Of a stretch of DNA of 64,000 bases, positions 1 to 64,000 are shown in pieces. The notes beneath the pieces are model-generated. The model did no database searches. It was not told where the DNA came from and worked only from the letters and a program-made list of their open reading frames with translations. The position numbers were made by a program, and so were the translations under genes. Position 1 is the first letter of the stretch, and each line of letters opens with the position of its first letter. The DNA comes from Tessaracoccus sp. OH4464_COT-324 (GTDB lineage: Bacteria; Actinomycetota; Actinomycetes; Propionibacteriales; Propionibacteriaceae), in contig NZ_RQYZ01000009.1 in the NCBI RefSeq assembly GCF_003932855.1, positions 1-64,000 of the forward strand, in the 5' to 3' direction.

Positions 1-2
1 GG

Positions 3-626
3 TTGGGTGTCGTCGGCGGGTTGTTGGCGGTGTTGGTGGGGTTGCTGGTGGTGGTTGTGCTGCGGCCAGCTTCTCCCGATTCGTCGGCTCTTGGTCAGGG
101 TTCGTCGTCGGCTCCGAGGTCTTCGATTGTGTTGCCGTCGCCGAGTGTGTCGGATGCTTGGCGGTCTTGGCAGGTGTGGGAGGTTATGCCGCCTGCGGAG
201 ATGTTGCCGCAGCTTTATGGCGGGGATCCGCTTAAGGGTGGGGAGCCGCGCGATGATTGGCGGTTGCCTAAGACTTTGCAGGGCTGGACGTTGAACGACC
301 GCGACTATAGCCTGCCCGGCTTGAATGACTGGTCTACCGTTGTGGGCTATGAGGAGGGCGATGAAGAGCCTGATCGGGTCCTGAGGGTTGAGACACAGAG
401 CTTTGAACTGCCTGACCTGTTTAACCGTTATCTGCGGCAGTTGGAAGATGTGCACTACACCGGGAGATTCACCTGTGGAAAGTCGGTTCTTTCCAAGAAC
501 ATGGAGTGTTTTGCGTATGCGGAAGACACTCTGATCGGCGTGTGGCCATTTACGGGTAGGTTCACGGAGCAGGAGATCGTGGATGCGATGGATGAATTGG
601 TGGATCATCTGTTGGCCACCAGGTGA
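3..626 (+). CDS. Membrane-tethered protein of unknown function, 5' end uncertain
   Basis: The reading frame is open from the first bases of the window, so the true start may lie upstream; the first visible start codon is a TTG at 3. Residues 3-22 form one strongly hydrophobic segment rich in Val and Leu, followed by a Ser/Pro-rich linker to about residue 50 and a soluble domain of about 155 residues. This fits a type II anchored protein with an extracytoplasmic domain. Two cysteines (in TCGKS and MECF) could form a disulfide. I do not recognise the family. It is followed by about 210 bases without a gene before the convergent lipoprotein gene. Confidence 0.6.
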   Translation: MGVVGGLLAVLVGLLVVVVLRPASPDSSALGQGSSSAPRSSIVLPSPSVSDAWRSWQVWEVMPPAEMLPQLYGGDPLKGGEPRDDWRLPKTLQGWTLNDRDYSLPGLNDWSTVVGYEEGDEEPDRVLRVETQSFELPDLFNRYLRQLEDVHYTGRFTCGKSVLSKNMECFAYAEDTLIGVWPFTGRFTEQEIVDAMDELVDHLLATR

Positions 627-723
627 GCTGTTTCGACGCAGGCGAAACCACCTGGGTCATACCGCTTCTGCCTCGTCAGGCAAACGCTGGCGGGACGGAT
701 GATCTGGACTCATAACGCCCGGC

Positions 724-743
724 GCCGTCACCGAGGTGACGGC
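724..743. terminator. Inverted repeat between convergent genes
   Basis: GCCGTCACC and GGTGACGGC form a perfect 9-base inverted repeat with two bases between, so it would fold with a slightly shorter stem and a four-base loop. It lies between the convergent genes ending at 626 and 841. There is no U tract, so a terminator role is inference from position only. Confidence 0.35.
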
Positions 744-840
744 AAGGCCGGTCTCGGAAGAATCGACGCGATAATCCGCCTCGCGAGATCAGCCCACCGG
801 CCGGCGCGATCCCCCCGGACACTCGGCCCTACGCCGCGGG

Positions 841-1758
841 CTAAGAGCCGTGAATCTCCTCACCGGCCAGCGAATAATGCCGTTGAGTGCCGTCGCAGCC
901 AACGGTGATCCTAGGCTGCGCCTTCTCCGCAGCGCGGACGACCACCTCGCAGGACCCCTCAGGCAGCAGGCCCGTGATCACCTGAACATCAATCTGAGAA
1001 GCCAAAAAAGCCCGACCAGTGGGCCGCTGCGCGGGAACGATGTAGGCAGGCAGCCCGCCCATCCGCTGCCGGAGCACCGTCTCCCGGCCCCGATCGTACA
1101 CAGCCCAATAACCCCGCTGGGCGGAGAAACCGACCTCCAGCAGGTGCGTCGCCGTGCCAATCACTGTGCTCAACCCACGCTCCACATCCGTGGGATCGGT
1201 CGTCCCGAGCTGCTCGACCGCAGTGGCGTCCTCGTTGAAGAACACCGTCTTGGTTTCCGGCTGGGAGGAAACGCTCTGCACCACCTCAAGATCTCGGAAC
1301 TGCTGAACCTGGTAAACCACCCGACCCTTAACCCCCAGCATGTCCGCAATGTCCAGCATCAGCGGGAGCTGCGTCAACGGGAAATCCGCAGGGCGGAAAG
1401 TCTTCTGCCCCAGGAAAGCAAAGTCAGTGATCGTGCTGTCTACCACCCCGTCGTACCAGCGGTAGCTGAGCACGCGGTTCTCCGGCCCGAGGGCGATAAG
1501 CGTGGCATCGGTATCCGACACGTTCAGCTTCAGGATCGGAGCATGCTCCGTCACCCGGTCCAGCTCCGCCACCACCCGGGCCGCGTTGTCGCCCCGCGTG
1601 AGCGGGCCGTCAATCGGAAACGTATTGGGCAGCAACTCGCTCGGCCTGGGTGAGGCGCTCAGCGAGGGCGAGGCGGGCTCGACCGTCGGCTCAGCCGAAG
1701 AGCCGGCCGAACAGGCCGCGAACAACAGCGCAGCAAAGCCACAAAGAAGACGTTTCAC
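841..1758 (-). CDS. Predicted lipoprotein of unknown function
   Basis: The 305-residue product starts with a short positively charged signal peptide (MKRLLCGF...) ending in a lipobox LFAAC, so Cys16 is the likely lipidation site and the mature protein sits on the outer face of the membrane. A Ser/Pro-rich linker (about 18-45) precedes a soluble domain with no motif I recognise. The GTG start at 1758 is preceded at six bases by TAGACT, so the mRNA is probably leaderless. In plan it resembles the tethered sensor-like proteins elsewhere in the window, but I see no clear sequence match. Confidence 0.75.
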   Translation of the reverse strand: MKRLLCGFAALLFAACSAGSSAEPTVEPASPSLSASPRPSELLPNTFPIDGPLTRGDNAARVVAELDRVTEHAPILKLNVSDTDATLIALGPENRVLSYRWYDGVVDSTITDFAFLGQKTFRPADFPLTQLPLMLDIADMLGVKGRVVYQVQQFRDLEVVQSVSSQPETKTVFFNEDATAVEQLGTTDPTDVERGLSTVIGTATHLLEVGFSAQRGYWAVYDRGRETVLRQRMGGLPAYIVPAQRPTGRAFLASQIDVQVITGLLPEGSCEVVVRAAEKAQPRITVGCDGTQRHYSLAGEEIHGS

Positions 1759-1786
1759 CCTGTCAGTCTAGTCCCGGAGGGCTCAG

Positions 1787-2167
1787 TCAGCGGCCACCGG
1801 ACGAGCGCGGGTCCCGCCCGCGCAACCTGTCGATCTCCCGACGGTCCTTCTTCGTCGGCCTGCCGGCCCCGGGATCGCGGCGCGCCATCGGGCTGGACAA
1901 ATAAGCGGGCCGCGGCGGTGACTGATCGGTGTAGCAGGTCACCGCGATCGGTGCCCCAACCCGCTTGGTGATCACCTGCACAACCACAAACTTGCGCTCC
2001 CAGCCCGGCTCACGCACGGTCACCACGTCGCCAGGCTTCACGGGGTGCGCGGGCTTAGCATTCGACCCGTTCAGCTTCACATGCCCGCCGGAGACCGCCT
2101 TGTTCGCCGCCGAGCGGGTTTTGAACAACCGAACGGACCAAAGCCAAACGTCGAGCCTGCCTGTCAT
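1787..2167 (-). CDS. S4-domain RNA-binding protein (Hsp15-like)
   Basis: Residues 3-60 carry the S4 fold pattern: LDVWLWSVRLFKTRS, then AANKAVSGGHVKLNG, then KPGDVVTV. This is typical of the Hsp15/YlxQ-like group that binds rRNA or stalled ribosomal subunits. The C-terminus (RRDPGAGRPTKKDRREIDRL) is basic and typical of actinobacterial members. A longer frame begins at 2227, but that start would lie inside the divergent HAD gene. The ATG at 2167 has TAGACT eight bases upstream and begins directly before the S4 core, so it is preferred. Hsp15 binds free 50S subunits carrying a nascent chain; that exact role here is inferred. Confidence 0.8.
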   Translation of the reverse strand: MTGRLDVWLWSVRLFKTRSAANKAVSGGHVKLNGSNAKPAHPVKPGDVVTVREPGWERKFVVVQVITKRVGAPIAVTCYTDQSPPRPAYLSSPMARRDPGAGRPTKKDRREIDRLRGRDPRSSGGR

Positions 2168-2217
2168 GGAGGCAGAGTCTAGCCGGGGAAAGCCGACAAT
2201 GGCCCTAAGGTTGAGCC

Positions 2218-2880
2218 ATGACCGCACCTCAAGCAGTACTCTTCGACCTCGACGGCACCCTGACCGACACAGTCGCCCTGATCGCCGAACACATAGCCCG
2301 CGTCCTAGACAGCCCCGAACGCCCGGTGACCACCCAAGCCGTCTACCCGTTCATCGGGCAGCCCCTCGCGGCCGCCTTCGAACATCTTGCGGGAGTGAAA
2401 GCCGACGAGCCACGCTACGAAGAACTGGCCGACGACTACCGGGCCGGGGCCCGTCGGGCCATTGAGGAACGCGGTCCGAGCCTGGTGCTGCCAGGAGTGG
2501 TGGAAACCCTCGACTGGTTGCGCGAGCGAGGCACCAAAGTGGGTGTGGTCACCGCGAAGAACAACTCCCAAGCCCGACACCTGCTCGACTACACCGATCT
2601 CACCCCGCTGATCGACATCATCGTCGGCACCGACGACGTGGCCCGTGGCAAACCCGCACCCGACCCGGCGCTGCTCGGCGCCAAGCGGCTCGGCGTCGCC
2701 CCCGGCGAATGCGTCTACGTTGGCGACGCCGCGACAGACGTGCAGATGGCGCTGGCCGCCAACATGGAATGCTGGGCCGTCACCACCGGGGCCTCACCGG
2801 CCGAGGAACTCCACACGGCGGGCGCCGCCGTCGTCGTGGACCGGCTCGACCACCTGATCCCGCGCTGGTCCACCACGTAG
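2218..2880 (+). CDS. HAD-superfamily phosphatase (phosphoglycolate phosphatase-like)
   Basis: All HAD motifs are in place: motif I FDLDGTLTDT at residues 9-18 with both catalytic aspartates, motif II in GVVTAKNNS, motif III lysine in RGKPAPD, and motif IV in YVGDAATDVQMA. The helical cap between motifs I and II makes this a C1-cap Gph/PGP-like enzyme of 220 residues, the usual length. The substrate cannot be told from sequence; phosphoglycolate or another small phosphoester is most likely. TAAGGT sits six bases before the ATG, suggesting a leaderless start. The gene runs into the cobalamin genes with a 38-base gap and may be co-transcribed with them. Confidence 0.85.
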   Translation: MTAPQAVLFDLDGTLTDTVALIAEHIARVLDSPERPVTTQAVYPFIGQPLAAAFEHLAGVKADEPRYEELADDYRAGARRAIEERGPSLVLPGVVETLDWLRERGTKVGVVTAKNNSQARHLLDYTDLTPLIDIIVGTDDVARGKPAPDPALLGAKRLGVAPGECVYVGDAATDVQMALAANMECWAVTTGASPAEELHTAGAAVVVDRLDHLIPRWSTT

Positions 2881-2918
2881 CCGGGGGCGCGACCAGGCCG
2901 CGAACTCAGCTCAATAGG

Positions 2919-4001
2919 ATGACCGCAACGCCGCAAGCGAGAAAGCAGGAACCCGTGCTAGCCGAAACCATCGCCCGCATCCAACCCATCTCCGCTGAGC
3001 ATCTTGCCGCAGCCGAGCGGCGCCAGGCCCAGCTCACCAAGCCGCCGGGCAGCCTCGCGATGCTGGAAGAAGTGGGCAACCGGCTGGCCGGCATCACCCG
3101 CCAGTGCCCGCCCCCCGTGCCGCGCCGCGCCGTCGTCGGGGTGTTCGCAGGCGACCACGGCGTCTGCGCCCACAACCTCACGCCCTGGCCCCAGGAAGTG
3201 ACGCTGCTCATGCTCGCCAACATGGCCCGCTCCGGCGCCGCCATCAACGTGCTGAGCGACGAGCTGGGAGCCACGACGATGCTGACCGACGTCGGCGTCG
3301 CCGGCGAATACGATCCCCACCCCAACATCCGCAGGCGCAACGTCGGCAAGGGCGCCAGAGACTTCACCATCGAGCCCGCGATGACCCGCGACGAGACCAC
3401 CCGGGCCGTCGAGGTAGGCATCGAAGCCGCCAACGAGGCCATCGACGGCGGGGCCGAGGTGCTGCTCACCGGCGAGATGGGGGTGGGCAACACCACGCCG
3501 TCGAGCGCGCTGATCGCGGTGTTCACCGGGCGGCCGCCCGCAGAGGTGACCGGATTCGGCACCGGGATGAGCGACGAGTTCCGCCAGCGCAAGCAGGCCG
3601 TGATCGAGCAAGCCCTGGCGCTGCACCACCCCTCGCCGCTCGACCCGCTGGGTGCGCTGGCCGCCGTCGGCGGATACGAGCAGGCCGCGCTGGCCGGATT
3701 CATCCTCGGCGGCGCGGCACGTGGCGTGCCCATCATCCTCGACGGAGTGATCGCCTGCGCGGCGGGCCTCGTCGCCGCCGCCCTCCACCCCGAGGTACGC
3801 GGCTACCTCTTCTCCGGCCACGCGGGCGCCGAGCCCGGCATCGAAGCCGCACTGGAAAAACTGGGGCTCACCCCGCTCGTAGACCTGGGGCTACGGCTCG
3901 GCGAAGGCACCGGGGCGGTGCTGGCCCTGCCGACGCTCCGGTCGGCGGCGCGCATCCTGACAGACATGGCCACGTTCGCCGACGCCGGGATCGAGAGCTA
4001 A
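2919..4001 (+). CDS. cobT: Nicotinate-nucleotide:dimethylbenzimidazole phosphoribosyltransferase
   Basis: CobT transfers phosphoribose from nicotinate mononucleotide to 5,6-dimethylbenzimidazole, making the alpha-ribazole phosphate of the lower cobamide ligand. The 360-residue product has the family signatures GVFAGDHGV, TGEMGVGNTTPSSAL and LFSGHAGAEPGIE, and an N-terminal helix with LTKPPGSLAMLEE. The frame is open far upstream, but that part lies antisense or out of frame over the HAD gene; the ATG at 2919 gives the normal length. The stop is followed directly by the cobU ATG, with no base between. No cobalamin riboswitch is visible in the 38-base gap upstream. Confidence 0.93.
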   Translation: MTATPQARKQEPVLAETIARIQPISAEHLAAAERRQAQLTKPPGSLAMLEEVGNRLAGITRQCPPPVPRRAVVGVFAGDHGVCAHNLTPWPQEVTLLMLANMARSGAAINVLSDELGATTMLTDVGVAGEYDPHPNIRRRNVGKGARDFTIEPAMTRDETTRAVEVGIEAANEAIDGGAEVLLTGEMGVGNTTPSSALIAVFTGRPPAEVTGFGTGMSDEFRQRKQAVIEQALALHHPSPLDPLGALAAVGGYEQAALAGFILGGAARGVPIILDGVIACAAGLVAAALHPEVRGYLFSGHAGAEPGIEAALEKLGLTPLVDLGLRLGEGTGAVLALPTLRSAARILTDMATFADAGIES

Positions 4002-4625
4002 ATGGAATACCGCGTGCGCGTCAACGACGCCGACGATCTGGCCCGACAGCTGCTGGCAGCGCTGGCTGCGCGCGGCGAAGTTGAGCCGCTGGGCGGCGCC
4101 GCCGGGCGGGTGCTCGTCGTCGGGGGCGCCCGCTCCGGCAAATCTAAGTGGGCCGAGGAACAACTGCTGGATCGGGAGATCGACTACGTGGCCACCAGTT
4201 GGCTTGACCCTGCGGATCCCGAATGGGTGGAGCGAGTGCGCATCCATCGGGAGCGCCGCCCCGCGCACTGGCGAACCGTCGAAACCATCGACGTGGCACA
4301 ACTCCTGGCCGCCCCCGGCCGGCCGATGCTGGTGGACTGCCTGGCGGTGTGGCTCACGCGAATCCTCGACGGCGTGGGCGCCTGGGCGGAAACCCCCGGG
4401 TGGCGCGAGGCGCTGGCGGGCCGGGTAGACGAGTTGGTGGCGGCCGTCGCCGACACCGGTCGGGAGGTGCTGTTCGTCAGCAACGAGGTGGGCTCAGGTG
4501 TCGTGCCCGCCACCGCGTCGGGGCGGATGTTCCGCGACGAACTGGGCCGACTGAACGCTCGCATCGGCGCCGCCTGCGACCAGGTGTGGCACGTCGTCGC
4601 CGGGGTGCCCAGGCGGCTCAAGTGA
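4002..4625 (+). CDS. cobU: Adenosylcobinamide kinase / adenosylcobinamide-phosphate guanylyltransferase
   Basis: The bifunctional CobU phosphorylates adenosylcobinamide and then adds GMP to give GDP-cobinamide. Seen in the sequence: a P-loop GGARSGKS at 41-48, the RIHRERRP segment that supplies the guanylylated histidine in the family, and SNEVGSGVVP near residue 160. Most CobU proteins start just before the P-loop; this one has about 36 extra N-terminal residues (MEYRVRVNDADDLARQLL...). The start is fixed by exact juxtaposition with the cobT stop, although an internal start cannot be excluded. Its stop overlaps the cobS GTG (GTGA), implying translational coupling. Confidence 0.9.
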   Translation: MEYRVRVNDADDLARQLLAALAARGEVEPLGGAAGRVLVVGGARSGKSKWAEEQLLDREIDYVATSWLDPADPEWVERVRIHRERRPAHWRTVETIDVAQLLAAPGRPMLVDCLAVWLTRILDGVGAWAETPGWREALAGRVDELVAAVADTGREVLFVSNEVGSGVVPATASGRMFRDELGRLNARIGAACDQVWHVVAGVPRRLK

Positions 4626-5389
4626 GGCCGATCACCGCGCTGAGCCTGTTCACTATCCTGCCGATGCCGATGCAGGAAATCGACCGGAGGTCCGCCGCCG
4701 GCGCGCTCGCCGCGCTGCCGCTGGTGGGGCTCGTGCTGGGCGTCGTCGCCGGCGCGGTGTTGTGGGGCGCGGCGGTGCTCGGCCTGACCTGGCTGGGCGC
4801 CGTGGCGGCGCTCGCTGTCCTGGCGGGGGCGACGGGCGGGCTACACCTCGACGGCGTCGCCGACACCGCGGACGGCCTCGGCTCGCGCAAACCTGCGGAG
4901 CAGGCCCTCGACATCATGAAGCGATCCGACATCGGGCCGATGGGGGTGATCGCCCTGGTGCTGGTGCTGCTGGCGCAGCTGGCGGCCATCGTCGACGCCG
5001 CTGCGGCCGGGCCGCAGGTGGCGGCTTGCGCGCTGGCGTTAGCGGCCGCGACGGGACGCGCTGGGGTGCTGTTGATCTCGCGGGGCCCCTCCGCCAGGCC
5101 GGGCGGTTTCGGTTCGATGCTTTCGGGCGCTCCCGCGCCAGGCTGGGTGGCGGCCAACCTGCTCGCGTTGGCCGGGCTGACTGCAGGCTGCGGCTGGTGG
5201 TTGTGGGGCCCGGTGGGCGCGCTGGCCTGGGCGGCGGCGTGGGCCGGTGCGCTGCTCGTCGGCTGGTGCTGGGCCCGCCACGTGGTGCGGCGCCTGGGCG
5301 GTACGACGGGCGACGTGTTCGGCTCCACGATCGAGATCACCCAGCTGGCGGTGCTGGCCGCGCTGGCCGGCGCGGCTCAGCTATTGTGA
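4622..5389 (+). CDS. cobS: Adenosylcobinamide-GDP ribazoletransferase (cobalamin synthase)
   Basis: CobS is an integral membrane enzyme that joins GDP-cobinamide to alpha-ribazole (phosphate), the last assembly step of the cobT-U-S set. The 255-residue product has the conserved GGLHLDGVADTADG at about 70-83 and RSDIGPMGV shortly after, plus about six hydrophobic segments and a C-terminal DVFGSTIEITQ motif. The GTG at 4622 overlaps the cobU stop. With only cobT, cobU and cobS here, this locus completes or salvages cobamides; de novo corrin genes would have to be elsewhere. The last 53 bases overlap the convergent phosphoesterase gene. Confidence 0.92.
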   Translation: MRPITALSLFTILPMPMQEIDRRSAAGALAALPLVGLVLGVVAGAVLWGAAVLGLTWLGAVAALAVLAGATGGLHLDGVADTADGLGSRKPAEQALDIMKRSDIGPMGVIALVLVLLAQLAAIVDAAAAGPQVAACALALAAATGRAGVLLISRGPSARPGGFGSMLSGAPAPGWVAANLLALAGLTAGCGWWLWGPVGALAWAAAWAGALLVGWCWARHVVRRLGGTTGDVFGSTIEITQLAVLAALAGAAQLL

Positions 5390-5969
5390 CCCTGGTGAAC
5401 CCGCCCGTTGCCAGGTCGAAGCGGCCCTCGACGCGCAGCTCGCCCGCAATATCCCTGGTGGCATAGCTCAGCAGATGCAGCTGCTCGACGAGCCACCCGC
5501 CCGGTGGGGGCACCGCAGCCAGCGCGTCGAGCACGCGCGCGACCGGCCACCGACCGGAGTAGAACCCCAGAGTGATGTGCGGACGGTAGGGGCGCAGCCG
5601 ACGCACCTCGTCTTCACCGGCCAGCAGCGCGTGTGCGCCTTGCAGCCAGTCGCCCGTGACCTCCAGCATCGGGGAGCCGAGGAAGCTGCCCCATCCGAGG
5701 GGGCGGAGCCCGACAGGCCCGTCAGCCGCGCGGCGCAGCCGGGCGAGATCCGCGGCGAGGCGGGCATCGTCGAACTCCATCTCCGCCAGTCCGCAGTAGG
5801 CGAGCGTCACGTGCGGCTGCCGCTCGTAGCGGGGCAGGAGCAGCCCGGCCAGCGCGGCTCGGGCCGGTGCGAGATCCATGTCGACGAGGAACCCCCACAG
5901 GTAGGCCCGGTCGATGCCGCGGTGCCATTCGGGGTGGTCGCAGTCCTCGCAGGCGACGGTGTAGCTCAC
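5337..5969 (-). CDS. 2H phosphoesterase / 2'-5' RNA ligase-like protein
   Basis: Two HxTx motifs define the 2H superfamily: HVTLAY (about residue 51) and HITLGF (about 138), spaced as in the RNA 2',3'-cyclic phosphodiesterase/ligase fold. The 210-residue length is normal. The N-terminal CEDCDHPEW could be a small metal site or simply structural. The GTG start at 5969 overlaps the stop of the ZIP transporter gene upstream (GTGA), so the two are translationally coupled. The natural substrate is unknown; cyclic phosphate opening on RNA or a nucleotide is the family expectation. The 3' end overlaps cobS by 53 bases on the other strand. Confidence 0.75.
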   Translation of the reverse strand: MSYTVACEDCDHPEWHRGIDRAYLWGFLVDMDLAPARAALAGLLLPRYERQPHVTLAYCGLAEMEFDDARLAADLARLRRAADGPVGLRPLGWGSFLGSPMLEVTGDWLQGAHALLAGEDEVRRLRPYRPHITLGFYSGRWPVARVLDALAAVPPPGGWLVEQLHLLSYATRDIAGELRVEGRFDLATGGFTRVTIAEPRRPARPAPPAG

Positions 5970-6754
5970 GCGAGCGCGATCAGGCTGGCGGCCATCACGA
6001 TGATGCCGAGGAAGGCCCACAGAGAGACGGTGGTCTTCTTCTCGGTCTCCAGGGCCAGGGGCAGCAGCTCGTGGAAGGAGATGAACACCATGATTCCCGC
6101 GATGCCCGCGTTGATCGTGGCGTGGACGCCTTCGTTGAGGAAAGGCCCGACAGCCGCGTACAGCAGCAGCGCCCCGACGGGCTCGGCCAGCCCGGAGGCG
6201 GAGGCGTAGGCCCAGGCCTTCAGCCGGTGTCCGGAGGCGTGGTAGATGGGGATCGCTACGGCGATGCCTTCGGGGATGTTGTGGATGGCGATAGCCACAG
6301 CCACCGGCAACGCCAGGACGGGATCTTGCAGGGCGGTGATGAGCGTCACGAACCCCTCGGGCGCGTTGTGCGCGGCCAGCACGAGGGCCATCGTCAGGCC
6401 CAACCGGGTGAGTTTTGCCGGGCTGGGCTGCTCGGGGGCGCTCGGCATTCCGTGCTCCGCCACGGCCTGGCGCTGGCGCTCGCGGTCGGCCGGGGACCAG
6501 CGTCCGGCTACCCGTTCGACGAGTAGAACCAGCCCGGCGCCCGTCCCGAACGCGCTCAGCGCCAGCCAGGGGCTGCTGCCCGCCAGCGCCCCGGGCAGCA
6601 GCTCGATCAGGGAGACGCCGATCATCACGCCCGCGCTCAGCGCGACACCCGCGGACAGCATCCGGTGCGACGTATGCGGGCCCCAGACACCGATCAACCC
6701 GCCGAGCGCCGTCGCGGCCCCGGCCAACACAGTCATCACGATGGCCACCCACAT
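5966..6754 (-). CDS. ZIP-family divalent metal transporter (ZupT-like)
   Basis: ZIP proteins carry zinc and other divalent cations into the cytoplasm. The 262-residue product has about eight hydrophobic segments. Two metal-pathway motifs, HNAPEGF and HNIPEGI, occur in the helices corresponding to TM4 and TM5, and a further metal-liganding pair SFHELLP occurs near the C-terminus. A His-containing loop (about 100-120) separates the N-terminal helices from the metal core. ATG 6754 is the first start that gives the normal N-terminal helix. The gene diverges from the mycoredoxin gene across 54 bases. No clear Zur-type box is seen directly before it, although a Fur-like dyad lies at 7619-7633. Confidence 0.85.
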   Translation of the reverse strand: MWVAIVMTVLAGAATALGGLIGVWGPHTSHRMLSAGVALSAGVMIGVSLIELLPGALAGSSPWLALSAFGTGAGLVLLVERVAGRWSPADRERQRQAVAEHGMPSAPEQPSPAKLTRLGLTMALVLAAHNAPEGFVTLITALQDPVLALPVAVAIAIHNIPEGIAVAIPIYHASGHRLKAWAYASASGLAEPVGALLLYAAVGPFLNEGVHATINAGIAGIMVFISFHELLPLALETEKKTTVSLWAFLGIIVMAASLIALA

Positions 6755-6808
6755 ACCCCCTTTAATAGCGCACCCGCGCCGCTTTTGGGGCGTGCCTAGA
6801 ATTAGTCC

Positions 6809-7060
6809 ATGAAATTGAGTGTTTATGGCGCCGATTGGTGCGGGGACTGCATCCGTACGAAGCGACAGCTCGACAACCTCGGTGTGGACTACGACTACCT
6901 GGACATCGTGGCCGATCCCGCGCTGGCGGATCGGGCGCGGGAGATCTCCGGCCGGACGAACATCCCGGTGGTGTGCTACCCGGACGGCACACACCACGTG
7001 GAGCCGCGCGACGCGGAAGTGTTCGCCAAGCTGGTAGAGCTGGGCATCGTCGATGGCTAG
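6809..7060 (+). CDS. Mycoredoxin / glutaredoxin-like thiol-disulfide oxidoreductase
   Basis: This 83-residue protein has the compact glutaredoxin fold: beta strand KLSVYGA, active site CGDC at 11-14, and the cis-proline segment TNIPVV. Actinobacteria use such mycoredoxins to resolve mycothiol-mixed disulfides; NrdH-type activity is the alternative. The C-x-x-C is CGDC rather than the common CGYC. TAGAAT six bases before the ATG marks a probable leaderless start. The stop overlaps the rhodanese start by eight bases, so the pair forms an operon for sulfur or thiol redox chemistry. Confidence 0.82.
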   Translation: MKLSVYGADWCGDCIRTKRQLDNLGVDYDYLDIVADPALADRAREISGRTNIPVVCYPDGTHHVEPRDAEVFAKLVELGIVDG

Positions 7061-7472
7061 GGAGCCGGGCGCCCCGCTCAAGGTCAGCTCGGCGGAACTG
7101 GTGGCGCGCGCCGACGCGGTGGTGCCCGGGATCGACGTCGAGGAGGCCGCAGAGCTGCTGGGCGACGACGGCTGGCTCGTCGTTGACATCCGCGACCCGC
7201 GGGAGCGGGCCGGGACGGGCACCATTCCGGGTGCCTATCATGCGCCGCGCGGGATGCTGGAGTTCTGGGTGGATCCAGCCAGCCCCTACTATCGCCCGGC
7301 GCTCGACGACGGGCGGCGGCTGCTGCTCTACTGCGGGTCGGGTTGGCGCTCGGCGTTGGCCGGCGCCCAGCTGATCGGTATGGGGCGCGACGACGTGGCT
7401 CACCTGCGCGGCGGCTTCTCGGCTTGGCGGGAGGCGGGCCAGAGCGTCGAACCCGTGGCCATCGAGCGCTGA
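7053..7472 (+). CDS. Single-domain rhodanese (sulfurtransferase)
   Basis: The 139-residue product is a rhodanese-like domain with the CH2A motif DIRDPRERAG, the active-site loop YCGSGWRSALA with catalytic Cys at about residue 97, and a closing HLRGGFSAW motif. Rhodaneses carry sulfane sulfur as a cysteine persulfide. An N-terminal helix of about 25 residues precedes the domain, as in the GlpE/PspE-like bacterial proteins of this size. Overlap with the mycoredoxin gene suggests that the mycoredoxin could reduce persulfide or disulfide forms of this enzyme; that pairing is inferred. Confidence 0.85.
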   Translation: MAREPGAPLKVSSAELVARADAVVPGIDVEEAAELLGDDGWLVVDIRDPRERAGTGTIPGAYHAPRGMLEFWVDPASPYYRPALDDGRRLLLYCGSGWRSALAGAQLIGMGRDDVAHLRGGFSAWREAGQSVEPVAIER

Positions 7473-7481
7473 CGATGGCGG

Positions 7482-7523
7482 GGGCGGCCGCGGGCGGGTA
7501 GGAGGTCCCGCTCGCGGCCGCCC
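7482..7523. terminator. Long GC-rich hairpin, probable bidirectional terminator
   Basis: Bases 7482-7498 pair with 7507-7523 in a 17-base stem with a single G-U pair and an eight-base loop. It stands just after the rhodanese stop. It would also end any leftward transcript starting near 7626. There is no U tract on either side, which is common for high-GC actinomycete terminators. Confidence 0.65.
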
Positions 7524-7618
7524 GTCGCTCACATGGGAAGGGCCTGGCGGCCGCGAACAGGCAGCGCGGGTAAGGCACGTCGACAAAGAACCTTTTGGTA
7601 GGTCAACCCCCACGCTGC

Positions 7619-7661
7619 CGAGAACGGTTCTCATTATAGGCCATGTTGGGCCGCCCCGCAA
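7619..7661 (-). promoter_or_regulatory. Leftward promoter with Fur-family-like 7-1-7 dyad
   Basis: On the minus strand, TTGCGG (7661-7656) and TATAAT (7638-7633) are 17 bases apart, the best sigma-70 -10 box seen in this stretch. The 15-base dyad TGAGAAC-C-GTTCTCG (7633-7619) overlaps the end of the -10 box and the expected start near 7626, a repressor position. A 7-1-7 arrangement is typical of Fur/Zur-family operators, but the regulator is not known. No annotated gene lies downstream on that strand before the hairpin at 7482-7523, so the product would be a short RNA or a very small peptide. Confidence 0.45.
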
Positions 7662-7689
7662 CCTGCCCTACACCGGCGGCCCCCGCACA

Positions 7690-9093
7690 TCAGGACCCCT
7701 TCGGCGCCGCCCGCAGATCGATCAGCGCCGTAGCACACGCCGCCACCACCGTCGCCGAGATCAGGCCGAAGGCCGCCAGGAAGGCGAACTCCCACCCGTG
7801 GGTCGGCGTCAGCACGAAGAACACCGCCGTGATCGCCGCAGCACCGATCGCGCTGCCCACTCGCTGCCCCGTCTGGATGACGCCGCCCGCAGCGCCAGAG
7901 TCCGCGGGAGCCACCTCCAGCAGGCTCAACGTCTGATTCGGGCTCACCACTAGTCCCTGCCCAACGCCCAGCAGCGCTACCGTCGCGGCAAGCCACGCCG
8001 GATGCACGCCGTAGGGCCGAGCCCAAACCACCAGCATTGAGGCCAGCATCGAGGCCAATACCACCAAAAGCCCGACGAGCACCAGCCGCCGCCCCACCTC
8101 CAGCACCCGCCGCCCCGCATAGGACGAGAAGACGCCCGTCGCGAGCGCAGCGGGCAACCCGATCAGCGCCGCAGCCAGCGCACTCCAGCCGTGGCCGCGC
8201 TGCAGGTAGAGCGCCAACACGACGTGCACGCTGGTCACTCCGGTGAACTGCAACCCGATCAGCGCCGTGCCGAACGCGAAGCTGCGAATCCGAAACAGGC
8301 TGATCCTCACCATCGGTTGCCCGCCGCGCGCCGCATGGCGTTGCTCCCAGTGCACCCAGGAAGCCAGCAGCGCAAGCCCCACCGGCACCACGGCGAACAC
8401 CACCGGTCCGGGGCCCCGCTCCAGAAAAGGCAGCATCAGACACAGCATGGCTACGGTAAACAGCGCCACCCCCACCGGGTCCAGGTCCGCGCGCGATTCG
8501 CGCCGTGCGCCGAACGCCTCCCGCGGAAACCACGCGAGCGCCAGCCCGACGATCAACACCGTCACTGGGACGTTCACCAAGAAGGTGAGCCGCCAGCCGA
8601 GATCATCGCCCAACAACCAGATCGCGGCCCCGCCCATCAGCGGGCCAACCGAAACCGAGAGCCCCACCGCCGCGCCGAAGCTGCCGAAGGCCCGCGCCCT
8701 GGCTCGCCCCGAGAAGAACTGCTGGATCAGGCCGATCACCTGCGGATTCACCATGCCCGAGCCCACGCCCATCAGCAGGCGCGCGGCATCCAGCAGTATG
8801 CCGCCTGAGGCCAGGCCTGCGATCAGCGAACTGAGGCCGAAAATTGCGATGCCGCCGACGAACAGCCGACCTCGGCCGTACACATCACCGGCCCGGCCCG
8901 CCGGCACCAGCACCACGCCGAAGGTCAGTGCGTAGCCAGCCAGCACCCATTGCAACTGCGAGTCGGTGGCGGAGATGGACGACTGGATCGCGGGCAACAC
9001 CACGTTGATGCTGGAGACCGACATCATCGTTAGGAAGACGGTAGTCAGGCTCACCGCGAGCACCCTGCGCTGAGCCGCTCCATCGTCGGACAT
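7690..9093 (-). CDS. MFS drug exporter, DHA2-type with 14 membrane segments
   Basis: The 467-residue product has about 14 hydrophobic segments in the pattern of the DHA2 (EmrB/QacA) proton-driven exporters. It has the motif A-like loop GRAGDVYGRGRLFVGG between TM2 and TM3 and a motif C-like stretch in TM5 (AAVGLSVSVGPLMGGA). The frame is open to 9156, but the ATG at 9093 has a good ribosome binding site (AGGAG) and begins just before TM1. Substrates are unknown; small toxic organics are typical. It diverges from a PaiB-like gene across 86 bases, and no dedicated TetR/MarR regulator adjoins it. Confidence 0.85.
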   Translation of the reverse strand: MSDDGAAQRRVLAVSLTTVFLTMMSVSSINVVLPAIQSSISATDSQLQWVLAGYALTFGVVLVPAGRAGDVYGRGRLFVGGIAIFGLSSLIAGLASGGILLDAARLLMGVGSGMVNPQVIGLIQQFFSGRARARAFGSFGAAVGLSVSVGPLMGGAAIWLLGDDLGWRLTFLVNVPVTVLIVGLALAWFPREAFGARRESRADLDPVGVALFTVAMLCLMLPFLERGPGPVVFAVVPVGLALLASWVHWEQRHAARGGQPMVRISLFRIRSFAFGTALIGLQFTGVTSVHVVLALYLQRGHGWSALAAALIGLPAALATGVFSSYAGRRVLEVGRRLVLVGLLVVLASMLASMLVVWARPYGVHPAWLAATVALLGVGQGLVVSPNQTLSLLEVAPADSGAAGGVIQTGQRVGSAIGAAAITAVFFVLTPTHGWEFAFLAAFGLISATVVAACATALIDLRAAPKGS

Positions 9094-9179
9094 CCGGGAT
9101 CTCCTCTCTGGAGGTAACCTACCCTCAGTGGCGGGCTCGGCCGATGGCGGGCTCACAACGTGGGCCTACACTGGGTGCC

Positions 9180-9848
9180 ATGTACGTGCCCAACCATTTC
9201 CGCATCCCCGACGATGAGCTTGCTCGTATCCTGTCGGTGGCCCGCGGTGGAAACCTGGTGACGGTGCACCCCGACGGGCCCCGAGCCACCTACATTCCCG
9301 TGCACCTAGAGGAGCGCGACGGTCAGCAGGTGGTGGTGACGCATCTGGTGCGCAACAACCCGTCAGCCCGCGACATCATCGCCGATGGGCTGGTGATCAT
9401 CGACGTGGCCGACGCCTACGTCTCGCCGGCCTGGTACGCGACGAACGAGCAGCTACCCAACGTGCCTACCTGGGACTACATCACGGTGCACCTCACGGGC
9501 AAGGTCACGGTGGATACCTCTCCCGAGGGCGCGCTGCGTGCGGCGCGGGTGCTCACCGAGCGGATGGGCGAGGAGTGGTGCCTGGAGCTCGTCGGCGAGG
9601 AGAAACTGGCGAAGATGGCGCGGGCCATCGTCGGGGTGGAGCTGGTGGTGGAGCGGGTCGAGGCGAAGGCCAAGATGAGCCAGAACCGGCATCCCGACGA
9701 TGTGGCCAGCCTGCTCGCGCACTTCGACGAGCACGGGCCAGGGGAGCTGGCCGACTACCTGCGCGACGTGAGCCTGCCCTATGCGCGCAGCCGATTCGAG
9801 TCGATCGAGCGCACTCGCGCCCGGGAGCTTCGGGCGTTCGGCAAGTGA
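9180..9848 (+). CDS. PaiB-family FMN-binding protein
   Basis: The product (222 residues) begins MYVPNHFRIPDDE, the classic opening of PaiB/FMN-binding negative regulators, and continues with a split-barrel flavin-binding domain (ATYIPVHLEE, YVSPAWY). The C-terminal helical region contains MSQNRHPDDVASL, matching the conserved KLSQNR segment of the family. PaiB was named in Bacillus as a repressor of sporulation and protease genes, but many members are probably flavin-linked enzymes. TACACT lies seven bases before the ATG, so the mRNA is likely leaderless. Divergent placement from the MFS exporter is noted; a regulatory link is not shown. Confidence 0.82.
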   Translation: MYVPNHFRIPDDELARILSVARGGNLVTVHPDGPRATYIPVHLEERDGQQVVVTHLVRNNPSARDIIADGLVIIDVADAYVSPAWYATNEQLPNVPTWDYITVHLTGKVTVDTSPEGALRAARVLTERMGEEWCLELVGEEKLAKMARAIVGVELVVERVEAKAKMSQNRHPDDVASLLAHFDEHGPGELADYLRDVSLPYARSRFESIERTRARELRAFGK

Positions 9849-9888
9849 TGCTCAGCACCCTGTCCTCGGCAGTTTGGGCCGGGGATGG

Positions 9889-10380
9889 TCAGGTCCGGAG
9901 GGCCGGGCGGGCTGTGGCGAGGCACTTCCGCTGGACGTCGCGCTCGGATGCTGGGTGGGTGTGCCGGGGCAGAGGCTCGGCGACGCGCTTGCCGGCGTCG
10001 GTGGCGGTGGCAAGCACGGTCCCGTTGTTGGCGACGTCCCAGGCGACGCCGAGGCCGTCGGCGTTCGGGGAGGGCAGTCGGGTGATGGTGCTCCGCCAGC
10101 TGACCGGGACGTTGCGGCCGCTCGCGTTGAAAGCTTCGCCGGCGACGGTGCCGTCGGCTCCGATATCGAAGGCCCGGGCGAACTTGGAGCCGGCCAGGTG
10201 AGGAAGTGGCTGGGCGTCGGCCTTGCCGGGGAGCCAGAGCGCTGCCTCCTGTGGCTGGGCGCTGGCGCCGGGGCGGAGTAGCCCGACGATGGTGCCGTCA
10301 TCGTTCAGGCCGTTGGCGGCGGCCGCCGCGTGGCCGGGGGAGCCGAGCAGCAGCAGGTCGTATTCGACGGTGTCGCCCCC
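9889..10380 (-). pseudogene. Remnant of an extracellular HAF-repeat protein gene
   Basis: Three degenerate HAF-type repeats are readable: GLNDDGTIVGLL, DIGADGTVAGEAF and DVANNGTVLATA, spaced about 45 residues apart. The frame has no plausible start: upstream it runs antisense-free but out of frame through the Nudix gene, and there is no signal peptide. The C-terminal part (RDVQRKCLATARPALRT) looks like random read-through. I read it as the internal piece of a secreted repeat protein left after deletion. The rest of the gap between 9849 and 10403 holds nothing else I can support. Confidence 0.5.
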
Positions 10381-10403
10381 GGTGGGGCGTGGCGGCCCGG
10401 CCC

Positions 10404-10907
10404 TCAGGACAGGTCGTGGGTGACGTCTCGCGTCACGATGTGCTTGGGAGATGCCGGCAACTCCGCCAACTCCGTGGCGAAAAACCGTGGGTACGCCGGG
10501 TAACTGGCAAACTCGGCCACCGGGAGCCAAACCGCATCCTCGGGTTGTCCATAGGCATCGCAGCTGTTCACCTCGAAGGACTCCCCGGCATAGCGCATCA
10601 GAAAGTAGAGCGCCACCTCGTGGCACAGCTTGCCGCGAAGCACGTCAGTGGTGGCGTCAGTGAAGACGTTCTCGTGCACGAACAGCAGTCGGTCAACCTC
10701 AAGATCCAGCCCGAGTTCCTCGCGCACCTCCCGACGCACCGCGTCCTCAGCGCTCTCGCCGTGCTCGATGGCGCCGCCCACCGAGTAGAAGTAGGAAGTG
10801 GCTGGATTCGACATCATCAGCACCTGCGAGTCATGCATAATCACTGCGGCCGCCCGCAACCTGAACCAGGCGCCGCCCTCGTCGTAGGCGCACTCTCGAC
10901 ATTGCAT
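10404..10907 (-). CDS. Nudix hydrolase
   Basis: A canonical Nudix box is present, starting GGAIEHGESAEDAVRREV and ending REELGL (about residues 43-66), with the catalytic glutamates of REVREE. The N-terminus MQCRECAYDEGG has two cysteines that may bind zinc, though a second pair is not evident. The domain is of the general MutT-like type with a long insert (FVHENVFTDATTD...HEVALYFLM) that resembles proteins hydrolysing nucleoside diphosphate derivatives; the substrate is not inferable. TACACT stands seven bases upstream of ATG 10907, a leaderless arrangement. The decayed HAF fragment follows on the same strand. Confidence 0.88.
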   Translation of the reverse strand: MQCRECAYDEGGAWFRLRAAAVIMHDSQVLMMSNPATSYFYSVGGAIEHGESAEDAVRREVREELGLDLEVDRLLFVHENVFTDATTDVLRGKLCHEVALYFLMRYAGESFEVNSCDAYGQPEDAVWLPVAEFASYPAYPRFFATELAELPASPKHIVTRDVTHDLS

Positions 10908-11072
10908 GGCGCCAAGTGTAGATCGGGCCGCGAAAAGGCCGTTGGCGCGAGGGCGTCCTGGAGGGGGGGCGATCCAGGCGTCGAAGAAGGTGGGAGACCG
11001 GCCAGAATTGGTTGCGCGAGCACAGAACCTTTCCGTCAGGTGGATCGTTTGGCGGGGTGAAAGGAGGGCGAA

Positions 11073-11594
11073 ATGAACAAGGCTGACGCCCGATCGAACT
11101 TCGAAGAGTTCGTGGCCAGCAACCTGAACACCTTAGTACGCATAGCGCGCTCGCTCACCGGCGACGCCGACGCGGCCGACGACCTGACCCAACTGGCCCT
11201 GGAGAAGGCCTACCGCTCTTGGGCGAAAGTGATGCTCCTGTCCGACCCGCTCGCTTACGTTCGGCGCATCCTGGTGAACAGCGCATACGACTCCTGGCGG
11301 CGAAAGAAGCGATTCCGAGAGTTGTTCGGGGCCAAATCCGACGCGGCCGACCTGCCCGCGCAGAGCAGGTGGGGAAACCCGGAGCTGAGCTTCGACGCCT
11401 CGGCGCAACTGGACGAGCTGCTGCGTCCCCTGACCGAGCGCGAACGCGCAGTGATCACGCTGCGCTTCCTGGTGGACCTGTCCGAGGCAGCCACCGCCGA
11501 CGAACTGGGCATCGCCGTCGGCACCGTCAAATCAACCACAGCCCGCGCGCTGAACCGTATGCGGTCGGCCAACCCGCTGAAGATTGGAGCCTGA
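11073..11594 (+). CDS. ECF RNA polymerase sigma factor (SigE-like family)
   Basis: The 173-residue protein has region 2 (ADDLTQLALEKAYRSW, the core-binding and -10 recognition helices) at about 35-55 and region 4 (LTERERAVITLRFLVDLSEA then GIAVGTVKSTTARALNRMR) at about 113-165, with no region 3 or extra domain. It resembles the SigE-type ECF factors common in actinomycetes. An AGGAGG ribosome site stands eight bases before the ATG. The next gene begins one base after its stop and encodes a protein with one membrane segment, the expected place for a cognate anti-sigma or sensor protein. Confidence 0.9.
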   Translation: MNKADARSNFEEFVASNLNTLVRIARSLTGDADAADDLTQLALEKAYRSWAKVMLLSDPLAYVRRILVNSAYDSWRRKKRFRELFGAKSDAADLPAQSRWGNPELSFDASAQLDELLRPLTERERAVITLRFLVDLSEAATADELGIAVGTVKSTTARALNRMRSANPLKIGA

Positions 11595-11595
11595 C

Positions 11596-12879
11596 ATGGA
11601 TCCGCGAGACCTGAAAGACCTGTTCGATAACCAGAAAGTGACCACCAGGCTCACCCCGTCCGCAGTGGCCGACAGCGCCGAACGAAAGATGAAAGTGCGA
11701 CGGGTGGGCGTCGTCGTGGCAGCCCTCGCGCTGGCCGTCGGCGGCGGGATCGGGGCAACGCAGGTGGGCAGCTGGCTGCGAAGCGATGTGATCCACGTCA
11801 ACCCGGCAGAAGCAAGCCCGAGTATGACGCCCGCCAGCGAAACTCCCGCCAGCGAAACTCCCGCCAGCGAAACTCCCTCCGAACCAACACCCTCAGCTAC
11901 GACGCAGGATCCCGCCACGCCCGATCCCACACCCACCGATCAGCCGACAAAGGAGGACCCGCCCGCCCCGGCATTCCCGGAGCAAAAGTGCAGTGTCAAA
12001 GCCCCAAAGGGCTGGCTGGCGATGATTGATCAGGTGCAGTTCCGGCGCTACTACGGAGGAATCGGGCTAAGAGAGGTTGATACCCGAATCAACTTCGTGT
12101 TCGACGGCGAAAGGATTACAGAAGCCCGCTGGAAGTCACCAAACGGCGAAAACCTGCTCATCAGCAAGACTGATGACTTCTCGGGCGAAATGCAGTCCGA
12201 CGGGCGGTTCGTTACCTACCTGAAGGCCGTCGATTCCGGAGACGTGCGGCTGTTCGTCTGGGATTCGCAGAACCCGGAGAACACAATGCAGATCGGCGAC
12301 ATGGATTTCGGTCAACCCAGCGATTACGGCGCCTACCTCAGCAAGGGGAAGCTCTGGGTCTTCTCCGACGATGGTGCTAAAGCCACGATCTGGCTGGCGG
12401 ACCTCGCAACCGGGCCCGAACTCAGGCAAGTGATCGAGGGGAAGAATCTGTCGATCTTCCCCGCCCTCAACGGCAAGTTGCAGGTGACGAACAAGGGCAA
12501 AACCAGCTGGCTCACCCCGGACGGCGAATTGACCCCGCTGCCCGCAGGAACCGAAGGCTACTTCTTCGACGGGGAGTCGAACGGGGTGTACCTGCTGCGG
12601 ACCACCGCGCCGAACGAAGTGCAGACGGCGCTTTGGCACGACTCCTGGGGCAAGAAGTTCCCATTGTCAGCCATAGAAATGGTGGGCGACTGGGTGGAAC
12701 TGGACGACGGCCTATTCAACTACCGCACCGGCGTCACGATCAAGCAAGATCACGCCAGCCAGTACTGGAGCTTGCTCAACGGGCACGACGGGGGATACCT
12801 GGAAGTCCATGGCAACCGGGAGGACGCGGCGGAGCGCAAACTGATCCGGCTGGATGAGTTGCCCGAGGTGGGCTGCTAG
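11596..12879 (+). CDS. Single-pass membrane protein paired with the ECF sigma factor
   Basis: Residues 1-37 are hydrophilic and cytoplasmic, residues about 40-60 (VGVVVAALALAVGGGIGATQ) form one membrane helix, then a Ser/Thr/Pro linker leads to an extracytoplasmic domain of about 300 residues rich in beta-type patterns (KLWVFSDDGAK, GKLQVTNKGKTSWLTPDGE) that suggest a propeller-like fold. The short N-terminal segment could contact the sigma factor, but it has no ZAS zinc motif, so an anti-sigma role is inferred from position and topology only. Three cysteines occur outside, one at the very C-terminus. A similar plan is seen at 33649 and 36504. Confidence 0.7.
   Translation: MDPRDLKDLFDNQKVTTRLTPSAVADSAERKMKVRRVGVVVAALALAVGGGIGATQVGSWLRSDVIHVNPAEASPSMTPASETPASETPASETPSEPTPSATTQDPATPDPTPTDQPTKEDPPAPAFPEQKCSVKAPKGWLAMIDQVQFRRYYGGIGLREVDTRINFVFDGERITEARWKSPNGENLLISKTDDFSGEMQSDGRFVTYLKAVDSGDVRLFVWDSQNPENTMQIGDMDFGQPSDYGAYLSKGKLWVFSDDGAKATIWLADLATGPELRQVIEGKNLSIFPALNGKLQVTNKGKTSWLTPDGELTPLPAGTEGYFFDGESNGVYLLRTTAPNEVQTALWHDSWGKKFPLSAIEMVGDWVELDDGLFNYRTGVTIKQDHASQYWSLLNGHDGGYLEVHGNREDAAERKLIRLDELPEVGC
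11830..11874 (+). repeat. Three perfect 15-base tandem repeats in coding sequence
   Basis: The unit CCCGCCAGCGAAACT occurs three times without a mismatch and encodes a five-residue Pro-Ala-Ser-Glu-Thr unit in the linker of the sigma-partner protein. Unit length keeps the frame, so slippage would only change linker length. Confidence 0.9.
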
Positions 12880-12897
12880 CGCCAACTGGGGCCGACG

Positions 12898-12926
12898 AGG
12901 TGGCGGGGAACAAACACCCGCCACCT
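12898..12926. terminator. Hairpin between convergent genes
   Basis: AGGTGGCGGG (12898-12907) and CCCGCCACCT (12917-12926) form a perfect 10-base stem with a nine-base A-rich loop between the sigma-partner gene and msrA, which converge here. It probably serves both strands; there is no U tract. Confidence 0.6.
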
Positions 12927-12947
12927 TCCCTCCGGGCCGGTCCGTGG

Positions 12948-13613
12948 TCAGTCGGCCGAAGGGCCGCACCGCACACCGGTGGCATGAACGGGGCAGTAGC
13001 CGTCGGGATTCTTGTGCAGGTACTGCTGATGATCCTCCTCGGCGTAGTAGAAGGTTTGGCCCGGAGAGATTTCGGTGGTGATCTCCCCGAAACCGGCCGC
13101 AGACAGCGCCTGTTGGAACGCCGCCCGCGAAGCCTCAGCGGCCGACAGTTGCGCGTCGTCAACGGGGAACAGCGCGGAGCGGTACTCCGTGCCGACGTCC
13201 GCACCCTGCCGATTGAGCTGGGTGGGATCGTGAGCCTCCCAGAAGGCGCGCAGCAACTCGTCGTAGCTCACTCGCAGCGGATCAAAGATCACCTGCACAG
13301 TCTCCGCATGACCAGTCCGGCCCGTACAGGACTCCCGGTAGGTGGGGTTGGGCGTGAAACCGCCCATGAACCCGACCGCGGTGTTGAGCACGCCGTCGGT
13401 GGTCCAGAAGAGACGCTCCGCTCCCCAATAACAGCCGAGCGCGAAGTACGCCACCTCAGCGCCAGACGGCACCTCGTCAAGCGGCAGCCCAAGGACAGCG
13501 TGGCGGGGGATGGGCTGCAGGATGGGCGTCTCGCGCCCCGGAAGCGCCTGCTCAGGCGCCACCATCTCGGGGCGCAGCCTGCGTTTGATCCAACCCTGCA
13601 CGTCAATTTCCAT
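12948..13613 (-). CDS. msrA: Peptide-methionine (S)-S-oxide reductase
   Basis: MsrA reduces the S-epimer of methionine sulfoxide in proteins. The catalytic motif GCYWG (usually GCFWG) lies at 60-64, followed by [12 protein letters not shown] and [12 protein letters not shown], the other conserved blocks; a resolving cysteine is available in GYCPVH near the C-terminus. The 221-residue length, with an N-terminal extension of about 50 residues, is usual for actinobacterial MsrA. TAGGCT seven bases before ATG 13613 supports this start. The gene diverges from the next gene across 49 bases. Confidence 0.93.
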
Positions 13614-13662
13614 GCGCCTCAGCCTACCCAGCCCACCCAAGAGCGCCGCCTACACTGGCGGC

Positions 13663-14844
13663 GTGCTCAAGAAGATCTGTGCGGGGACGCTCATCCTCCT
13701 CGGCGCGCTGAGCCTGGGCCACGTCGCCCGGGCCGTGGTGCCCGACATGCGCGGGAGCGACGTGGTGCGCGACCAGCTGGGCTGGCTGGCGGGCACGCTG
13801 CCGGCCGCCGCGCCCGAGATGCAGGAACTGTTCCCCGAGGGCGAACTGTTCATGTGGCTGCTGCCGGGCCTAGCGGCCGGGGCCGTCGGCGGCGACGAAG
13901 GCGCGGCCATCGTCGAACGCGCCTGGGAAGCGGTCAATGCCGGGCACGTCGCCCGTCGCTTCGGCACCGGGCACCGGCTGGAGTGGGGGACCTTCTACCG
14001 TGGCTGGCGGTTGCTGCTGATGGTGGAACGGGCCAGGCTGGCGGGCGACGAGCGGCGGCCCGCCCTGCTGGCCGAACTGAGCACCGAGGCGACGGCGGTG
14101 CTCGACGCGCTGCGGACGGAACCCGTCCCCACCTCCTACCCGGGAAGGTCCTGGCCCTGCGACGCCGTGGTGGCCATGGCGGGTGTGCACCGGGCGGCTC
14201 AGCTCGTCGAGCTGAGCGGGCTGCGCGAGGCCACGGAGGGCTGGTTCGACAGGTTGCAGCCGCACCGCGACGCCGCCGGCCTGCTGGTGCACGAGGTGGG
14301 CTCGCCGTCGGCGAGGGGATCGTCGCAGGCGATCATCCAGGTCTTCCTGCCCGACATCGACGCGCGGCGCGCGGCCGAGGAGTGGCGGGTGTTCCGAGAG
14401 CGTTTCGTATCGGCGACGTTGGGCCTGGTGGGGGTGCGGGAGCACCCCAAGGGCATCGACCTGCCCGGGGACGTGGACTCTGGGCCGCTGATCAATGGGG
14501 TCTCTGCCAGCGCGTCGGCGGTCACCCTGGCGGCAGCGCGTCGCAACGGCGACCACGAACTGGTCAGGGTGCTGGACCGGGAGGCCGACCTACTCGGCCT
14601 GCCGCTGCCGACGGGGCGCGGCCCCGCCTACGCCTTCGGCTTGCTGCCGGTGGGGGACGCTTTCCTGGCCTGGGCGCGCTCCACGGAGTTGGCACCGCCC
14701 ACGGGGGCGGGCGCGCCGCAGCCTGTGTGGTGGCTGTTCTGGCTGGCGGCCGCGCTGCCCGGGGCCCTCGGTGGCTGGTGGCTGTGGCGGCTCAGAGCGC
14801 CCAGTCGATCGGGTCGGCTCCTTGCCGGGCGAGGGCCTCGTTGA
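13663..14844 (+). CDS. Membrane-anchored protein of unknown function
   Basis: The 393-residue product begins with an uncleaved-looking hydrophobic segment ([20 protein letters not shown], roughly residues 4-23) and ends with a second one ([22 protein letters not shown]) near the C-terminus, leaving a domain of about 320 residues outside. That domain is mostly helical, with [17 protein letters not shown] and a later [15 protein letters not shown], a pattern reminiscent of alpha-alpha toroid folds; I do not recognise the family. TACACT lies six bases before the GTG start. Its last 53 bases overlap the convergent ung gene. Confidence 0.7.
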
Positions 14845-15463
14845 CCCGTGAGAAGGGGCGCGATCCGAAGAATCCGTTGTGCGCGGACAGTGGAGAAGGG
14901 TGCGCCGACTTGATCACTGGCACGCCGCCCAGCAGGGGCTCAGCGCCCTGCGCGTCGCGGCCCCAGAGCAGAGCGACGAGCGGGCCGCCTCGCGCGGCCA
15001 AGGCTTCGACGGCGCGGGTCGTGACCAGCTCCCAGCCGTGGCCGCGGTGTGATCCGGCCGAGCCGGGCCGCACCGTGAGCACCCGGTTCATCAGCAGCAC
15101 GCCCTGCTCGAACCAGTGGCTGAGGTCGCCGTGCTGGGCCGGCGGGATGCCGAGGTCGTCGTGCAACTCGCGGTAGATGTTGATGAGGCTCTTCGGCAGC
15201 GGGCGGACGTCGCGGGCCACGGAGAAGCTGAGCCCGACGGCATGGCCGGGCGTGGGGTAGGGATCCTGCCCGATCACCAGCACCCGCACGTCGGCCATAG
15301 GGCGGGTGAAGGCGCGCAACACGTTCTCGCCTGCGGGCAGATAGCCGCGGCCCGCGGCCAGTTCCGCGCGCAGGAAGTCACCCATCGCGTGGATCTGGCC
15401 TTCGACGGGGGCTAGCGCCTCCGCCCAATCAGGGGCAACGAGCTGGGTCAGTGGTTTCGGCAT
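14792..15463 (-). CDS. ung: Uracil-DNA glycosylase, family 1
   Basis: Ung removes uracil from DNA to start base excision repair. The catalytic water-activating motif [17 protein letters not shown] is at about 62-78, and the leucine-intercalation loop [13 protein letters not shown] is near residue 190. The 223-residue length and the F-S-x3 stacking block match family 1. The frame is open much further upstream, but ATG 15463 begins the conserved N-terminus and lies just before the divergent DUF2089 unit. Convergent overlap with the membrane protein gene (53 bases) is unusual but does not touch a catalytic motif. Confidence 0.95.
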
Positions 15464-15515
15464 GGCCCAAACTCTGCCATGCTCGCCGCCCGAACGAGGA
15501 AAGCCTCGCAGACTC

Positions 15516-15544
15516 TTCCAAAATGGAAAGAAGTCCTTTATAAT
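15516..15544 (+). promoter_or_regulatory. Promoter with dyad before the DUF2089 unit
   Basis: A perfect TATAAT (15539-15544) lies seven bases before the ATG, so the transcript should be leaderless. The dyad TTCCA-AAA-TGGAA (15516-15528) covers the -35 position, which itself matches poorly. The second gene of the unit encodes a probable DNA-binding protein, so autoregulation through this dyad is a reasonable guess. Confidence 0.6.
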
Positions 15545-15551
15545 CTCGCAT

Positions 15552-16361
15552 ATGAGCAAGCCAAACTTTGAACCGATCCTCGCGGAGCTGGCTGAGGGGA
15601 AGATTTCCGCCGAAGAAGCCCGCCGCCGCATCGAAGAGCTCAAGCAAGTGGCCGCACTCGCCGCCCAAGCCGAAAAAGATCTCGGCCTCGACGACGAGCC
15701 GGTCGCAGAAGAGGGCCCCCGTTTCCGCCCCGGCGGGCTGGAGCGAGTGCGCATCCAAGCCACCGGGCGCCGCGTCCGGGTGGAAGGCGACTCGACCATC
15801 TCGACACTCAGCGTGGAGGGCCAGCACCTGCTGCGCCGCACCGGCACGGTCATGGAAATCACCGCCAACGGCGAGATCGGGCCCCGTTTCGACGGCTTTT
15901 CCCTGATCCGCCCGCCGCGCTCTATGGACGACCTGAGCGACATCGCGCTCGGCAAGGAGCTCGTGATCAAGGTCAACCCGAAGCTGATCGTTGACGTGGA
16001 GATCACCACCGGTGGCCTCAAGATCACCCGAGTGCCCCGCGTCGGGCGCATCCGGGTCACCGCGGCCGCCTGCACCATCGAGGGGGCGGCGGAGGTGTCC
16101 GACCTGCTCGCGCAGGCCGCGGGCGTCACCGTCGAAGGACCCATCAGTGTGGGCCGCTCGCGGCTGCGCGTCGAATCAGGCTCGCTGACGGTGAACCTCA
16201 CCCCCGGCGCCAACGTGGCCGTCCGAGGCGAGGCCAAGGTGGGGCGCATCTCCTGGCCCGGCGAGGCCTCCGACGTGAACGAGTACGTGATCGGCAACGG
16301 CTCCGCGTCGCTGGAGGTCAGCGCGTTCATGGGCATGGCCACCATCCGAGCGGAGGAGTGA
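15552..16361 (+). CDS. Beta-rich protein with SHOCT-like N-terminus, DUF2089 partner
   Basis: Residues 1-45 ([23 protein letters not shown]) form a short SHOCT-like helical hairpin, after which come repeated short beta strands ([36 protein letters not shown]) in the manner of DUF4097/bactofilin-like solenoids. No signal peptide or membrane helix is seen, so it is probably cytoplasmic. The stop TGA overlaps the region just before the next ATG by one base gap, giving a two-gene unit with the regulator. Such SHOCT-solenoid proteins often accompany DUF2089/PspC-type envelope-stress regulators in Gram-positive bacteria; the function here is inferred only from that association. Confidence 0.65.
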
Positions 16362-16362
16362 G

Positions 16363-16752
16363 ATGAGCCTGCACCGTGCTCCCGCAGACTGCCCGGTGTG
16401 CGGCGACAACCTGATCGTCATTACTAAGGGCTGCCAGCAGTGCGGCACCGAGCTGCGCGGACAGTTCGCCGGCACCGAGTTCGACCTGCTCGACGAAGCG
16501 GAGCTGGAGCTGCTGCGCGTGTTCCTCGCCTCCCGCGGCAACCTCCGGGAGGTGGAGAAACACCTCAAGGTGTCCTACCCGACGGCGCGCTCCCGCTTCG
16601 ATGCGGTGCTGGCCAAGCTGGGCCTCACCCCCGGCGGGGAGGAACCCTCCGGCGATGCCCGGGAGGCAGCAGCAGCGGACACCGACGATGTGCTCGCCCG
16701 CGTGGCCCGGGGAGAACTGAGCGCCCACGAGGCCGCAACCCTGCTGGGCTAG
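16363..16752 (+). CDS. DUF2089-family regulator
   Basis: The 129-residue protein opens with two CxxC knuckles (CPVCGDN and CQQCGTE) that probably hold one zinc ion. A helical region ([23 protein letters not shown] then [15 protein letters not shown]) reads as a helix-turn-helix. This is the DUF2089 layout. The C-terminal tail ([21 protein letters not shown]) again resembles a SHOCT hairpin and matches the N-terminus of the partner protein, so the two may interact through it. It sits directly behind the partner gene and is ended by a strong terminator. It is the likely owner of the dyad at 15516-15528. Confidence 0.8.
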
Positions 16753-16799
16753 GGGCTTCGAAAGAGCTGCCGACGCTTGAGTCGTCCGGGCCCATGAGC

Positions 16800-16837
16800 G
16801 TGAAGCGTCCGCCCAGCTGACTGGGCGGACGCTTCAC
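16800..16837. terminator. Perfect 17-base-pair bidirectional terminator hairpin
   Basis: Bases 16800-16816 and 16821-16837 are exact reverse complements around the loop CTGA. The hairpin separates the convergent DUF2089 and greA genes, where it should stop both transcripts. Confidence 0.85.
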
Positions 16838-16852
16838 AAGCCGCTTCAGAGT

Positions 16853-17353
16853 TCAGAGGGTGTCGACGGCGGTCACCCTGACGTGGATCGTGCGCCCATT
16901 CGGCGCCTCGTAGCTGACATCGTCGCCCACCTTGTGGCCGATGACGGCCGCCCCCAGCGGGGACTGCGGCGAGTACACCGGGTGCTCGACGGAGCCGTCC
17001 ACGCCCAACACCTCCCGGGAACCGAGCAGGAAGGTCTCGGTGTCGTCGGGGTCACCGTCGAAAGCGATGGTGATCAGCTTGCCGGGCGCCACCTCGTCGC
17101 GTCCACCGGTGGGCTCACCCACCTGGGCGCGGCGCAGCAGGTCTTCGAGCTGGGCGATTCGGCCTTCCATCTGGCCCTGCTCCTCGCGCGCGGCATGATA
17201 GCCGCCGTTCTCGCTGAGGTCGCCCTCCTCGCGGGCGGCAGCGATCCGCGCGCTGACCTCCGGGCGGCCAACGGTCTTCAACTCGTTGAGTTCGGCTTCA
17301 AGCTTGTCGTAGGCGTCTTGAGTGAGCCAGACGACATCAGTGGTGTCGGACAT
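16853..17353 (-). CDS. greA: Transcription elongation factor GreA
   Basis: GreA rescues backtracked RNA polymerase by stimulating transcript cleavage. The N-terminal coiled coil (about 10-80) carries the acidic tip DLSENGGYHAA, and the C-terminal FKBP-like domain has the usual SPLGAAVIGHKVGD motif. The 166-residue length is typical of actinobacterial GreA. TAGGCT six bases before the ATG suggests a leaderless mRNA. The gene heads away from a DUF4307 gene on the same strand, the same order as greA and Rv1081c in M. tuberculosis. Confidence 0.95.
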   Translation of the reverse strand: MSDTTDVVWLTQDAYDKLEAELNELKTVGRPEVSARIAAAREEGDLSENGGYHAAREEQGQMEGRIAQLEDLLRRAQVGEPTGGRDEVAPGKLITIAFDGDPDDTETFLLGSREVLGVDGSVEHPVYSPQSPLGAAVIGHKVGDDVSYEAPNGRTIHVRVTAVDTL

Positions 17354-17365
17354 CCGGCAAGCCTA

Positions 17366-17776
17366 TCACTGCGCAAGCCGACAGCCCTGAACATCGACCG
17401 CGGCGGCCTGCTTGGTGGTGGCGAGCGTGACGATGTGCGATGAGACGTGCTCCGGGCTGGGCGGGAGTATCACCAGCTTTTCACCCACCTGCTCGTAGCT
17501 GGCGGCCTGCGCGAACACCTTGCACTCGGCAGGCTTTGTAGGGTCAGTGCGCTGCAGCAGTAGGTCCACCTTGACTTGGTTGGGGGAGAGCACCTCGAAC
17601 GCGCGGATGGTGGCCTGCGCCGGCGGGTTGGAGCGCACCAGCCCGGAAAGCAAAGCGGACACGATCACCGCACCCACCCCGATGGCCACCCCACCGTAGA
17701 TCAGGTAGTCCCAGACGGTGCGCTTCGGGTAGCGGCGGGCGATGCGTTCTTCGTCGGTTGGGCTCACAGGGTTCAT
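17366..17776 (-). CDS. DUF4307 family membrane protein
   Basis: The 136-residue product begins with a cytoplasmic ERIARRYPKRTVWDYLI segment, typical of actinobacterial DUF4307, followed by one membrane helix (about 28-52) and a small outer domain with cysteines in AECKVF and QGCRLAQ that can form a disulfide. The function is unknown. The ATG overlaps the rhomboid stop (ATGA), so both are made from one mRNA, probably continuing into greA 13 bases further on. Confidence 0.8.
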   Translation of the reverse strand: MNPVSPTDEERIARRYPKRTVWDYLIYGGVAIGVGAVIVSALLSGLVRSNPPAQATIRAFEVLSPNQVKVDLLLQRTDPTKPAECKVFAQAASYEQVGEKLVILPPSPEHVSSHIVTLATTKQAAAVDVQGCRLAQ

Positions 17777-18369
17777 CCTGCCGTACCGGAGCCGGAGCGC
17801 ACCGGCCTGGCATAGATCAGCCAGGCCGCCAGCACGCCACCGATGGCGCCACCGAGGTGGGCCTGCCAGGAGACCCCGGGCGTCGTCGGCAGCACGCCCC
17901 AGAGCAGGCCGCCATAGACGACGAACACCAGCACCGCGATGAGAATCTGCGAAAGCTGCTTGGAGAACAGGCCGCGCACCAGCACGTAGGCGAGGTAGCC
18001 GAAGACGACCCCCGACGCGCCGAGCGTCACCGTGTGCGCGGGCGCGATCAACCAAACGACGATGCCCGAGGCGAGGACGCTGAGCACCGTCACCGTCAGG
18101 TAATTCCGCCAGCCCGACAGCAGGATCAGGGTGCCCAACAGAATGAAGGGCACCGAGTTGCTGAGCAGGTGCCCCCAACCGACGTGCAGCCAGGGCGCTG
18201 CGAGGATGCCGCCCAGCGCGGTGAAATCGCGCGGCAGGATGCCGAAGCTGTCCAGGGAGGCGGGGGTAAGGGCGTCGAGGACCTCCAACACCCACATGAT
18301 GCCCACCACCACGAGGTTGGGCACCAGAGCGGTCATGGTGGCGGATCGGGGCTGCGCGGGTTGAGTCAT
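17773..18369 (-). CDS. Rhomboid-family intramembrane serine protease
   Basis: Rhomboids cut substrate proteins within the membrane using a Ser-His dyad. The serine motif GASGVVFG is present at about 122-129, and the partner histidine is in SWQAHLGGAIGG in the last helix; an HVGWGHLLSNS segment near residue 65 matches the conserved oxyanion-side H-x2-x2-HLLxN block. About six hydrophobic helices fit in 198 residues, the compact bacterial form. The stop overlaps the DUF4307 start. In mycobacteria the gene next to DUF4307 is mca; here the rhomboid stands there instead. Confidence 0.88.
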   Translation of the reverse strand: MTQPAQPRSATMTALVPNLVVVGIMWVLEVLDALTPASLDSFGILPRDFTALGGILAAPWLHVGWGHLLSNSVPFILLGTLILLSGWRNYLTVTVLSVLASGIVVWLIAPAHTVTLGASGVVFGYLAYVLVRGLFSKQLSQILIAVLVFVVYGGLLWGVLPTTPGVSWQAHLGGAIGGVLAAWLIYARPVRSGSGTAG

Positions 18370-18463
18370 GCCCCCATTGTCCCACCAACGGGCAAACCTC
18401 ACGTCGGCCAGCCCATCATCGTCGTCTAACGTCCCGTGGGGGTGGGCCGCTAGCCTAGGGCGC

Positions 18464-20444
<1,981 letters not shown>

Positions 20445-20473
<29 letters not shown>

Positions 20474-22397
20474 CCTGCGGCTGATCGTCCGGCTCGGCCT
20501 CGTCGGCGTAGGTGCCGGTCTCGTAGTCGTACTCGACGGGGCTGCCGTCGAAGTCGGTGCGCTGATACCACCGGGTGTATTCCTCGGCTGAGGTGTCGAA
20601 GCTCGTTCCCACGCCGCTGCCGGGGGCGGCCGATTCGACGCCCAGCACGAAGTCGTCGCCGTGTTTCTCCAGGCCCTGGCGCACGGCCTGGTCAACGGCG
20701 AGTTTGCCGAAACGGTCGCGGATCATCATCGGGTCGCGGCGCAGTTCCCGCATAAGGGCCACGGCCATGAGGATCAGGATTGCGGAGAACGGCAGCGCGG
20801 TGACGACGATCAGGTTCTGCAGCCCTTGCAGCGCATCGCGGCCGGCGAGCAGCAGCATGACGGCGGCGATGCCGGCCATGCAGATGGCCCAGAACGCGGT
20901 GACCAGCCGGTTGGGCTCGGGATTGCCGCCCTGGGAGAGCTGGGAGTTGACGATGGAGGCGGAGTCGGACGAGGTGATGAAGAAGATGGCGAGCAGCACC
21001 ATCACCAGGGGCGTGATCAGGTGGCCGCCGGGCAGCTGATCGAGCACGAGGAAGATGGTCTGTTCGATGGGCGGCAGGTTGTCGGGCGAGTTACCCGGCG
21101 CGAGCGATCCCGTTTGCCGTTGGAGCCAGATGCTCGTGCCGCCCATGATGGTGTAGGCGGACACGGTGACCGCTGCGGGCAGGAACAGCACCCCCAGCAC
21201 GAATTGCCGGACGGTACGGCCGCGGGAGATCTTCGCAGTGAAGACGCCGACGAACGGGGCCCAGCTGACCCACCAAGCCCAGTAGAAAGTGGTCCAGTAG
21301 CTGAGGTACTCGATGGTAGGTTGCCCGTCGGAGGTGGTGGCGCTGAGCATGGCCGGCGCGTTCGACACGTAGGTGGCAAGGACCCCGGGCACGAGATTGG
21401 TGAGGAAGATCGTCGGCCCGAGGAGGAAGATGGCGAAGGCGAGAGCGACAGCGAGGCCGAGGTTGATCGTCGAGAGGCGCCGGATGCCCTTGGCCACGCC
21501 CGATACGGCGGAGATGATGGTGCCGATGGTGAGCACGACGATGATGCCGAGCGCGAGGGCGTTGGCCTCGACGCTCCACCCGCTGATCAGTTTTACGCCT
21601 TGGCCGATCTGGAGCGCGCCGATACCGAGCGAGGCTGCGGTGCCGAAGAGGGTGGCGATGATGGCCAGCCCGTCGATGATGCGCGCGCCGGGGGCGGTGC
21701 GGTCGGTGAAGCCGAACAGTGGCTGGAGCACCGAACTCATCAGTGGGACTCGGCCCTTGCGGTAGGAGACGTAGGCGACGGAGAGCCCGACGATGGCGTA
21801 GATAGCCCAGGCGTTGACGCCGTAGTGCAGCGCGGTCTGGGCGAGGGCCCCCTTGACGGCGGCGTCGGTGGCGGGCTCATAGAGGCCGGGCAGCGGCCAC
21901 AGGTAGTGCGAGAGCGGCTCGTAGGGGCCGAAGACGATGATGCCGATGCCGATGCCGGCGCCGAAGAGCATGGCCACCCAGGAGAGCGTGGAGTATTCGC
22001 GTTGCTCCCCGTCGAGGCCCAGCGGGATGCGGCCGTAGCGGGAGGCGGCGATTGCGAGGAGGAAGATCCCCATGCCGAGCGCGAGGCTGTTGAACAGCCA
22101 GCCGAAGTTGAGCACCGTCCAGTTGAGCGCGGTGGAGCTGACGGAGCGTAGGTGCTGTGGGGCCACTATGCCCCAGATAATGAACGCCAGGATCAATGCG
22201 CCGACGCCGATCAGCAGGGGGCGGTCGATTCCGTAGCGCACGCGCTGGTCGTCAATGGAGACTCCGGGGACGAGGGCGGGGTGGATGCCGTGGGGGTAGT
22301 CCATGTCACGGATGACGCGGCCTGCGCGTCGTGCGGTGGCCCGGGCCGCGTCGGCCGCGGGCTGAAAGGGTGCTCTGTTGGGGTGCTTGCTCGTCAT
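20445..22397 (-). CDS. BCCT-family glycine betaine/choline/carnitine transporter
   Basis: BCCT proteins import quaternary ammonium compounds with sodium or protons. The 650-residue product has a cytoplasmic N-terminus of about 70 residues, 12 hydrophobic helices, and the family signature TFYWAWWVSWAPFVGVF in TM8, which forms the aromatic substrate cage. The charged C-terminal tail of about 110 residues (RDRFGKLAVDQAVRQGLE...) is typical of osmosensing BetT/BetP types. The start at 22397 gives the fullest N-terminus; an internal ATG at MDYPHG is possible. A GntR-ABC operon diverges from it. Confidence 0.9.
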
Positions 22398-22446
22398 CGA
22401 ATGCCCTGCTCAAGTTGGTGTTGGTGTCAAGCACCTTAGCGGATAC

Positions 22447-22484
22447 TTGACCACCGTTAAGACTGTATATACACTGTATATACA
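22447..22484 (+). promoter_or_regulatory. Promoter covered by tandem palindromic operator of the GntR regulator
   Basis: TTGACC (22447-22452) and TACACT (22470-22475) are 17 bases apart. An 11-base unit CTGTATATACA is repeated exactly in tandem at 22463-22473 and 22474-22484; each contains the self-complementary decamer TGTATATACA. The repeats cover the -10 box, so the GntR protein encoded 18 bases on very probably represses its own operon here. Confidence 0.8.
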
Positions 22485-22501
22485 GATAGAACGGAGTTGA
22501 G

Positions 22502-22873
22502 ATGCGCATCGTGCTGTCGAACACTTCTGGCCAGCCGATCTACGAGCAGATCGCCCGGCAGGCGAAGTCCGCCATCCTCTCAGGCGAGCTGGCTGAAGGC
22601 CACGCGCTGCCCTCGATCAGGGCGCTAGCCAAGGATCTGCGGGTGAGCGTGATCACCACCAAGCGCGCGTACGACGAGCTGGTGGCGGAGGGCTTCGTCG
22701 CCAACGTTCCCGGGAAAGGGTGTTACGTGCTCCCGGTCAACCGGGCACTGGTGCGGGAGAGCGTGCTGCGCGACATCGAGGCGCTGCTGGCGGAAGCCGC
22801 GGTCAAGGCGAGAACGGCGGGCATCGGCAGAGCCGAGATGGACGAAATCTGGCAACTTGCGATGGAGGAGTGA
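22502..22873 (+). CDS. GntR-family repressor, YtrA subgroup
   Basis: The 123-residue protein has a GntR winged helix (QPIYEQIARQAKSAILSGELAEGHALPSIRALAKDLRVS in family order) and only a short C-terminal dimerisation tail, the mark of the YtrA subgroup, which controls adjoining ABC transporters. It starts the operon, after a GGAG ribosome site, and its stop is one base from the ATP-binding gene. The tandem palindromes upstream are its likely operator. Confidence 0.9.
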   Translation: MRIVLSNTSGQPIYEQIARQAKSAILSGELAEGHALPSIRALAKDLRVSVITTKRAYDELVAEGFVANVPGKGCYVLPVNRALVRESVLRDIEALLAEAAVKARTAGIGRAEMDEIWQLAMEE

Positions 22874-22874
22874 C

Positions 22875-23702
22875 ATGATTCCCTTGGCTGTAACCGGGCT
22901 GGTGAAGCGGTTCCCCGGCTTTGAGCTGGCCCTTGATTTCGAGTTGGCGCCCGGCTACGTGACGGGCCTCGTCGGAGCCAACGGCTCCGGCAAGACCACT
23001 CTGATCAAGGCGGCGCTCGGCGCCGTCATCCCCGACGCGGGTCGCGTGCACCTGCTGCCACGCGAGCACGTCGGCACCGTGTTCGACGCCGTTCCCTATC
23101 CACGCGGTTGGCGAGTAGGGATGGTGGCGCGCTACGTCGCCGGATTCCACCCAGGGTGGGACGAGCAGCGCTTCCAAAAGCTTTGCGCCCGCTGGGAGAT
23201 CCCGCTCGATGCCCGGGTGAAAGAGCTGTCGCGCGGCCTCGGCATGCGCCTGCAGCTCGCGACAGCGCTCTCGCGCGACGCGCGGCTGCTCATCCTCGAC
23301 GAGCCCACCGCCGGCCTGGACCCGCTGGTGCGCGACGACCTGTTGGAGACGCTCGCCGAGCACATCACCGACGACCGAAACACCGTGCTTATCTCCACGC
23401 ACATCACGAGCGACCTGGAGAAGATCGCCGACTATGTCGCGATCCTCGACGGTGGTCGCCTGATCGAACACCGCGCCGCCGACGAACTACACGCGACCTA
23501 TCGGGCGGTGCGCGGCGGAGCATTGCCGGACGACAGCAGTGCGCTGATCGGCCTGCGGCAGCATCGCTCGGGCTGGGAGGCGCTGGTGCGTGCGGAGGAC
23601 GCGCCTAGGCTTGGGCCGGGCGTCGTCGTCGAACGCCCCACCCTGGAAGAGATCACGATCCGGCTCGCCAGGCGCGGGCTGGAGGCGAGGAAGGAACGCT
23701 GA
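22875..23702 (+). CDS. ABC transporter ATP-binding protein (YtrB-like)
   Basis: The 275-residue subunit has Walker A GANGSGKTT at about 38-46, signature LSRGLGMRLQLA, Walker B LLILDEPTAGLDP, and the H-loop in STHITSD. It has the extra C-terminal segment usual in ABC-2 type ATPases linked to YtrA regulators, which in Bacillus respond to cell-wall antibiotics. It pairs with the permease gene that starts one base after its stop. Transport direction is probably export or lipid-related; substrate unknown. Confidence 0.88.
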   Translation: MIPLAVTGLVKRFPGFELALDFELAPGYVTGLVGANGSGKTTLIKAALGAVIPDAGRVHLLPREHVGTVFDAVPYPRGWRVGMVARYVAGFHPGWDEQRFQKLCARWEIPLDARVKELSRGLGMRLQLATALSRDARLLILDEPTAGLDPLVRDDLLETLAEHITDDRNTVLISTHITSDLEKIADYVAILDGGRLIEHRAADELHATYRAVRGGALPDDSSALIGLRQHRSGWEALVRAEDAPRLGPGVVVERPTLEEITIRLARRGLEARKER

Positions 23703-23703
23703 A

Positions 23704-24357
23704 ATGGTTAACCTGAAAGCCGTGCTGCGCGGCGATCTCTACACCGCGCGCGGCGTGGCGCCATACGTTGCAGGCTACGCGCTGCTCGGGGTGGCGCTCA
23801 CGGTGGCGTACCCGTCGGCGGGTATCGCTTGGCTGTGCACAGTGGTGCTTGTCATGCTGCCCACGAGCGTCGGCCCACGTTCCTCGCGGGGGGGTGACGC
23901 GCCCAGCGGATTGCTGCTCAGTAGCTTGCCCACCACCCGGCGAACCGTGGTGGCCTCCGGCTTCATCCTCTCGGGGTCATTCGTTGCCGCCGTGCAGCTG
24001 GTGCTCGGACTGGTGCTGGCCCTGACGCCGGTGGGTGAAGGGGCGAGTATAGGCTGGCTCGGGTTCGCGCTGCTCGCGCTGCCTGCAGCGCTGTTTGCCG
24101 TCATGACGCCTGCTCAGGCGCGCTTCGGACAGCGATCCGTGTCTTTTGTGTTGCTCGCCATCTTCGGCTGCATGGTGCTGGTTGCGCTCGGCGTGACCTG
24201 GGCCCTTCCCGGGTGGGGAGACTCCTTGGAGGCGGTGTTCCGGGCGGCGGCGGCCCGCCCGACGGTCACCATCGTCGGCGCGTGGACAGTGGTGGCTGCC
24301 GCGTGGGCGGTGTCCTACCTGGCAACGGCCCGGGTGTTCGAGTCCAAGGACTTTTAG
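23704..24357 (+). CDS. ABC-2 type permease
   Basis: This 217-residue protein has six hydrophobic segments and begins with the short amphipathic MVNLKAVLRGDLYTARG lead common to ABC2-membrane permeases of the YtrC/BcrB kind. The loop SLPTTRRTVVASGFIL after TM2 is the conserved coupling region (LPxxRxxxVxxr). It follows the ATPase gene directly, with start ATG 23704. The 160 bases after it, up to the convergent hemolysin III gene, show nothing I can name. Confidence 0.8.
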   Translation: MVNLKAVLRGDLYTARGVAPYVAGYALLGVALTVAYPSAGIAWLCTVVLVMLPTSVGPRSSRGGDAPSGLLLSSLPTTRRTVVASGFILSGSFVAAVQLVLGLVLALTPVGEGASIGWLGFALLALPAALFAVMTPAQARFGQRSVSFVLLAIFGCMVLVALGVTWALPGWGDSLEAVFRAAAARPTVTIVGAWTVVAAAWAVSYLATARVFESKDF

Positions 24358-24519
24358 GGTTTGTCTACGACAATGCTGCGAGGCGCAGTGCGCCGGATCG
24401 AGTGATGGTGATCTGGAGCCTCCGCAACTTGACTGCACGTCCAGCGCAGGAGGCAGCTGCTTTTTCAGTGTCCGTCTTGTTCCGCTCGGAGAGTCCTCGC
24501 TCGACGGCACTTTCGGGTC

Positions 24520-25203
24520 CTAGGCGAACACGGCCAGCCAGATGGCGATCATGTGGCAGATGGCGGCGATGATCGTCGCGGCATGGAATACCTCGTGGAA
24601 GCCGAACCACTTGGGTGAAAGCCTCGGCCACTTGGTGCCGTAGGCGACGGCTCCCAGTGAGTAGACCACGCCGCCGACGATGATCAGCACCACGACCGCC
24701 GGGCCACCCGCCTGCCACAATGGCACTAGCCACCCGAGCGCAACCCAGCCCATCGCGACGTAGAGCACGGTGTAGAGCCAGCGCGGGGCGCTCAGCCAGA
24801 CGAGTCGGAACACGACCCCTGCGACGGCGAGGCCCCAGATCAGTCCGAGCAGCACCCACTGGCTGGTGCCCTCCAGTAGGGCGGCGGCGAGCGGGGTGTA
24901 GGTGCCGGCAATGAAGATGTTGATGTTTGAGTGGTCCATGCGGCGCAACACTGCCTCCATGCGCGGAGACCAGTTGCCGCGGTGGTAGACGGCGCTGGTG
25001 CCGAAGAGCTGCACCGCGGCCAGTGTGTAGGCCGCAGAGGCCAGCCTGGTCTCCAGAGTGGGGGAGAGCGCGGTGAGGAGCAGGCCGACGATCATCGCCA
25101 CGGGGGCCATGCCGAGGTGGAGCCAGCCGCGCATGAGGGGCTTGGTATCCTCCGCCTGATCAGCAGATTCGAGGGAGGCCTGCGAGGAAAGGGTGTCGAT
25201 CAT
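24520..25203 (-). CDS. Hemolysin III / PAQR-family membrane protein
   Basis: Seven hydrophobic helices in 227 residues carry the PAQR zinc-site pieces: SAVYHRGNW after TM2, RMDHSNI, and FGFHEVFHAATI in the last helices. Despite the name, toxin activity is not established for most members; membrane-lipid hydrolase or homeostasis roles are more likely. Rv1085c is the mycobacterial counterpart. The region before its ATG holds a set of strong inverted repeats (25210-25242), so expression is probably controlled by a local repressor encoded elsewhere. Confidence 0.88.
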   Translation of the reverse strand: MIDTLSSQASLESADQAEDTKPLMRGWLHLGMAPVAMIVGLLLTALSPTLETRLASAAYTLAAVQLFGTSAVYHRGNWSPRMEAVLRRMDHSNINIFIAGTYTPLAAALLEGTSQWVLLGLIWGLAVAGVVFRLVWLSAPRWLYTVLYVAMGWVALGWLVPLWQAGGPAVVVLIIVGGVVYSLGAVAYGTKWPRLSPKWFGFHEVFHAATIIAAICHMIAIWLAVFA

Positions 25204-25209
25204 GGTCTT

Positions 25210-25242
25210 ACCTACGGACTAGTAACTTACGTATCCGTAGGT
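25210..25242 (-). promoter_or_regulatory. Operator-like inverted repeats upstream of hemolysin III
   Basis: ACCTACGGA (25210-25218) and TCCGTAGGT (25234-25242) are exact reverse complements 15 bases apart. Inside them TAACTTACG forms a second dyad, with one mismatch, with the right arm CGTAGGTTA. Half sites of this kind are typical of TetR-type operators. The repeats lie within 40 bases of the hemolysin III ATG. Confidence 0.55.
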
Positions 25243-25299
25243 TACCTGTTGGGCAGTCCGAGGACAACCCATACTGCAAGCGACGGCTAGAATCGCACC

Positions 25300-26100
25300 A
25301 TGTCACGGTTGAGCCGCCTGATGGACCGGATCTTGCCGCCACGCTTTCTCTACTCGACCTACGAGAGAAGCGTGCTGGCCAAGCTCGACCGCGCCAGCCT
25401 GCCCAAACACGTCGCCGTGCTCGCCGACGGCAACCGCCGCTGGGCCCGGCTCAACGCCCCGGGCCAACCGCTCGTCGCGGGCTACCGTGCTGGAGCAGCG
25501 AAACTCGTCGAGTTCGTCAACTGGTGCGACGAGGTGGGCATCGAGGTGGTCACCCTCTGGGTGCTCTCCACCGACAACCTCCACCGATCCAACGACGACG
25601 AACTGAGCCCCCTGCTCGGCGTGATCGATCAGCTGGTGGCCGACCTCGCAGCCACCGGAAGGTGGCGCGTCGGGGCCGTCGGAGACCTGGATCTGCTCCC
25701 CGCCGACGTGGCCGCCTCCCTGCGCCGCTCGTCGCAGATGCCCGCGCCCGCCGACGCGATGCAGGTCAACGTCGCCGTCGCCTACGGCGGGCGGCACGAG
25801 CTGCGCGACGCCGTGCGCTCCCTGCTGCGCGCCAAAGCAGAGGAAGGCGCCACGCTAGAGAGCGTCGCCCAGGCCCTCGACATCGAGGAGATCTCCAGCC
25901 ACCTGTACACCAAGGGCCAACCCGACCCCGACCTCATCATCCGCACCTCCGGTGAGCAGCGGCTCTCCGGGTTCCTGCTGTGGCAATCCGCGCACAGCGA
26001 GTTCTACTTCTGCGAGGCGCTCTGGCCCGACTTCCGCCGCACCGACTTCGTCCGCGCGCTGCGCTCCTTCAGCCAGCGCGAGCGGCGCTTCGGGCGCTGA
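25300..26100 (+). CDS. Short cis-prenyltransferase (isoprenyl diphosphate synthase, UppS family)
   Basis: The 266-residue enzyme condenses isopentenyl diphosphate in the cis configuration. Conserved blocks: VAVLADGNRRWA (catalytic Asp), LWVLSTDNLHR, NVAVAYGGRHELRDA, and DPDLIIRTSGEQRLSGF with QSAHSEFYF. The synteny with Rv1086 points to the short-chain Z-farnesyl diphosphate synthase type rather than the housekeeping undecaprenyl synthase, but chain length cannot be read from sequence. TAGAAT six bases before the ATG suggests a leaderless transcript. Confidence 0.9.
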   Translation: MSRLSRLMDRILPPRFLYSTYERSVLAKLDRASLPKHVAVLADGNRRWARLNAPGQPLVAGYRAGAAKLVEFVNWCDEVGIEVVTLWVLSTDNLHRSNDDELSPLLGVIDQLVADLAATGRWRVGAVGDLDLLPADVAASLRRSSQMPAPADAMQVNVAVAYGGRHELRDAVRSLLRAKAEEGATLESVAQALDIEEISSHLYTKGQPDPDLIIRTSGEQRLSGFLLWQSAHSEFYFCEALWPDFRRTDFVRALRSFSQRERRFGR

Positions 26101-26139
26101 GAATCGACGCGTCCCCGCCAGCCGTGGGAAGATGAGCCC

Positions 26140-26688
26140 ATGGCCAGGCCGAACCTGAACTCGCGCTCCAGGGACATGATCATCTCCTTGGGCGTGCTCC
26201 TGGTACCCATCTTGCTGATCGTCTGGTTCTTCACCAGCAACCCGGAGGCGAAGCCCGAACCCGTTGACGTGCGCGACAAACTCGCCCGCGCCGAGGCCGA
26301 ATCGCCCTACCCGGTGCTGCGCGCCACCAACCTGCCCGACGGTTGGGTGCCCGTGCGCGTCGCTTGGGCCAAAGCTGGATCGCCCTGGCTGGACGACAAA
26401 CCCGCCGACAGCAACATCTGGCTGCTCGGCTACCTCGGCCCCGACGGGATCTACTACGGCATCCAGCAAAGCGACTCCGCCGCCGACGTCGTCGAGCGTG
26501 CCACCCGACAGGGCAAGCCCACCGGGGAAGAGATACAGGCCGCAGGCCGCACCTGGCAAGGCTACGAGTCGCTCGACGGGCGCACCCGGAGCCTGGTCAG
26601 CAGGCAGGAGGGTGTCACGTCGGTGGTGAGCGCCGACACCAGCGGCGACGCCGTGCGCGCCTTCGCCGAGACCCTCACCACGGGCTAG
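26140..26688 (+). CDS. DUF4245 membrane-anchored protein
   Basis: The 182-residue protein has a basic N-terminus, one membrane helix (about 14-32, MIISLGVLLVPILLIVWFF) and an outer domain with the DUF4245 pattern PYPVLRATNLPDGWVPV and GYESLDGRTRSLVS. The function is unknown. In other actinobacteria it adjoins xseA/xseB, as here. The TAG stop shares the palindromic CTAG with the stop of xseB on the opposite strand, so the genes converge with a four-base overlap. Confidence 0.82.
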   Translation: MARPNLNSRSRDMIISLGVLLVPILLIVWFFTSNPEAKPEPVDVRDKLARAEAESPYPVLRATNLPDGWVPVRVAWAKAGSPWLDDKPADSNIWLLGYLGPDGIYYGIQQSDSAADVVERATRQGKPTGEEIQAAGRTWQGYESLDGRTRSLVSRQEGVTSVVSADTSGDAVRAFAETLTTG

Positions 26689-26876
26689 CTCTCCTCGGCC
26701 TGCGCCCGTGCCACCCGCTGCTTCGCACCGTCGAGATGCGCCTGACAGATGCGCGCCAGCTGCTCGCCGCGCTCCCACAGCGCCATCGAATCCGCCAGGG
26801 ACTCCCCGCCCGACTCCAGCCTGCGCACCACCTCAGCCAATTCGTCACGTGCCTGCTCATAGGTTGGTTCAGCCAT
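26685..26876 (-). CDS. xseB: Exodeoxyribonuclease VII small subunit
   Basis: The 63-residue protein is a helical hairpin with the XseB pattern TYEQARDELAEVVRRLESGG then LADSMALWERGEQLARIC. It binds several copies around the XseA large subunit. The start ATG 26876 overlaps the xseA stop by eight bases. The frame is open further upstream, but the extra residues are not XseB-like. Confidence 0.93.
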   Translation of the reverse strand: MAEPTYEQARDELAEVVRRLESGGESLADSMALWERGEQLARICQAHLDGAKQRVARAQAEES

Positions 26877-28092
26877 CTCGGTTCCTTTCCTGGGCGGCCA
26901 CCACGTCGAGAGTGAGCTGGCCATCGGCCAGATGGGCCTTGATCCGGTCACCGGGCTGGGCGGCGGCCACCGACGAGACCGCGCCGTCGTCGCCGACCAG
27001 CACGGCGTAGCCGCGCTCCAAGGTGCCCTTCGGGGAAAGCGCGCGGGTGGCGGTCAGCAGCCGGAGCACCTCGGCCGACTCCGCATTCAGCAAACGACCG
27101 ATCGCGGCACGCAGCCGAACGGTGAGCAGCGCGACGCGCTCGCGGTGCGCGACGAAGGCGCGCGTCGGGTCCAGCAGCACCGGACGAGAGCGCAGCTCCG
27201 CCAGCCAACGCTCCTCCTGCGCCACCTTCGCCTGAAACGCCCCACGAAGCCGCGCACGCGCGGTGGCGAGGCTGGCCAGCTCAGCGGCCGCGTCCGGGAC
27301 GATGCGTTTCGCGGCATCCGTCGGGGTGGACGCCCGCAGGTCGGCCACCAGGTCGAGAATCGGCGTGTCCCGCTCGTGGCCGATGGCCGACACCACCGGC
27401 GTTCCGGCGGCCACGACCGCGCGCACCAGCCCCTCGTCGGAAAACGGCAGCAGGTCCTCAAGTGAGCCGCCACCGCGGGCGATCACGATGACATCCACGT
27501 CGGGGTCGGCATCCAGCTCGGCCAGCGCACGCATCACCGACGCCGCAGCCTCCCTACCCTGCATCAGCGCGTGTTCGACGCGGAACTGCGCCGCCGGCCA
27601 GCGCAACTCGACGTTGCGCAGCACGTCGCGCTCCGCGTCCGAACTGCGTCCCGTGATGAGCCCGATCTGGTTAGGCAGCACAGGCAGAGCACGCTTCAGC
27701 GAAACGTCGAACAGCCCCTCGGCCTGGAGCTTGCGCTTCAACTGCTCCAGCTCCATCAGCAGCCGACCCTCGCCCGCGACGTGCAACTCCAGCACCTCGA
27801 ACGTCAGCGCCGCCGACCGCTCGAACACGCGCGGCTTCAGGCGGGCCACGATGCTCGATCCCTCCGGCAGCGGGCCGGCCAAATCCAGCACGTACGCCGA
27901 CGACGTGGCCTGGCAGGAGAACTGGCCGGTCAGGTCGCGCAACGTGAGAAACTGGGTGGGTGCGTTGCGCCGCTTCAACTCGACGATCTGAGCGGAAACC
28001 CAGACCTCGCCCAGCCTGCCCACCCAATCCTTGACCGCAGCGACCACCCGCCCCAGGGGCAGCGGTTCGTCGCGGGAGTTGGCCATGCTCAT
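26869..28092 (-). CDS. xseA: Exodeoxyribonuclease VII large subunit
   Basis: XseA with XseB degrades single-stranded DNA to oligonucleotides. The 407-residue product has the N-terminal OB fold (GEVWVSAQIVELKRR...) and the catalytic domain with TGRSSDAERDV, VIARGGGSLEDLLPF and VVSAIGHERDTPI, then a coiled-coil region and the conserved GTLERGYAVL near the end. The ATG at 28092 overlaps the stop of the upstream gene (ATGA), which supports this start over the longer frame. Confidence 0.95.
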   Translation of the reverse strand: MSMANSRDEPLPLGRVVAAVKDWVGRLGEVWVSAQIVELKRRNAPTQFLTLRDLTGQFSCQATSSAYVLDLAGPLPEGSSIVARLKPRVFERSAALTFEVLELHVAGEGRLLMELEQLKRKLQAEGLFDVSLKRALPVLPNQIGLITGRSSDAERDVLRNVELRWPAAQFRVEHALMQGREAAASVMRALAELDADPDVDVIVIARGGGSLEDLLPFSDEGLVRAVVAAGTPVVSAIGHERDTPILDLVADLRASTPTDAAKRIVPDAAAELASLATARARLRGAFQAKVAQEERWLAELRSRPVLLDPTRAFVAHRERVALLTVRLRAAIGRLLNAESAEVLRLLTATRALSPKGTLERGYAVLVGDDGAVSSVAAAQPGDRIKAHLADGQLTLDVVAAQERNRDG

Positions 28093-28814
28093 GCGCGTTC
28101 CCACAGCCCGGAGGAGGCGCTCAGCGTGAAGGTGCCGAGCACGACGTTGCCCGGCACCACGTCGAGGCCTGCGGGCAACGCGAAGGCCAGCGGCACCACC
28201 GAGCGGCCCACCCCGTACCAGAACTCCAGCCCGGACAGCTCGGTGGTACGGGGCTCGGCCCGCTCCACGGTGAACCCGACGAGGGCGCGGGCCGTCAACT
28301 CCTGCTCGCCCAGCAGCCCCACCGCAGCCACCGAAGGCGACACGAGCGTGCGCGACGACCAGGGCCGGTCGTCGTCGGGGCGGCTGGCCAGGAAATGCTC
28401 CTCGTCGCGGTAGACATCGGCGCGCACGCAGATGGCGCCCAGGGTGAGCGCCGAGATGAGCGCGAACTGGCCGGTCTCGGCCAGCGGGTACTGCGTCGGA
28501 TCGTCCACGCTCACGATCAGCTCGACCGCGTCGTCGTCGAGCAACACCGACGCGTGCGCCAGATGGTCGTTCAGGCGGCGGACGCTGGCTCGGGTGGCCT
28601 GAGCGGAGACCAGGGCGGGCGTCACGACGACGTCGTGGCCCCGGCGGCGCACCAGGCCGAGGCGGGCCCCCGACGGGTCTGTGTATGCGCCGATCAGATC
28701 GAAACCCGGCACCCGCTGCAGCCCGCGGACACGGCCGCTGGCGATGGCTGCGTCCACCAGCTTGGTGGCGGAGGACGTTGCGAAACCGAGGCTGGCGTAC
28801 TCACTGACCTGCAT
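28089..28814 (-). CDS. Conserved protein of unknown function, coupled to xseA
   Basis: The 241-residue product is soluble and alpha/beta in pattern with no signal peptide or membrane helix. No catalytic motif stands out. ATG 28814 has TAGGCT six bases upstream, so this gene begins the mRNA that continues through xseA and xseB by stop-start overlaps. It lies back-to-back with ispH. Position suggests a role near nucleic acid or housekeeping metabolism, but nothing in the sequence confirms that. Confidence 0.7.
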   Translation of the reverse strand: MQVSEYASLGFATSSATKLVDAAIASGRVRGLQRVPGFDLIGAYTDPSGARLGLVRRRGHDVVVTPALVSAQATRASVRRLNDHLAHASVLLDDDAVELIVSVDDPTQYPLAETGQFALISALTLGAICVRADVYRDEEHFLASRPDDDRPWSSRTLVSPSVAAVGLLGEQELTARALVGFTVERAEPRTTELSGLEFWYGVGRSVVPLAFALPAGLDVVPGNVVLGTFTLSASSGLWERA

Positions 28815-28867
28815 AGCCCCAGCCTAGCGGCGTGCTCCGGCAGTTTCGATTACGTAGACTGGGGCGC

Positions 28868-29833
28868 ATGTCTGGCACCAAACGAGTCATCCTGGCCGCG
28901 CCGCGCGGGTACTGCGCGGGCGTGGATCGGGCCGTGATCACCGTCGAGAAATCCCTCGAACTCTATGAAGGCCCGGTGTACGTGCGCAAGGAGATCGTGC
29001 ACAACAAGCACGTGGTGGAGAACCTGGAGGAACGCGGAGCCATCTTCGTTGACGAGCTAGACCAGGTGCCGCAGGGCGCCACGGTGGTTTTCTCCGCGCA
29101 CGGCGTGTCGCCGGCCGTGCACGCCGAGGCGGGCGTGCGGCAGCTGAAAACCATCGACGCCACCTGCCCGCTGGTCACCAAGGTGCATCACGAGGCCAAG
29201 CGTTTCGCAAAGGAGAACCTCACCATCTTGCTGATCGGCCACAATGGGCACGAAGAGGTGGAGGGGACGATGGGGGAAGCCCCCGACAACACGATCCTCG
29301 TCGAGAGCCCGGACGACGTGGACAGGCTCGACCTGCCCGCCGACGCCAACGTCGCATGGTTGTCTCAGACCACGCTCTCCGTCGACGAGACGCTCGCCAC
29401 CGTGCAGCGGCTGCGGGAGCGCTTCCCCCAGCTGATGGATCCGCCGTCGGACGACATCTGCTACGCGACACAGAACCGGCAGATGGCGGTGAAGCAGATC
29501 GCCAGCAGGGGCTGCGACCTCATGATCGTCGTGGGCTCTCGTAACTCCTCCAACACGCGACGGCTCGTCGAGGTGGCATTGGAGAGCGGCGCCAAGGCTT
29601 CATACCGGGTGGACAACCACACCGAGATCGCCGACGAGTGGCTGCTCGGCGCGGACGTGATTGGGGTCACCTCCGGCGCCTCGGTACCCGACCGGCTGGT
29701 GCAGGGGGTACTCGATCTCCTGGAGAGCAAGGGATACCCCCCGGCGGAGGAAGAACGGCTCACTGAAGAGACGTTGCACTTTGCGTTGCCCCCGGAGCTG
29801 CGCAAAGATCTGCGGCGCGCGCTCAAGCACTAG
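28868..29833 (+). CDS. ispH: 4-hydroxy-3-methylbut-2-enyl diphosphate reductase
   Basis: IspH makes IPP and DMAPP in the last step of the MEP isoprenoid pathway using a 4Fe-4S cluster. The three cluster cysteines are visible in [13 protein letters not shown] (Cys16), [12 protein letters not shown] and GSR-preceding [11 protein letters not shown] / [15 protein letters not shown] blocks; the active-site glutamate and histidines lie in HNKHVVENL and FSAHGVSP. The 321-residue length is normal. TAGACT seven bases before the ATG gives a leaderless start. It faces a hypothetical gene 15 bases after its stop. Confidence 0.96.
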
Positions 29834-29848
29834 CGGCGGGCGCAACTG

Positions 29849-30640
29849 ATGACCGGGCAGAACTGGGTGCGGGAGACCCCGCCCAGGACGGGGGCGTGGT
29901 TCTGGCGGCTGCTCGCGGTGCTCGTCGTCGTGGTGACGATCGTCGCCCTCTGGTTCAATGCGCCGTGGCGCTCTGGCGTGGAGAAGGCGGAGGACGGGCA
30001 CGACCCGACGGCCCTCAGACCGTCGGGGACGCCGTGGAATGAGCTGCCGAACAGGCCGCACTCGCCGAGCCCCACGTCGCCGGCCCCGGCCGAGCCGTCG
30101 AGCGGCGGCCAGTCGCACTCGCGGCGGGACTGCCCGCAGGCCACCCTCCAGCAGTTCTCCTCACCGGCGGGGCTGCTGACTGCGGGCAAGCTGCGCGTGG
30201 ATCTCCCGGGAGACTGGTCCGAGGCCGGGCGCGTCTCCCAGGTGCTGGGTGTCAGCAGCACCAAGACCCAAAAGGTGTCGAGCCGGTGGGCCAACTTTGC
30301 CGAGGCCGGTGTGGTGGCCGCCGAGCGGGGGTTCAACCAGCCGCAGGAAGCGGCGGAGAACATCATCGCCTGCCACGTGACCGGCGGGTTCTTCACCGGC
30401 TACGCCGACCACGAGATCATCGAATCGGAGCCGGTGACCATCGATGGCTTCAGCGGCCACCGGGTGCGGGCGCACGCCGCGAACGAGCGGGTGCCCGGCG
30501 GGGGAGCGGTCTACGACGCGGTGGTGCTCGATGTCGGAAACCTGGCGGGCCTGGAGGTGTTCTGGTCCGGCGCGGTGGATGAGGACGCGCGCGCCGGCGA
30601 GGCGCTCGTCGCGGCCCGTAGGTCGCTGCGCGTCGGTTAG
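29849..30640 (+). CDS. Single-pass membrane protein of unknown function
   Basis: A short cytoplasmic N-terminus rich in Trp leads to one membrane helix (about 18-36, LLAVLVVVVTIVALWF), then a Pro/Ser linker (about 55-95) and an outer domain of about 165 residues with two cysteines (RRDCPQAT and IIACHVTG). I do not recognise the family. It follows ispH by 15 bases and may share its transcript. Confidence 0.7.
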   Translation: MTGQNWVRETPPRTGAWFWRLLAVLVVVVTIVALWFNAPWRSGVEKAEDGHDPTALRPSGTPWNELPNRPHSPSPTSPAPAEPSSGGQSHSRRDCPQATLQQFSSPAGLLTAGKLRVDLPGDWSEAGRVSQVLGVSSTKTQKVSSRWANFAEAGVVAAERGFNQPQEAAENIIACHVTGGFFTGYADHEIIESEPVTIDGFSGHRVRAHAANERVPGGGAVYDAVVLDVGNLAGLEVFWSGAVDEDARAGEALVAARRSLRVG

Positions 30641-30693
30641 CACCTGCCGCGAAAGTGCTGCCTGAGCCGTCCAAAGCAGCAGCCCCCGAACCC

Positions 30694-32508
30694 TTAGCTC
30701 ATCTCGAAGAGTTCCCCGCGATGTGGGAAAGCCAGCCGCCGGCCGGGCGGCAGCAGGAAAGCGTGCTCCCTATGCACCCGCAGCGGCTCGCAGTCGCCGT
30801 CGGTGATGATGAGCAGCGGCCCGTCGGGCGGGAAGTCGCCGGCGTTCTCCAGCAGATTTATCGCGGGTTGCAGCACCGTGCCGCCCCGGCCGCGGATCTG
30901 CACCCGGCCCGCGATGTCTCCGGCAGGCATCCAGCCCAGATCGTAGGGCGCGGCGTCGCAGCACACCACCCTGACCACCGGCACCTCCTTGGCTTCCGCG
31001 AAACTGGCGATCGCGCCCAGCGCCTTCGCCAGCGTCTGCCGATCCATCGAGGCCGACGTGTCCAGCACCACGCCGAAGGTGCGGCCCTCGCGCTTCTCCG
31101 GGTCGGGCACGACGCGTGGCCGCGGAATATCCGGGGTGGCGGACTGTCGTCGGCTCAGCTGGGTCCAGCGGCGCACGGTCTCCACGGGCGGGAAGTTGTG
31201 ATCGAACCAGCGCGCCAACCGCACCTCCCAGCCGATTGGCGGCTGCAGCACCGCGTTGATCTCCTCCAGCAGGCCGGCGGGCAGCAGCCCGCGCCCCTGC
31301 TGCTGGTGCAGCAGCAGGCCCTTGCCGAGCTGTTCGCGGCAGAAGGCGTCCAGGTCGGTGAAGTAGGGCGCAGACTCCACGATCCTGCGCCGCAGCATGT
31401 CGCCCTGGCGGCCGGCGAGGGTGAGCAGCTTGCGGTAGCGGCGGAGGTCGTTCACCATCCGGTCGTAGACCTCCTCCGCGGACAGGCCCCGCAGCTCGTC
31501 GTCGTGCAGCAGCCCGAGGCTCGGCGGCTCGCCGACGCGCATCTGGATCAGCCAGTCGTTGATCACGAAATCACAGGCGACGTTCCACAGGAAGAAGTCG
31601 CGCCCCCGGCGCCGGGCGTCGTGCCGCAGGGCGACGTGCAGCACCTCGTGCGCAATCACGAAGCGTAACTCCTCCTCAGACAGCTGGGCGGCGGGGTTTA
31701 AGTAAACGGTGCGGGACAGCTCGTCGACGGCGGCCACCAGGATGTTCTCCCGGCGGCAGATCTCGGTGTCCTCGACGAACTCGAAGGCCGCCACCATCGA
31801 ACCGAGCAGCGGATAGCTGCTGATGAACCAGTCGCGGGCCCAGCGCGTCTTCTTGCTCAGCTTGCCGCGCCGGGCGTCGTCGGGCTCGGCACCCAGCTCG
31901 GAGCGGATCCCGGCCGCCACCTCGACGGCCTGCCGCACCGACTCGGCGATGCCGGCCGCAAAGTCATCCCCCCAGGGCACGCTCCAGATTGAGCGGTGCT
32001 CGCGCCAGCGGCTGGGCGGGTCCATCGTCGGCTCGCTCGGCCCACCCAGGCTCAGCGCGTGCGCCCAATCCGGCACCCCCTCCTCACAGAACTGGCGGTA
32101 CCAGCGCTCCTCGTCCCACAGCGGAAGGCCCGCGGGCAAGCTCATTCCACCGGGAGCCAGGCCAAACTTGATGCCCTGCACGAACCTCGCGGTCACGACA
32201 TCGCAGGCCGCGCTCCATCTCGGCCAGTCGCCGCGGTCGCGCCGCCACAGGCCCATCGCGTGGATCAGCATGGCCCGGGCCATGAGCTGAGCCCACTCCT
32301 CGGGGCGAGCCAGCCGCTTGGGGTGCACGTGCACCGTCTCCTGCCGCTCGACGAGCAGCCACCCGTCGGGCGGCACCGGGCCCTCCGAATAGCGTGACCA
32401 CGTGAGCCTGCCCCGCAGCCGCCTAAAGATCGGGTGCGCGTTGACAAGGACCGCGGCGTCGTCGAAGGCCTTAGCCGCGGGCTTCTTCCGTGAGGTCTCC
32501 CGGCTCAC
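30694..32508 (-). CDS. Metallopeptidase-like protein with VWA-like domain (DUF2201 type)
   Basis: The 604-residue protein has an N-terminal DUF2201 putative metallopeptidase region with the zinc motif HEVLHVALRH at about residue 315, and a C-terminal VWA-like domain with TFGVVLDTSASM (a MIDAS-like DxSxS) and later LLIITDGDCEPL. Such proteins are partners of MoxR AAA ATPases, which are thought to act as metal-insertion or remodelling chaperones for a client complex. The GTG start overlaps the MoxR stop (GTGA). The usual wider MoxR operon genes (DUF58, transglutaminase) are absent. Confidence 0.82.
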   Translation of the reverse strand: MSRETSRKKPAAKAFDDAAVLVNAHPIFRRLRGRLTWSRYSEGPVPPDGWLLVERQETVHVHPKRLARPEEWAQLMARAMLIHAMGLWRRDRGDWPRWSAACDVVTARFVQGIKFGLAPGGMSLPAGLPLWDEERWYRQFCEEGVPDWAHALSLGGPSEPTMDPPSRWREHRSIWSVPWGDDFAAGIAESVRQAVEVAAGIRSELGAEPDDARRGKLSKKTRWARDWFISSYPLLGSMVAAFEFVEDTEICRRENILVAAVDELSRTVYLNPAAQLSEEELRFVIAHEVLHVALRHDARRRGRDFFLWNVACDFVINDWLIQMRVGEPPSLGLLHDDELRGLSAEEVYDRMVNDLRRYRKLLTLAGRQGDMLRRRIVESAPYFTDLDAFCREQLGKGLLLHQQQGRGLLPAGLLEEINAVLQPPIGWEVRLARWFDHNFPPVETVRRWTQLSRRQSATPDIPRPRVVPDPEKREGRTFGVVLDTSASMDRQTLAKALGAIASFAEAKEVPVVRVVCCDAAPYDLGWMPAGDIAGRVQIRGRGGTVLQPAINLLENAGDFPPDGPLLIITDGDCEPLRVHREHAFLLPPGRRLAFPHRGELFEMS

Positions 32509-33566
32509 TGCTTCTCGCGCCGCTCCGCCAGGCGCGGCAGGTCGCGCACCACCTCGACCAGGTACCAGGTGGGCAGCGTGGTGCCCGCGTCGTCGGCGAT
32601 CACGATCTGCGCCATCTCCAGGCTGATCTGGGCCAGGTCGCGCAGCAGCCCCTTCGACGTGTGCACCAGCTGCTGCGTCTCCGGGCTGGCGTCGGCCTTG
32701 GCGGGCGGCAATAGCTTCATCAGCCGCGCGCGGAAGGCCTGCGCCAGGAAGTACAGCAGGTCGCGTTCCTCCGGCGAGCTCGGCCACCGCGCGTCGCCCT
32801 TGAGGATCGCGTCGAGGCGGTGCCGGTCGTCGGCGAGTTTGCTGAACGCCTTGAACTGGGCCGCGTGCTGCGGGGTCAGGCAGCCATCGGCGACGGCGGC
32901 CACCAGATGCTCCGCTGCGGCCTCACCCAGCGTGAACAGCGCGTCGCTCACCATGTGCCAGGAGCGCGGCGTGGAGAACGGTTCCTCGTGGCGTGGGGGT
33001 TTGCTCCACAGGTGATCGGGGCGCTGCGACAGGTACTCGATCACCAGCGGGTGCAGCCCGGCGCCGGTGGCCCAGTCGAGCCACTCGCTCGCGGAGACGC
33101 GCAGGTGGACGTGCACCATGCGGTTCATCAGCGCCGACGACATCGGCTTCACGATCGCCGAATCCTGCGCCCGGTTGCCCGCGCCGACCACGATCGAGCC
33201 CTCGGGGAGGGAATATTCGCCGATGCGACGGTCGTGGATCAGGCTGTAGAAGGCTTTTTGCACGTCCTGCGAGCAGGCATTCAGCTCGTCGAGGAAGAGG
33301 CAGTAGGGTTCGGCGCGGGCGATCAGCGCAGGCGGGAAGAACCGGGTCACCCCGTCGGCGATCTGCGGAACGCCCATCAGGTCCTCGGGGGCCAGCTGGC
33401 TGCCCAGCATCGACACGCACTCCAAGCCGACGTCGTGCGCGAAGCGTTCGACGAGCGACGACTTCCCGATGCCCGGGGCGCCCCAGATAAACACCGGGCG
33501 GGCCGTGGCGACGCTCAGTAGGAAGTCGCTGAGCTGGGTGGGGGTGAGAGAATGTGCGGCCTGCAT
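32505..33566 (-). CDS. MoxR-type AAA+ ATPase
   Basis: The 353-residue protein has Walker A GAPGIGKSS at about 30-38, Walker B LFLDELNACSQDVQ, and the sensor-1 region VVGAGNRAQDS, matching the MoxR/RavA-like clade. It opens with TPTQLSDFLLSVATARPVFIWG. It heads a two-gene operon with the VWA/metallopeptidase protein and probably loads or remodels it. No leaderless box is seen; the promoter lies in the 80-base gap shared with the divergent propeller-like gene. Confidence 0.88.
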   Translation of the reverse strand: MQAAHSLTPTQLSDFLLSVATARPVFIWGAPGIGKSSLVERFAHDVGLECVSMLGSQLAPEDLMGVPQIADGVTRFFPPALIARAEPYCLFLDELNACSQDVQKAFYSLIHDRRIGEYSLPEGSIVVGAGNRAQDSAIVKPMSSALMNRMVHVHLRVSASEWLDWATGAGLHPLVIEYLSQRPDHLWSKPPRHEEPFSTPRSWHMVSDALFTLGEAAAEHLVAAVADGCLTPQHAAQFKAFSKLADDRHRLDAILKGDARWPSSPEERDLLYFLAQAFRARLMKLLPPAKADASPETQQLVHTSKGLLRDLAQISLEMAQIVIADDAGTTLPTWYLVEVVRDLPRLAERREKQ

Positions 33567-33648
33567 GGCGTCCTCTGGATTTCAGCTTCACTGATCGATG
33601 TACACGATACTGCACGTTCTTGGCCTCAGGCGCGCTTTAATGGCCAGT

Positions 33649-35019
33649 ATGAGTGACCACGAGGCCGGTGCATACCAAAGGTTTCGACGACCGGGCGAGG
33701 AGCTGGGAGGAGCCGAGCCGAAGCCGAATGACTGGCTGGCCGAGCCCGGCGAGCCGGCCGAACCTGCGCGGGGGTGGGCGGAGGTCGTAGCGGGCGGGAC
33801 AGCACCGTCCGAGGCCGGCGCCCCGGGGCAACCGGCCCAGTCGGGGAAGCCGACGGCGGGCTTTCCCTGGCTTGCGCTGGCTGCCCTGATCGCCGCAGTG
33901 GTGGCGGCCGTGGTGTGGGCCTGGTGGCCGCGGCCGCACGTCGCGGTGGAGGTGGGCTTCAACGGCGACGTGTGGCCAGTGGACGCCACGCGCGCCCTGG
34001 TGGTGGGGGAGCGGGTGGCGCTCGTGGACTGGCGGGCGCAGCAGGTCCTTTGGGAGACGAATGTGCCGGGCTCGCACGTTGCGCTGGACGCGGCGAAGAG
34101 CCGGGTCGTGGTGGGTAACGGTCTTGATGTGCTCAGCCTGAACATGGTTGACGGGAAGCAGACGGGCTCCGCGCCCCGACTGGATCCGAACAGCCTGCTG
34201 GTGGCCTGTGACGAGGAAACGCTTGAGTTCGTTCACGATCACGGCCTGCGTTACGGAGACCGCTCGCTGAGCGCGCCCGCCGAGGTGAGCTACGACTCCG
34301 GCAGCTCTTTCTATGCGCTTGAGGGTATCGTCTGCGAGCGGGAGGGCGAGAAGCTTACGATGAGCATCGCGGACCACCACGCCGGGACGGTGGATGCCGA
34401 CAACGTCTTTCGCGGGAGATTTGAGCAGGTCAGGGTGAACGGCACCTGGCAGAACACCAGCCTGTTCACCGGGCAGGTGAACGACTCCGGTTTCGACATT
34501 GAGGGAATGGTGCAGACCAGCAAGGGCTGGCGTCTGATCTCGTCGCCGCTGGGCCCCGGGGATGACTACGAGTTCGATCCGAAGTGGGCTCTAGCGAACC
34601 GAGAGTCGCTGGGCATCAAGGTGTACGAGATCGACGACCAGCTCTCCGTGACGAACGCGGTCACGATGCCCGCGACTCAGGTGAGCCCGGATGGGGAACT
34701 GGACCATATTCGTGGCGACCGGATGCTGTACCGGACGCTGGACGGGGCGTGGGTGGTGGTGGACCTGGCCGAGAAACGGGTGCTGCTGACGCTGCCCTCC
34801 GAAAACGCGCCACACGCCTACCTCGATCTCGACTCCCACCTGTGTTTCGTCGAGGTGCAGCAGCGCGGCGGCGACTACCTCTCCGTGAAACGCTGTCTCG
34901 ACCCGGGAAGCGGCGAGGAATTGCCGAGCGTCGATCTGCCGCTCGGTGCCGCCTACACCGAGCAGCATGGCGTGCTGCGGGTCACCAAGGGGGCAGGCGG
35001 GTTGCTGCTCTACCCGTGA
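33649..35019 (+). CDS. Membrane-tethered beta-propeller-like protein
   Basis: The 456-residue protein has an acidic, Pro-rich cytoplasmic N-terminus (about 1-75), one membrane helix (about 80-102, LAALIAAVVAAVVWAWW) and an outer domain with repeated blade-like strands (ALVDWRAQQVLWETNV, GAWVVVDLAEKRVLLTLP), similar to PQQ-type propellers. ATG 33649 is chosen because TTTAAT stands seven bases before it; ATG 33640 or 33598 in the same frame remain possible. Domain plan and repeat style match the proteins at 11596 and 36504, so these look like one expanded family in this genome. Function unknown. Confidence 0.7.
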   Translation: MSDHEAGAYQRFRRPGEELGGAEPKPNDWLAEPGEPAEPARGWAEVVAGGTAPSEAGAPGQPAQSGKPTAGFPWLALAALIAAVVAAVVWAWWPRPHVAVEVGFNGDVWPVDATRALVVGERVALVDWRAQQVLWETNVPGSHVALDAAKSRVVVGNGLDVLSLNMVDGKQTGSAPRLDPNSLLVACDEETLEFVHDHGLRYGDRSLSAPAEVSYDSGSSFYALEGIVCEREGEKLTMSIADHHAGTVDADNVFRGRFEQVRVNGTWQNTSLFTGQVNDSGFDIEGMVQTSKGWRLISSPLGPGDDYEFDPKWALANRESLGIKVYEIDDQLSVTNAVTMPATQVSPDGELDHIRGDRMLYRTLDGAWVVVDLAEKRVLLTLPSENAPHAYLDLDSHLCFVEVQQRGGDYLSVKRCLDPGSGEELPSVDLPLGAAYTEQHGVLRVTKGAGGLLLYP

Positions 35020-35072
35020 ACCGACGGGAACCCGCCCGGGCTGCGCCGCGAGAGCGCTGCCGGAGCGAGAAC

Positions 35073-35095
35073 CTGCGGGCCGAACCGTCCCGCAG
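35073..35095. terminator. Small hairpin between convergent genes
   Basis: CTGCGGG (35073-35079) and CCCGCAG (35089-35095) make a seven-base stem just before the ilvA stop, in the gap between convergent genes. No U tract is seen. Confidence 0.4.
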
Positions 35096-35099
35096 CTGC

Positions 35100-36368
35100 T
35101 TAGATCAGGAACCGGAACAGCGGGGAGCCGTAGGTGATCAACTCCACCTCCATGCCGACCTCGTTGATGCGCTGCATCAGGAACGGGTAGTCGCCGGGGT
35201 TGTGCAACTCGATGCCGACGACGGCAGGCCCCGTCTCCCGGGAGCTGCGCTTGATGTACTCGAAGTGCGTGATGTCGTCCTCCGGGCCGAGCACGTCGTC
35301 GAGGAAACGGCGCAGCGCGCCCGGCGCCTGCGGGAAACTCACCAGGAAGTAGCGCTTGCGGCCCTCGTGGATGAGTGAGCGCTCCACCACCTCGGCGTAG
35401 CGGGCCACGTCGTTGTTGCCGCCGGAGACCAGTACCAGAACCTTGGAGCCGGGCGGGATCTGCACGCGGTGGCCGACGCCACCCGTCGGGAGGGCCGCCG
35501 CAGCCAAGGCGCCGGCGGGCTCCGCGATGATGCCGTCCACCTGATACATGGCCAGCATTTCGGAGCACACCTGCCCCTCGGGGATGCGCACCAGCTCCGG
35601 CCTGGCCTCGCGGATGATCTCGAAGGGAACATCCCCCACCCGGGAGACGGCCGCGCCGTCGACGAATGTGTCGATCTCCTGCAGCTTCATCGGCCGCCCG
35701 GCGGACAGCGCTGCGGCGACGCAGGGCGCGCCCTCCGGCTCCACACCCACGATGCGCACCGACGGGTGGTTGGACCTTAGCCAGGCGCAGCACCCCGCGA
35801 ACAGCCCGCCGCCGCCGACGGGTACCGCCACCACATCGGGCACGAAACCCAGCTGGTCAACGGCCTCGACGATGCAGGTGGCCTGGCCCGCGATGGTGCG
35901 GGGATCGTCGAAGGCGGGTACCAGCACGCGGCCCTCCTGAGCGGCGAACGCCTTGGCGGCCTCGCTGGCCTGGTCGTACGTTGAGCCCGCGAGCACGAGC
36001 TGTACGCTGCCCCGGCCGATGGCCAGGATGCGCTCGCGTTTCTGGCGCGGGGTGGTGTGCGGGACGTAGATCGTCGCCTGGATGCCGAGCTGGGCGCAGC
36101 TGAACGCAACACCTTGGGCGTGGTTGCCGGCGGAGGCGCACACCACGCCTGCCGCCTTTTCCTCTTCGGACAGCTGCGCGATGAGGTTGTAGGCGCCGCG
36201 CAATTTGTACGAGCGCACCGGCTGTAGGTCCTCACGCTTCAGCCAAATCTCGCTTCCCGTGGCCTGGCTGAGGCGGGGATTGTGCAGCACCGGGGTGCGG
36301 GCGGCGACACCGTCGAGGCGCTCCAAAGCGGCCGGGATTGCCTGGGCGAGTTCGGAAAGCGTTGTCAT
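35100..36368 (-). CDS. ilvA: Threonine ammonia-lyase (threonine dehydratase)
   Basis: IlvA deaminates threonine to 2-oxobutanoate, the first step to isoleucine. The PLP lysine is in SYKLRGAYN (about residue 55), the glycine loop is VPVGGGGLFAG, and SAGNHAQGVAF is the family block after the lysine. The 422-residue length with a C-terminal ACT-like regulatory domain (YFLVSFPQAPGALRRFL) marks the biosynthetic, feedback-controlled form with a single short regulatory unit, as in Corynebacterium. ATG 36368 is preferred; an ATG at 36377 would add three residues. Confidence 0.93.
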   Translation of the reverse strand: MTTLSELAQAIPAALERLDGVAARTPVLHNPRLSQATGSEIWLKREDLQPVRSYKLRGAYNLIAQLSEEEKAAGVVCASAGNHAQGVAFSCAQLGIQATIYVPHTTPRQKRERILAIGRGSVQLVLAGSTYDQASEAAKAFAAQEGRVLVPAFDDPRTIAGQATCIVEAVDQLGFVPDVVAVPVGGGGLFAGCCAWLRSNHPSVRIVGVEPEGAPCVAAALSAGRPMKLQEIDTFVDGAAVSRVGDVPFEIIREARPELVRIPEGQVCSEMLAMYQVDGIIAEPAGALAAAALPTGGVGHRVQIPPGSKVLVLVSGGNNDVARYAEVVERSLIHEGRKRYFLVSFPQAPGALRRFLDDVLGPEDDITHFEYIKRSSRETGPAVVGIELHNPGDYPFLMQRINEVGMEVELITYGSPLFRFLI

Positions 36369-36503
36369 GCAGGCCATTGTTGCGCAAGTTTCCCGAGGGG
36401 AGTGCATCGCATCCTGTCAGCCGGGAGGGGCCCCGCCCGCACCGCCCGTGAACAACTCGGGGAAATCGCGTCACGGCCAGGTCTGGAGCGCTACTCTTCC
36501 CCC

Positions 36504-38048
36504 ATGCGCCCGCCACAGTTTCCCGCTCAGCCTTCCGGCCCCCGCCCGCCGCAGAATCAACCCGGTGGGATGCCGCCTATGCCGCCCGGGGGAGGCCCCG
36601 GTGGTGTGCCGGGCGGGATGCCGCCTATGCCGCCCTCTGCGGGACGTCCCGGCGGTGTGCCCGGTGGGATGCCGCCAACTGCACCACCCGCAGGCCAGCC
36701 GGGGAGCTGGTCACCGATGCCGCCGCAGCAGAGCCAGCCCGGGGGCTGGCCGCCGGTACCGCCGCAGCAGAAGTCGCGCATCAAGTGGCCGTTGATCGTC
36801 CTGGCTGGTGTGGGGACGTTCGTGCTCGGTGTTGGTGGCGCGCTGTGGGCGAACGGGGTGCTCGGCTACCTGCTCGACTTCGAGGCCACCCCGGCGAAGC
36901 CGACCTCGTCTGCCACACCGAGGGCAACAGCCTCTGCCAGTCCGACGCCTAGCGAAACTCCGTCGCCGAGTCCCAGCCCGAGCCCCAGCCCCCCCACTGT
37001 GCTGTCCCCGCCACCGGACAGGCCCAACCCGACGGCGAGCTTCACCATGGCGGGGGAGGCCTGGGCCAGCATGGTGGACGAGAACCGAGCACTGATCCAC
37101 AGCGAAACGGAGACGCAACTCGTCGACTTCGCCACTGGTCAGGTGCTGTGGCACAACAACTTCGGGGGTGTTTTCTCCGGTGCCGATGCGCGCACCGACA
37201 GCTTCGCCATGGTGGCGGATGGCAAGATCCAGGTCAGGAAGATCAGCGATGCCAGCCTTTACGCTGAGACACCGATTTCCGAAAGCTACCTGAATGTCGT
37301 GCACTGCGGCGGCCAGACCGTCGTGCTCACCGACAATGCTGCCACGCTCTACCCATCGCTCGCGCTGAGCGGCCCAGTGGAGTTGACCGACAGCGGCTAC
37401 AGCGGAGCAGAAGGCAACCCGGTGTGCCGTGCGGTCGGCGATACGGTAGTTGTCGGCTGGGACGATTTCTCCGTTTTCCTGCTGGTCCGGCCCGACGGGT
37501 TGGCCCAGACGGACGGAGTGATCCTCGATGAGTACATCCTGGATGCCGGCGAGGTTGAGCAGATGTTTGCCTCCGTGGGGCCCGAAGCCATGTTCCTGGC
37601 TGCGGTTCGAACCGAACAAGGGTGGAACATCGCGGCCGCCAGCTTCGAGGCGAAGAAGACCGCCGTCCTCTCCGTCGACGGCGAAGCCAACCCAATCGGT
37701 GAGCCGGTGGTCTTCGACGGGCAGGGCTTCGAATCGGGCGGCGCGGTCCTGGCCGTCCACCGGGAGGGCAGCGTCGAGATCATCGACCTAGCGCAGAAGC
37801 GCTCCCTGAACACAATCGCCGTGGGAGACGACAACTCCCTCAAGGTCGATCGCTACGGCAACGTGTGCCGCATAAGCGGTGGGGAATCCAGCGTCTACTC
37901 TTGGGATGGTCCGGGTACCGTCAGCTGTCAGAATCCCGCGACCGGCGAGACCGTGTTCACCCAGGAGCTGGCCCAGGGCGACTCTCTCAGCTACGACGGT
38001 GAGCTGTTCCTGAGGTGGGCTGGGCAGCAGACGACGGTTTTCCGGTAG
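36504..38048 (+). CDS. Membrane-tethered propeller-like protein with Pro-Gly-Met repeat tail
   Basis: Residues 1-90 are a low-complexity cytoplasmic tail with repeats of GGMPPMPP and PGGVPGG. One membrane helix follows (about 95-115, WPLIVLAGVGTFVLGVGGAL), then a Ser/Pro linker and an outer domain of about 350 residues with blade-like repeats (QLVDFATGQVLWHNNFG, AMVADGKIQVRKISD). The Pro-rich tail could bind a cytoplasmic partner. TACTCT six bases before the ATG supports the start. The plan matches the gene at 33649. The last 62 bases overlap the convergent rmuC gene. Confidence 0.72.
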   Translation: MRPPQFPAQPSGPRPPQNQPGGMPPMPPGGGPGGVPGGMPPMPPSAGRPGGVPGGMPPTAPPAGQPGSWSPMPPQQSQPGGWPPVPPQQKSRIKWPLIVLAGVGTFVLGVGGALWANGVLGYLLDFEATPAKPTSSATPRATASASPTPSETPSPSPSPSPSPPTVLSPPPDRPNPTASFTMAGEAWASMVDENRALIHSETETQLVDFATGQVLWHNNFGGVFSGADARTDSFAMVADGKIQVRKISDASLYAETPISESYLNVVHCGGQTVVLTDNAATLYPSLALSGPVELTDSGYSGAEGNPVCRAVGDTVVVGWDDFSVFLLVRPDGLAQTDGVILDEYILDAGEVEQMFASVGPEAMFLAAVRTEQGWNIAAASFEAKKTAVLSVDGEANPIGEPVVFDGQGFESGGAVLAVHREGSVEIIDLAQKRSLNTIAVGDDNSLKVDRYGNVCRISGGESSVYSWDGPGTVSCQNPATGETVFTQELAQGDSLSYDGELFLRWAGQQTTVFR

Positions 38049-39453
38049 ATCCTGTTTCGGAAACGCCGCCCTGAGCGACGGGATCGTCGCCCTGGGCGAG
38101 TTCCGGCGCGCTGGGCCAGGCGGGGAGCACATCGAGTGGCTCCGGGGACGGCAGCTGAGCCGTGGCCGCGTCCAGGTCCGCGAACTTGCGGGCCGTGACG
38201 AGCACGCGCCGCTCCAGGCTGCCGATCGCCCGGTTGTAGTCGGTGACCGCTTGGGTGAGGCCCCGCCCGAGCTTGGCGAAATGCTCGCCCATCGTGCCCA
38301 ATCGCTTGTGCAACTCCCGGCCCAGTGCGACGATCTGGCCCGCGGCCTCCGCCAGCGAAGCCTGCGACCACCCGTGTGCGACGATGTGCAGCATCGGGAT
38401 GAGGATGCCGGGGCAGGCGAGCATCACGCCGCGCCGCGCCGCGTAGTCGTGCAGGTCGGGTAGCTGCTCCTGCGCCAGCCGATAGAATTCGTCGGAGCCC
38501 AAGAACAGCACCACGAACTCCGGTGACTTGAGGTCGAGTTCCCAGTAGTTCTTGCTGGCCAGAGCATCGATGTGGCCGCGCACGTGCCGGGCGAATCGGG
38601 CCAGATGCCGGGCCTGCTCGGCCTCGTCGTCGGTGTTGTACGCCTCCAGCACGGCCGCCAGCGGCACCTTCGAGTCGACGAAGATCACCTTGTCGCCCGC
38701 GAGCCGGATCCGCATGTCGGGCCGCTGACGCGAGCCATCGTCGGCGGTAGCGCTCACCTGTTCGTCGAAATCCACCCGGGCGGTCAGGCCGGAGACCTCC
38801 ACCATGCGCCGGAGGCTTTGCTCGCCCCAGGAGCCGCGCACCTGCGGGGTGCGCAGGGCATTGCTGAGCGAGAGGGTTTCGCGACGAAGCTGCTCGCCCG
38901 AGCTGCGCACCTGCGAGATCTGCTCCTTGAGCTCCGCGGCGAGTTGGGCGCGTTCCTTCTCCACCGCACCGATGTGCTCCCGCAGCTGCTTCAGCCCCTC
39001 TGTCATCGGCACGATCAACTGCTCGCGCGCCTGCGCACCCTGCTTTTCCAGCGACTGCTGGGCCAGCGCCGCGAACCGCTCCTGCAACTCGGCGCGGTCG
39101 GAGAGCACCTCGTCCATCCGCTGCACGGCGGCGTCACGTTTCGCCTCGGCGCGCGCGGTCTCGGCGCGTTGGGCGGCAGCCTGCGCGTTCGCCTCCGCCA
39201 GCCGCGCCTCCAGCCGCGCCACCTGGGTCTGCCCTGTTGCGAGACGCGACTCGAAGCCGGCCTGCCTGGCCTCCGCCTCCGCCAGCTCCCTGCGCGCCAC
39301 CGCGGTCTCCTCGTGGGCGCGGGCCACGTCGGCGCGGGCGGCCGACACGTCGACCCGGGCATCGGCGACCCCGCGGGAACCCAACAGCCAACCGACGCTC
39401 AGCCCGGCCAGCAGCACGACGACGAGCAGCAGAATCCAAACCCAGGTTTCCAT
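37987..39453 (-). CDS. rmuC: RmuC-family protein (DNA recombination)
   Basis: The 488-residue protein has an N-terminal membrane helix (WVWILLLVVVLLAGLSVGWLL), a long Ala/Glu/Arg-rich coiled coil (about 30-190) and the RmuC nuclease-like domain with RGSWGEQSLRRMVEVSGL, PDMRIRLAGDKVIFVDSKVPL and EFVVLFLGSDEFY. RmuC limits inversions between short repeats, probably by nuclease action on DNA intermediates. The C-terminal tail of about 40 residues is low complexity and covers the overlap with the convergent gene. Confidence 0.92.
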   Translation of the reverse strand: METWVWILLLVVVLLAGLSVGWLLGSRGVADARVDVSAARADVARAHEETAVARRELAEAEARQAGFESRLATGQTQVARLEARLAEANAQAAAQRAETARAEAKRDAAVQRMDEVLSDRAELQERFAALAQQSLEKQGAQAREQLIVPMTEGLKQLREHIGAVEKERAQLAAELKEQISQVRSSGEQLRRETLSLSNALRTPQVRGSWGEQSLRRMVEVSGLTARVDFDEQVSATADDGSRQRPDMRIRLAGDKVIFVDSKVPLAAVLEAYNTDDEAEQARHLARFARHVRGHIDALASKNYWELDLKSPEFVVLFLGSDEFYRLAQEQLPDLHDYAARRGVMLACPGILIPMLHIVAHGWSQASLAEAAGQIVALGRELHKRLGTMGEHFAKLGRGLTQAVTDYNRAIGSLERRVLVTARKFADLDAATAQLPSPEPLDVLPAWPSAPELAQGDDPVAQGGVSETGSTGKPSSAAQPTSGTAHRRS

Positions 39454-39608
39454 GAACCAATAGTGGCGCCCGCCACTGACTCTTTCGGCAGGCACGCCCT
39501 GGACAGGCGGCGGGCGGCGCCCTCATTCGGCGGTGCCGCGACTCGCCGTGCGGCGGGCCCAGGGTGGCCGGCGGGTGCTTGCCGAGGCGCGGGGATATGG
39601 TGGCAACC

Positions 39609-40862
39609 ATGAATCAACACATCGCCGACCTGAAACAGTTCGTCATCGACTCGCCCACCTCCTACCACGCCGCCGCGACGATCGCACGCCGGCTGAGCGC
39701 GGCAGGCTTCAGCGAACTCGACGAGAAGCGCGATTGGGAATCGGTCACGGGCAGGAACTACATCGTCCGGCACGGCGCGGTGGTGGCCTGGATCGCGCCC
39801 GATGAGCTGGCCGGCGACGCCGAGGTGCGGATAGTCGGCACGCACAACGATTCGCCCGCCTTCAAGCTGAAGCCCGGCAATCCGCTGCGCAGCTCGGGCT
39901 GGACCCAGCTCGGGGTGGAGATCTACGGCGGCCCGCTGCTCAACTCGTGGCTCGACCGCGACCTCGGCCTGGCCGGACGTCTGGTCACCAAGGACGGCGC
40001 ACAGCATCTGGTGAAGACTGGCCCGATCTGCCGGATACCCCAGCTCGCCATCCACCTCGACCGGGAAGCCAACAACGGCCTGAAACTCGACCGCCAGTTG
40101 CACCTGCAACCCATCATGGGAGCCAAGCGTGCCGGGGGGTTGCTAGACCTGCTGTGTGAGCAGGCCGGGATTTCGCGCGACGATGTGGCCTTCCACGAGC
40201 TATACACCTTCGACACGCAGCCCCCACAGGTGATCGGGCTGGACGGGGAGTTCCTGGCCTCCGGGCGGCTCGACAACCTCTCCTGCACTCATGCCGCGCT
40301 CGTCGCGTTCGAGGCCGCCCAACCGACCCGCAACATCCAGCTGTTCGTCTCGTTCGACCACGAGGAGGTGGGCTCCGACACCACGTCGGGCGCCAGCGGG
40401 CCGCTGCTTGAGGACGTCCTCTACCGGCTGGCCGACGGCTACGGGCTCGGCATGGGCGCCACCCGCGCACTGCTCGCGCGCTCGACCTGCGTCTCCGCAG
40501 ACACCGGACACCTGGTGCACCCCAACTACCCCAACCACCACGACCCGATGGTGCGCCCAGCCGTCAACGCGGGCCCCCTGCTGAAGCTGAACGCGCAGCA
40601 GCGCTACGCCTCCGACGCGGTGGGCACCGCCCTGTGGCTGCGGGCCTGCGAGTTCGCCGGCGTCGAGACGCAGCCCTTTGTGAGCAACAACGCGGTGCCG
40701 TGCGGCTCCACCATCGGCCCCATCACCGCCACGCGGCTCGGCATCACCACGGTCGACGTGGGCGTGGGGCTGCTGTCCATGCATTCGGCGCGCGAAATGT
40801 GCGGCGTCGAGGATCCGGGGAAGCTGGCCGCCGCCTTGGCCGGCTACTGGGCGATGCCCTAA
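39609..40862 (+). CDS. M18-family aminopeptidase
   Basis: The 417-residue enzyme is a dinuclear zinc aminopeptidase. Ligand-bearing motifs are GTHNDSPAFKLKP (His), SGRLDNLSCTHAAL (Asp) and SFDHEEVGSDTTSGA (catalytic Glu-Glu), and a late VGVGLLSMHSAREM supplies the last histidine. The length and order match ApeB/aspartyl aminopeptidase proteins of actinomycetes. TATGGT seven bases before the ATG favours start 39609. Its TAA stop overlaps the stop of the convergent siderophore ATPase gene. Confidence 0.92.
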   Translation: MNQHIADLKQFVIDSPTSYHAAATIARRLSAAGFSELDEKRDWESVTGRNYIVRHGAVVAWIAPDELAGDAEVRIVGTHNDSPAFKLKPGNPLRSSGWTQLGVEIYGGPLLNSWLDRDLGLAGRLVTKDGAQHLVKTGPICRIPQLAIHLDREANNGLKLDRQLHLQPIMGAKRAGGLLDLLCEQAGISRDDVAFHELYTFDTQPPQVIGLDGEFLASGRLDNLSCTHAALVAFEAAQPTRNIQLFVSFDHEEVGSDTTSGASGPLLEDVLYRLADGYGLGMGATRALLARSTCVSADTGHLVHPNYPNHHDPMVRPAVNAGPLLKLNAQQRYASDAVGTALWLRACEFAGVETQPFVSNNAVPCGSTIGPITATRLGITTVDVGVGLLSMHSAREMCGVEDPGKLAAALAGYWAMP

Positions 40863-41719
40863 AACCTGTTGGTCAGGTCACGCCGGGCTGCGGCGCGTCC
40901 CGCGTCGGCCGCCAGCCCGGCGGAGGCCAGCGCCCCAGCGCAGCCGTTCGCGCCCGAGCGCGGCAGGTAGAAGTGGGCGATCGGGTTGCCCCCGCACTCG
41001 CCGATCTCCATCTCGACGTCGAACACCTCCCGCATGAGTTCCGCCCGCACGATCTCCTGTGGGGTGCCGACGGCCACCAGCCGGCCCTGCTTCATTGCGA
41101 CGATCTGATCCGACCAACATGAGGCGTAGTTGATGTCGTGCACCACCAGCACCACCGTTTTGCCAAGCTCGTCGGCGGCCCGGCGCAGCGTCGCGAGCAT
41201 GCTCAGCGAGTGGGCCACGTCGAGATTGTTCAGGGGCTCGTCGAGCAGCAGGTATTGGGTGTCCTGCGCGAGCACCATCGCGACGAAGGCCCGCTGCCGC
41301 TGCCCGCCGGACATCTGGTCGAGGAAGCGGTCGCGCAGGTCGGTCAGGTCCATCCAGCCGATGGCCTGGTCGATGATCTCCCGATCCCGTGCGGTGAGGC
41401 GGCCGTGGCTGTGCGGGAAACGGCCGAAGCCGACGAGATCCGCGACGGTGAGGCGGGCGGGCAGCTCGTTGGACTGCCGCAGGATGGCCAGCTTCCGGGC
41501 AAGTTCCCTGGAGTCCGCGTGCGTCACGTCGAGGCCGCCGACAGTGATCCGTCCGGAGTCGGAGTCGAGCAGCCGGGCGATCATCGACAGCAACGTGGAC
41601 TTGCCCGCGCCGTTGGCGCCGACGATGGTGGTGATCCCGCCTGGGTGCAGGGTGAGGCTCACGCCATCGACGACGACCGACTTCGCGTAGCTCTTGGTGA
41701 CCGACTTCACTTCAATCAT
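40859..41719 (-). CDS. Iron-siderophore ABC transporter, ATP-binding protein
   Basis: This FepC/YclP-type ATPase of 286 residues has Walker A VGANGAGKSTLL, signature MSGGQRQRAFVAM, Walker B YLLLDEPLNNLD and the H-loop VVHDINYA. Residues after about 255 (GCAGALASAGLAADAGRA...) form an Ala-rich tail not needed for the fold. It is the last gene of the four-gene operon and overlaps the permease before it by ATGA. It powers uptake of the ferric siderophore through the two permeases. Confidence 0.92.
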   Translation of the reverse strand: MIEVKSVTKSYAKSVVVDGVSLTLHPGGITTIVGANGAGKSTLLSMIARLLDSDSGRITVGGLDVTHADSRELARKLAILRQSNELPARLTVADLVGFGRFPHSHGRLTARDREIIDQAIGWMDLTDLRDRFLDQMSGGQRQRAFVAMVLAQDTQYLLLDEPLNNLDVAHSLSMLATLRRAADELGKTVVLVVHDINYASCWSDQIVAMKQGRLVAVGTPQEIVRAELMREVFDVEMEIGECGGNPIAHFYLPRSGANGCAGALASAGLAADAGRAAARRDLTNRF

Positions 41720-42675
41720 TTGCTGCTCCTCAACACGAGCACGATGAACACGATGCCACCAACGAACTCGATGATGACGCTCAGCAGGGTCGCCTGTCCG
41801 AACCCGTGCTCCAGAATTGTCTGCCCCGCGACGATTAGCAGCGCCCCCAGGACGCCGGACATGGGCAGGGCATAGCGGTGTCTGGCCGAGCCGGCCAGCA
41901 GGTTCGTGAGCGCCGCCACGATCAGCCCGAGGAACATGATCGGCCCAACCAGTGCGGTCGACACCGCCACCAGGAGGATCGAGGCGAGCAGCACAGAACG
42001 GACGACGCGCCGGTAGTTGACCCCGAGCGAGACGGCGGGGTCGTGGCCGAGGAGCACCACGTCGAGGGTGGGGGATCGGCTCAGCAGCCAGGCCGACGCC
42101 AGCGCGACGATAGCCGCGCTCAGCCACATGAGGGCCGGGTTGACGAGGTTGAACGACGCGAAGAGGCTGCCTTGCAGCACGGTGTACGACGTGGGGTCGA
42201 GGATGCGCTGCAGCAGTGCCGTGGCGGAGCGCAGCACCGTGCCGAGCACGAGCCCGGCCAACACGAGGGTGTGCACGGAGCGGCGCCTGCGGCCGAACAG
42301 CAGACCGATCAACGCCAGGGAACACAGCATGATCAGGCCCGTGTTTAACCCGAACAGCGGGAGCGGGCCGATGACGGTGATGAAGCTCACCCCGAGCGTG
42401 AAGACCAGCAGAGTCTGCAGGAAAACGTAGAGCGCGTCCAGGCCCATGATTGACGGGGTGAGCAGCTTGTTGTGGGTCACCGTCTGGAATGCGACGGTGG
42501 CCACCCCGGTGGCCCAGCCGAGCAGCACCATGACCAGCAGCTTCGGCAGCCGCAGCTCCATGACGAAAGAGAAGCTGGTTTTGATGCCCAGGGTGAGGTT
42601 AAAGACAATGCCCACCGCAAGCAGCGCCACGGCGACGCCGATGCGGGTGAGGGGCGAGAGGAGGCGGGCGCTCAT
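41716..42675 (-). CDS. Iron-siderophore ABC transporter, permease 2
   Basis: The 319-residue FecCD-family permease has about nine to ten hydrophobic helices and the EAA-like coupling loop near GVNYRRVVRSVLL, with the family motif FLGLIVAALTNLLAGSARHRYALP. ATG 42675 overlaps the stop of permease 1, and its own stop overlaps the ATPase start. The pair resembles YclO/CeuC, the second subunit of petrobactin or enterobactin-type importers. Confidence 0.9.
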   Translation of the reverse strand: MSARLLSPLTRIGVAVALLAVGIVFNLTLGIKTSFSFVMELRLPKLLVMVLLGWATGVATVAFQTVTHNKLLTPSIMGLDALYVFLQTLLVFTLGVSFITVIGPLPLFGLNTGLIMLCSLALIGLLFGRRRRSVHTLVLAGLVLGTVLRSATALLQRILDPTSYTVLQGSLFASFNLVNPALMWLSAAIVALASAWLLSRSPTLDVVLLGHDPAVSLGVNYRRVVRSVLLASILLVAVSTALVGPIMFLGLIVAALTNLLAGSARHRYALPMSGVLGALLIVAGQTILEHGFGQATLLSVIIEFVGGIVFIVLVLRSSK

Positions 42676-43670
42676 TGTCTGGTGAGCCTTCCGCTGAGCA
42701 GCAGAACGAGGAAGATGGTCCCGCCGAGCACGCCCGAGACGGTGCCTACGGGCAACTCGTAGGGCTGGTTCAGGGTGCGCGCGAGCAGGTCGCAAACCAA
42801 CACGAAACCGGAGCCGAGGAGCACACACCAGGCGACGTTTCGTCGCAAGTTGTCGCCCAGCCACATGCTGATGAGGTTGGGCACGATGAGCCCGACGAAC
42901 GGGATGGAGCCGACGACAACCAAGGTCACCGCGCTGGCGACGGCGACCAGCGACAGGCCGAGGTTGACGGTGCGCCGGTAGTTGAGGCCGAGGCCGGTGG
43001 CCAGGTCCTTACCGAGGGAGGCGACGGTCAGGCGGTCGGCGAACAGCCACACCAGCAGCCCGACGCCCGCCAGCAGCCACAGCAGCTCGTAGCGGCCGCG
43101 TAGGATTCCGGCGAAGTCGCCGGCCAGCCAGGTGCCGAGGGCCTGAAGCAGGTCGTAGTGGTAGGCGAAGTATGTGGTGCCCGCCGAGATCACGCCGCCG
43201 AGCATGATGCCCACCAGCGGAACAGCGACGACGGGCGCGGTGGGCGGGAGGCTGCGGACAAGCCTCGTGAAGATCGCGGTGCCGACGAGTGCGGTCAGCG
43301 CCGCGATGAACATCTTCACGGGCACCGGCGCCGATGGGTGGAGCAGGGTCACGGCGAGGATGCCGACGCTGGCGGACTCCGGGGTGCCCACGGTGCCGGG
43401 TTCGACGAAGCGGTTGCGCACGAGCAGCTGCATCAGCAGCCCGGCCAGAGCCAGTGCGGCGCCCGCCAGCAGCACCGCCACGGTGCGGGGGACACGTGAC
43501 GCGTAGAGGATGAGTTCCTGCTCGGGGGTCAGCCCGTCGAGCAGCTGGCCGATGGCCAGATCCTGTGCTCCGACGAACAGGCTGACGGCGGCGAGGGCGA
43601 GTACAGCGACGAGACCGCCGACCCAGCGGATGCGCCAGGCGGCGGTGCTCGTCGGTTTGGTGTGGGTCAT
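42672..43670 (-). CDS. Iron-siderophore ABC transporter, permease 1
   Basis: The 332-residue FecCD permease opens with a cytoplasmic segment and the first helix WVGGLVAVLALAAVSLFVG, followed by SRVPRTVAVLLAGAALALAG, the conserved FecCD N-terminal block. The later GSIPFVGLIVPNLISMWLG is the coupling-loop signature. It corresponds to YclN/CeuB. ATGA overlaps join it to the binding-protein gene upstream and to permease 2 downstream. Confidence 0.91.
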   Translation of the reverse strand: MTHTKPTSTAAWRIRWVGGLVAVLALAAVSLFVGAQDLAIGQLLDGLTPEQELILYASRVPRTVAVLLAGAALALAGLLMQLLVRNRFVEPGTVGTPESASVGILAVTLLHPSAPVPVKMFIAALTALVGTAIFTRLVRSLPPTAPVVAVPLVGIMLGGVISAGTTYFAYHYDLLQALGTWLAGDFAGILRGRYELLWLLAGVGLLVWLFADRLTVASLGKDLATGLGLNYRRTVNLGLSLVAVASAVTLVVVGSIPFVGLIVPNLISMWLGDNLRRNVAWCVLLGSGFVLVCDLLARTLNQPYELPVGTVSGVLGGTIFLVLLLSGRLTRQ

Positions 43671-44668
43671 GCGTCCTTGGTGATCTCCTTGAGCATTTCG
43701 CCCACGTTGTCGACACCGTGGATCATCACATACCAGCGGCTGCCGTCGACGTAGTGCACCTTGCCGTTCTTCCAAGCGGTGGTGGCGTGCATCAGCTCGT
43801 TGTCGAGCACTTGGGCGGCGGCCTGTCCGCCTTCGTTGCCGATCGCCGCGTCGCGGTCGAGCACGTAGATGACGTCGGGGTTGGCTTGCTGGATGGCCTC
43901 GAAGGAGACCGCGTCACCGTGGGCCTGGGTGTCGTCGGCCTTCTTGTCGATGGCGGGCTTCATGCCCAGGTTGTCGTAGATGAGGTCGAAGCGGTTCTGG
44001 GGGTGGACGATGCTTACTTTGCCGCCGGAAACCATGAGGACGAGCACCTTAGCGTTGGTGTCGGTGGTGGCCTTGGCAGCGTCGATTTCCTTCTTCAGGG
44101 CCGCGAGCTTGGCGTCCACCTCGGTCTCCTTGCCCACAGCCTGCGCGACGAGCTTGGCGGCGGAGGAAACACCGTCGAAGAAGTCGCCTGCGGTGTCGTA
44201 GGTGACGTCGATCGTCGGGAACTTGGTCATGAGGTCCGGGGCGATCTTCGAGGAGCGGAAGCCTGCTATGACGAGGTCGGGGTTGAGTTGCGCGATGGCT
44301 TCGAGGTTGGGTTCCTTCAGCGCGCCCACGTCGGCGTACTTCGCGTCGTTGAACTCTTCGAGGGCCTTGGGGAGTTTGGTTCCCTTGGCGACGCCGACGA
44401 CCTTGTCGCTCATGCCGAGGGCGCGCAGGGTGTCCAGGGCCCCGAGGTCGAGCACGACGATGCGCTGGGCCGGGCCGTCGAGCTCGGTGGTGCCGGCCTT
44501 GTGAGTGAGGGTGATCTTGCCGGCGGGCGCGGCGTCCGCGCCGGCGGTCTCGGACGCGGCTTTCGGTGTGTTCCCGCTGGCGCCGGAGGTCGGGGCATTC
44601 TGGGCGCAGGCTGTGCTGAGGGCCATGAGGCCGGCGGCCAGCGCGGCAGCCAATCGGTTGAGCTTCAT
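43667..44668 (-). CDS. Iron-siderophore ABC transporter, substrate-binding lipoprotein
   Basis: The 333-residue lipoprotein has signal peptide and lipobox LSTAC (Cys21), an Ala/Ser linker, and a class III binding fold with RIVVLDLGALDTLRALGM, LNPDLVIAGFRSS and NPDVIYVLDRDAA. It resembles YclQ/CeuE, which bind catecholate siderophore-iron complexes; the ligand is not certain. A ribosome site AAGGAAG precedes the ATG. It is the first gene of the operon under the DtxR-like box. Confidence 0.92.
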   Translation of the reverse strand: MKLNRLAAALAAGLMALSTACAQNAPTSGASGNTPKAASETAGADAAPAGKITLTHKAGTTELDGPAQRIVVLDLGALDTLRALGMSDKVVGVAKGTKLPKALEEFNDAKYADVGALKEPNLEAIAQLNPDLVIAGFRSSKIAPDLMTKFPTIDVTYDTAGDFFDGVSSAAKLVAQAVGKETEVDAKLAALKKEIDAAKATTDTNAKVLVLMVSGGKVSIVHPQNRFDLIYDNLGMKPAIDKKADDTQAHGDAVSFEAIQQANPDVIYVLDRDAAIGNEGGQAAAQVLDNELMHATTAWKNGKVHYVDGSRWYVMIHGVDNVGEMLKEITKDA

Positions 44669-44713
44669 CGTCTTCCTTCTGGTCGTTTCGGAGGCCGGGC
44701 TTGGCCCGATGAC

Positions 44714-44749
44714 TTAGGGGAGCCTAACCCAGACAAATTAATCACGCAA
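44714..44749 (-). promoter_or_regulatory. DtxR/IdeR-type iron box over the siderophore promoter
   Basis: TTAGGGGAGCCTAACC (44714-44729, plus strand) agrees with the DtxR core TTAGGTTAGCCTAACC at 14 of 16 positions. On the minus strand TTGCGT (44749-44744) and TAGGCT (44726-44721) are 17 bases apart, so the box covers the -10 element. Iron-loaded DtxR/IdeR should repress the four-gene operon. Confidence 0.8.
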
Positions 44750-44793
44750 AACATTCGTAATTACCGCGTGTCGAGCCGGTAGGGTGTTGCCCC

Positions 44794-45351
44794 ATGGTGA
44801 ATGAAGTGGGCCGGGCCTGCCTGGGCGCGGTGGTGCGCGCGGCGCGCGTCGATGAGGTGGCGGAGCTGTCCCGGCTGGCCGTGCGGACACTGCTGCCGAT
44901 CTGCCCAACAGACCTCCCGCAAGCCGATATTCAATCATTCATCGACGATCACCTGACACCCGAACGGTTCGCTGGCTACCTGGTCAACGCCGAGGCGGAG
45001 GTGATCGTCGCGGAGCTCGACGGCCGGGCGCGGGGCTACGCGCTGCTCCTCTTTGGAGACGCTGCCCGCCCGCCGAGCAGCAGCGGTGTGACGGTCTACC
45101 CGGTGGCATTGTTGTCCAAATGTTACGTTGACGAAGAGTTTCACGGGGCCGGTGTGGGCAAGCTGCTGCTCGACGCCGCCCTCGACGTGGCGCGCCGCCG
45201 GCGCACGCGCGCCGTCTGGCTCAACACGAACCACCGCAACCATCGCGCCCAGCGCTTTTACGCCAAGCACGGCTGGCGGCAGACCGGCTGGCTTGACTTC
45301 GTCGTCGGGCAGATGGTGTATCACGATCCGGTGTTCATGTGCGACTGCTGA
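44794..45351 (+). CDS. GNAT-family N-acetyltransferase
   Basis: The 185-residue protein has the GNAT acetyl-CoA loop in EEFHGAGVGKLLLDAAL (the Q/RxxGxG/A pattern is HGAGVG) and the C-terminal HRAQRFYAKHGWRQTG block typical of the fold. The acceptor is unknown. TAGGGT stands eight bases before the ATG. It diverges from the siderophore operon, sharing a 125-base gap with the iron box, but the box lies on the far side of its own start and need not control it. Confidence 0.85.
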   Translation: MVNEVGRACLGAVVRAARVDEVAELSRLAVRTLLPICPTDLPQADIQSFIDDHLTPERFAGYLVNAEAEVIVAELDGRARGYALLLFGDAARPPSSSGVTVYPVALLSKCYVDEEFHGAGVGKLLLDAALDVARRRRTRAVWLNTNHRNHRAQRFYAKHGWRQTGWLDFVVGQMVYHDPVFMCDC

Positions 45352-45415
45352 GCGGGCACGGCCGCTCGGTGCGCGCGCCTTGGGTGCAGCGACCGTCGCC
45401 CATTAGACTGCCGGA

Positions 45416-46507
45416 GTGGCACTCACTATTGGAATCGTCGGTCTGCCCAACGCAGGCAAGTCAACCCTCTTCAACGCGCTGACCCGAAACAACGTGCTCG
45501 CCGCCAACTACCCGTTCGCGACGATCGAGCCCAACGTCGGCGTGGTGGGGGTGCCGGACGCGCGCCTGGCGCGGCTGGCGGAGATCTACGGCTCGCAGAA
45601 GATCATCCCCGCCACCGTGAGCTTCGTGGACATCGCGGGCATCGTCAAGGGGGCCAGCCAGGGCGAGGGCATGGGCAACGCCTTCCTCGCCAACATCCGC
45701 GAGGCCGACGCGATCTGCCAAGTGACCCGCGTGTTTGAGGACGAGGACGTGACCCACGTCGACGGCCGGGTGGACCCCGCCAACGACATCGACACCATCA
45801 CCACCGAGCTGATCCTCGCGGACCTGCAAACCATCGAGAAGGCGCTGCCGCGCGTCGAGAAGGAGGCGCGGATCAAGAAGGAGACGCGGCCGAAGCTGGA
45901 GGCCATGCGGGCCGCGCAGGAAGCGCTCGGCCGGGGCGTGGGCGTGCGCAACGCCGGGCTGGAACTGGACCTGCTCTACGACCTGCACCTGCTCACCGCG
46001 AAGCCGTACATCTACGTCTTCAACTGCGACCAGGACGAACTGGGCGACGACGAACTCAAAGCGCGGATGCGGGAGATCGTCGCGCCCAGCGAAGCGATCT
46101 TCCTGGACGCGAAGTTCGAGTCGGAGCTGGTCGAGATGGAGGAGGACGAGGCGCGCGAGTTCCTCGCGGAGATGGGGGTCGAGGAGCCCGGCCTCGACGT
46201 GCTGGCGCGGGTCGGCTACGACACGCTGGGCCTGCAGAGCTACCTGACCGCCGGCCCGAAAGAAGCCCGTGGTTGGACCATCAAGAAGGGCTGGACCGCA
46301 CCCGAAGCCGCCGGAGTCATCCACACCGATTTCCAGAAGGGCTTCATCAAGGCCCAGGTGATGAGCTTCGCTGATCTCGACGAACTCGGCTCCGAAGCCG
46401 CAGTCAAAGCCGCCGGCAAGATGCGCCTTGAAGGCAAGGACTACGTCATGCAGGACGGCGACGTGGTGGAGTTCAGAACGGGGCTTACGTCCGGGGGTAA
46501 GAAGTGA
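45416..46507 (+). CDS. ychF: Ribosome-binding redox-regulated ATPase YchF (Obg family)
   Basis: The 363-residue P-loop protein opens [20 protein letters not shown] and has the switch region [20 protein letters not shown], the marks of YchF/OLA1, which prefers ATP over GTP. The C-terminal TGS domain ends with [13 protein letters not shown]. The GTG start has TAGACT six bases upstream. The last bases are the site of the duplicated tail described elsewhere, and the stop overlaps the GTG of the next, lower-GC gene, so this 3' end marks a boundary between core and accessory DNA. Confidence 0.95.
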
Positions 46508-46508
46508 T
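46466..46508 (+). repeat. 3' end of ychF, copy 1 of duplicated boundary sequence
   Basis: These 43 bases encode the last codons of ychF and run into the GTGA overlap with the following gene. They match 48573-48615 at 36 of 43 positions, and the differences leave nearly the same peptide. Confidence 0.85.
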
Positions 46509-46860
46509 TGATGCGCTGGGTAGCACTCTGCTGGGCGCTGTGGCAGGCGGGGCTGTCTCCTGGTTTCTGACGCTTTGGCAGATGCGCCGCGAGCGGAGCG
46601 AGCGGGTGAAAGACGCACAGCTGGACCTAGTTCGGCGCATAGTCAGGAACAAGAGCGGTGGGGCTGAGTTGGCATCGGCGCTGAACGAAGTGCCAGTGGT
46701 CTTTTCTGGAGATGATCGCGCCCTTAGTCTTTATCTTGCCGTGATTCCAGAATGCGGGGGTAAAGCGAATACGGAATTGGTCATTGACTTGCTGGTGCAC
46801 CTCGCATCCTCTGTTGGCCTTAGAGTCGATCAAGAGCATCTAGTTAAAGGATTTCAATAA
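46504..46860 (+). CDS. Small membrane-anchored protein, DUF6680-like
   Basis: The 118-residue product starts with a hydrophobic segment (LGSTLLGAVAGGAVSWFLTLW) and a basic turn, then a soluble part with VRRIVRNKSG, ALNEVPVVFSGDDRAL and LVIDLLVHLASSVGL. This resembles small DUF6680-type proteins seen among defence and mobile genes; the match is from memory and moderate. Its GTG overlaps the ychF stop (GTGA); an ATG at 46510 is the alternative. Lower GC than ychF and the island setting suggest recent acquisition. Confidence 0.55.
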   Translation: MIDALGSTLLGAVAGGAVSWFLTLWQMRRERSERVKDAQLDLVRRIVRNKSGGAELASALNEVPVVFSGDDRALSLYLAVIPECGGKANTELVIDLLVHLASSVGLRVDQEHLVKGFQ

Positions 46861-46866
46861 TGAATT

Positions 46867-47058
46867 GTGGCACTGGGGAGTGCAGCGGAGTCATATCTGA
46901 AGGTCGTCTATCTCGATCACGACTTCCCGCATACTTCCGATAGTGCGGTTTGTGTTCTGCGTCTGCAGACGATTGGCGCTGACGCCGCCGACAGGCTCGC
47001 GAGGTTCCACCAGCTTGTCGTGGTGTCGCTGGATCAGTCCTTGTCCGAGATAGCGTGA
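46867..47058 (+). CDS. Possible small protein, low confidence
   Basis: A 63-codon frame beginning with GTG follows the previous stop by six bases. The peptide (VALGSAAESYLKVVYLDHDF...) has no motif I recognise, and there is no convincing ribosome site. It may be a real small island gene or a fragment. The remaining part of this gap to 47254 holds only short stems (GCGCC/GGCGC at 47164-47177) and the leaderless promoter of the next gene. Confidence 0.25.
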   Translation: MALGSAAESYLKVVYLDHDFPHTSDSAVCVLRLQTIGADAADRLARFHQLVVVSLDQSLSEIA

Positions 47059-47254
47059 CGCTACGGCAGGCCGCAGAGATTGAACGGAGTGGGGCTCAAA
47101 CTCAGCGCCTGATTCCCCGAGACCCCAGGGGACCGGCCCAGTCCTTGGTCGTGGGCCTCGGGTGCGCCAGAGGGCGCGTCGTGTGATCATGTCTGCTCTG
47201 TTATGGGGCTCATGTTTGCTTACCAGGGTGGCTCAAAAATGCTAGGTTGGGTCC

Positions 47255-48556
47255 ATGAAGCTGACAGGTATCGTTCCGCGCCGGGTGAGCGAGGTCTTCG
47301 TGGAGCAGGTGCGGGTGGAGCCGGTGGTGGCGCTTCACGGTCCCCGATCGGTCGGCAAATCGACGGTTCTGCGCGCGTTCGCGGCGCAGGCGGGCAGTAC
47401 CGTCATCGACCTCGACGACATCGAGGTCCGTGAGGCCGTGGAAGGGAACCTGGCGTCCGCTGTATCGACGGCTACGACGCTGTGCGTCGATGAGTACCAG
47501 CGCCTCCCGGACGTCCTGGACGCGATCAAGGCGCGCCTGAACCGAGAGGGAAGCAATCCGGGTACTGCGGTCATCACGGGATCCACGCGGCAAGATGCCT
47601 TGCCGCGCACGGCCCAAGCGCTCACGGGGCGCTTGCACTCGCACGTGATCTGGCCCTTGTCTCAAGGGGAGATCGTCGGCGTTCGAGAGGATTTCCTTGA
47701 GCGTCTGCTCGGGGACGTCGCGGCGACGGTGGCGGCGATCCCCACATCGACGACCGCGAGGGATGAGTACGTGGATCGGGTCTGCTCGGGCGGAATGCCG
47801 TTGGCGCTGCGCCGCACCGGGGCGTCGCGTGCGCGATGGTTCGATGACTTCGTCCGTGCTTCCGTCGAGCGCGATGCCGTCGAGCTCAGCCGAATTCGGG
47901 AGCGTCAGGCTCTCGCCGATCTGCTGGGGCACCTTGCCTCGCAGACCGGACAGTTGTTGAATGTCTCCGCTGGAGCGGAGGAGCTGGGGATCAACAGGGC
48001 CACCGCCGAGAGTCACCTGCGCCTGTTGGAGGATCTGCTCCTGGTCGTGCGGCTGCCAGCCTGGGGCAAGACGCTGCGTTCCCGGGTGAGCGTCAAGCCG
48101 AAGATCCACGTCGTCGATTCCGGACTTGCCGCACGGCTGCTTCGCCTCACCCCCGACAAGCTGCGGGGCATTGATCCGGCGGCGCTGACCGATTTCGGCC
48201 ATCTTCTGGAGACGTTCGTGGTGGGGGAGGTCCGCAAACAGGCTTCGTGGCTGGGGGAGCCAGTTGCGCTCGGGCATTGGCGTACCAGTGACGGCGACGA
48301 GGTCGATCTCGTCATCGAGCGCGACGACGGACGCGTGCTGGCAATAGAGGTCAAAGCGAGCGAACGAGCGCCGGGCTCGGAGTTTCGCGGCATGGCTAAA
48401 CTTCGTGATCTGCTCGGCGAGCGTTTCCTGGGCGGCATCATGATGACGACCGGCAAGCGCTCCTATACCTACCAGGATCGTCTGCATGTGATCCCCGTCG
48501 ACCGCTTGTGGACGACCGTCGGCGGGTATGCGTCTGGTGCGGGGGCGAGGGGCTAG
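47255..48556 (+). CDS. AAA-family ATPase with DUF4143 domain
   Basis: The 433-residue protein has Walker A HGPRSVGKST at about 29-38, Walker B LCVDEYQRLPD, arginine-rich TGSTRQDALPRTAQALTGR, and a C-terminal DUF4143 domain with HLLETFVVGEVRKQASW and DGDEVDLVIE, which is PD-(D/E)xK-like (the E...DEVDLVI...EVKAS pattern in AIEVKASERA). Such ATPases are widespread in accessory DNA and have been discussed as regulators or conflict-system components; the role is not established. TAGGTT six bases before the ATG gives a leaderless start. Confidence 0.85.
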   Translation: MKLTGIVPRRVSEVFVEQVRVEPVVALHGPRSVGKSTVLRAFAAQAGSTVIDLDDIEVREAVEGNLASAVSTATTLCVDEYQRLPDVLDAIKARLNREGSNPGTAVITGSTRQDALPRTAQALTGRLHSHVIWPLSQGEIVGVREDFLERLLGDVAATVAAIPTSTTARDEYVDRVCSGGMPLALRRTGASRARWFDDFVRASVERDAVELSRIRERQALADLLGHLASQTGQLLNVSAGAEELGINRATAESHLRLLEDLLLVVRLPAWGKTLRSRVSVKPKIHVVDSGLAARLLRLTPDKLRGIDPAALTDFGHLLETFVVGEVRKQASWLGEPVALGHWRTSDGDEVDLVIERDDGRVLAIEVKASERAPGSEFRGMAKLRDLLGERFLGGIMMTTGKRSYTYQDRLHVIPVDRLWTTVGGYASGAGARG

Positions 48557-48572
48557 ATCTGTTGGAGGCCCA

Positions 48573-48615
48573 GTGGAGTTCCGAAGCGGGCTTACGTCTG
48601 GAGGTAAAAGGTGAT
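48573..48615 (+). repeat. Diverged second copy of the ychF 3' end
   Basis: This stretch encodes VEFRSGLTSGGKR and a stop, almost the same as the true ychF end, and the downstream gene again begins with a GTG overlapping that TGA. No other part of ychF precedes it. It reads as the replaced tail of an earlier insertion, or as a tail carried by incoming DNA. Confidence 0.85.
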
Positions 48616-51220
48616 CAACACAGATGCGGGGGCGCGCTGGATCCGGGCTGCGTTGCAGGTCAACCCCTTCACCTATGAGGGGCGAAATTCGCCGAAGACA
48701 TTCTTCAGCGACGAGGCTGCCTACAACTCCGCGCTCTTAGATACGTGTCAGGAAATGGGCATTAGCATGATCGCTGTGACCGACCATTGGTGCGTCGACT
48801 CGGCAGCGGGCCTTATCGCTGCCGCTGAGGATCGTGGAATCGTCGCCCTTCCAGGGTTCGAGGCGAACTCGTCGGAGGGGATTCACATCCTGGTCATCTT
48901 CGAGGCTGGGACACCTATTGCGACAATCGATGCTGCTATTGGTCGGTGCGGAGCCACCCCTGGGTGCAACAATGGGACTACTGGCGAACCATTTGCGAAG
49001 ATCATGGAGCACATGACCGCTGCTGGAGCATTGCCTGTTCCCGCCCATGTGAACGTAGAGCCTGCCGGGCTGCTGACGACTCGCTCGGGCCAGCCGCTTG
49101 CGATGATGATTCTGCACGAGGATCTTCATGCCATTGGCGTATCGCCAAATGCCAAACTAGCCAAGGATCAGGAGGCGGTTGTCAACGGGAGCGGGATCTT
49201 TGAGCGTGTTCACCCTTTAGCAGTGATCCACGCCGACGACGTTATGGGTCCTCGTCAGCTGCGTCAACCCGGTGCAAGCACATGGTTCAAGGTCAGTTCG
49301 TGCTCGCTTGAGAGCTTGAAACTTGCAGTGAGGACACCAGAGACAAGAGTGTCCCTCGATGACCCACAGTCGAAGCCACAGCCCCGCATCAAGAGCGTGT
49401 CGTGGGTCGGGGGATACTTCGATGGGGTAACTGTGCCGATCTCCTCTGACTTGACAGCGCTCATCGGTGGAAGGGGCGCTGGAAAGTCAACTGTGATCGA
49501 GAGTATCCGTTATGCGCTCGAGATCCAGCCGATATCGGCCCAGATGGTTCGGGATCACAAGGCAATCGTTGACCAAGTGCTTAACGTGGGCACGATTGTG
49601 CGCGTTGAGGTTGAGAGCGTTGCTCCGACTCTCCAGAGCTACACCATCCAACGAGAGGTACCACATCCACCAGTTGTGCTGGATTCTGCGGGCATACGTA
49701 CCAGTCTCGCTCCTGCTGACGTAATCGGGGCGGTGGAGGTATTCGGCCAGCATGAGCTGGCGGAGCTTTCTGGTGATTCAGATAGCATTGCCAAGCTCAT
49801 CAGGCGCTTTAATGGCTCCGTCGGAGAAGATCCGGCGTTGGAGGACGTCCGCAAGCGGCTGCGTGAGAATCGAGAAGAACTCAGGAAAGCCGAGGAGGCC
49901 AAGGTAGAGCTTGAAGAGGAGTTAGCGCAAGCTGACCGTCTTGAGGAGCAACTCGATCGGTATAAGGAAACCGACGTGCCCGGTAAGCTTCGCGGGCACG
50001 AGCAGATTACTTTGGATCAAGCGGTATTCACAGAAGGGACGTCGCGGATAGCTGCGGCCAGAACCTTGCTGGACCAGTACCGAAAGTCGGCATCGCTGAC
50101 GAATCTCGATGCGGTGATCGACAACATTGACGGTGCACCGCAGATGGAGCGACTGTCTCGCGTGAAGACCACTCTGGAGGATCTACGTCGAGTGCTGGAA
50201 GAACTTGGCGACCAGGCCGCTGACGCGATCAATGCAGCGCAGGCTGAGATCCAGGCTGCCCAGGCTGATTGGGAAGCTGCTACTAGCGTTGAGAGGGAGG
50301 GCTACGGAGAGGTGCTCCGATCTCTCGCTGATGAGGGGCTTGATCCTGGTAAATACATCGCAGCCAAGGAGAGGCTGGCGTCGATTAAAGCCGCAGCGCC
50401 TCGCCTGGATGCAAACGCCAAGGTGATCCGGGAATTGCTCGAAGCGCGCAGCGGCATGCTTGACGAGCTCCGTGCTCACGAGACGGACGCGACCGAGCGC
50501 CTGCACGAGGCGATCAGGTCTGCGAACAATGCCGCAGGGGGCGTTGTGGTGGTGAAGCCCTTGCCGACCAAGGACCGCTCACACGTCGTCGACTTGATTA
50601 AAGCTAAGGTCTCCGGTCAGAGGACGCAGATAGTCGCGGCTATCCAAGAACCGACATTCTCCCCGCAAGCGCTCGCCGAGGCGATCAGGGCTGGCACTGA
50701 AGAACTCGCTAAGTTGGGGATTCGGGGGGCGCAGGCGTCGAACCTGCTCGGGGTTGGAGAGGAACTGGCCCGCGAGCTGGAAGAGCTGACGTTAAGCCTC
50801 GGAGTCGAGGTGCTACTCATGATCGACGGACTGCAGGGGCTCCGGAGCCTCGATCAGCTCTCGAAGGGGCAGCGAGCCACCGCTTTGCTTCTACTTCTTC
50901 TCAGTGCTTCCGACGCGCCTCTGATCATCGACCAGCCAGAAGACGACCTTGACAACAATTTCATCTATAAGGGAGTGGTCCGGCACCTACGTGAACTGAA
51001 AGGTAAGCGGCAGATCATCGCGAGCACCCATAATGCAAACGTGCCCGTGCTTGGCGACGCAGAGCTCATCGTGGTCCTCGAAAACGATGGGGATCATGGG
51101 CGCCCGTCTGATTCGGGTGTTGGCTCGCTTGATGACCGAACCATCCGCTCTCTGGCGGAGAACATTCTCGAGGGCGGGCCAGCAGCCTTCAATGCCCGTC
51201 AGCACCTGTATGGGTTCTGA
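48611..51220 (+). CDS. PHP-SMC ATPase of the TrlF type
   Basis: The 869-residue protein has an N-terminal PHP-like domain (about 8-265) with the motifs IAVTDHW (57-59 TDH) and PGFEANSSEGIHIL. An SMC/ABC-type ATPase follows, with Walker A GGRGAGKST (286-294), a coiled coil (about 395-640), the signature LSKGQRATALLLLLL and Walker B LIIDQPEDDLDNN. The usual first PHP metal motif HxH is LQVNPF here (Gln16, Asn18), so metal chemistry may be altered or the motif may differ in this branch. PHP-SMC proteins are expected to act in conflict or defence; not shown here. GTG start overlaps the ychF-like tail. Confidence 0.82.
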   Translation: MINTDAGARWIRAALQVNPFTYEGRNSPKTFFSDEAAYNSALLDTCQEMGISMIAVTDHWCVDSAAGLIAAAEDRGIVALPGFEANSSEGIHILVIFEAGTPIATIDAAIGRCGATPGCNNGTTGEPFAKIMEHMTAAGALPVPAHVNVEPAGLLTTRSGQPLAMMILHEDLHAIGVSPNAKLAKDQEAVVNGSGIFERVHPLAVIHADDVMGPRQLRQPGASTWFKVSSCSLESLKLAVRTPETRVSLDDPQSKPQPRIKSVSWVGGYFDGVTVPISSDLTALIGGRGAGKSTVIESIRYALEIQPISAQMVRDHKAIVDQVLNVGTIVRVEVESVAPTLQSYTIQREVPHPPVVLDSAGIRTSLAPADVIGAVEVFGQHELAELSGDSDSIAKLIRRFNGSVGEDPALEDVRKRLRENREELRKAEEAKVELEEELAQADRLEEQLDRYKETDVPGKLRGHEQITLDQAVFTEGTSRIAAARTLLDQYRKSASLTNLDAVIDNIDGAPQMERLSRVKTTLEDLRRVLEELGDQAADAINAAQAEIQAAQADWEAATSVEREGYGEVLRSLADEGLDPGKYIAAKERLASIKAAAPRLDANAKVIRELLEARSGMLDELRAHETDATERLHEAIRSANNAAGGVVVVKPLPTKDRSHVVDLIKAKVSGQRTQIVAAIQEPTFSPQALAEAIRAGTEELAKLGIRGAQASNLLGVGEELARELEELTLSLGVEVLLMIDGLQGLRSLDQLSKGQRATALLLLLLSASDAPLIIDQPEDDLDNNFIYKGVVRHLRELKGKRQIIASTHNANVPVLGDAELIVVLENDGDHGRPSDSGVGSLDDRTIRSLAENILEGGPAAFNARQHLYGF

Positions 51221-51263
51221 CACCATGACGTCGTCAAGCATTGAGTCGTTGTAGGGTGGCAAG

Positions 51264-51389
51264 ATGCGTCCAGCAACTGGTGTTCTCCAAGACCGTCCGG
51301 GATTCTGGGGGCATCAGGTTCGCGCTGATTTGAGTGCGGCTGACAAACCTGCTCGGTGTAACATTGTGGAGTTTAGGTTCAACGTGTAA
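51264..51389 (+). CDS. Possible 41-residue protein with leaderless start
   Basis: TAGGGT (51252-51257) lies exactly six bases before an ATG that opens a 41-codon frame (MRPATGVLQDRPGFWGHQ... to NIVEFRFNV) ending in TAA. The spacing is the same as at many surer genes in the window. No family is recognised. The rest of this gap (51390-51591) contains one frame whose end reads RSRLFEAASSVAVVGGLIAQ, perhaps the remnant of a lost gene; otherwise I see nothing. Confidence 0.3.
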   Translation: MRPATGVLQDRPGFWGHQVRADLSAADKPARCNIVEFRFNV

Positions 51390-51591
51390 GTGGGCTGGCC
51401 GGGGCAGTTTAAACTGAGCCGCGAGGGAATGGCGATGCGGGCTGCGTTCCCGGGCCGCTTCATTTGGGTGTTGGCTTGAGCGACGTGGCGCGGGCGATGC
51501 GGAGGAGTCGGCTTTTCGAAGCCGCGAGTTCTGTGGCCGTGGTCGGAGGTTTGATTGCCCAGGCGCTCCCGGATGCGCTTGGATGGAGGCC

Positions 51592-52326
51592 ATGAGCTTC
51601 GACGACCCACGGATCGCAGCCATCTACGACATCGACAATCCGGACGGTCCGGATCATGACTTTTTCCGGGCCCTGGCCGGAGAGGCGGGGGCCAGAACGA
51701 TCGTCGACCTCGGATGCGGCACCGGAATCCTGACCGTGACGCTCGCCGCCCCGGGCCGGCGGATCGTCGGCATCGACCCCACCCGAGCCATGCTCGACCA
51801 CGCCCGACGTAGGCCGGGCGGCGAGCTCGTCGAGTGGCGGCTTGGCACCGCGGATCAGATCCCGCAAGGCGCGGCAGACCTGGTGTTGATGACGGGAAAC
51901 GTCGCGATGCACATCGTCGGTGACGAGTGGTCCGCTGCCCTGTCGCACATTTCGGCGGGCCTGAAACCGGGCGGGATTCTGGCCTTCGAGCCGCGCAACC
52001 CGGCGGCTTGCGCCTGGAAGCAATGGCACATGCCGCCCACCCGGCGGCAGACCCCGGTGGGCCTGCTGCGGGAGTCGCTGAGGACCGACCCGCCCAACTC
52101 GCAGGGCGTGGTGGTGATGCACTGCCGCAACGAGTTTCTGGACGACGGGGACACGGCAGACTTTGAGCAGCGGCTTCAATTCCGCAGCTACCGACAGCTG
52201 TGCGCGGATCTGTTCCGCGCCGGTTTGACGGTGCGCGCCACCTACCGCGACTGGCGCCGTAGCCCGTTCGAGGAGGGCAGCGCAGAGCCGCTCATGGTGT
52301 TTGTTGCCGAGCGCTCCGACGGCTGA
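51592..52326 (+). CDS. Class I SAM-dependent methyltransferase
   Basis: The 244-residue enzyme has motif I VDLGCGTGILTVTLA at about 38-52, motif II acidic residue in GIDPTRAMLDHARR, and a post-motif region ADLVLMTGNVAMHIV. It belongs to the broad methyltransferase-11/25 type; the acceptor is unknown. A ribosome site GGAGG precedes ATG 51592. GC is back to the core level. It converges with another methyltransferase gene across 78 bases. Confidence 0.85.
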   Translation: MSFDDPRIAAIYDIDNPDGPDHDFFRALAGEAGARTIVDLGCGTGILTVTLAAPGRRIVGIDPTRAMLDHARRRPGGELVEWRLGTADQIPQGAADLVLMTGNVAMHIVGDEWSAALSHISAGLKPGGILAFEPRNPAACAWKQWHMPPTRRQTPVGLLRESLRTDPPNSQGVVVMHCRNEFLDDGDTADFEQRLQFRSYRQLCADLFRAGLTVRATYRDWRRSPFEEGSAEPLMVFVAERSDG

Positions 52327-52404
52327 CCGCTGAACATGGGTAGGCCCTGCTCCTGGGCGCAATCGCCAATCGACGTAGGCGAGGGCCGGCGACGTGCGGG
52401 CAGC

Positions 52405-53205
52405 TCACCGGAAGGTGATGGCCGCCTCATACATGCCTTTGACCAGCCGCATGGTGGCGAAGGTGGCGCGGATTGGCCAAGGCAGCAGGGATTTGTCCCT
52501 CAGATAGGTGGAAAAATCGTATTCGATGTGCACATCGGCTATCTGGGTGCTCCAGCCCCGGATGCTGCGGGGGTCGCGAAGGCGGAACGGCATCCGGGCG
52601 TCGGGGGTGCCGCTGCGGCGAATCATCCACTCGCTGACCGCTGTGACGCGAGGAGACTCAGCGTCGAAACAGAGCCTACCTCCCGGGAACCTATCAGCCA
52701 GCGCGCGCGTCAGTGCGCGGACCTCGGAAACCTCCAGGTAGTAGAACACCCCCGCCGCGACGGCCACCATGCCTCGGGAACCGTCTACGTCGTCGAGCCA
52801 CCGGTGATCGGTGATGGAGTAGGCCAGATCCGCCTCCCGATCGGAGCGGTCAACCCACCGGTTGCGCGCCTCAAGAACCTCGGGGAAGTCGAGGTTGTAA
52901 ACAGTTGCTTCGGGGTCGTCGAGCTCGTCTACCAGGCGGTCGAGACCACACCCAAGGTTCACGACGGCGGCCCCCGGGTGCTCCCGCAAATACTTGTTGA
53001 TCTCGGTGATCGTGACCAGGTGGCGCAGCCCGTAGGTCACCGTCGGGAATAGGCCGACGTGTTCGGCAACGCTGCCCTCGGCGTCGCGGATCGCGACGGC
53101 CTGCTCCGCCCAAGGATCCCGAAACAGCCCAGGCCATTCGCGCGCGGCCCGAGCGCGTCCGATCAGGGGAAAGAAGAGTGTCTGCTGCACGTCGTTGAGG
53201 CCCAT
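52405..53205 (-). CDS. SAM-dependent methyltransferase, TcmP/LCMT-like
   Basis: The 266-residue protein has GLNDVQQTLFFPLIGRARA at the start and motif I as VVNLGCGLDRL, with the YNLDFPEV acidic block and a SITDHRWLDDV segment. This is the arrangement of leucine carboxyl methyltransferase/TcmP-like O-methyltransferases. The small-molecule acceptor cannot be told. A ribosome site GAGGGA precedes the ATG. It points away from the operon at 53385. Confidence 0.82.
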   Translation of the reverse strand: MGLNDVQQTLFFPLIGRARAAREWPGLFRDPWAEQAVAIRDAEGSVAEHVGLFPTVTYGLRHLVTITEINKYLREHPGAAVVNLGCGLDRLVDELDDPEATVYNLDFPEVLEARNRWVDRSDREADLAYSITDHRWLDDVDGSRGMVAVAAGVFYYLEVSEVRALTRALADRFPGGRLCFDAESPRVTAVSEWMIRRSGTPDARMPFRLRDPRSIRGWSTQIADVHIEYDFSTYLRDKSLLPWPIRATFATMRLVKGMYEAAITFR

Positions 53206-53384
53206 GTCGTTCCCTCATTCGGTCGGATGCCTGGCCCGGCCAGCCCACAGGGTGGCCGTCACACATATTAGGACACGTTGGGACAGCATTATTGCCGGGG
53301 TGGCCAACCGCGACCGCAGGAACACCCCAGATTCCCGAGCCGCGGCCGGGGTTGGATGAACCGATGGGGTGCTAGTCTTGTTGC

Positions 53385-53906
53385 ATGCATTCAGAACAAC
53401 AACATTTGCAGTTTGATGACCTTGCGATCGCATTCTTACAGAACCCCGATGAGTCGATAGCAAAGACTCTCCGTGAAGCTGTTAGTAACCTACCGGATTT
53501 TGAAATTGCGGCAAGAGGCTTGGCTGATTTGGTCCGAGCTGTGGATCGTGGAGAAGAAGACTTTGCTTTCACTCATCTAGTCCAGCAGAGGAAAGCGCTA
53601 TTCCTAAGTCCGCTTGCTCACCAGCTGCTGAGTGATGGCTGGCGAAGGCGTGGAAAAAGTGATCTGGCTGACCTTGAGCAGCGGCTTGCTGCTGCAAGTT
53701 TGGCAGTCCTGCTGGAATCTGGTGATGGCTCTGAGGGGCGGCCTTACGTGGTTCTAAGAGTGTCTGACGAGTATGACGTTCTTCGCTACCTAAGCTTTCA
53801 CTATGCGTCGCAGGGGGTTGTCTCACTTACTCCTCGTAAGGATGTATTTATTAGTTCGAATGGGGGGCGACTGTTCTTTGAGTTTTTTCAGGGAGGAGTG
53901 CTGTGA
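53385..53906 (+). CDS. Unknown protein, first gene of the peptidase operon
   Basis: The 173-residue soluble protein has an N-terminal helical half (FDDLAIAFLQNPDESIAKTL, RGLADLVRAVDRGEEDFAF) and a beta-rich end (PYVVLRVSDEYDVLRYL, DVFISSNGGRLFFEFF). No family is recognised. TAGTCT six bases before the ATG makes this the leaderless start of the operon. It is clearly lower in GC than the flanks: one sampled 60-base line (53461) has 28 G+C. By analogy with type VII loci it could be a chaperone or adaptor, which is speculative. Confidence 0.6.
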   Translation: MHSEQQHLQFDDLAIAFLQNPDESIAKTLREAVSNLPDFEIAARGLADLVRAVDRGEEDFAFTHLVQQRKALFLSPLAHQLLSDGWRRRGKSDLADLEQRLAAASLAVLLESGDGSEGRPYVVLRVSDEYDVLRYLSFHYASQGVVSLTPRKDVFISSNGGRLFFEFFQGGVL

Positions 53907-54511
53907 GGTTTCGAGAAAGCTCCCAGGCTATAACGGTCTTGGAAAGCCGGACAGCTTCGGCTTTAATCTCTCTCGTAGAATTCACGGATGGCCGCTGCAC
54001 GGCACTGCAACTACGACCCGCGGTGACGAATGTAGACCTGGATGCTCTAGGTGAGAGATTGTCTGCGGACGCGCAGCTTATTAACCAGGCTTGGGCGCAA
54101 CACCGCCAAGAGGTGCTGTCCGCGACGATGAGCGAGTATGCTGTCGCAGATACCGCTTCCATGCAGGTCGTTCTTGACTTTGCCAAACAAGTCCGTGATC
54201 AGATCGAAGACGCGGAAGCGTGTCCTGCCGTTTCGCGTGGTGCCGGTGAGAGTCGAATCGAGGCCGAATCGGTTTCGCTGATTTGTGAAGGGGATCGCAT
54301 TGTCCGAGTCGAAGTTTCACTTCCCATGGGCGTGGATCGAGTGAGGCAGCGAATAGAGTCGGGGATGATGTTGGCCATTAATTCCAACCTGGAGCGGCGA
54401 GACTCTGATGTAATGACGGTAATGGAAATCGCCCAAAAGGAAAACTCCGGCTCTCTTCAATGGGACGAGTTGGCCGAAGAAATCATTAACCAGAAGAAGG
54501 GAATCTATTGA
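53903..54511 (+). CDS. Unknown protein, possibly YbaB/EbfC-like
   Basis: The GTG start overlaps the previous stop (GTGA). The 202-residue product has a beta-rich front, a central helix (LSADAQLINQAWAQHRQEV) and a back segment SLICEGDRIVRVEVSLPMG followed by a long helix. That segment loosely matches the YbaB/EbfC pattern (strand-turn-strand, then helix). YbaB-like proteins often stand next to WXG100 genes in actinobacterial type VII loci. The likeness is weak, and the assignment rests partly on context. Confidence 0.45.
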   Translation: MRFRESSQAITVLESRTASALISLVEFTDGRCTALQLRPAVTNVDLDALGERLSADAQLINQAWAQHRQEVLSATMSEYAVADTASMQVVLDFAKQVRDQIEDAEACPAVSRGAGESRIEAESVSLICEGDRIVRVEVSLPMGVDRVRQRIESGMMLAINSNLERRDSDVMTVMEIAQKENSGSLQWDELAEEIINQKKGIY

Positions 54512-54825
54512 TGAGTGATGTAGTCTTCTCTCCGTCATCATGGATGAAATGTAGCCAAGAAGTCGAGGAAATTAGACAAGGATTCCAGGAGGTTACTCAA
54601 GATATTCTTTTCCCGACCCCTGAGCGAACTGAATATCAATCGGCCGTGGACAGGACCCTCTGTGAAGGAATGTTGGGGCTTCATCCGAAATGGTTCAACT
54701 CAATTGGAAACATGGTCGAGAAGCTAAACTCTGATTCATCGAAGATGGCAGCAACGGCAAACAATTATCAGGCGGCGGAAACTTCTTCGGAGTATGTAGT
54801 CCGCCGCTACTGGAGCTACAAATGA
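54511..54825 (+). CDS. Small helical protein of WXG100 size
   Basis: The 104-residue protein is almost wholly helical, with a break at LHPKWFNSIGNM near residue 60, which could form the turn of a helical hairpin. WXG100/ESAT-6-type type VII substrates have this size and shape, but here the turn reads W-F-N rather than W-x-G, and no YxxxD/E signal is seen at the end. ATG 54511 overlaps the preceding TGA by one base. It is followed by an overlapping peptidase gene, the usual order partner-then-toxin. Confidence 0.5.
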   Translation: MSDVVFSPSSWMKCSQEVEEIRQGFQEVTQDILFPTPERTEYQSAVDRTLCEGMLGLHPKWFNSIGNMVEKLNSDSSKMAATANNYQAAETSSEYVVRRYWSYK

Positions 54826-55892
54826 TAGAAAACGTAATTTACGCAGCTGCTGGGGTATACCCGCCTGTTATTAGCCCTGAATCGTTCGATGCGAGAAGTC
54901 GGAAATATGCTGAACTGGCTAGCGTGTCGGCAGACCTCAGCCACGACCTGCGCTCCGCCGTGCAGACTGTACTACGTAAAAACGAAGGGCCGACGGTAGA
55001 TGCATTTTATCAGCGTATGCAGGGTGCGGGTTCCGCTCTTCATCAATTCGAGAGGATCAGCGAACGAGCGGCTGCTGCCTCTGACGCATTTGAAGAGATA
55101 GCCCGTCTACTGTCCGACACGCGCTCCAAGATGCAGGCACGAGCCAAAGAGGCGGCGCACGTGATCATGATGCTGCTGCGAACCATGGACTATACCACTA
55201 AGCCCAAGGTGAGGTTCATTCTGGAGACGGCTCAAGAAGACCTTCGGCGTCTTGAAAACAAAGCCGCAGCGAAAGCGTCATGGCTGATCTACTCCGCCTA
55301 TCCTCCCGGGCTGATAGATATCTCTCGACAGCGGCCGAACGAATCCTTGACCCCTCAAGTCGAGTCCACCTGGGACAGCTTGTCTGATGAACAGAAAGAG
55401 AGAATTCTCCGCCTGCTGGCCGAAGATTATGCGAAGCAGCATGGGATTAAGGTGCCGCCGATTGAAATAGTGCCATCGGATAAGGCGTTTTTCGTGACGG
55501 AAACGGTAACTTCTGATGGAGAGAAAGAAAAGACGCTGGCTCCCTACAGGGGTCTATGGGAGGGCGGTGTCCTCAAGATCAATCGTGATAGCCTTAAGGA
55601 CGCTGTTGCCATGAACGTTATCATCCATGAAATGACCCATGCTGTACAGCACGAAGCCAACAGACTCGTCGAGGGTAGACGCTTTTGGCCGGCCGGGCCG
55701 ACGGATTTCCGCAGGCTTGGTCTGACTCCCGAGGAAGCGGAAAGGCTCTACGAGTCCAGCAAGCAATACCGTAACTCCGGGGAGTACTACGGCCGAGCCC
55801 CGGTTGAGATTGACGCTGGGCGTGCGACGAACGAGTTTTCTGACGACCTCACGGTGGCCAAGCTGAAGGAATATGTGCGCCGTGTCAGCTGA
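54822..55892 (+). CDS. Helical-domain protein with C-terminal zinc metallopeptidase domain
   Basis: The 356-residue protein has a helical N-terminal half (about 15-150), beginning VYPPVISPESFD, which resembles the targeting domains of type VII secreted proteins in shape. The C-terminal half holds HEMTHAVQHE (His269, Glu270, His273) and GRAPVEIDAGRATNE, where Glu329 is a likely third zinc ligand as in HExxH...E peptidases. No signal peptide is seen. ATGA overlap with the small helical protein and an 11-base overlap with the lipoprotein gene bind it into the operon. A secreted toxin or effector peptidase is the leading idea. Confidence 0.65.
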   Translation: MIENVIYAAAGVYPPVISPESFDARSRKYAELASVSADLSHDLRSAVQTVLRKNEGPTVDAFYQRMQGAGSALHQFERISERAAAASDAFEEIARLLSDTRSKMQARAKEAAHVIMMLLRTMDYTTKPKVRFILETAQEDLRRLENKAAAKASWLIYSAYPPGLIDISRQRPNESLTPQVESTWDSLSDEQKERILRLLAEDYAKQHGIKVPPIEIVPSDKAFFVTETVTSDGEKEKTLAPYRGLWEGGVLKINRDSLKDAVAMNVIIHEMTHAVQHEANRLVEGRRFWPAGPTDFRRLGLTPEEAERLYESSKQYRNSGEYYGRAPVEIDAGRATNEFSDDLTVAKLKEYVRRVS

Positions 55893-57069
55893 TTTTTCTC
55901 GTCGGTGGTTGTTGGCCGGTGGGGCGCTGAGCCTAGCCGGTTGCGTGGATTCTTCAGGGCTGTCCTCGGGGGATGGTTCCGCTGCGGTTGAGCAGTGGAC
56001 GGCCACTTCTCCTTCCTCTGTGCCTGAGATGCCGAAGGTTCCGAGGGTGAGTGGCTGTGAACTGAGCTCGTCTGGCTCCGGAGGCTACGGTTTGTGTGGA
56101 ACCTCCGACAGCTTCGACATCATCACCGATGCTGTGTATATGTCTGGGCTGTATGTTTCGCCCGATGGAGCCTGGGTCGCTACGGGGCATCAGGGGAGGA
56201 TGTATGTGTGGAACTCGACGACAGGGCAAGTATCTTTCGATGCGGGTTATATTCCGTTTGTAGAGTTTGCAGCTTGGAGCGTGGATAGCGCGGAGTTTGT
56301 GGTTGCGGACTGTAAGAATATTCGCCGTTATGATGCGGCCTGCGGTGGCTATTTCGGTAGCTATTCTGGGCACGTAGCCAAGCAGGTCAGCCATTTCATG
56401 ACGCTGGTGCGCGACGGTAAGTTCACCCCGGATGGCACGAGGCTGTTGACCTTGGGGGCGGATAATACTATTCGGGCCTGGTCGGTCGCCAGCGGGCGGC
56501 AGATTGGTCAGGCTAAGCCAGATAGAACGGGTCACTCCTTCCTGCTGGCTCCAGACGGAACGCGCGCTACGCTGATCCACCAGGAATTGGACGAAGAGGG
56601 CAACACGCGGAGCCGGTATCAGCGGTCGTTCGACCCGAACACGCTGTTGCCGACCGGGGACTGGGAGGAAACCACCGACAGGTGGCTTTCCCGTTTCCTG
56701 GGCGACGACAAGCTGCTTTGGGAAAGTAAAGAGGGCGCTTTTGTGACCAATCTGGATGGGGGAGATGAACAGGCTCTGCTCCCTGACGACAAAGAGTGGG
56801 GCTGGTTCGGTTACTCTGCATCGACCGACAATTTCCTCATTTCTTTCAGGTCTGCCGGCGTCGCTATCGTCAGCCTGGATGGCCGCCGGGTGATCATCCC
56901 CAATCCTGAGGATGAGGGGAAGTACACGATAAGCTATTTCTTTAGCACGGGAGAGTTCAGTCCGGACGGTTCGATTGTTTACCTTGTGCATCCGATAACG
57001 GGCCCGGCCGCCTACGACGCGGCGACCGGCGAGAAGCGGCTGCAATTCGAGACCCCGGCGAGTGAGTGA
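55882..57069 (+). CDS. Tat lipoprotein with beta-propeller domain, copy 1
   Basis: The 395-residue protein begins with a twin-arginine signal and lipobox, SRRWLLAGGALSLAGC (Cys about 20). WD40/propeller-like blades follow (SPDGAWVATGHQGRMYVW, FTPDGTRLLTLGADNTIRAW). GTG 55882 is chosen over ATG 55873 because the paralogue at 57340 starts at the equivalent codon. It overlaps the metallopeptidase gene by 11 bases. The conserved N- and C-terminal parts and a divergent middle compared with copy 2 suggest a variable binding face. An immunity or surface receptor role for the peptidase is inferred. Confidence 0.75.
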   Translation: MSADFSRRWLLAGGALSLAGCVDSSGLSSGDGSAAVEQWTATSPSSVPEMPKVPRVSGCELSSSGSGGYGLCGTSDSFDIITDAVYMSGLYVSPDGAWVATGHQGRMYVWNSTTGQVSFDAGYIPFVEFAAWSVDSAEFVVADCKNIRRYDAACGGYFGSYSGHVAKQVSHFMTLVRDGKFTPDGTRLLTLGADNTIRAWSVASGRQIGQAKPDRTGHSFLLAPDGTRATLIHQELDEEGNTRSRYQRSFDPNTLLPTGDWEETTDRWLSRFLGDDKLLWESKEGAFVTNLDGGDEQALLPDDKEWGWFGYSASTDNFLISFRSAGVAIVSLDGRRVIIPNPEDEGKYTISYFFSTGEFSPDGSIVYLVHPITGPAAYDAATGEKRLQFETPASE

Positions 57070-57129
57070 GACCGACGTTGATGACTAATGCTACGCCTGA
57101 ACCGAGGCGGCCAGCCTTGATCTGCTAGG

Positions 57130-57164
57130 GGCGCCCGCACCTCGTCGCACGCGGTGCGGGCGCC
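57130..57164 (+). terminator. Hairpin ending the peptidase operon
   Basis: GGCGCCCGCACC (57130-57141) and GGTGCGGGCGCC (57153-57164) pair perfectly over 12 bases with an 11-base loop, 60 bases after the lipoprotein stop. No U tract. The rest of the 270-base gap to 57339 shows no gene. Confidence 0.6.
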
Positions 57165-57339
57165 GCCTGGGGGGTAAGGCTGGGAATCATCACTTATTCC
57201 GGGCCGAAGGCACAGGCCGGTGACCCAAGCTGGAGTTATCCTGGCTTTGACGGCGTTTGCCTTGTCGTCACGGAACCGCGGTGAGTATCCCGTCGCGGTT
57301 GCCTAGTGTGTCGGTATTTGATTTTGAGAGGTTTTTATC

Positions 57340-58527
57340 GTGTCGGCGCTTTTTTCTCGCAGGTGGTTGCTTGCTGGCGGGGCGTTGGGCCTCGCTGGTT
57401 GCTGGGATTCTTCTCTAGTATCGGAGGATAGCTCCACTGCGGTTGAGCAGTGGACGGCCACTTCTCCGTCCTCTGTTTCTGAGTTGCCGAAGGTCCCGAG
57501 GATTGCTGAATGTGACCCGCGTTCGGTGGGTTCCGAGGGTGATCATTTTTGCCGGACTGTTGGGAGTTTCGACATCATCACCGATGCTTCGTATGCACCT
57601 GAACTGCTTGTTTCGCCCGATGGGTCCTGGGTTGCAGCGGAGTACCAAGGGAAGATGTATGTGTGGGACTCCACGACAGGACGGGTGTCCTTCGACGTGG
57701 GTTCCGTCCCATTCGTCGGCTTTGAGGCATGGAGCGTGGATAGCGCGGAGTTTGTTGTAGCCGACTGTAAGGAGATCCGTCGTTACGACGTGGCGTGCGG
57801 CGGCTACTTCGGCGGTTATGCGGGGCACGTAGCCAAGCAGGTCGACCACTTCATGGTGCTGGTGCGCGACGGTAAGTTCACCCCGGACGGCACCAGGCTG
57901 CTGACGCTGGGCGCGGATGGCACGATTCGTGCCTGGTCCGTCGCCAGCGGACGCCAGATTGGTGACGCAAAGCCCGACCGGCCAGGAGACTTTCTTCTGC
58001 TGGCTCCAAGCGGATCGTATGCGATGCTGGTGCGCCGAAAGCGCGACGAGAACGGGGCATGGCAGGGTACCGACTACCGGCTGTTCGACCCCAACACCCT
58101 GCTGCCCACCGGAGACTGGCAAAAGGCTCCCGAAGAATGGCCGCGCGGTTTCCTCGGCGAGAGAAGGGCGATTTGGGACGGGGAGAGCGGAGTCGTTGCT
58201 GCCAGCGTGGACGATCCCCGGGGCGAGGCGCTGCCGCCCGAGGAGAAAAGCGCCCACCTTCTCGCGGTTTCGGCCCCGAGCGAAAGCTATGTCGTCGGGC
58301 TGCCCGCCACATCTGAAGCCGCCATCGTCCGAGCCGATGGGCAAATCACGATGATTTCGGCGGTGCCCGCCGAGGACGGCCAGAGCGTGATCTACGACTT
58401 CGCGGGCGGCGGGTTCAGCCCCGACAGTTCGATTGTTTACCTCGTGCATCCGATAGCGGGCCTGGCCGCCTACGACGCCGCGACGGGCGAGAAGCGGCTG
58501 CAATTCGAGACCCCGGCGAACAGCTGA
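57340..58527 (+). CDS. Tat lipoprotein with beta-propeller domain, copy 2
   Basis: This paralogue has exactly the same length as copy 1 (395 residues) and the same Tat lipobox start (SRRWLLAGGALGLAGC). Stretches such as GKFTPDGTRLLTLGAD and YDAATGEKRLQFETPA are nearly identical, down to 29 unbroken identical bases; residues about 210-350 are much less alike. It has its own upstream region with a GAGAGG ribosome site before GTG 57340, so it is separately expressed or reads through the hairpin. GC is higher than in the operon head. Confidence 0.75.
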   Translation: MSALFSRRWLLAGGALGLAGCWDSSLVSEDSSTAVEQWTATSPSSVSELPKVPRIAECDPRSVGSEGDHFCRTVGSFDIITDASYAPELLVSPDGSWVAAEYQGKMYVWDSTTGRVSFDVGSVPFVGFEAWSVDSAEFVVADCKEIRRYDVACGGYFGGYAGHVAKQVDHFMVLVRDGKFTPDGTRLLTLGADGTIRAWSVASGRQIGDAKPDRPGDFLLLAPSGSYAMLVRRKRDENGAWQGTDYRLFDPNTLLPTGDWQKAPEEWPRGFLGERRAIWDGESGVVAASVDDPRGEALPPEEKSAHLLAVSAPSESYVVGLPATSEAAIVRADGQITMISAVPAEDGQSVIYDFAGGGFSPDSSIVYLVHPIAGLAAYDAATGEKRLQFETPANS

Positions 58528-58536
58528 CTGGAGCCT

Positions 58537-58597
58537 GCCAGCCGCAGCACGGCTGCGCAGCAGGTTCCGCTGCGCAGCCGGCGGTCTTGCGGCTGGC
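58537..58597 (+). terminator. Nested double hairpin after lipoprotein copy 2
   Basis: An inner 11-base stem (58551-58561 with 58569-58579) lies inside an outer 10-base stem (58537-58546 with 58588-58597). The nested structure just after a stop codon fits a strong terminator. Confidence 0.6.
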
Positions 58598-58741
58598 GTG
58601 CCCAATCCCGGGTGGGTCCCGGAGCGAAACTCGCCCTTGGCCGTCGGGCGCGGAGAGATGGAACCGACGGCTCCCGGGCCGACGCCCGGGTCGTCGGTCC
58701 AACTCCGAAAATTGATCGCCACTCGGTGTTATCATCGCTCT

Positions 58742-59122
58742 ATGGCGATTGAAGAATCCGAGGCTGAGTTCCACGGCCTGGACGAGGGTAACGCCCACGC
58801 GCTGCTGTTCCACGCGCTCTCCGAGCCGACGCGGCTCGCGATCCTGCAACACCTCGCCACCGGCGAGCACAGAGTGCGCGACCTCGTCGAGCACATGCAC
58901 CTGGCGCAGTCGACGGTGAGCAAGCACCTCGCCTGCCTCAGGGACTGCGGCCTGGTCAACCACCGCGCCGAGGGGCGGTCCTCCTGGTTTTCCCTGGCCC
59001 ACCCCGAGCTGCTGGCCGCCCTGCTGGGCAACTCCGCCGCGCTGCTCGCGGCTTCCGGCCGGACGCTGTCGCTCGGAGAACACGAGCTGCGGGCGGCCAT
59101 GCTCACCAAGGACGAGCCATGA
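58742..59122 (+). CDS. ArsR/SmtB-family metal-responsive repressor
   Basis: The 126-residue winged-helix protein has the ArsR core FHALSEPTRLAILQHLATG and recognition helix LAQSTVSKHLACLRDCGLV, followed by the wing HRAEGRSSWFSLAH. Cys in LACLRDCGL and His residues (HRAEGR, AHPELL) could sense metal; the pattern recalls CmtR/CzrA-like sensors. TATCAT six bases before the ATG gives a leaderless start. The repressor gene overlaps the CDF transporter gene (ATGA), so it most likely controls its own metal efflux operon. ATCGCCA (58715-58721) and TGGCGAT (58743-58749) flank the promoter as a possible operator. Confidence 0.85.
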   Translation: MAIEESEAEFHGLDEGNAHALLFHALSEPTRLAILQHLATGEHRVRDLVEHMHLAQSTVSKHLACLRDCGLVNHRAEGRSSWFSLAHPELLAALLGNSAALLAASGRTLSLGEHELRAAMLTKDEP

Positions 59123-60072
59123 GCCACGCCCACAGCCACGCCCACGCGCACCTGCCCGGCCACACGGCCACCGACGTCGGCGCACGTCGGCGACTGCTCG
59201 TCGCCTTCTGCCTCGCGGCTGTCATCGTGCTCGCCCAGACGGTGGGCAGCATCGTCACCGGCAGCCTGGCGCTGCTCACCGACACCGCGCACGCCCTGGC
59301 GGATGCCTCGGGGCTGCTCGTGGCGCTGATCGCGGCCAACATGATGCTGCGCCCGCCCAGCAGCCGACGCACCTGGGGTTTCGCGCGGATCGAGGTGATA
59401 GCTGCGCTCGGCCAGTCGGTTCTGCTGCTGGTGGTTGGGCTGTACGCCGCCGTCGAAGGGGTGCACCGCCTGTTCGAGCCCGCGGAGGTGCCGCCTACGG
59501 AGCTGCTCGTCTTTGGCGTCGTCGGCCTGCTCGCCAACCTGGCGGGCGTCGCGGTACTCGCGTCCCACCGCAGCGCCAACTTCAACATGCGCGCCGCCTT
59601 CCTGGAGGTGCTGAACGACGCGCTCGGCTCGGTGGGGGTCATCGTCGCTGCTGCGGTGATGCACTACACCGGCTTCCATCGTGCCGACACCATCGCCGCG
59701 CTCTTCATCGCCGCGCTGATCGTTCCGCGAGCCTTCCGCCTGCTTCGCCAGACCCTGAGCGTCCTGATGGAGTTCGCACCGCCCGGGGTCGACCTCGACG
59801 AGGTGCGCCGCCACATCCTGGCGCTGGAACACGTCAAGGAGGTGCACGACCTGCACGCCTCGACGATCGGCACCGGGATGGCGGTGCTGTCCGCCCACGT
59901 CGTCGTGCAGGACGAATGCTTCGTCTCCGGCCACGCCCCGCACATACTGGAGCGGATCACCCAATGCGTGGCCGAGCACTTCCCGGTGGCCTTCCACCAC
60001 GCGACGATCCAACTCGAAACCTCCGCGCAGCGGGCGCGGGGGTCGGAGGGGCATCCGGCATGCCTAGGATGA
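59119..60072 (+). CDS. Cation diffusion facilitator metal efflux protein
   Basis: The 317-residue CDF protein has a His-rich cytoplasmic start (MSHAHSHAHAHLPGH), six hydrophobic helices, and the TM2 and TM5 metal-site residues in LLTDTAHALADASG (HxxxD-type) and FLEVLNDALGSVGVI. The C-terminal cytoplasmic domain (VHDLHASTIGTGMAVLSAHVVV) is the usual dimerisation unit. CDF proteins export zinc, cobalt or cadmium in exchange for protons. It is the effector of the ArsR pair. A leaderless promoter for the next gene follows its end. Confidence 0.9.
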   Translation: MSHAHSHAHAHLPGHTATDVGARRRLLVAFCLAAVIVLAQTVGSIVTGSLALLTDTAHALADASGLLVALIAANMMLRPPSSRRTWGFARIEVIAALGQSVLLLVVGLYAAVEGVHRLFEPAEVPPTELLVFGVVGLLANLAGVAVLASHRSANFNMRAAFLEVLNDALGSVGVIVAAAVMHYTGFHRADTIAALFIAALIVPRAFRLLRQTLSVLMEFAPPGVDLDEVRRHILALEHVKEVHDLHASTIGTGMAVLSAHVVVQDECFVSGHAPHILERITQCVAEHFPVAFHHATIQLETSAQRARGSEGHPACLG

Positions 60073-60076
60073 GCGC

Positions 60077-60544
60077 ATGAGGATTCCTCCCGTGGCCCTG
60101 TTTGCTGCGGCGGCCGCGGCCCAGGCGAAGCTGCCCCGCCGCGCGCGGCGGCACCCGGTCCCGACGGCGCTGGCTGCGGGGCTCGCGCTGGCGTCGGCCG
60201 GGCTCGGTTTGGCGGCCGTGGCCCGGTTCCGCGCGGCCGGCACCACCGTCGATCCGGTCGACGTGGAGCGCAGCAGCCGGCTCGTGCAGGACGGCCCGAA
60301 CTCACTGACTCGAAACCCGATGTACGTCGCGCTCGCGGTGCTGCTCGCGGCCCACGCGCTGTGGCGACGGGCGGCGTGGGCCGCGCTGCCCGTCGCCGTG
60401 TTCGTGTTCGCCATCGACCGCTGGCAGATCCCGGCGGAGGAGGCAGCGCTGCGGGCCCGCTTCGGTGCAGCCTTCGACGACTACTGCTCCCGCGTGCCCC
60501 GCTGGCTTGGGCTTCCGGAACCGCCTGGCCGGAGCCGGACATGA
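60077..60544 (+). CDS. Isoprenylcysteine carboxyl methyltransferase-like membrane protein
   Basis: The 155-residue protein has three to four hydrophobic helices and the RNPMYVALAVLLAAHAL block with a later EEAALRARFGAAFDDYCSRVPRWL motif, the pattern of the ICMT/PEMT-like family of SAM-dependent membrane methyltransferases. Bacterial members act on unknown substrates. TAGGAT six bases before the ATG supports a separate leaderless start. Its stop overlaps the next gene (ATGA). Confidence 0.8.
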   Translation: MRIPPVALFAAAAAAQAKLPRRARRHPVPTALAAGLALASAGLGLAAVARFRAAGTTVDPVDVERSSRLVQDGPNSLTRNPMYVALAVLLAAHALWRRAAWAALPVAVFVFAIDRWQIPAEEAALRARFGAAFDDYCSRVPRWLGLPEPPGRSRT

Positions 60545-61245
60545 CAGCCGACGGCGGCGCGGGCCGCGCGGAGGGCGCCGAGGAAGACGAGCGCCCCGGC
60601 CTGACGGCGGCGCTCGGCGCCGGTGCGGCCGGCGCGGCGGTGGTGCTGTTCATCCTGCTGCGGATCATGGCGGTGGCGCACTGGGACTGGTTTGTTGCCG
60701 GTGAGGTCGCGGACTCGATGGACTTCTCCGACCTGCTCGGTGTCGTGCTAGGCACCCTGTTTGGGCGGCCCCACCTCACCGCGGTCGGGGTGATGTGCGT
60801 CGCGCCGCTCGCGCTGGCCGACCTGTACTGGTACGTTCGCCGACACCGGCGGGCCACCATCGGTCGGCTCCTTCTGGTGGCTTTCCTGGCGGCGGCGGTT
60901 TTTGCGCTCACGACCACGCTCGGCATCGTGTGGTTGCCCGTCGGCATAGCGTTCCTCACCGCGATCGTCGGCGCGCTCAGCGTGTGGTGGATGCGTGGCG
61001 CGACGGACGTGGTGCACCGGCTGTTCCGGCTCACCGGCGGCGTCGCGCTGGTGCTCACGTTTGCGTTCTCCGCGCTGGTGGACACCCCGTGGCAGCTGCG
61101 CGAACACATCGAGATGGAGCAGGGCATCATTGATGGGTATGTCCTGGAGGTGACGCCGGGCTTCGTCCGGGTACTCACCGAGGAGCCGCGCGAGGTCAAG
61201 TTTCTGCTCACGAGCCAGATAAAGTCGCGCACGATCGTCGAGTGA
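60541..61245 (+). CDS. Membrane protein of unknown function, four helices
   Basis: The 234-residue product has a charged N-terminus and four hydrophobic segments (about 25-45, 70-95, 105-125, 130-150), ending in a soluble tail of about 60 residues with GYVLEVTPGFVRVLTEEPREV. No family is recognised. It is coupled to the methyltransferase-like gene by the ATGA overlap. Confidence 0.65.
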   Translation: MTADGGAGRAEGAEEDERPGLTAALGAGAAGAAVVLFILLRIMAVAHWDWFVAGEVADSMDFSDLLGVVLGTLFGRPHLTAVGVMCVAPLALADLYWYVRRHRRATIGRLLLVAFLAAAVFALTTTLGIVWLPVGIAFLTAIVGALSVWWMRGATDVVHRLFRLTGGVALVLTFAFSALVDTPWQLREHIEMEQGIIDGYVLEVTPGFVRVLTEEPREVKFLLTSQIKSRTIVE

Positions 61246-61345
61246 ATTGGGGGCAATGGTCGCGAAAAGCCGACCGACCTTGCCCTACCTGACCCCGACG
61301 TGTGGTTGAGTAGGCCTTACCTTGTCTCCTAGCCGAGGAGGTCAG

Positions 61346-62347
61346 ATGCGCCTCAACCGTGTGCTTGCCGCCCTGGTCTTGGCTGCGACGCCGCTGTCGC
61401 TCGCCACCGCCCACGCCTCACCCGCTCCCGCCCCGCTGCAGCGGGTGCTGCCCGCCGACGACCAGGGGGCGGAGGCCTTCGAACAAATCATCCTGAACGA
61501 GCTGAACCGGCTCCGGAGCCAGCACGGCCTGCAGCCGATGGCGCGCTACGTCGAACTCGACGTGGTGGCCGAGGACTGGTCGAAGTCGATGGCCGCCGAG
61601 GGGGCGATCGGTCACCGGCCGCAGTTCGCCGACAAATACCCCGACGGCTGGACTCAGGCCGCGGAGAACGTCGCTGCGCGCACCGGCGGCGGCGACATCG
61701 GTGCCAAGATCTTCAGCCAGTGGGCCAACTCGCCCGGGCACCTGGCGAACATGCTCAATCCGGAGCTGAACTCCGTCGGCATCGGCCTGGCATTCGACTC
61801 CGCCACCGGCGCCTGGTATGCCACCCAGAACTTCGCCTCCTATCCCGAGCAGGCCGGGCTGACCCCCGCGAAGTCGGCATCCCGGCCCGCCAACCCGCCC
61901 GCGACGGAGGCCCCCGTCAACCGTGACCAGGCGCCCCAGGCGCAACGGGTCGTCCGCCCGAAGAGCCCCAAGAAGCGGGCAACGGAGTCCGCCTCGCCGG
62001 CCCAGCCGACCGCTCAGCCGGAGGATACCGCCGTCGAGGCGCCCCAGCTGGACGCTGCCACCCCCGAGCCGCAGCCCGAAGCCGTGGCACCCGCCCCGCA
62101 GCCACCCACCCCAGCCGCGCCCGCGACCGAGGAGCAACGCAACCAGAGCGTCGCCATGGCGCAACCCCAGCAGCCCGCCCCCGCCCAGCCTGCGCAACCG
62201 GTCAAGGGTGAGTCTGCTGGTATGGCCGGCAGCTGGCTGGCCATCGCCAGCATCGCCAGCGTCACCGCAGGCGTCGTCGCTGTCACGTTGGCCACGGTTT
62301 ACCTGCGGCGGCAGCGGACGGTGGCGGCCCCGCGTCGAGGGTTTTGA
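61346..62347 (+). CDS. CAP-domain (SCP/PR1) surface protein
   Basis: The 333-residue protein has a signal peptide cut near AHASPAP, a CAP domain (about 50-170) with GHRPQF, AENVAARTGGGD and WANSPGHLANMLNPELNSVGIG, then a long Pro/Ala/Glu linker (about 185-290) and a C-terminal membrane helix before a basic tail. It is therefore an anchored extracytoplasmic protein. CAP domains in actinomycetes have cell-wall or lipid-binding roles that remain open. The ATG has a ribosome site GAGGAGG at 12 bases. Confidence 0.85.
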   Translation: MRLNRVLAALVLAATPLSLATAHASPAPAPLQRVLPADDQGAEAFEQIILNELNRLRSQHGLQPMARYVELDVVAEDWSKSMAAEGAIGHRPQFADKYPDGWTQAAENVAARTGGGDIGAKIFSQWANSPGHLANMLNPELNSVGIGLAFDSATGAWYATQNFASYPEQAGLTPAKSASRPANPPATEAPVNRDQAPQAQRVVRPKSPKKRATESASPAQPTAQPEDTAVEAPQLDAATPEPQPEAVAPAPQPPTPAAPATEEQRNQSVAMAQPQQPAPAQPAQPVKGESAGMAGSWLAIASIASVTAGVVAVTLATVYLRRQRTVAAPRRGF

Positions 62348-62563
62348 GAGGGCGTCGCGAAGTTCCTGCCGGGCCGCGGAAACCGCATCAGGTGAGCGGG
62401 CCCTCAGCGTCCTGGCCCGTGCGTACCGACGCGGGAGAAGCCGTTGAGGGGCCCGCGAGCCGGTCGGTCATGCCCCGCCAGGGCAGTGCATCCGCGACGC
62501 GCCCCAGTCGAGCGGCTGCTCCGGCTTGACGGGACAGGGGGGCCAGCGCAATACAATCCCCGT

Positions 62564-63223
62564 GTGACTCCGGAAGACATTTTCCGCATCGTCGACGTCA
62601 CCGGGGTGATCGCCAACGGGCTGCTCGGTGGTGCCGTGGCTCGGCTGCGGGGCTTCGACGCGATCGGGTTTCTGTTCCTGGCGGTCGCCTCCGCGCTCGG
62701 GGGCGGCATCATGCGTGACGTCATGCTCGCTCAGGGGCCGCCCGTCGCGCTGGTGGATCCCTACTACGTTCCGGGGGCCGCCGTGGGCGCGGCAATCGCC
62801 TACCTGCTGGTCCTCGACGGGCTGTGGTCGCGTCGCATGCTCATACTGGCCGACGTGCTGGCACTCGGCTGCTGGGCGGCAACCGGGGCGGTGAAGGCGC
62901 TCGGGGCCGGGCTCGGCTCGGCGTCGGCAATCTTCCTGGGCGTCCTGACCGCCGTGGGCGGCGGAGTGCTGCGCGACGTGCTGGCGGGGCGCACCCCGGG
63001 CATCTTCGGTGGGCAGCCGCTGTACGCGACCGTCGCGATCCTATCCAGCATCGTGATGGTGGTGTGCGACTCGCTGCACCACCCGGTGTGGGGAATGGCG
63101 CTCGCCATCGTCTGCTCTGCGGTGCTCGGCATCGTCGCCCGGCGCCTGAACTGGCAGCTGCCGGGGGCGGCTTCCCTCACCTTCCCGCGCCCGCAGTGGC
63201 CGCGGGCACGCAAGGCACGCTGA
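62564..63223 (+). CDS. TRIC/UPF0126-type cation channel protein
   Basis: The 219-residue membrane protein has two matching three-helix repeats with the signatures LGGGIMRDVML and VGGGVLRDVLAGRTP, the marks of the UPF0126/bacterial TRIC family (YicG-like), which form trimeric potassium-type channels. Seven hydrophobic segments fit the family. The GTG start has TACAAT six bases upstream. A P-loop kinase gene follows after one base. Confidence 0.9.
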   Translation: MTPEDIFRIVDVTGVIANGLLGGAVARLRGFDAIGFLFLAVASALGGGIMRDVMLAQGPPVALVDPYYVPGAAVGAAIAYLLVLDGLWSRRMLILADVLALGCWAATGAVKALGAGLGSASAIFLGVLTAVGGGVLRDVLAGRTPGIFGGQPLYATVAILSSIVMVVCDSLHHPVWGMALAIVCSAVLGIVARRLNWQLPGAASLTFPRPQWPRARKAR

Positions 63224-63224
63224 G

Positions 63225-63692
63225 ATGGCGAGGGTGGTGCTGCTCTGCGGCCCGACGTGTTCCGGCAAGAGCACCTACGCCGCGCGGCTGGCCGAACAGG
63301 GGTTTGCGTGGCTGTCCGTGGACGCCGACGCGTGGGCCGCCGGGCACGTCGAGCAGCCGTTGCCCGGGCCGGTGCAGCGCGACATCAAGGTCGCGCACAA
63401 GCGGCGGCTGCGGGAGCTGGTGGCGGCAGGCAGGGACGTCGTGGTCGATTACGCGCTGGCATCGAGGGCCCGCCGCGACGAGTACCGCGCGCTCGCGCAG
63501 CAGGCGGGGGCGGAGGTGGAGCTCGTCTACTTCGACGTGGCGCCCGACGAGCTGCACCGCCGGCTCGCTGCCCGCAACGCGCAAGGCCTGTCGGCGCACC
63601 GGGTGTTCGTGTCCCCGGAGCAGCTGGACCGGTGGTTGCGCTCCTTCGAGCCGCCGACGGCGGACGAGGAAGCCTGGGTGGTGCGCGGTTAA
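63225..63692 (+). CDS. P-loop kinase, AAA_33/zeta-like
   Basis: The 155-residue protein has Walker A GPTCSGKST at about 9-17, a lid/sensor region RDVVVDYALASRARRDEYRAL, and ARNAQGLSAHRVFVSPEQLDRW at the end. This is the compact AAA_33 kinase type that includes small-molecule kinases and zeta-toxin relatives. Nothing in the sequence gives the substrate. It follows the TRIC-like gene and ends about 170 bases before the last gene. Confidence 0.8.
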   Translation: MARVVLLCGPTCSGKSTYAARLAEQGFAWLSVDADAWAAGHVEQPLPGPVQRDIKVAHKRRLRELVAAGRDVVVDYALASRARRDEYRALAQQAGAEVELVYFDVAPDELHRRLAARNAQGLSAHRVFVSPEQLDRWLRSFEPPTADEEAWVVRG

Positions 63693-63860
63693 GGACCGTG
63701 CCGAAAGAGCTGCCGGTGTGATTCCCGGGCCCGCCGACTCGGCGCTGTGGCGGCCCCTCCCGCGTCGGAGGCGCCGGTCGAGGCGGAGCGAACCCTTCTT
63801 CGCCCGGCCCAGCGAGCCGCAGCCTGCGCGGCTTTCGGAAGAGGTCCTAGAGTGGGGCGC

Positions 63861-64000
63861 GTGACCGACATCAGCCTGCGCGCAGCCACCGAATCCGATC
63901 GCACCTACATCGAGCGCCTGTTCTTCCTCACCGAGGTGTGGGGCGACGAGGAGAAGCCGGTGCGCCCCACCTTCGTGGGCGAGCTGGAGCGCTATGTGCA
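63861..64000 (+). CDS. GNAT-family acetyltransferase, 3' end cut by window
   Basis: GTG 63861 with TAGAGT seven bases upstream opens a frame that runs to the last base. The visible 46 residues (TDISLRAATESDRTYIERLFF...) have the beta-strand and helix opening typical of GNAT proteins. The acetyl-CoA loop lies beyond the window, so the call rests on the N-terminus alone. Confidence 0.6.
   Translation, partial: MTDISLRAATESDRTYIERLFFLTEVWGDEEKPVRPTFVGELERYV

Follow-up and report, generated by a model that had tools for sequence, protein, structure and literature searches.

Antibacterial toxins of the type VII secretion system (T7SS) have been worked out mostly in Firmicutes, and the role of most ESX systems in Actinobacteria is largely open. 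EsaD-EsaG and other Firmicutes LXG/WXG toxins are described as combining a helical T7 targeting part, small partners, a toxin and adjoining immunity genes, partly in tandem, a make-up resembled by the locus below; a YbaB-like partner is not known from Firmicute T7SS toxin systems. TelC of Streptococcus intermedius, a lipid II phosphatase, is countered by TipC, an immunity protein reported to be anchored in the membrane and duplicated in tandem (PMC6193138). In mycobacterial ESX-1, the EspA-EspC-EspD and EspE-EspF-EspH sets each contain a substrate pair and a YbaB-like protein, with EspH and EspD proposed as dedicated chaperones of these pairs (PMC6107294). Elsewhere, Tox-JAB-1 is strictly associated with the lipobox lipoprotein Imm65, given as the only lipoprotein immunity in the collection of Zhang et al. 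2012 (PMC3482391), whilst the T6SS DNase Tde5 is accompanied by two unrelated immunity proteins, Tdi5a and Tdi5b, which are described as binding the toxin jointly in a ternary complex, Tdi5b being widespread in other contexts (PMC13392607).

The locus described here (Table 1) lies in a window of 64,000 nt from Tessaracoccus sp. OH4464_COT-324, and had been read initially as encoding a T7-secreted peptidase with a candidate immunity or receptor lipoprotein. The genes support this reading, except that a second product, g1, is at least as good an immunity candidate. ESX genes in the genome, exchangeable modules, the co-segregation of g1 and a WD40-like lipoprotein with the peptidase, and a T7SS signal domain in one related locus make it probable that these genes are a polymorphic toxin operon of the type VII (ESX) kind, with g1 as putative cytosolic and the WD40 protein as putative surface immunity. 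Similar to the Esp sets, it contains a predicted substrate pair and a YbaB-like protein, but here the larger partner bears exchangeable toxin domains with adjoining candidate immunity genes, outside the mycobacteria. A T7SS toxin with a membrane-anchored, extracytoplasmic immunity protein would be shared with TelC-TipC, as would the tandem paralogues of the latter (58 % identity there, 62 % for g5 and g6 here), whereas the toxin is a predicted zinc peptidase and is joined by an extra cytosolic partner and a beta-propeller-like surface lipoprotein. Tox-JAB-1 is a JAB peptidase that, like the toxin here, goes with a lipobox lipoprotein; the toxin motif here is HExxH, its partner is different and a cytosolic partner is added. 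As with Tde5, one toxin would have two unrelated immunity proteins, but g1 is predicted to be on the inner and the WD40 protein on the outer side of the membrane, and both stay with the toxin.

Table 1. Positions of the operon features within the window; functional roles are predictions.
Feature	Position	Strand	Description
g1	53385..53906	+	173 aa, DUF4919-like; candidate cytosolic immunity protein
g2	53903..54511	+	202 aa, YbaB-like; candidate substrate chaperone, EspH/EspD type
g3	54511..54825	+	104 aa (ATG start), WXG100-like partner, C-terminal YxxxE (YQAAE)
g4N, helical delivery domain of g4 N-terminus	54822..55301	+	NxG motif (NEGPTVDAF)
g4C, C-terminal zinc-peptidase domain of g4	55302..55892	+	HExxH + downstream Glu; predicted toxin
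HEMTH, His269-His273 of g4	55626..55640	+	motif, sequence; predicted zinc binding
Glu329 of g4	55806..55808	+	within PVEIDA; predicted third zinc ligand
g5	55882..57069	+	395 aa; Tat lipoprotein with WD40-like beta-propeller; candidate for immunity at the surface
g6	57340..58527	+	tandem copy of g5; Tat lipoprotein signal too

Re-reading of 53385..57069 recovers all five overlapping ORFs and the four junctions of the initial annotation, namely GTGA (g1/g2), TGATG (g2/g3), ATGA (g3/g4) and an 11-base overlap between g4 (54822-55892) and the GTG start codon of g5 at 55882; an alternative TTG start for g3 exists at 54508. The low GC content ascribed to the region is likewise apparent: g1-g4 lie at 0.47-0.55 and g5 at 0.58, whereas window positions 1-46000 have 0.68. 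Two further sets of these five gene families are present in the same genome on contig C136, one with its WD40 gene on the opposite strand, and together with 13 further strong peptidase loci in 12 related genomes they indicate that the arrangement is more than chance. The five ORFs form two exchangeable modules, one for delivery (g2, g3 and g4N) and one the warhead (g4C, g1 and the WD40 protein).

Within the delivery module, none of g2, g3 and g4N from the window exceeds any Pfam cut-off. For g2, described as loosely YbaB-like, nine of 20 aligned family members (L141 missing) match YbaB_DNA_bd (YbaB/EbfC, PF02575) at E<=0.05 (best 5.1e-8), but the g2 of the window is without a Pfam match; hhalign against one YbaB sequence gave no match, and a PDB profile search with g2 returned a single one at E 0.74. 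Since a role as substrate chaperones has been proposed for the YbaB-like proteins encoded at ESX-1 loci (PMC6107294), g2 is best read, by analogy and as a correction to the earlier reading, as a putative EspH/EspD-like chaperone, with a DNA-binding regulator as the less favoured, still admissible, alternative. For g3, the proposed WXG100-type partner, the family profile aligns with a set of five WXG100-type proteins at a probability of 94 and E 9.5e-8 (two of the five above the Pfam cut-off, two weak, and one of 120 aa picked by size and place only), although the window protein itself remains under the cut-off for WXG100 (PF06013; E 0.044, 14.5 bits versus 27.3). Its translation lacks the central WxG motif, one of 20 family members (L066 and L067 missing) matches WXG100 at E<=0.05, and a PDB profile search with g3 yielded no match. 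A C-terminal YxxxD/E motif is a mark of WXG100-like partners, and YxxxE is found in 18 of the 20 aligned members, including that of the window (missing in L012 and L140). Ten of 17 aligned g4N members (L067, L069, L070 and L076 missing) match WXG100_2 (PF25547) at E<=0.05, with a best value of 5.1e-12 and the window's member not amongst them; all 17 possess NxG, and comparing the g4N family with the WXG100-type set in hhalign gave no match.

The C-terminal domain of g4 carries the HEMTH motif and Glu329 that were first noticed in its sequence, with H269, E270, H273 and E329 invariant among the three g4 copies of this genome. HExxH is retained in all 16 aligned peptidase domains and the downstream glutamate of PxExDA type in 15 of these, the frame of L073 stopping ahead of it; by this motif test g4C is a predicted zincin (gluzincin-like) peptidase. 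Seven of the 16 members, not including that of the window, display weak matches to DUF6782, a putative metallopeptidase (best 2.5e-4), whilst a PDB profile search with g4C returned no sequence relatives at E<=1 and a scan of the genome contigs with g4 as query found no relative. An anti-phage reading was set aside, the sole PADLOC match for g4 being PDC-S67 (E 0.0021) across 35 residues of the helical part. The peptidase domain is swapped between N-termini, with g4N at ten of 16 loci (on a separate ORF in L076) and another N-terminus at the remaining six. Pfam scans of four of these others (L068, L072, L074 and L075) placed that of L068 in T7SS_signal (PF21725, 1.1e-28) and detected no T7SS family in the other three.

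A search of the own genome for EccC/EsxA-type genes, as the initial annotation had advised, located ESX genes on contig C25, comprising a three-domain EccC-like frame (FtsK/SpoIIIE is matched three times), a protein with a YukD domain and two WXG100 proteins above the Pfam cut-off. The cassette of g2, g3 and g4N also occurs with other cargo. An Endonuclea_NS_2 nuclease (PF13930) is present in L137 (5.1e-25) and L138 (4.4e-25), the family by which these ORFs resemble the EsaD-EsaG group; GH-E nucleases are indicated in L139 (0.0014) and L142 (1e-4), both under the cut-off, and via BLAST in L136 and L141, and a YwqJ-type deaminase in L143 (8.3e-5, under the cut-off). No toxin-type ORF was recognised in the split cassette L140. 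Unlike in the Firmicutes LXG/WXG systems, the toxin is an ORF separate from g4N in seven of the eight loci L136-L143, whilst in L013, L014 and L077 the partner of g4N is an unnamed domain. Small genes stand next to the nuclease- and deaminase-type ORFs; in L138 there are four copies in tandem. L139 contains two copies of g4N.

Strong matches to the peptidase occur in 13 of 146 related genomes, at 16 loci (three own and 13 in 12 relatives), and in four of 394 genomes class-wide. Due to this patchy spread a housekeeping operon, which would have spoken against the initial annotation, is rejected. With HMMs iterated on these very loci, both g1 and the WD40 gene were found at 16 of 16 strong peptidase loci, including the six with another N-terminus, and at none of the 11 cassettes fetched without the peptidase (own C3 and C134, L077 and L136-L143, rather than all N-domain-only matches), a difference with a Fisher value of 7.7e-8 for loci that are partly non-independent. 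Weaker matches within the 146 genomes comprise the peptidase in G091 and G042, and g1 in four besides G008. Class-wide, using profiles built with members of all four strongly matching genomes and scoring only eight or nine first-look candidates per genome, strong peptidase and g1 matches fell at the same six places in the same four genomes; weaker ones involved the peptidase in two more (3e-6 and 9e-6) and g1 in ten more (1e-5 to 1e-3), with no overlap.

Left unassigned initially, g1 matches DUF4919 (PF16266) at 5.3e-5 and 23.6 bits, short of the cut-off of 29, which is exceeded by its relatives in L012 (29.6), L068 (33.4) and L075 (29.1); all 15 members of the family alignment, which omits L067 and L074, match at E<=0.05. 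No signal or membrane segment was detected, with KD(17) above 1.9 in none of 15 family members (L078 included, L067 and L074 left out). The 12 matches from a PDB profile search are weak and several are of TPR type, a fold often serving protein binding. Because g1 lies within ~2 kb of all 16 strong peptidase matches, and thus follows the peptidase as strictly as the WD40 gene does, it is at least as good a candidate for immunity, altering the earlier proposal of the lipoprotein alone. Locus L078 of G001, counted neither amongst the 16 peptidase loci nor the 11 controls, has g1 next to a short g4-like protein that bears HELHH, and lacks a WD40 gene.

That g5 is a Tat lipoprotein agrees with its start, MSADFSRRWLLAGGALSLAGC, which combines a twin-arginine with a lipobox; the lipobox signal, RRWLLAGGALSLAGC, and a similar one in g6 were assigned by pattern rather than by a signal-peptide program. 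g5 matches Pfam WD40 at 2.2e-4, under the cut-off, and g6, directly downstream and overlooked initially, is 62 % identical to it. The four strong WD40-family matches of the genome all adjoin its three peptidase operons. Across the peptidase loci the WD40 protein is a lipoprotein in 15 of 16 (L011 is without a signal), its gene being broken in L071; a separate pattern scan catches 12 of the 16, and in L067, L070 and L075, which it misses, the hydrophobic part contains a proline. No same-strand lipoprotein signal was detected within 2.5 kb of any of the eight split cassettes, seven of which carry a nuclease- or deaminase-type ORF.

From these features we infer how secretion, toxicity and immunity may be divided amongst the products. 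In the cytosol, g2 would act as a YbaB-like chaperone, steadying the pair of g3 and g4, whose N-terminus would form a WXG100-like helical bundle with g3. The NxG turn of g4 and the YxxxE tail of g3 could then provide a composite signal upon which the ESX machine exports the bundle, and the protein that the zinc peptidase would cleave in rival bacteria probably sits at the membrane or beyond it. Within the producer g1 would keep the peptidase inactive, whilst the WD40 lipoprotein (g5, and its duplicate g6) would neutralise it at the surface.

Both g1 and the WD40 protein could instead serve as chaperone, anchor or target. The same toxin might have g1 as its sole immunity protein, whilst the WD40 lipoprotein, comparable to MafA, would hold the exported toxin on the producer as its anchor or receptor at the surface, since MafB toxins are reported to be accompanied by a lipobox surface protein that is a proposed anchor (PMC3482391). 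At the ten loci with the common N-terminus, g1 distances do track those of the peptidase (r 0.585) better than WD40 distances do (r 0.22, p 0.098), with relatedness uncorrected in both. MafA, however, tracks the conserved N-terminus, whereas the WD40 protein tracks the toxin domain, in the 16 to 0 split given above and also behind the six other N-termini, which disfavours it as an N-terminus partner; g5 is, moreover, duplicated in tandem, as is frequent for immunity genes, and this arrangement is unlikely overall. Somewhat less likely again, g1 would serve the peptidase domain as its specific chaperone or inhibitor, holding it unfolded or inactive until it is exported, as the weak TPR-type matches of g1 might suggest, leaving the WD40 lipoprotein as sole immunity in the manner of TipC, which is reported to work outside the membrane and to have tandem paralogues (PMC6193138). 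Against this, g1 persists in G012 and, split across two frames, in G008, with no peptidase detected in either, resembling a left-over immunity gene rather than a chaperone, albeit that a contig ends ~220 bases from the G012 copy and that the G008 data used are 60% complete.

A role outside antibacterial competition appears very improbable. Here the exported peptidase would process nutrients or host proteins, with g1 as helper and the WD40 lipoprotein as a surface docking site; it has no known target, and L152 is from [Pseudopropionibacterium] massiliense, members of the genus inhabiting animals and people. The patchy spread speaks against such a peptidase, however, as do the nuclease- and deaminase-type ORFs with adjoining small genes on the same cassette, the pattern of antibacterial polymorphic toxins.

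Returning to the polymorphic toxin operon, a cassette of mycobacterial ESX-1 type with YbaB- and WXG-like members and exchangeable toxin-type domains would link Esp-type chaperoned substrates to bacterial warfare. A more general proposal, which we regard as tentative and somewhat short of an even chance, is that the peptidase toxins of actinobacterial T7SS meet a guard on either side of the membrane, g1 before export and the unrelated WD40 protein on return, with a second family having arrived at the same solution independently and the swappable delivery cassette being a general equivalent of EspACD/EspEFH for such warfare. If true, a single toxin would have to be stopped in two compartments, a point relevant to the fate of T7SS toxins after export. 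The pairing of a cytosolic with a surface partner is unusual; another toxin family carried by this cassette has, in two of three loci, one immunity-type domain as a copy without and a copy with a lipoprotein signal.

All five ORFs proposed in the initial annotation (g1–g5) are present in the sequence, together with their overlaps, the HEMTH motif and Glu329 of g4, and the twin-arginine lipoprotein signal of g5. At the level of sequence, the operon is best read as a toxin system in which the zinc peptidase g4 would leave the cell through ESX, with g2 as its YbaB-like chaperone and g3 as its WXG-like partner. The genes, with a GC content of 0.47–0.55 for g1–g4 and 0.58 for g5, sit on contig C196, one of the 217 contigs that make up the 2.76 Mb genome; positions 1–46000 of the window have a GC content of 0.68. 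The search for ESX genes covered this genome only and places them on contig C25, which harbours a frame of 1377 codons that matches FtsK/SpoIIIE three times, a YukD-domain protein and two WXG100 proteins above the Pfam cut-off.

Several family assignments are supported by matches of relatives rather than of the window's own proteins. For the helical N-terminus of g4 (g4N), WXG100_2 is matched by 10 of 17 aligned members (best 5.1e-12), the window member not being among them, and an N-x-G motif occurs in all 17. g3 falls under the WXG100 cut-off, its profile alignment with WXG100-type proteins has a probability of 94, and 18/20 aligned members contain YxxxE, the YxxxD/E motif being a T7 export signal. 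YbaB is matched by 9/20 members of the g2 family (best 5.1e-8). Within the C-terminal domain of g4 (g4C), HExxH is found in 16/16 members and the downstream Glu in 15/16, with weak metallopeptidase matches to DUF6782 in 7/16 (best 2.5e-4) and no relative found in the PDB at E ≤ 1. All 15 aligned g1-family members match DUF4919 (best 6.6e-10), a domain not mentioned in the open-licence literature searched, and no membrane segment was found in g1. g5 is WD40-like, with a lipobox in 15 of the 16 peptidase loci, including the broken copy of locus L071.

The g2, g3 and g4N components also occur jointly with cargo other than the peptidase. Contigs C3 and C134 of this genome encode g2 and g3 alongside a protein that joins a g4-type N-terminus to a different C-terminus, followed by small unlike genes; the N-termini at loci L013 and L014 match that of the window g4 (5.6e-9 and 5.8e-5), with no match extending into their C-termini at E ≤ 1e-3. 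Amongst 146 related genomes, 36 contain g4N, with 82 matches in total at E ≤ 0.001, 6 of which are in the window's own genome. At all eight of the loci L136–L143, g4N is an ORF of its own, of about 160–180 aa. Directly after g4N, L137 and L138 encode a DNA/RNA non-specific endonuclease (5.1e-25 and 4.4e-25), L139 and L142 carry GH-E-type ORFs below cut-off (0.0014 and 1e-4) with BLAST relatives in L136 and L141, L143 has a YwqJ-deaminase-type ORF slightly below cut-off (8.3e-5), and no toxin was recognised in L140. Since a nuclease- or deaminase-type ORF follows the separate g4N in seven of these eight loci, the toxin there appears to be split from its delivery domain. In 10 loci with a shared N-terminus, g2 and g3 track g4N closest (r 0.79 and 0.81), as delivery partners would be expected to.

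In their distribution, g1 and the WD40 gene track the toxin domain instead of the N-terminus, a behaviour characteristic of immunity proteins. In profile searches over the 146 genomes, with strong peptidase matches defined by E below 1e-40, the peptidase domain gave 16 strong matches in 13 genomes and weak ones in two further genomes; 15 genomes yielded 18 strong g1 matches, of which 16 lie beside the 16 strong peptidases. The remaining two lie in genome G001, beside the short g4 relative of L078, and in G012, close to where a contig ends (about 220 bases away); in G008 the g1 copy is split over two frames, and weak g1 matches occur in four more genomes. A WD40-family ORF is present in 16/16 peptidase loci (broken in L071), six of which (L068 and L071–L075) have a different N-terminus before the peptidase, that of L068 being Pfam T7SS_signal (1.1e-28). 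Neither g1 nor the WD40 gene was found in the fetched g4N cassettes without peptidase (0/11 each), giving a Fisher value of 7.7e-8 against the 16 loci; some of the loci compared are not independent of one another. Between peptidase loci the content is constant and the gene order varies. With species relatedness left in, WD40 sequence distances track those of the peptidase over 15 loci (r 0.54, g1 alike), but over the 10 loci with a shared N-terminus only g1 does so clearly (r 0.585; WD40 r 0.22, p 0.098), a point against the proposed reading. Across 394 class-wide genomes, the strong hits for the peptidase and those for g1 coincide, at 6 places in 4 genomes; as these 4 contributed profile members, the test is that neither strong match occurs without the other. 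Weaker class-wide matches add 2 genomes for the peptidase and 10 for g1, with no overlap. The window's own genome holds two further operons, on contig C136, each with g1, g2, g3, g4 bearing HESRH and a WD40 gene, one WD40 protein being without a signal and the other a lipoprotein encoded on the opposite strand. Its four strong WD40-family matches each lie beside one of the three peptidase operons, the next match being at 4.2e-6.

The g1 product is predicted to be cytosolic and the WD40 protein to lie on the surface, an arrangement that would form a two-sided guard. At L013, L014 and L077, which carry a second toxin family, the immunity-type neighbours of the toxin are all of one family: L014 and L077 hold two candidate immunity copies of one domain side by side, the first lacking and the second bearing a lipoprotein signal (in L014 the two share 38.6 % identity), and L013 has only the signal-less copy. 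A pattern rule detected no lipoprotein signal on the same strand within 2.5 kb in any of the eight split cassettes, seven of which have a nuclease- or deaminase-type ORF, as expected if their toxin targets are cytoplasmic. The paired copies and the lipoprotein-free split cassettes lend support to a two-sided guard, as a pattern in few loci rather than proof.

Parts of this arrangement have precedents in published work. T7SS toxins of the polymorphic kind, toxins of the zincin type and immunity genes next to toxin genes have all been described in one survey, which names Imm65, the partner of Tox-JAB-1, as the sole lipoprotein immunity protein in its collection (PMC3482391). In ESX-1, YbaB-like EspH binds EspE and EspD stabilises EspA/EspC, such YbaB-like proteins being proposed as dedicated substrate chaperones (PMC6107294). 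TipC, an immunity protein anchored in the membrane, has paralogues in tandem (PMC6193138), the two unlike immunity proteins of Tde5 are called unusual (PMC13392607), and an immunity lipoprotein of Xanthomonas is protective in the cytosol as well (PMC10933484). No report was found in the open-licence literature from 2019 on joining T7SS, YbaB and toxin, nor in the open-licence literature joining T7SS, metallopeptidase, WXG100 and immunity protein, or polymorphic toxin, immunity, lipoprotein, WD40 and type VII.

Coordinates of the operon, its neighbours and related gene sets
Location	Coordinates	Strand	Feature
Window	48611-51220	+	869 aa; weak PHP match and AAA_21/SMC-type ATPase; PADLOC Ppl 1.8e-35; candidate phage-defence gene
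Window	53385-53906		g1, DUF4919-like
Window	53903-54511		g2, YbaB-like
Window	54511-54825		g3, WXG100-like partner
Window	54822-55892		g4, predicted toxin
Window	55882-57069		g5, WD40-like Tat lipoprotein
Window	57340-58527		g6, second g5 copy (62 % identity), also with lipoprotein signal
Window	58598-60072	+	Adjoining the operon; predicted ArsR-type regulator and CDF-type metal transporter
L014 (own genome, C134)	6218-7125		Paired candidate immunity copies
L077	3768-4781		Paired candidate immunity copies
L078 (G001)	5817-7488		g3, short g4 relative with HELHH, g1; WD40 gene not found here; perhaps a decayed or minimal form
L138	7746-9663		Endonuclea_NS_2 nuclease followed by four tandem paralogues of 155-157 aa, probably immunity genes in an array
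L017 (own genome, C163)	8160-11122		Further T7SS-like genes: a YbaB-domain protein of 286 aa (5.7e-12), a small one with weak EspC similarity (0.0045), one whose WXG100 domain exceeds the cut-off, and one containing a hydrophobic segment
L018 (own genome, C25)	8898-11333		Small protein of 120 aa and a 423 aa protein whose N-terminus is weakly WXG100-type, followed by a signal-less protein of 119 aa and a probable lipoprotein of 167 aa; may be one more two-sided guard
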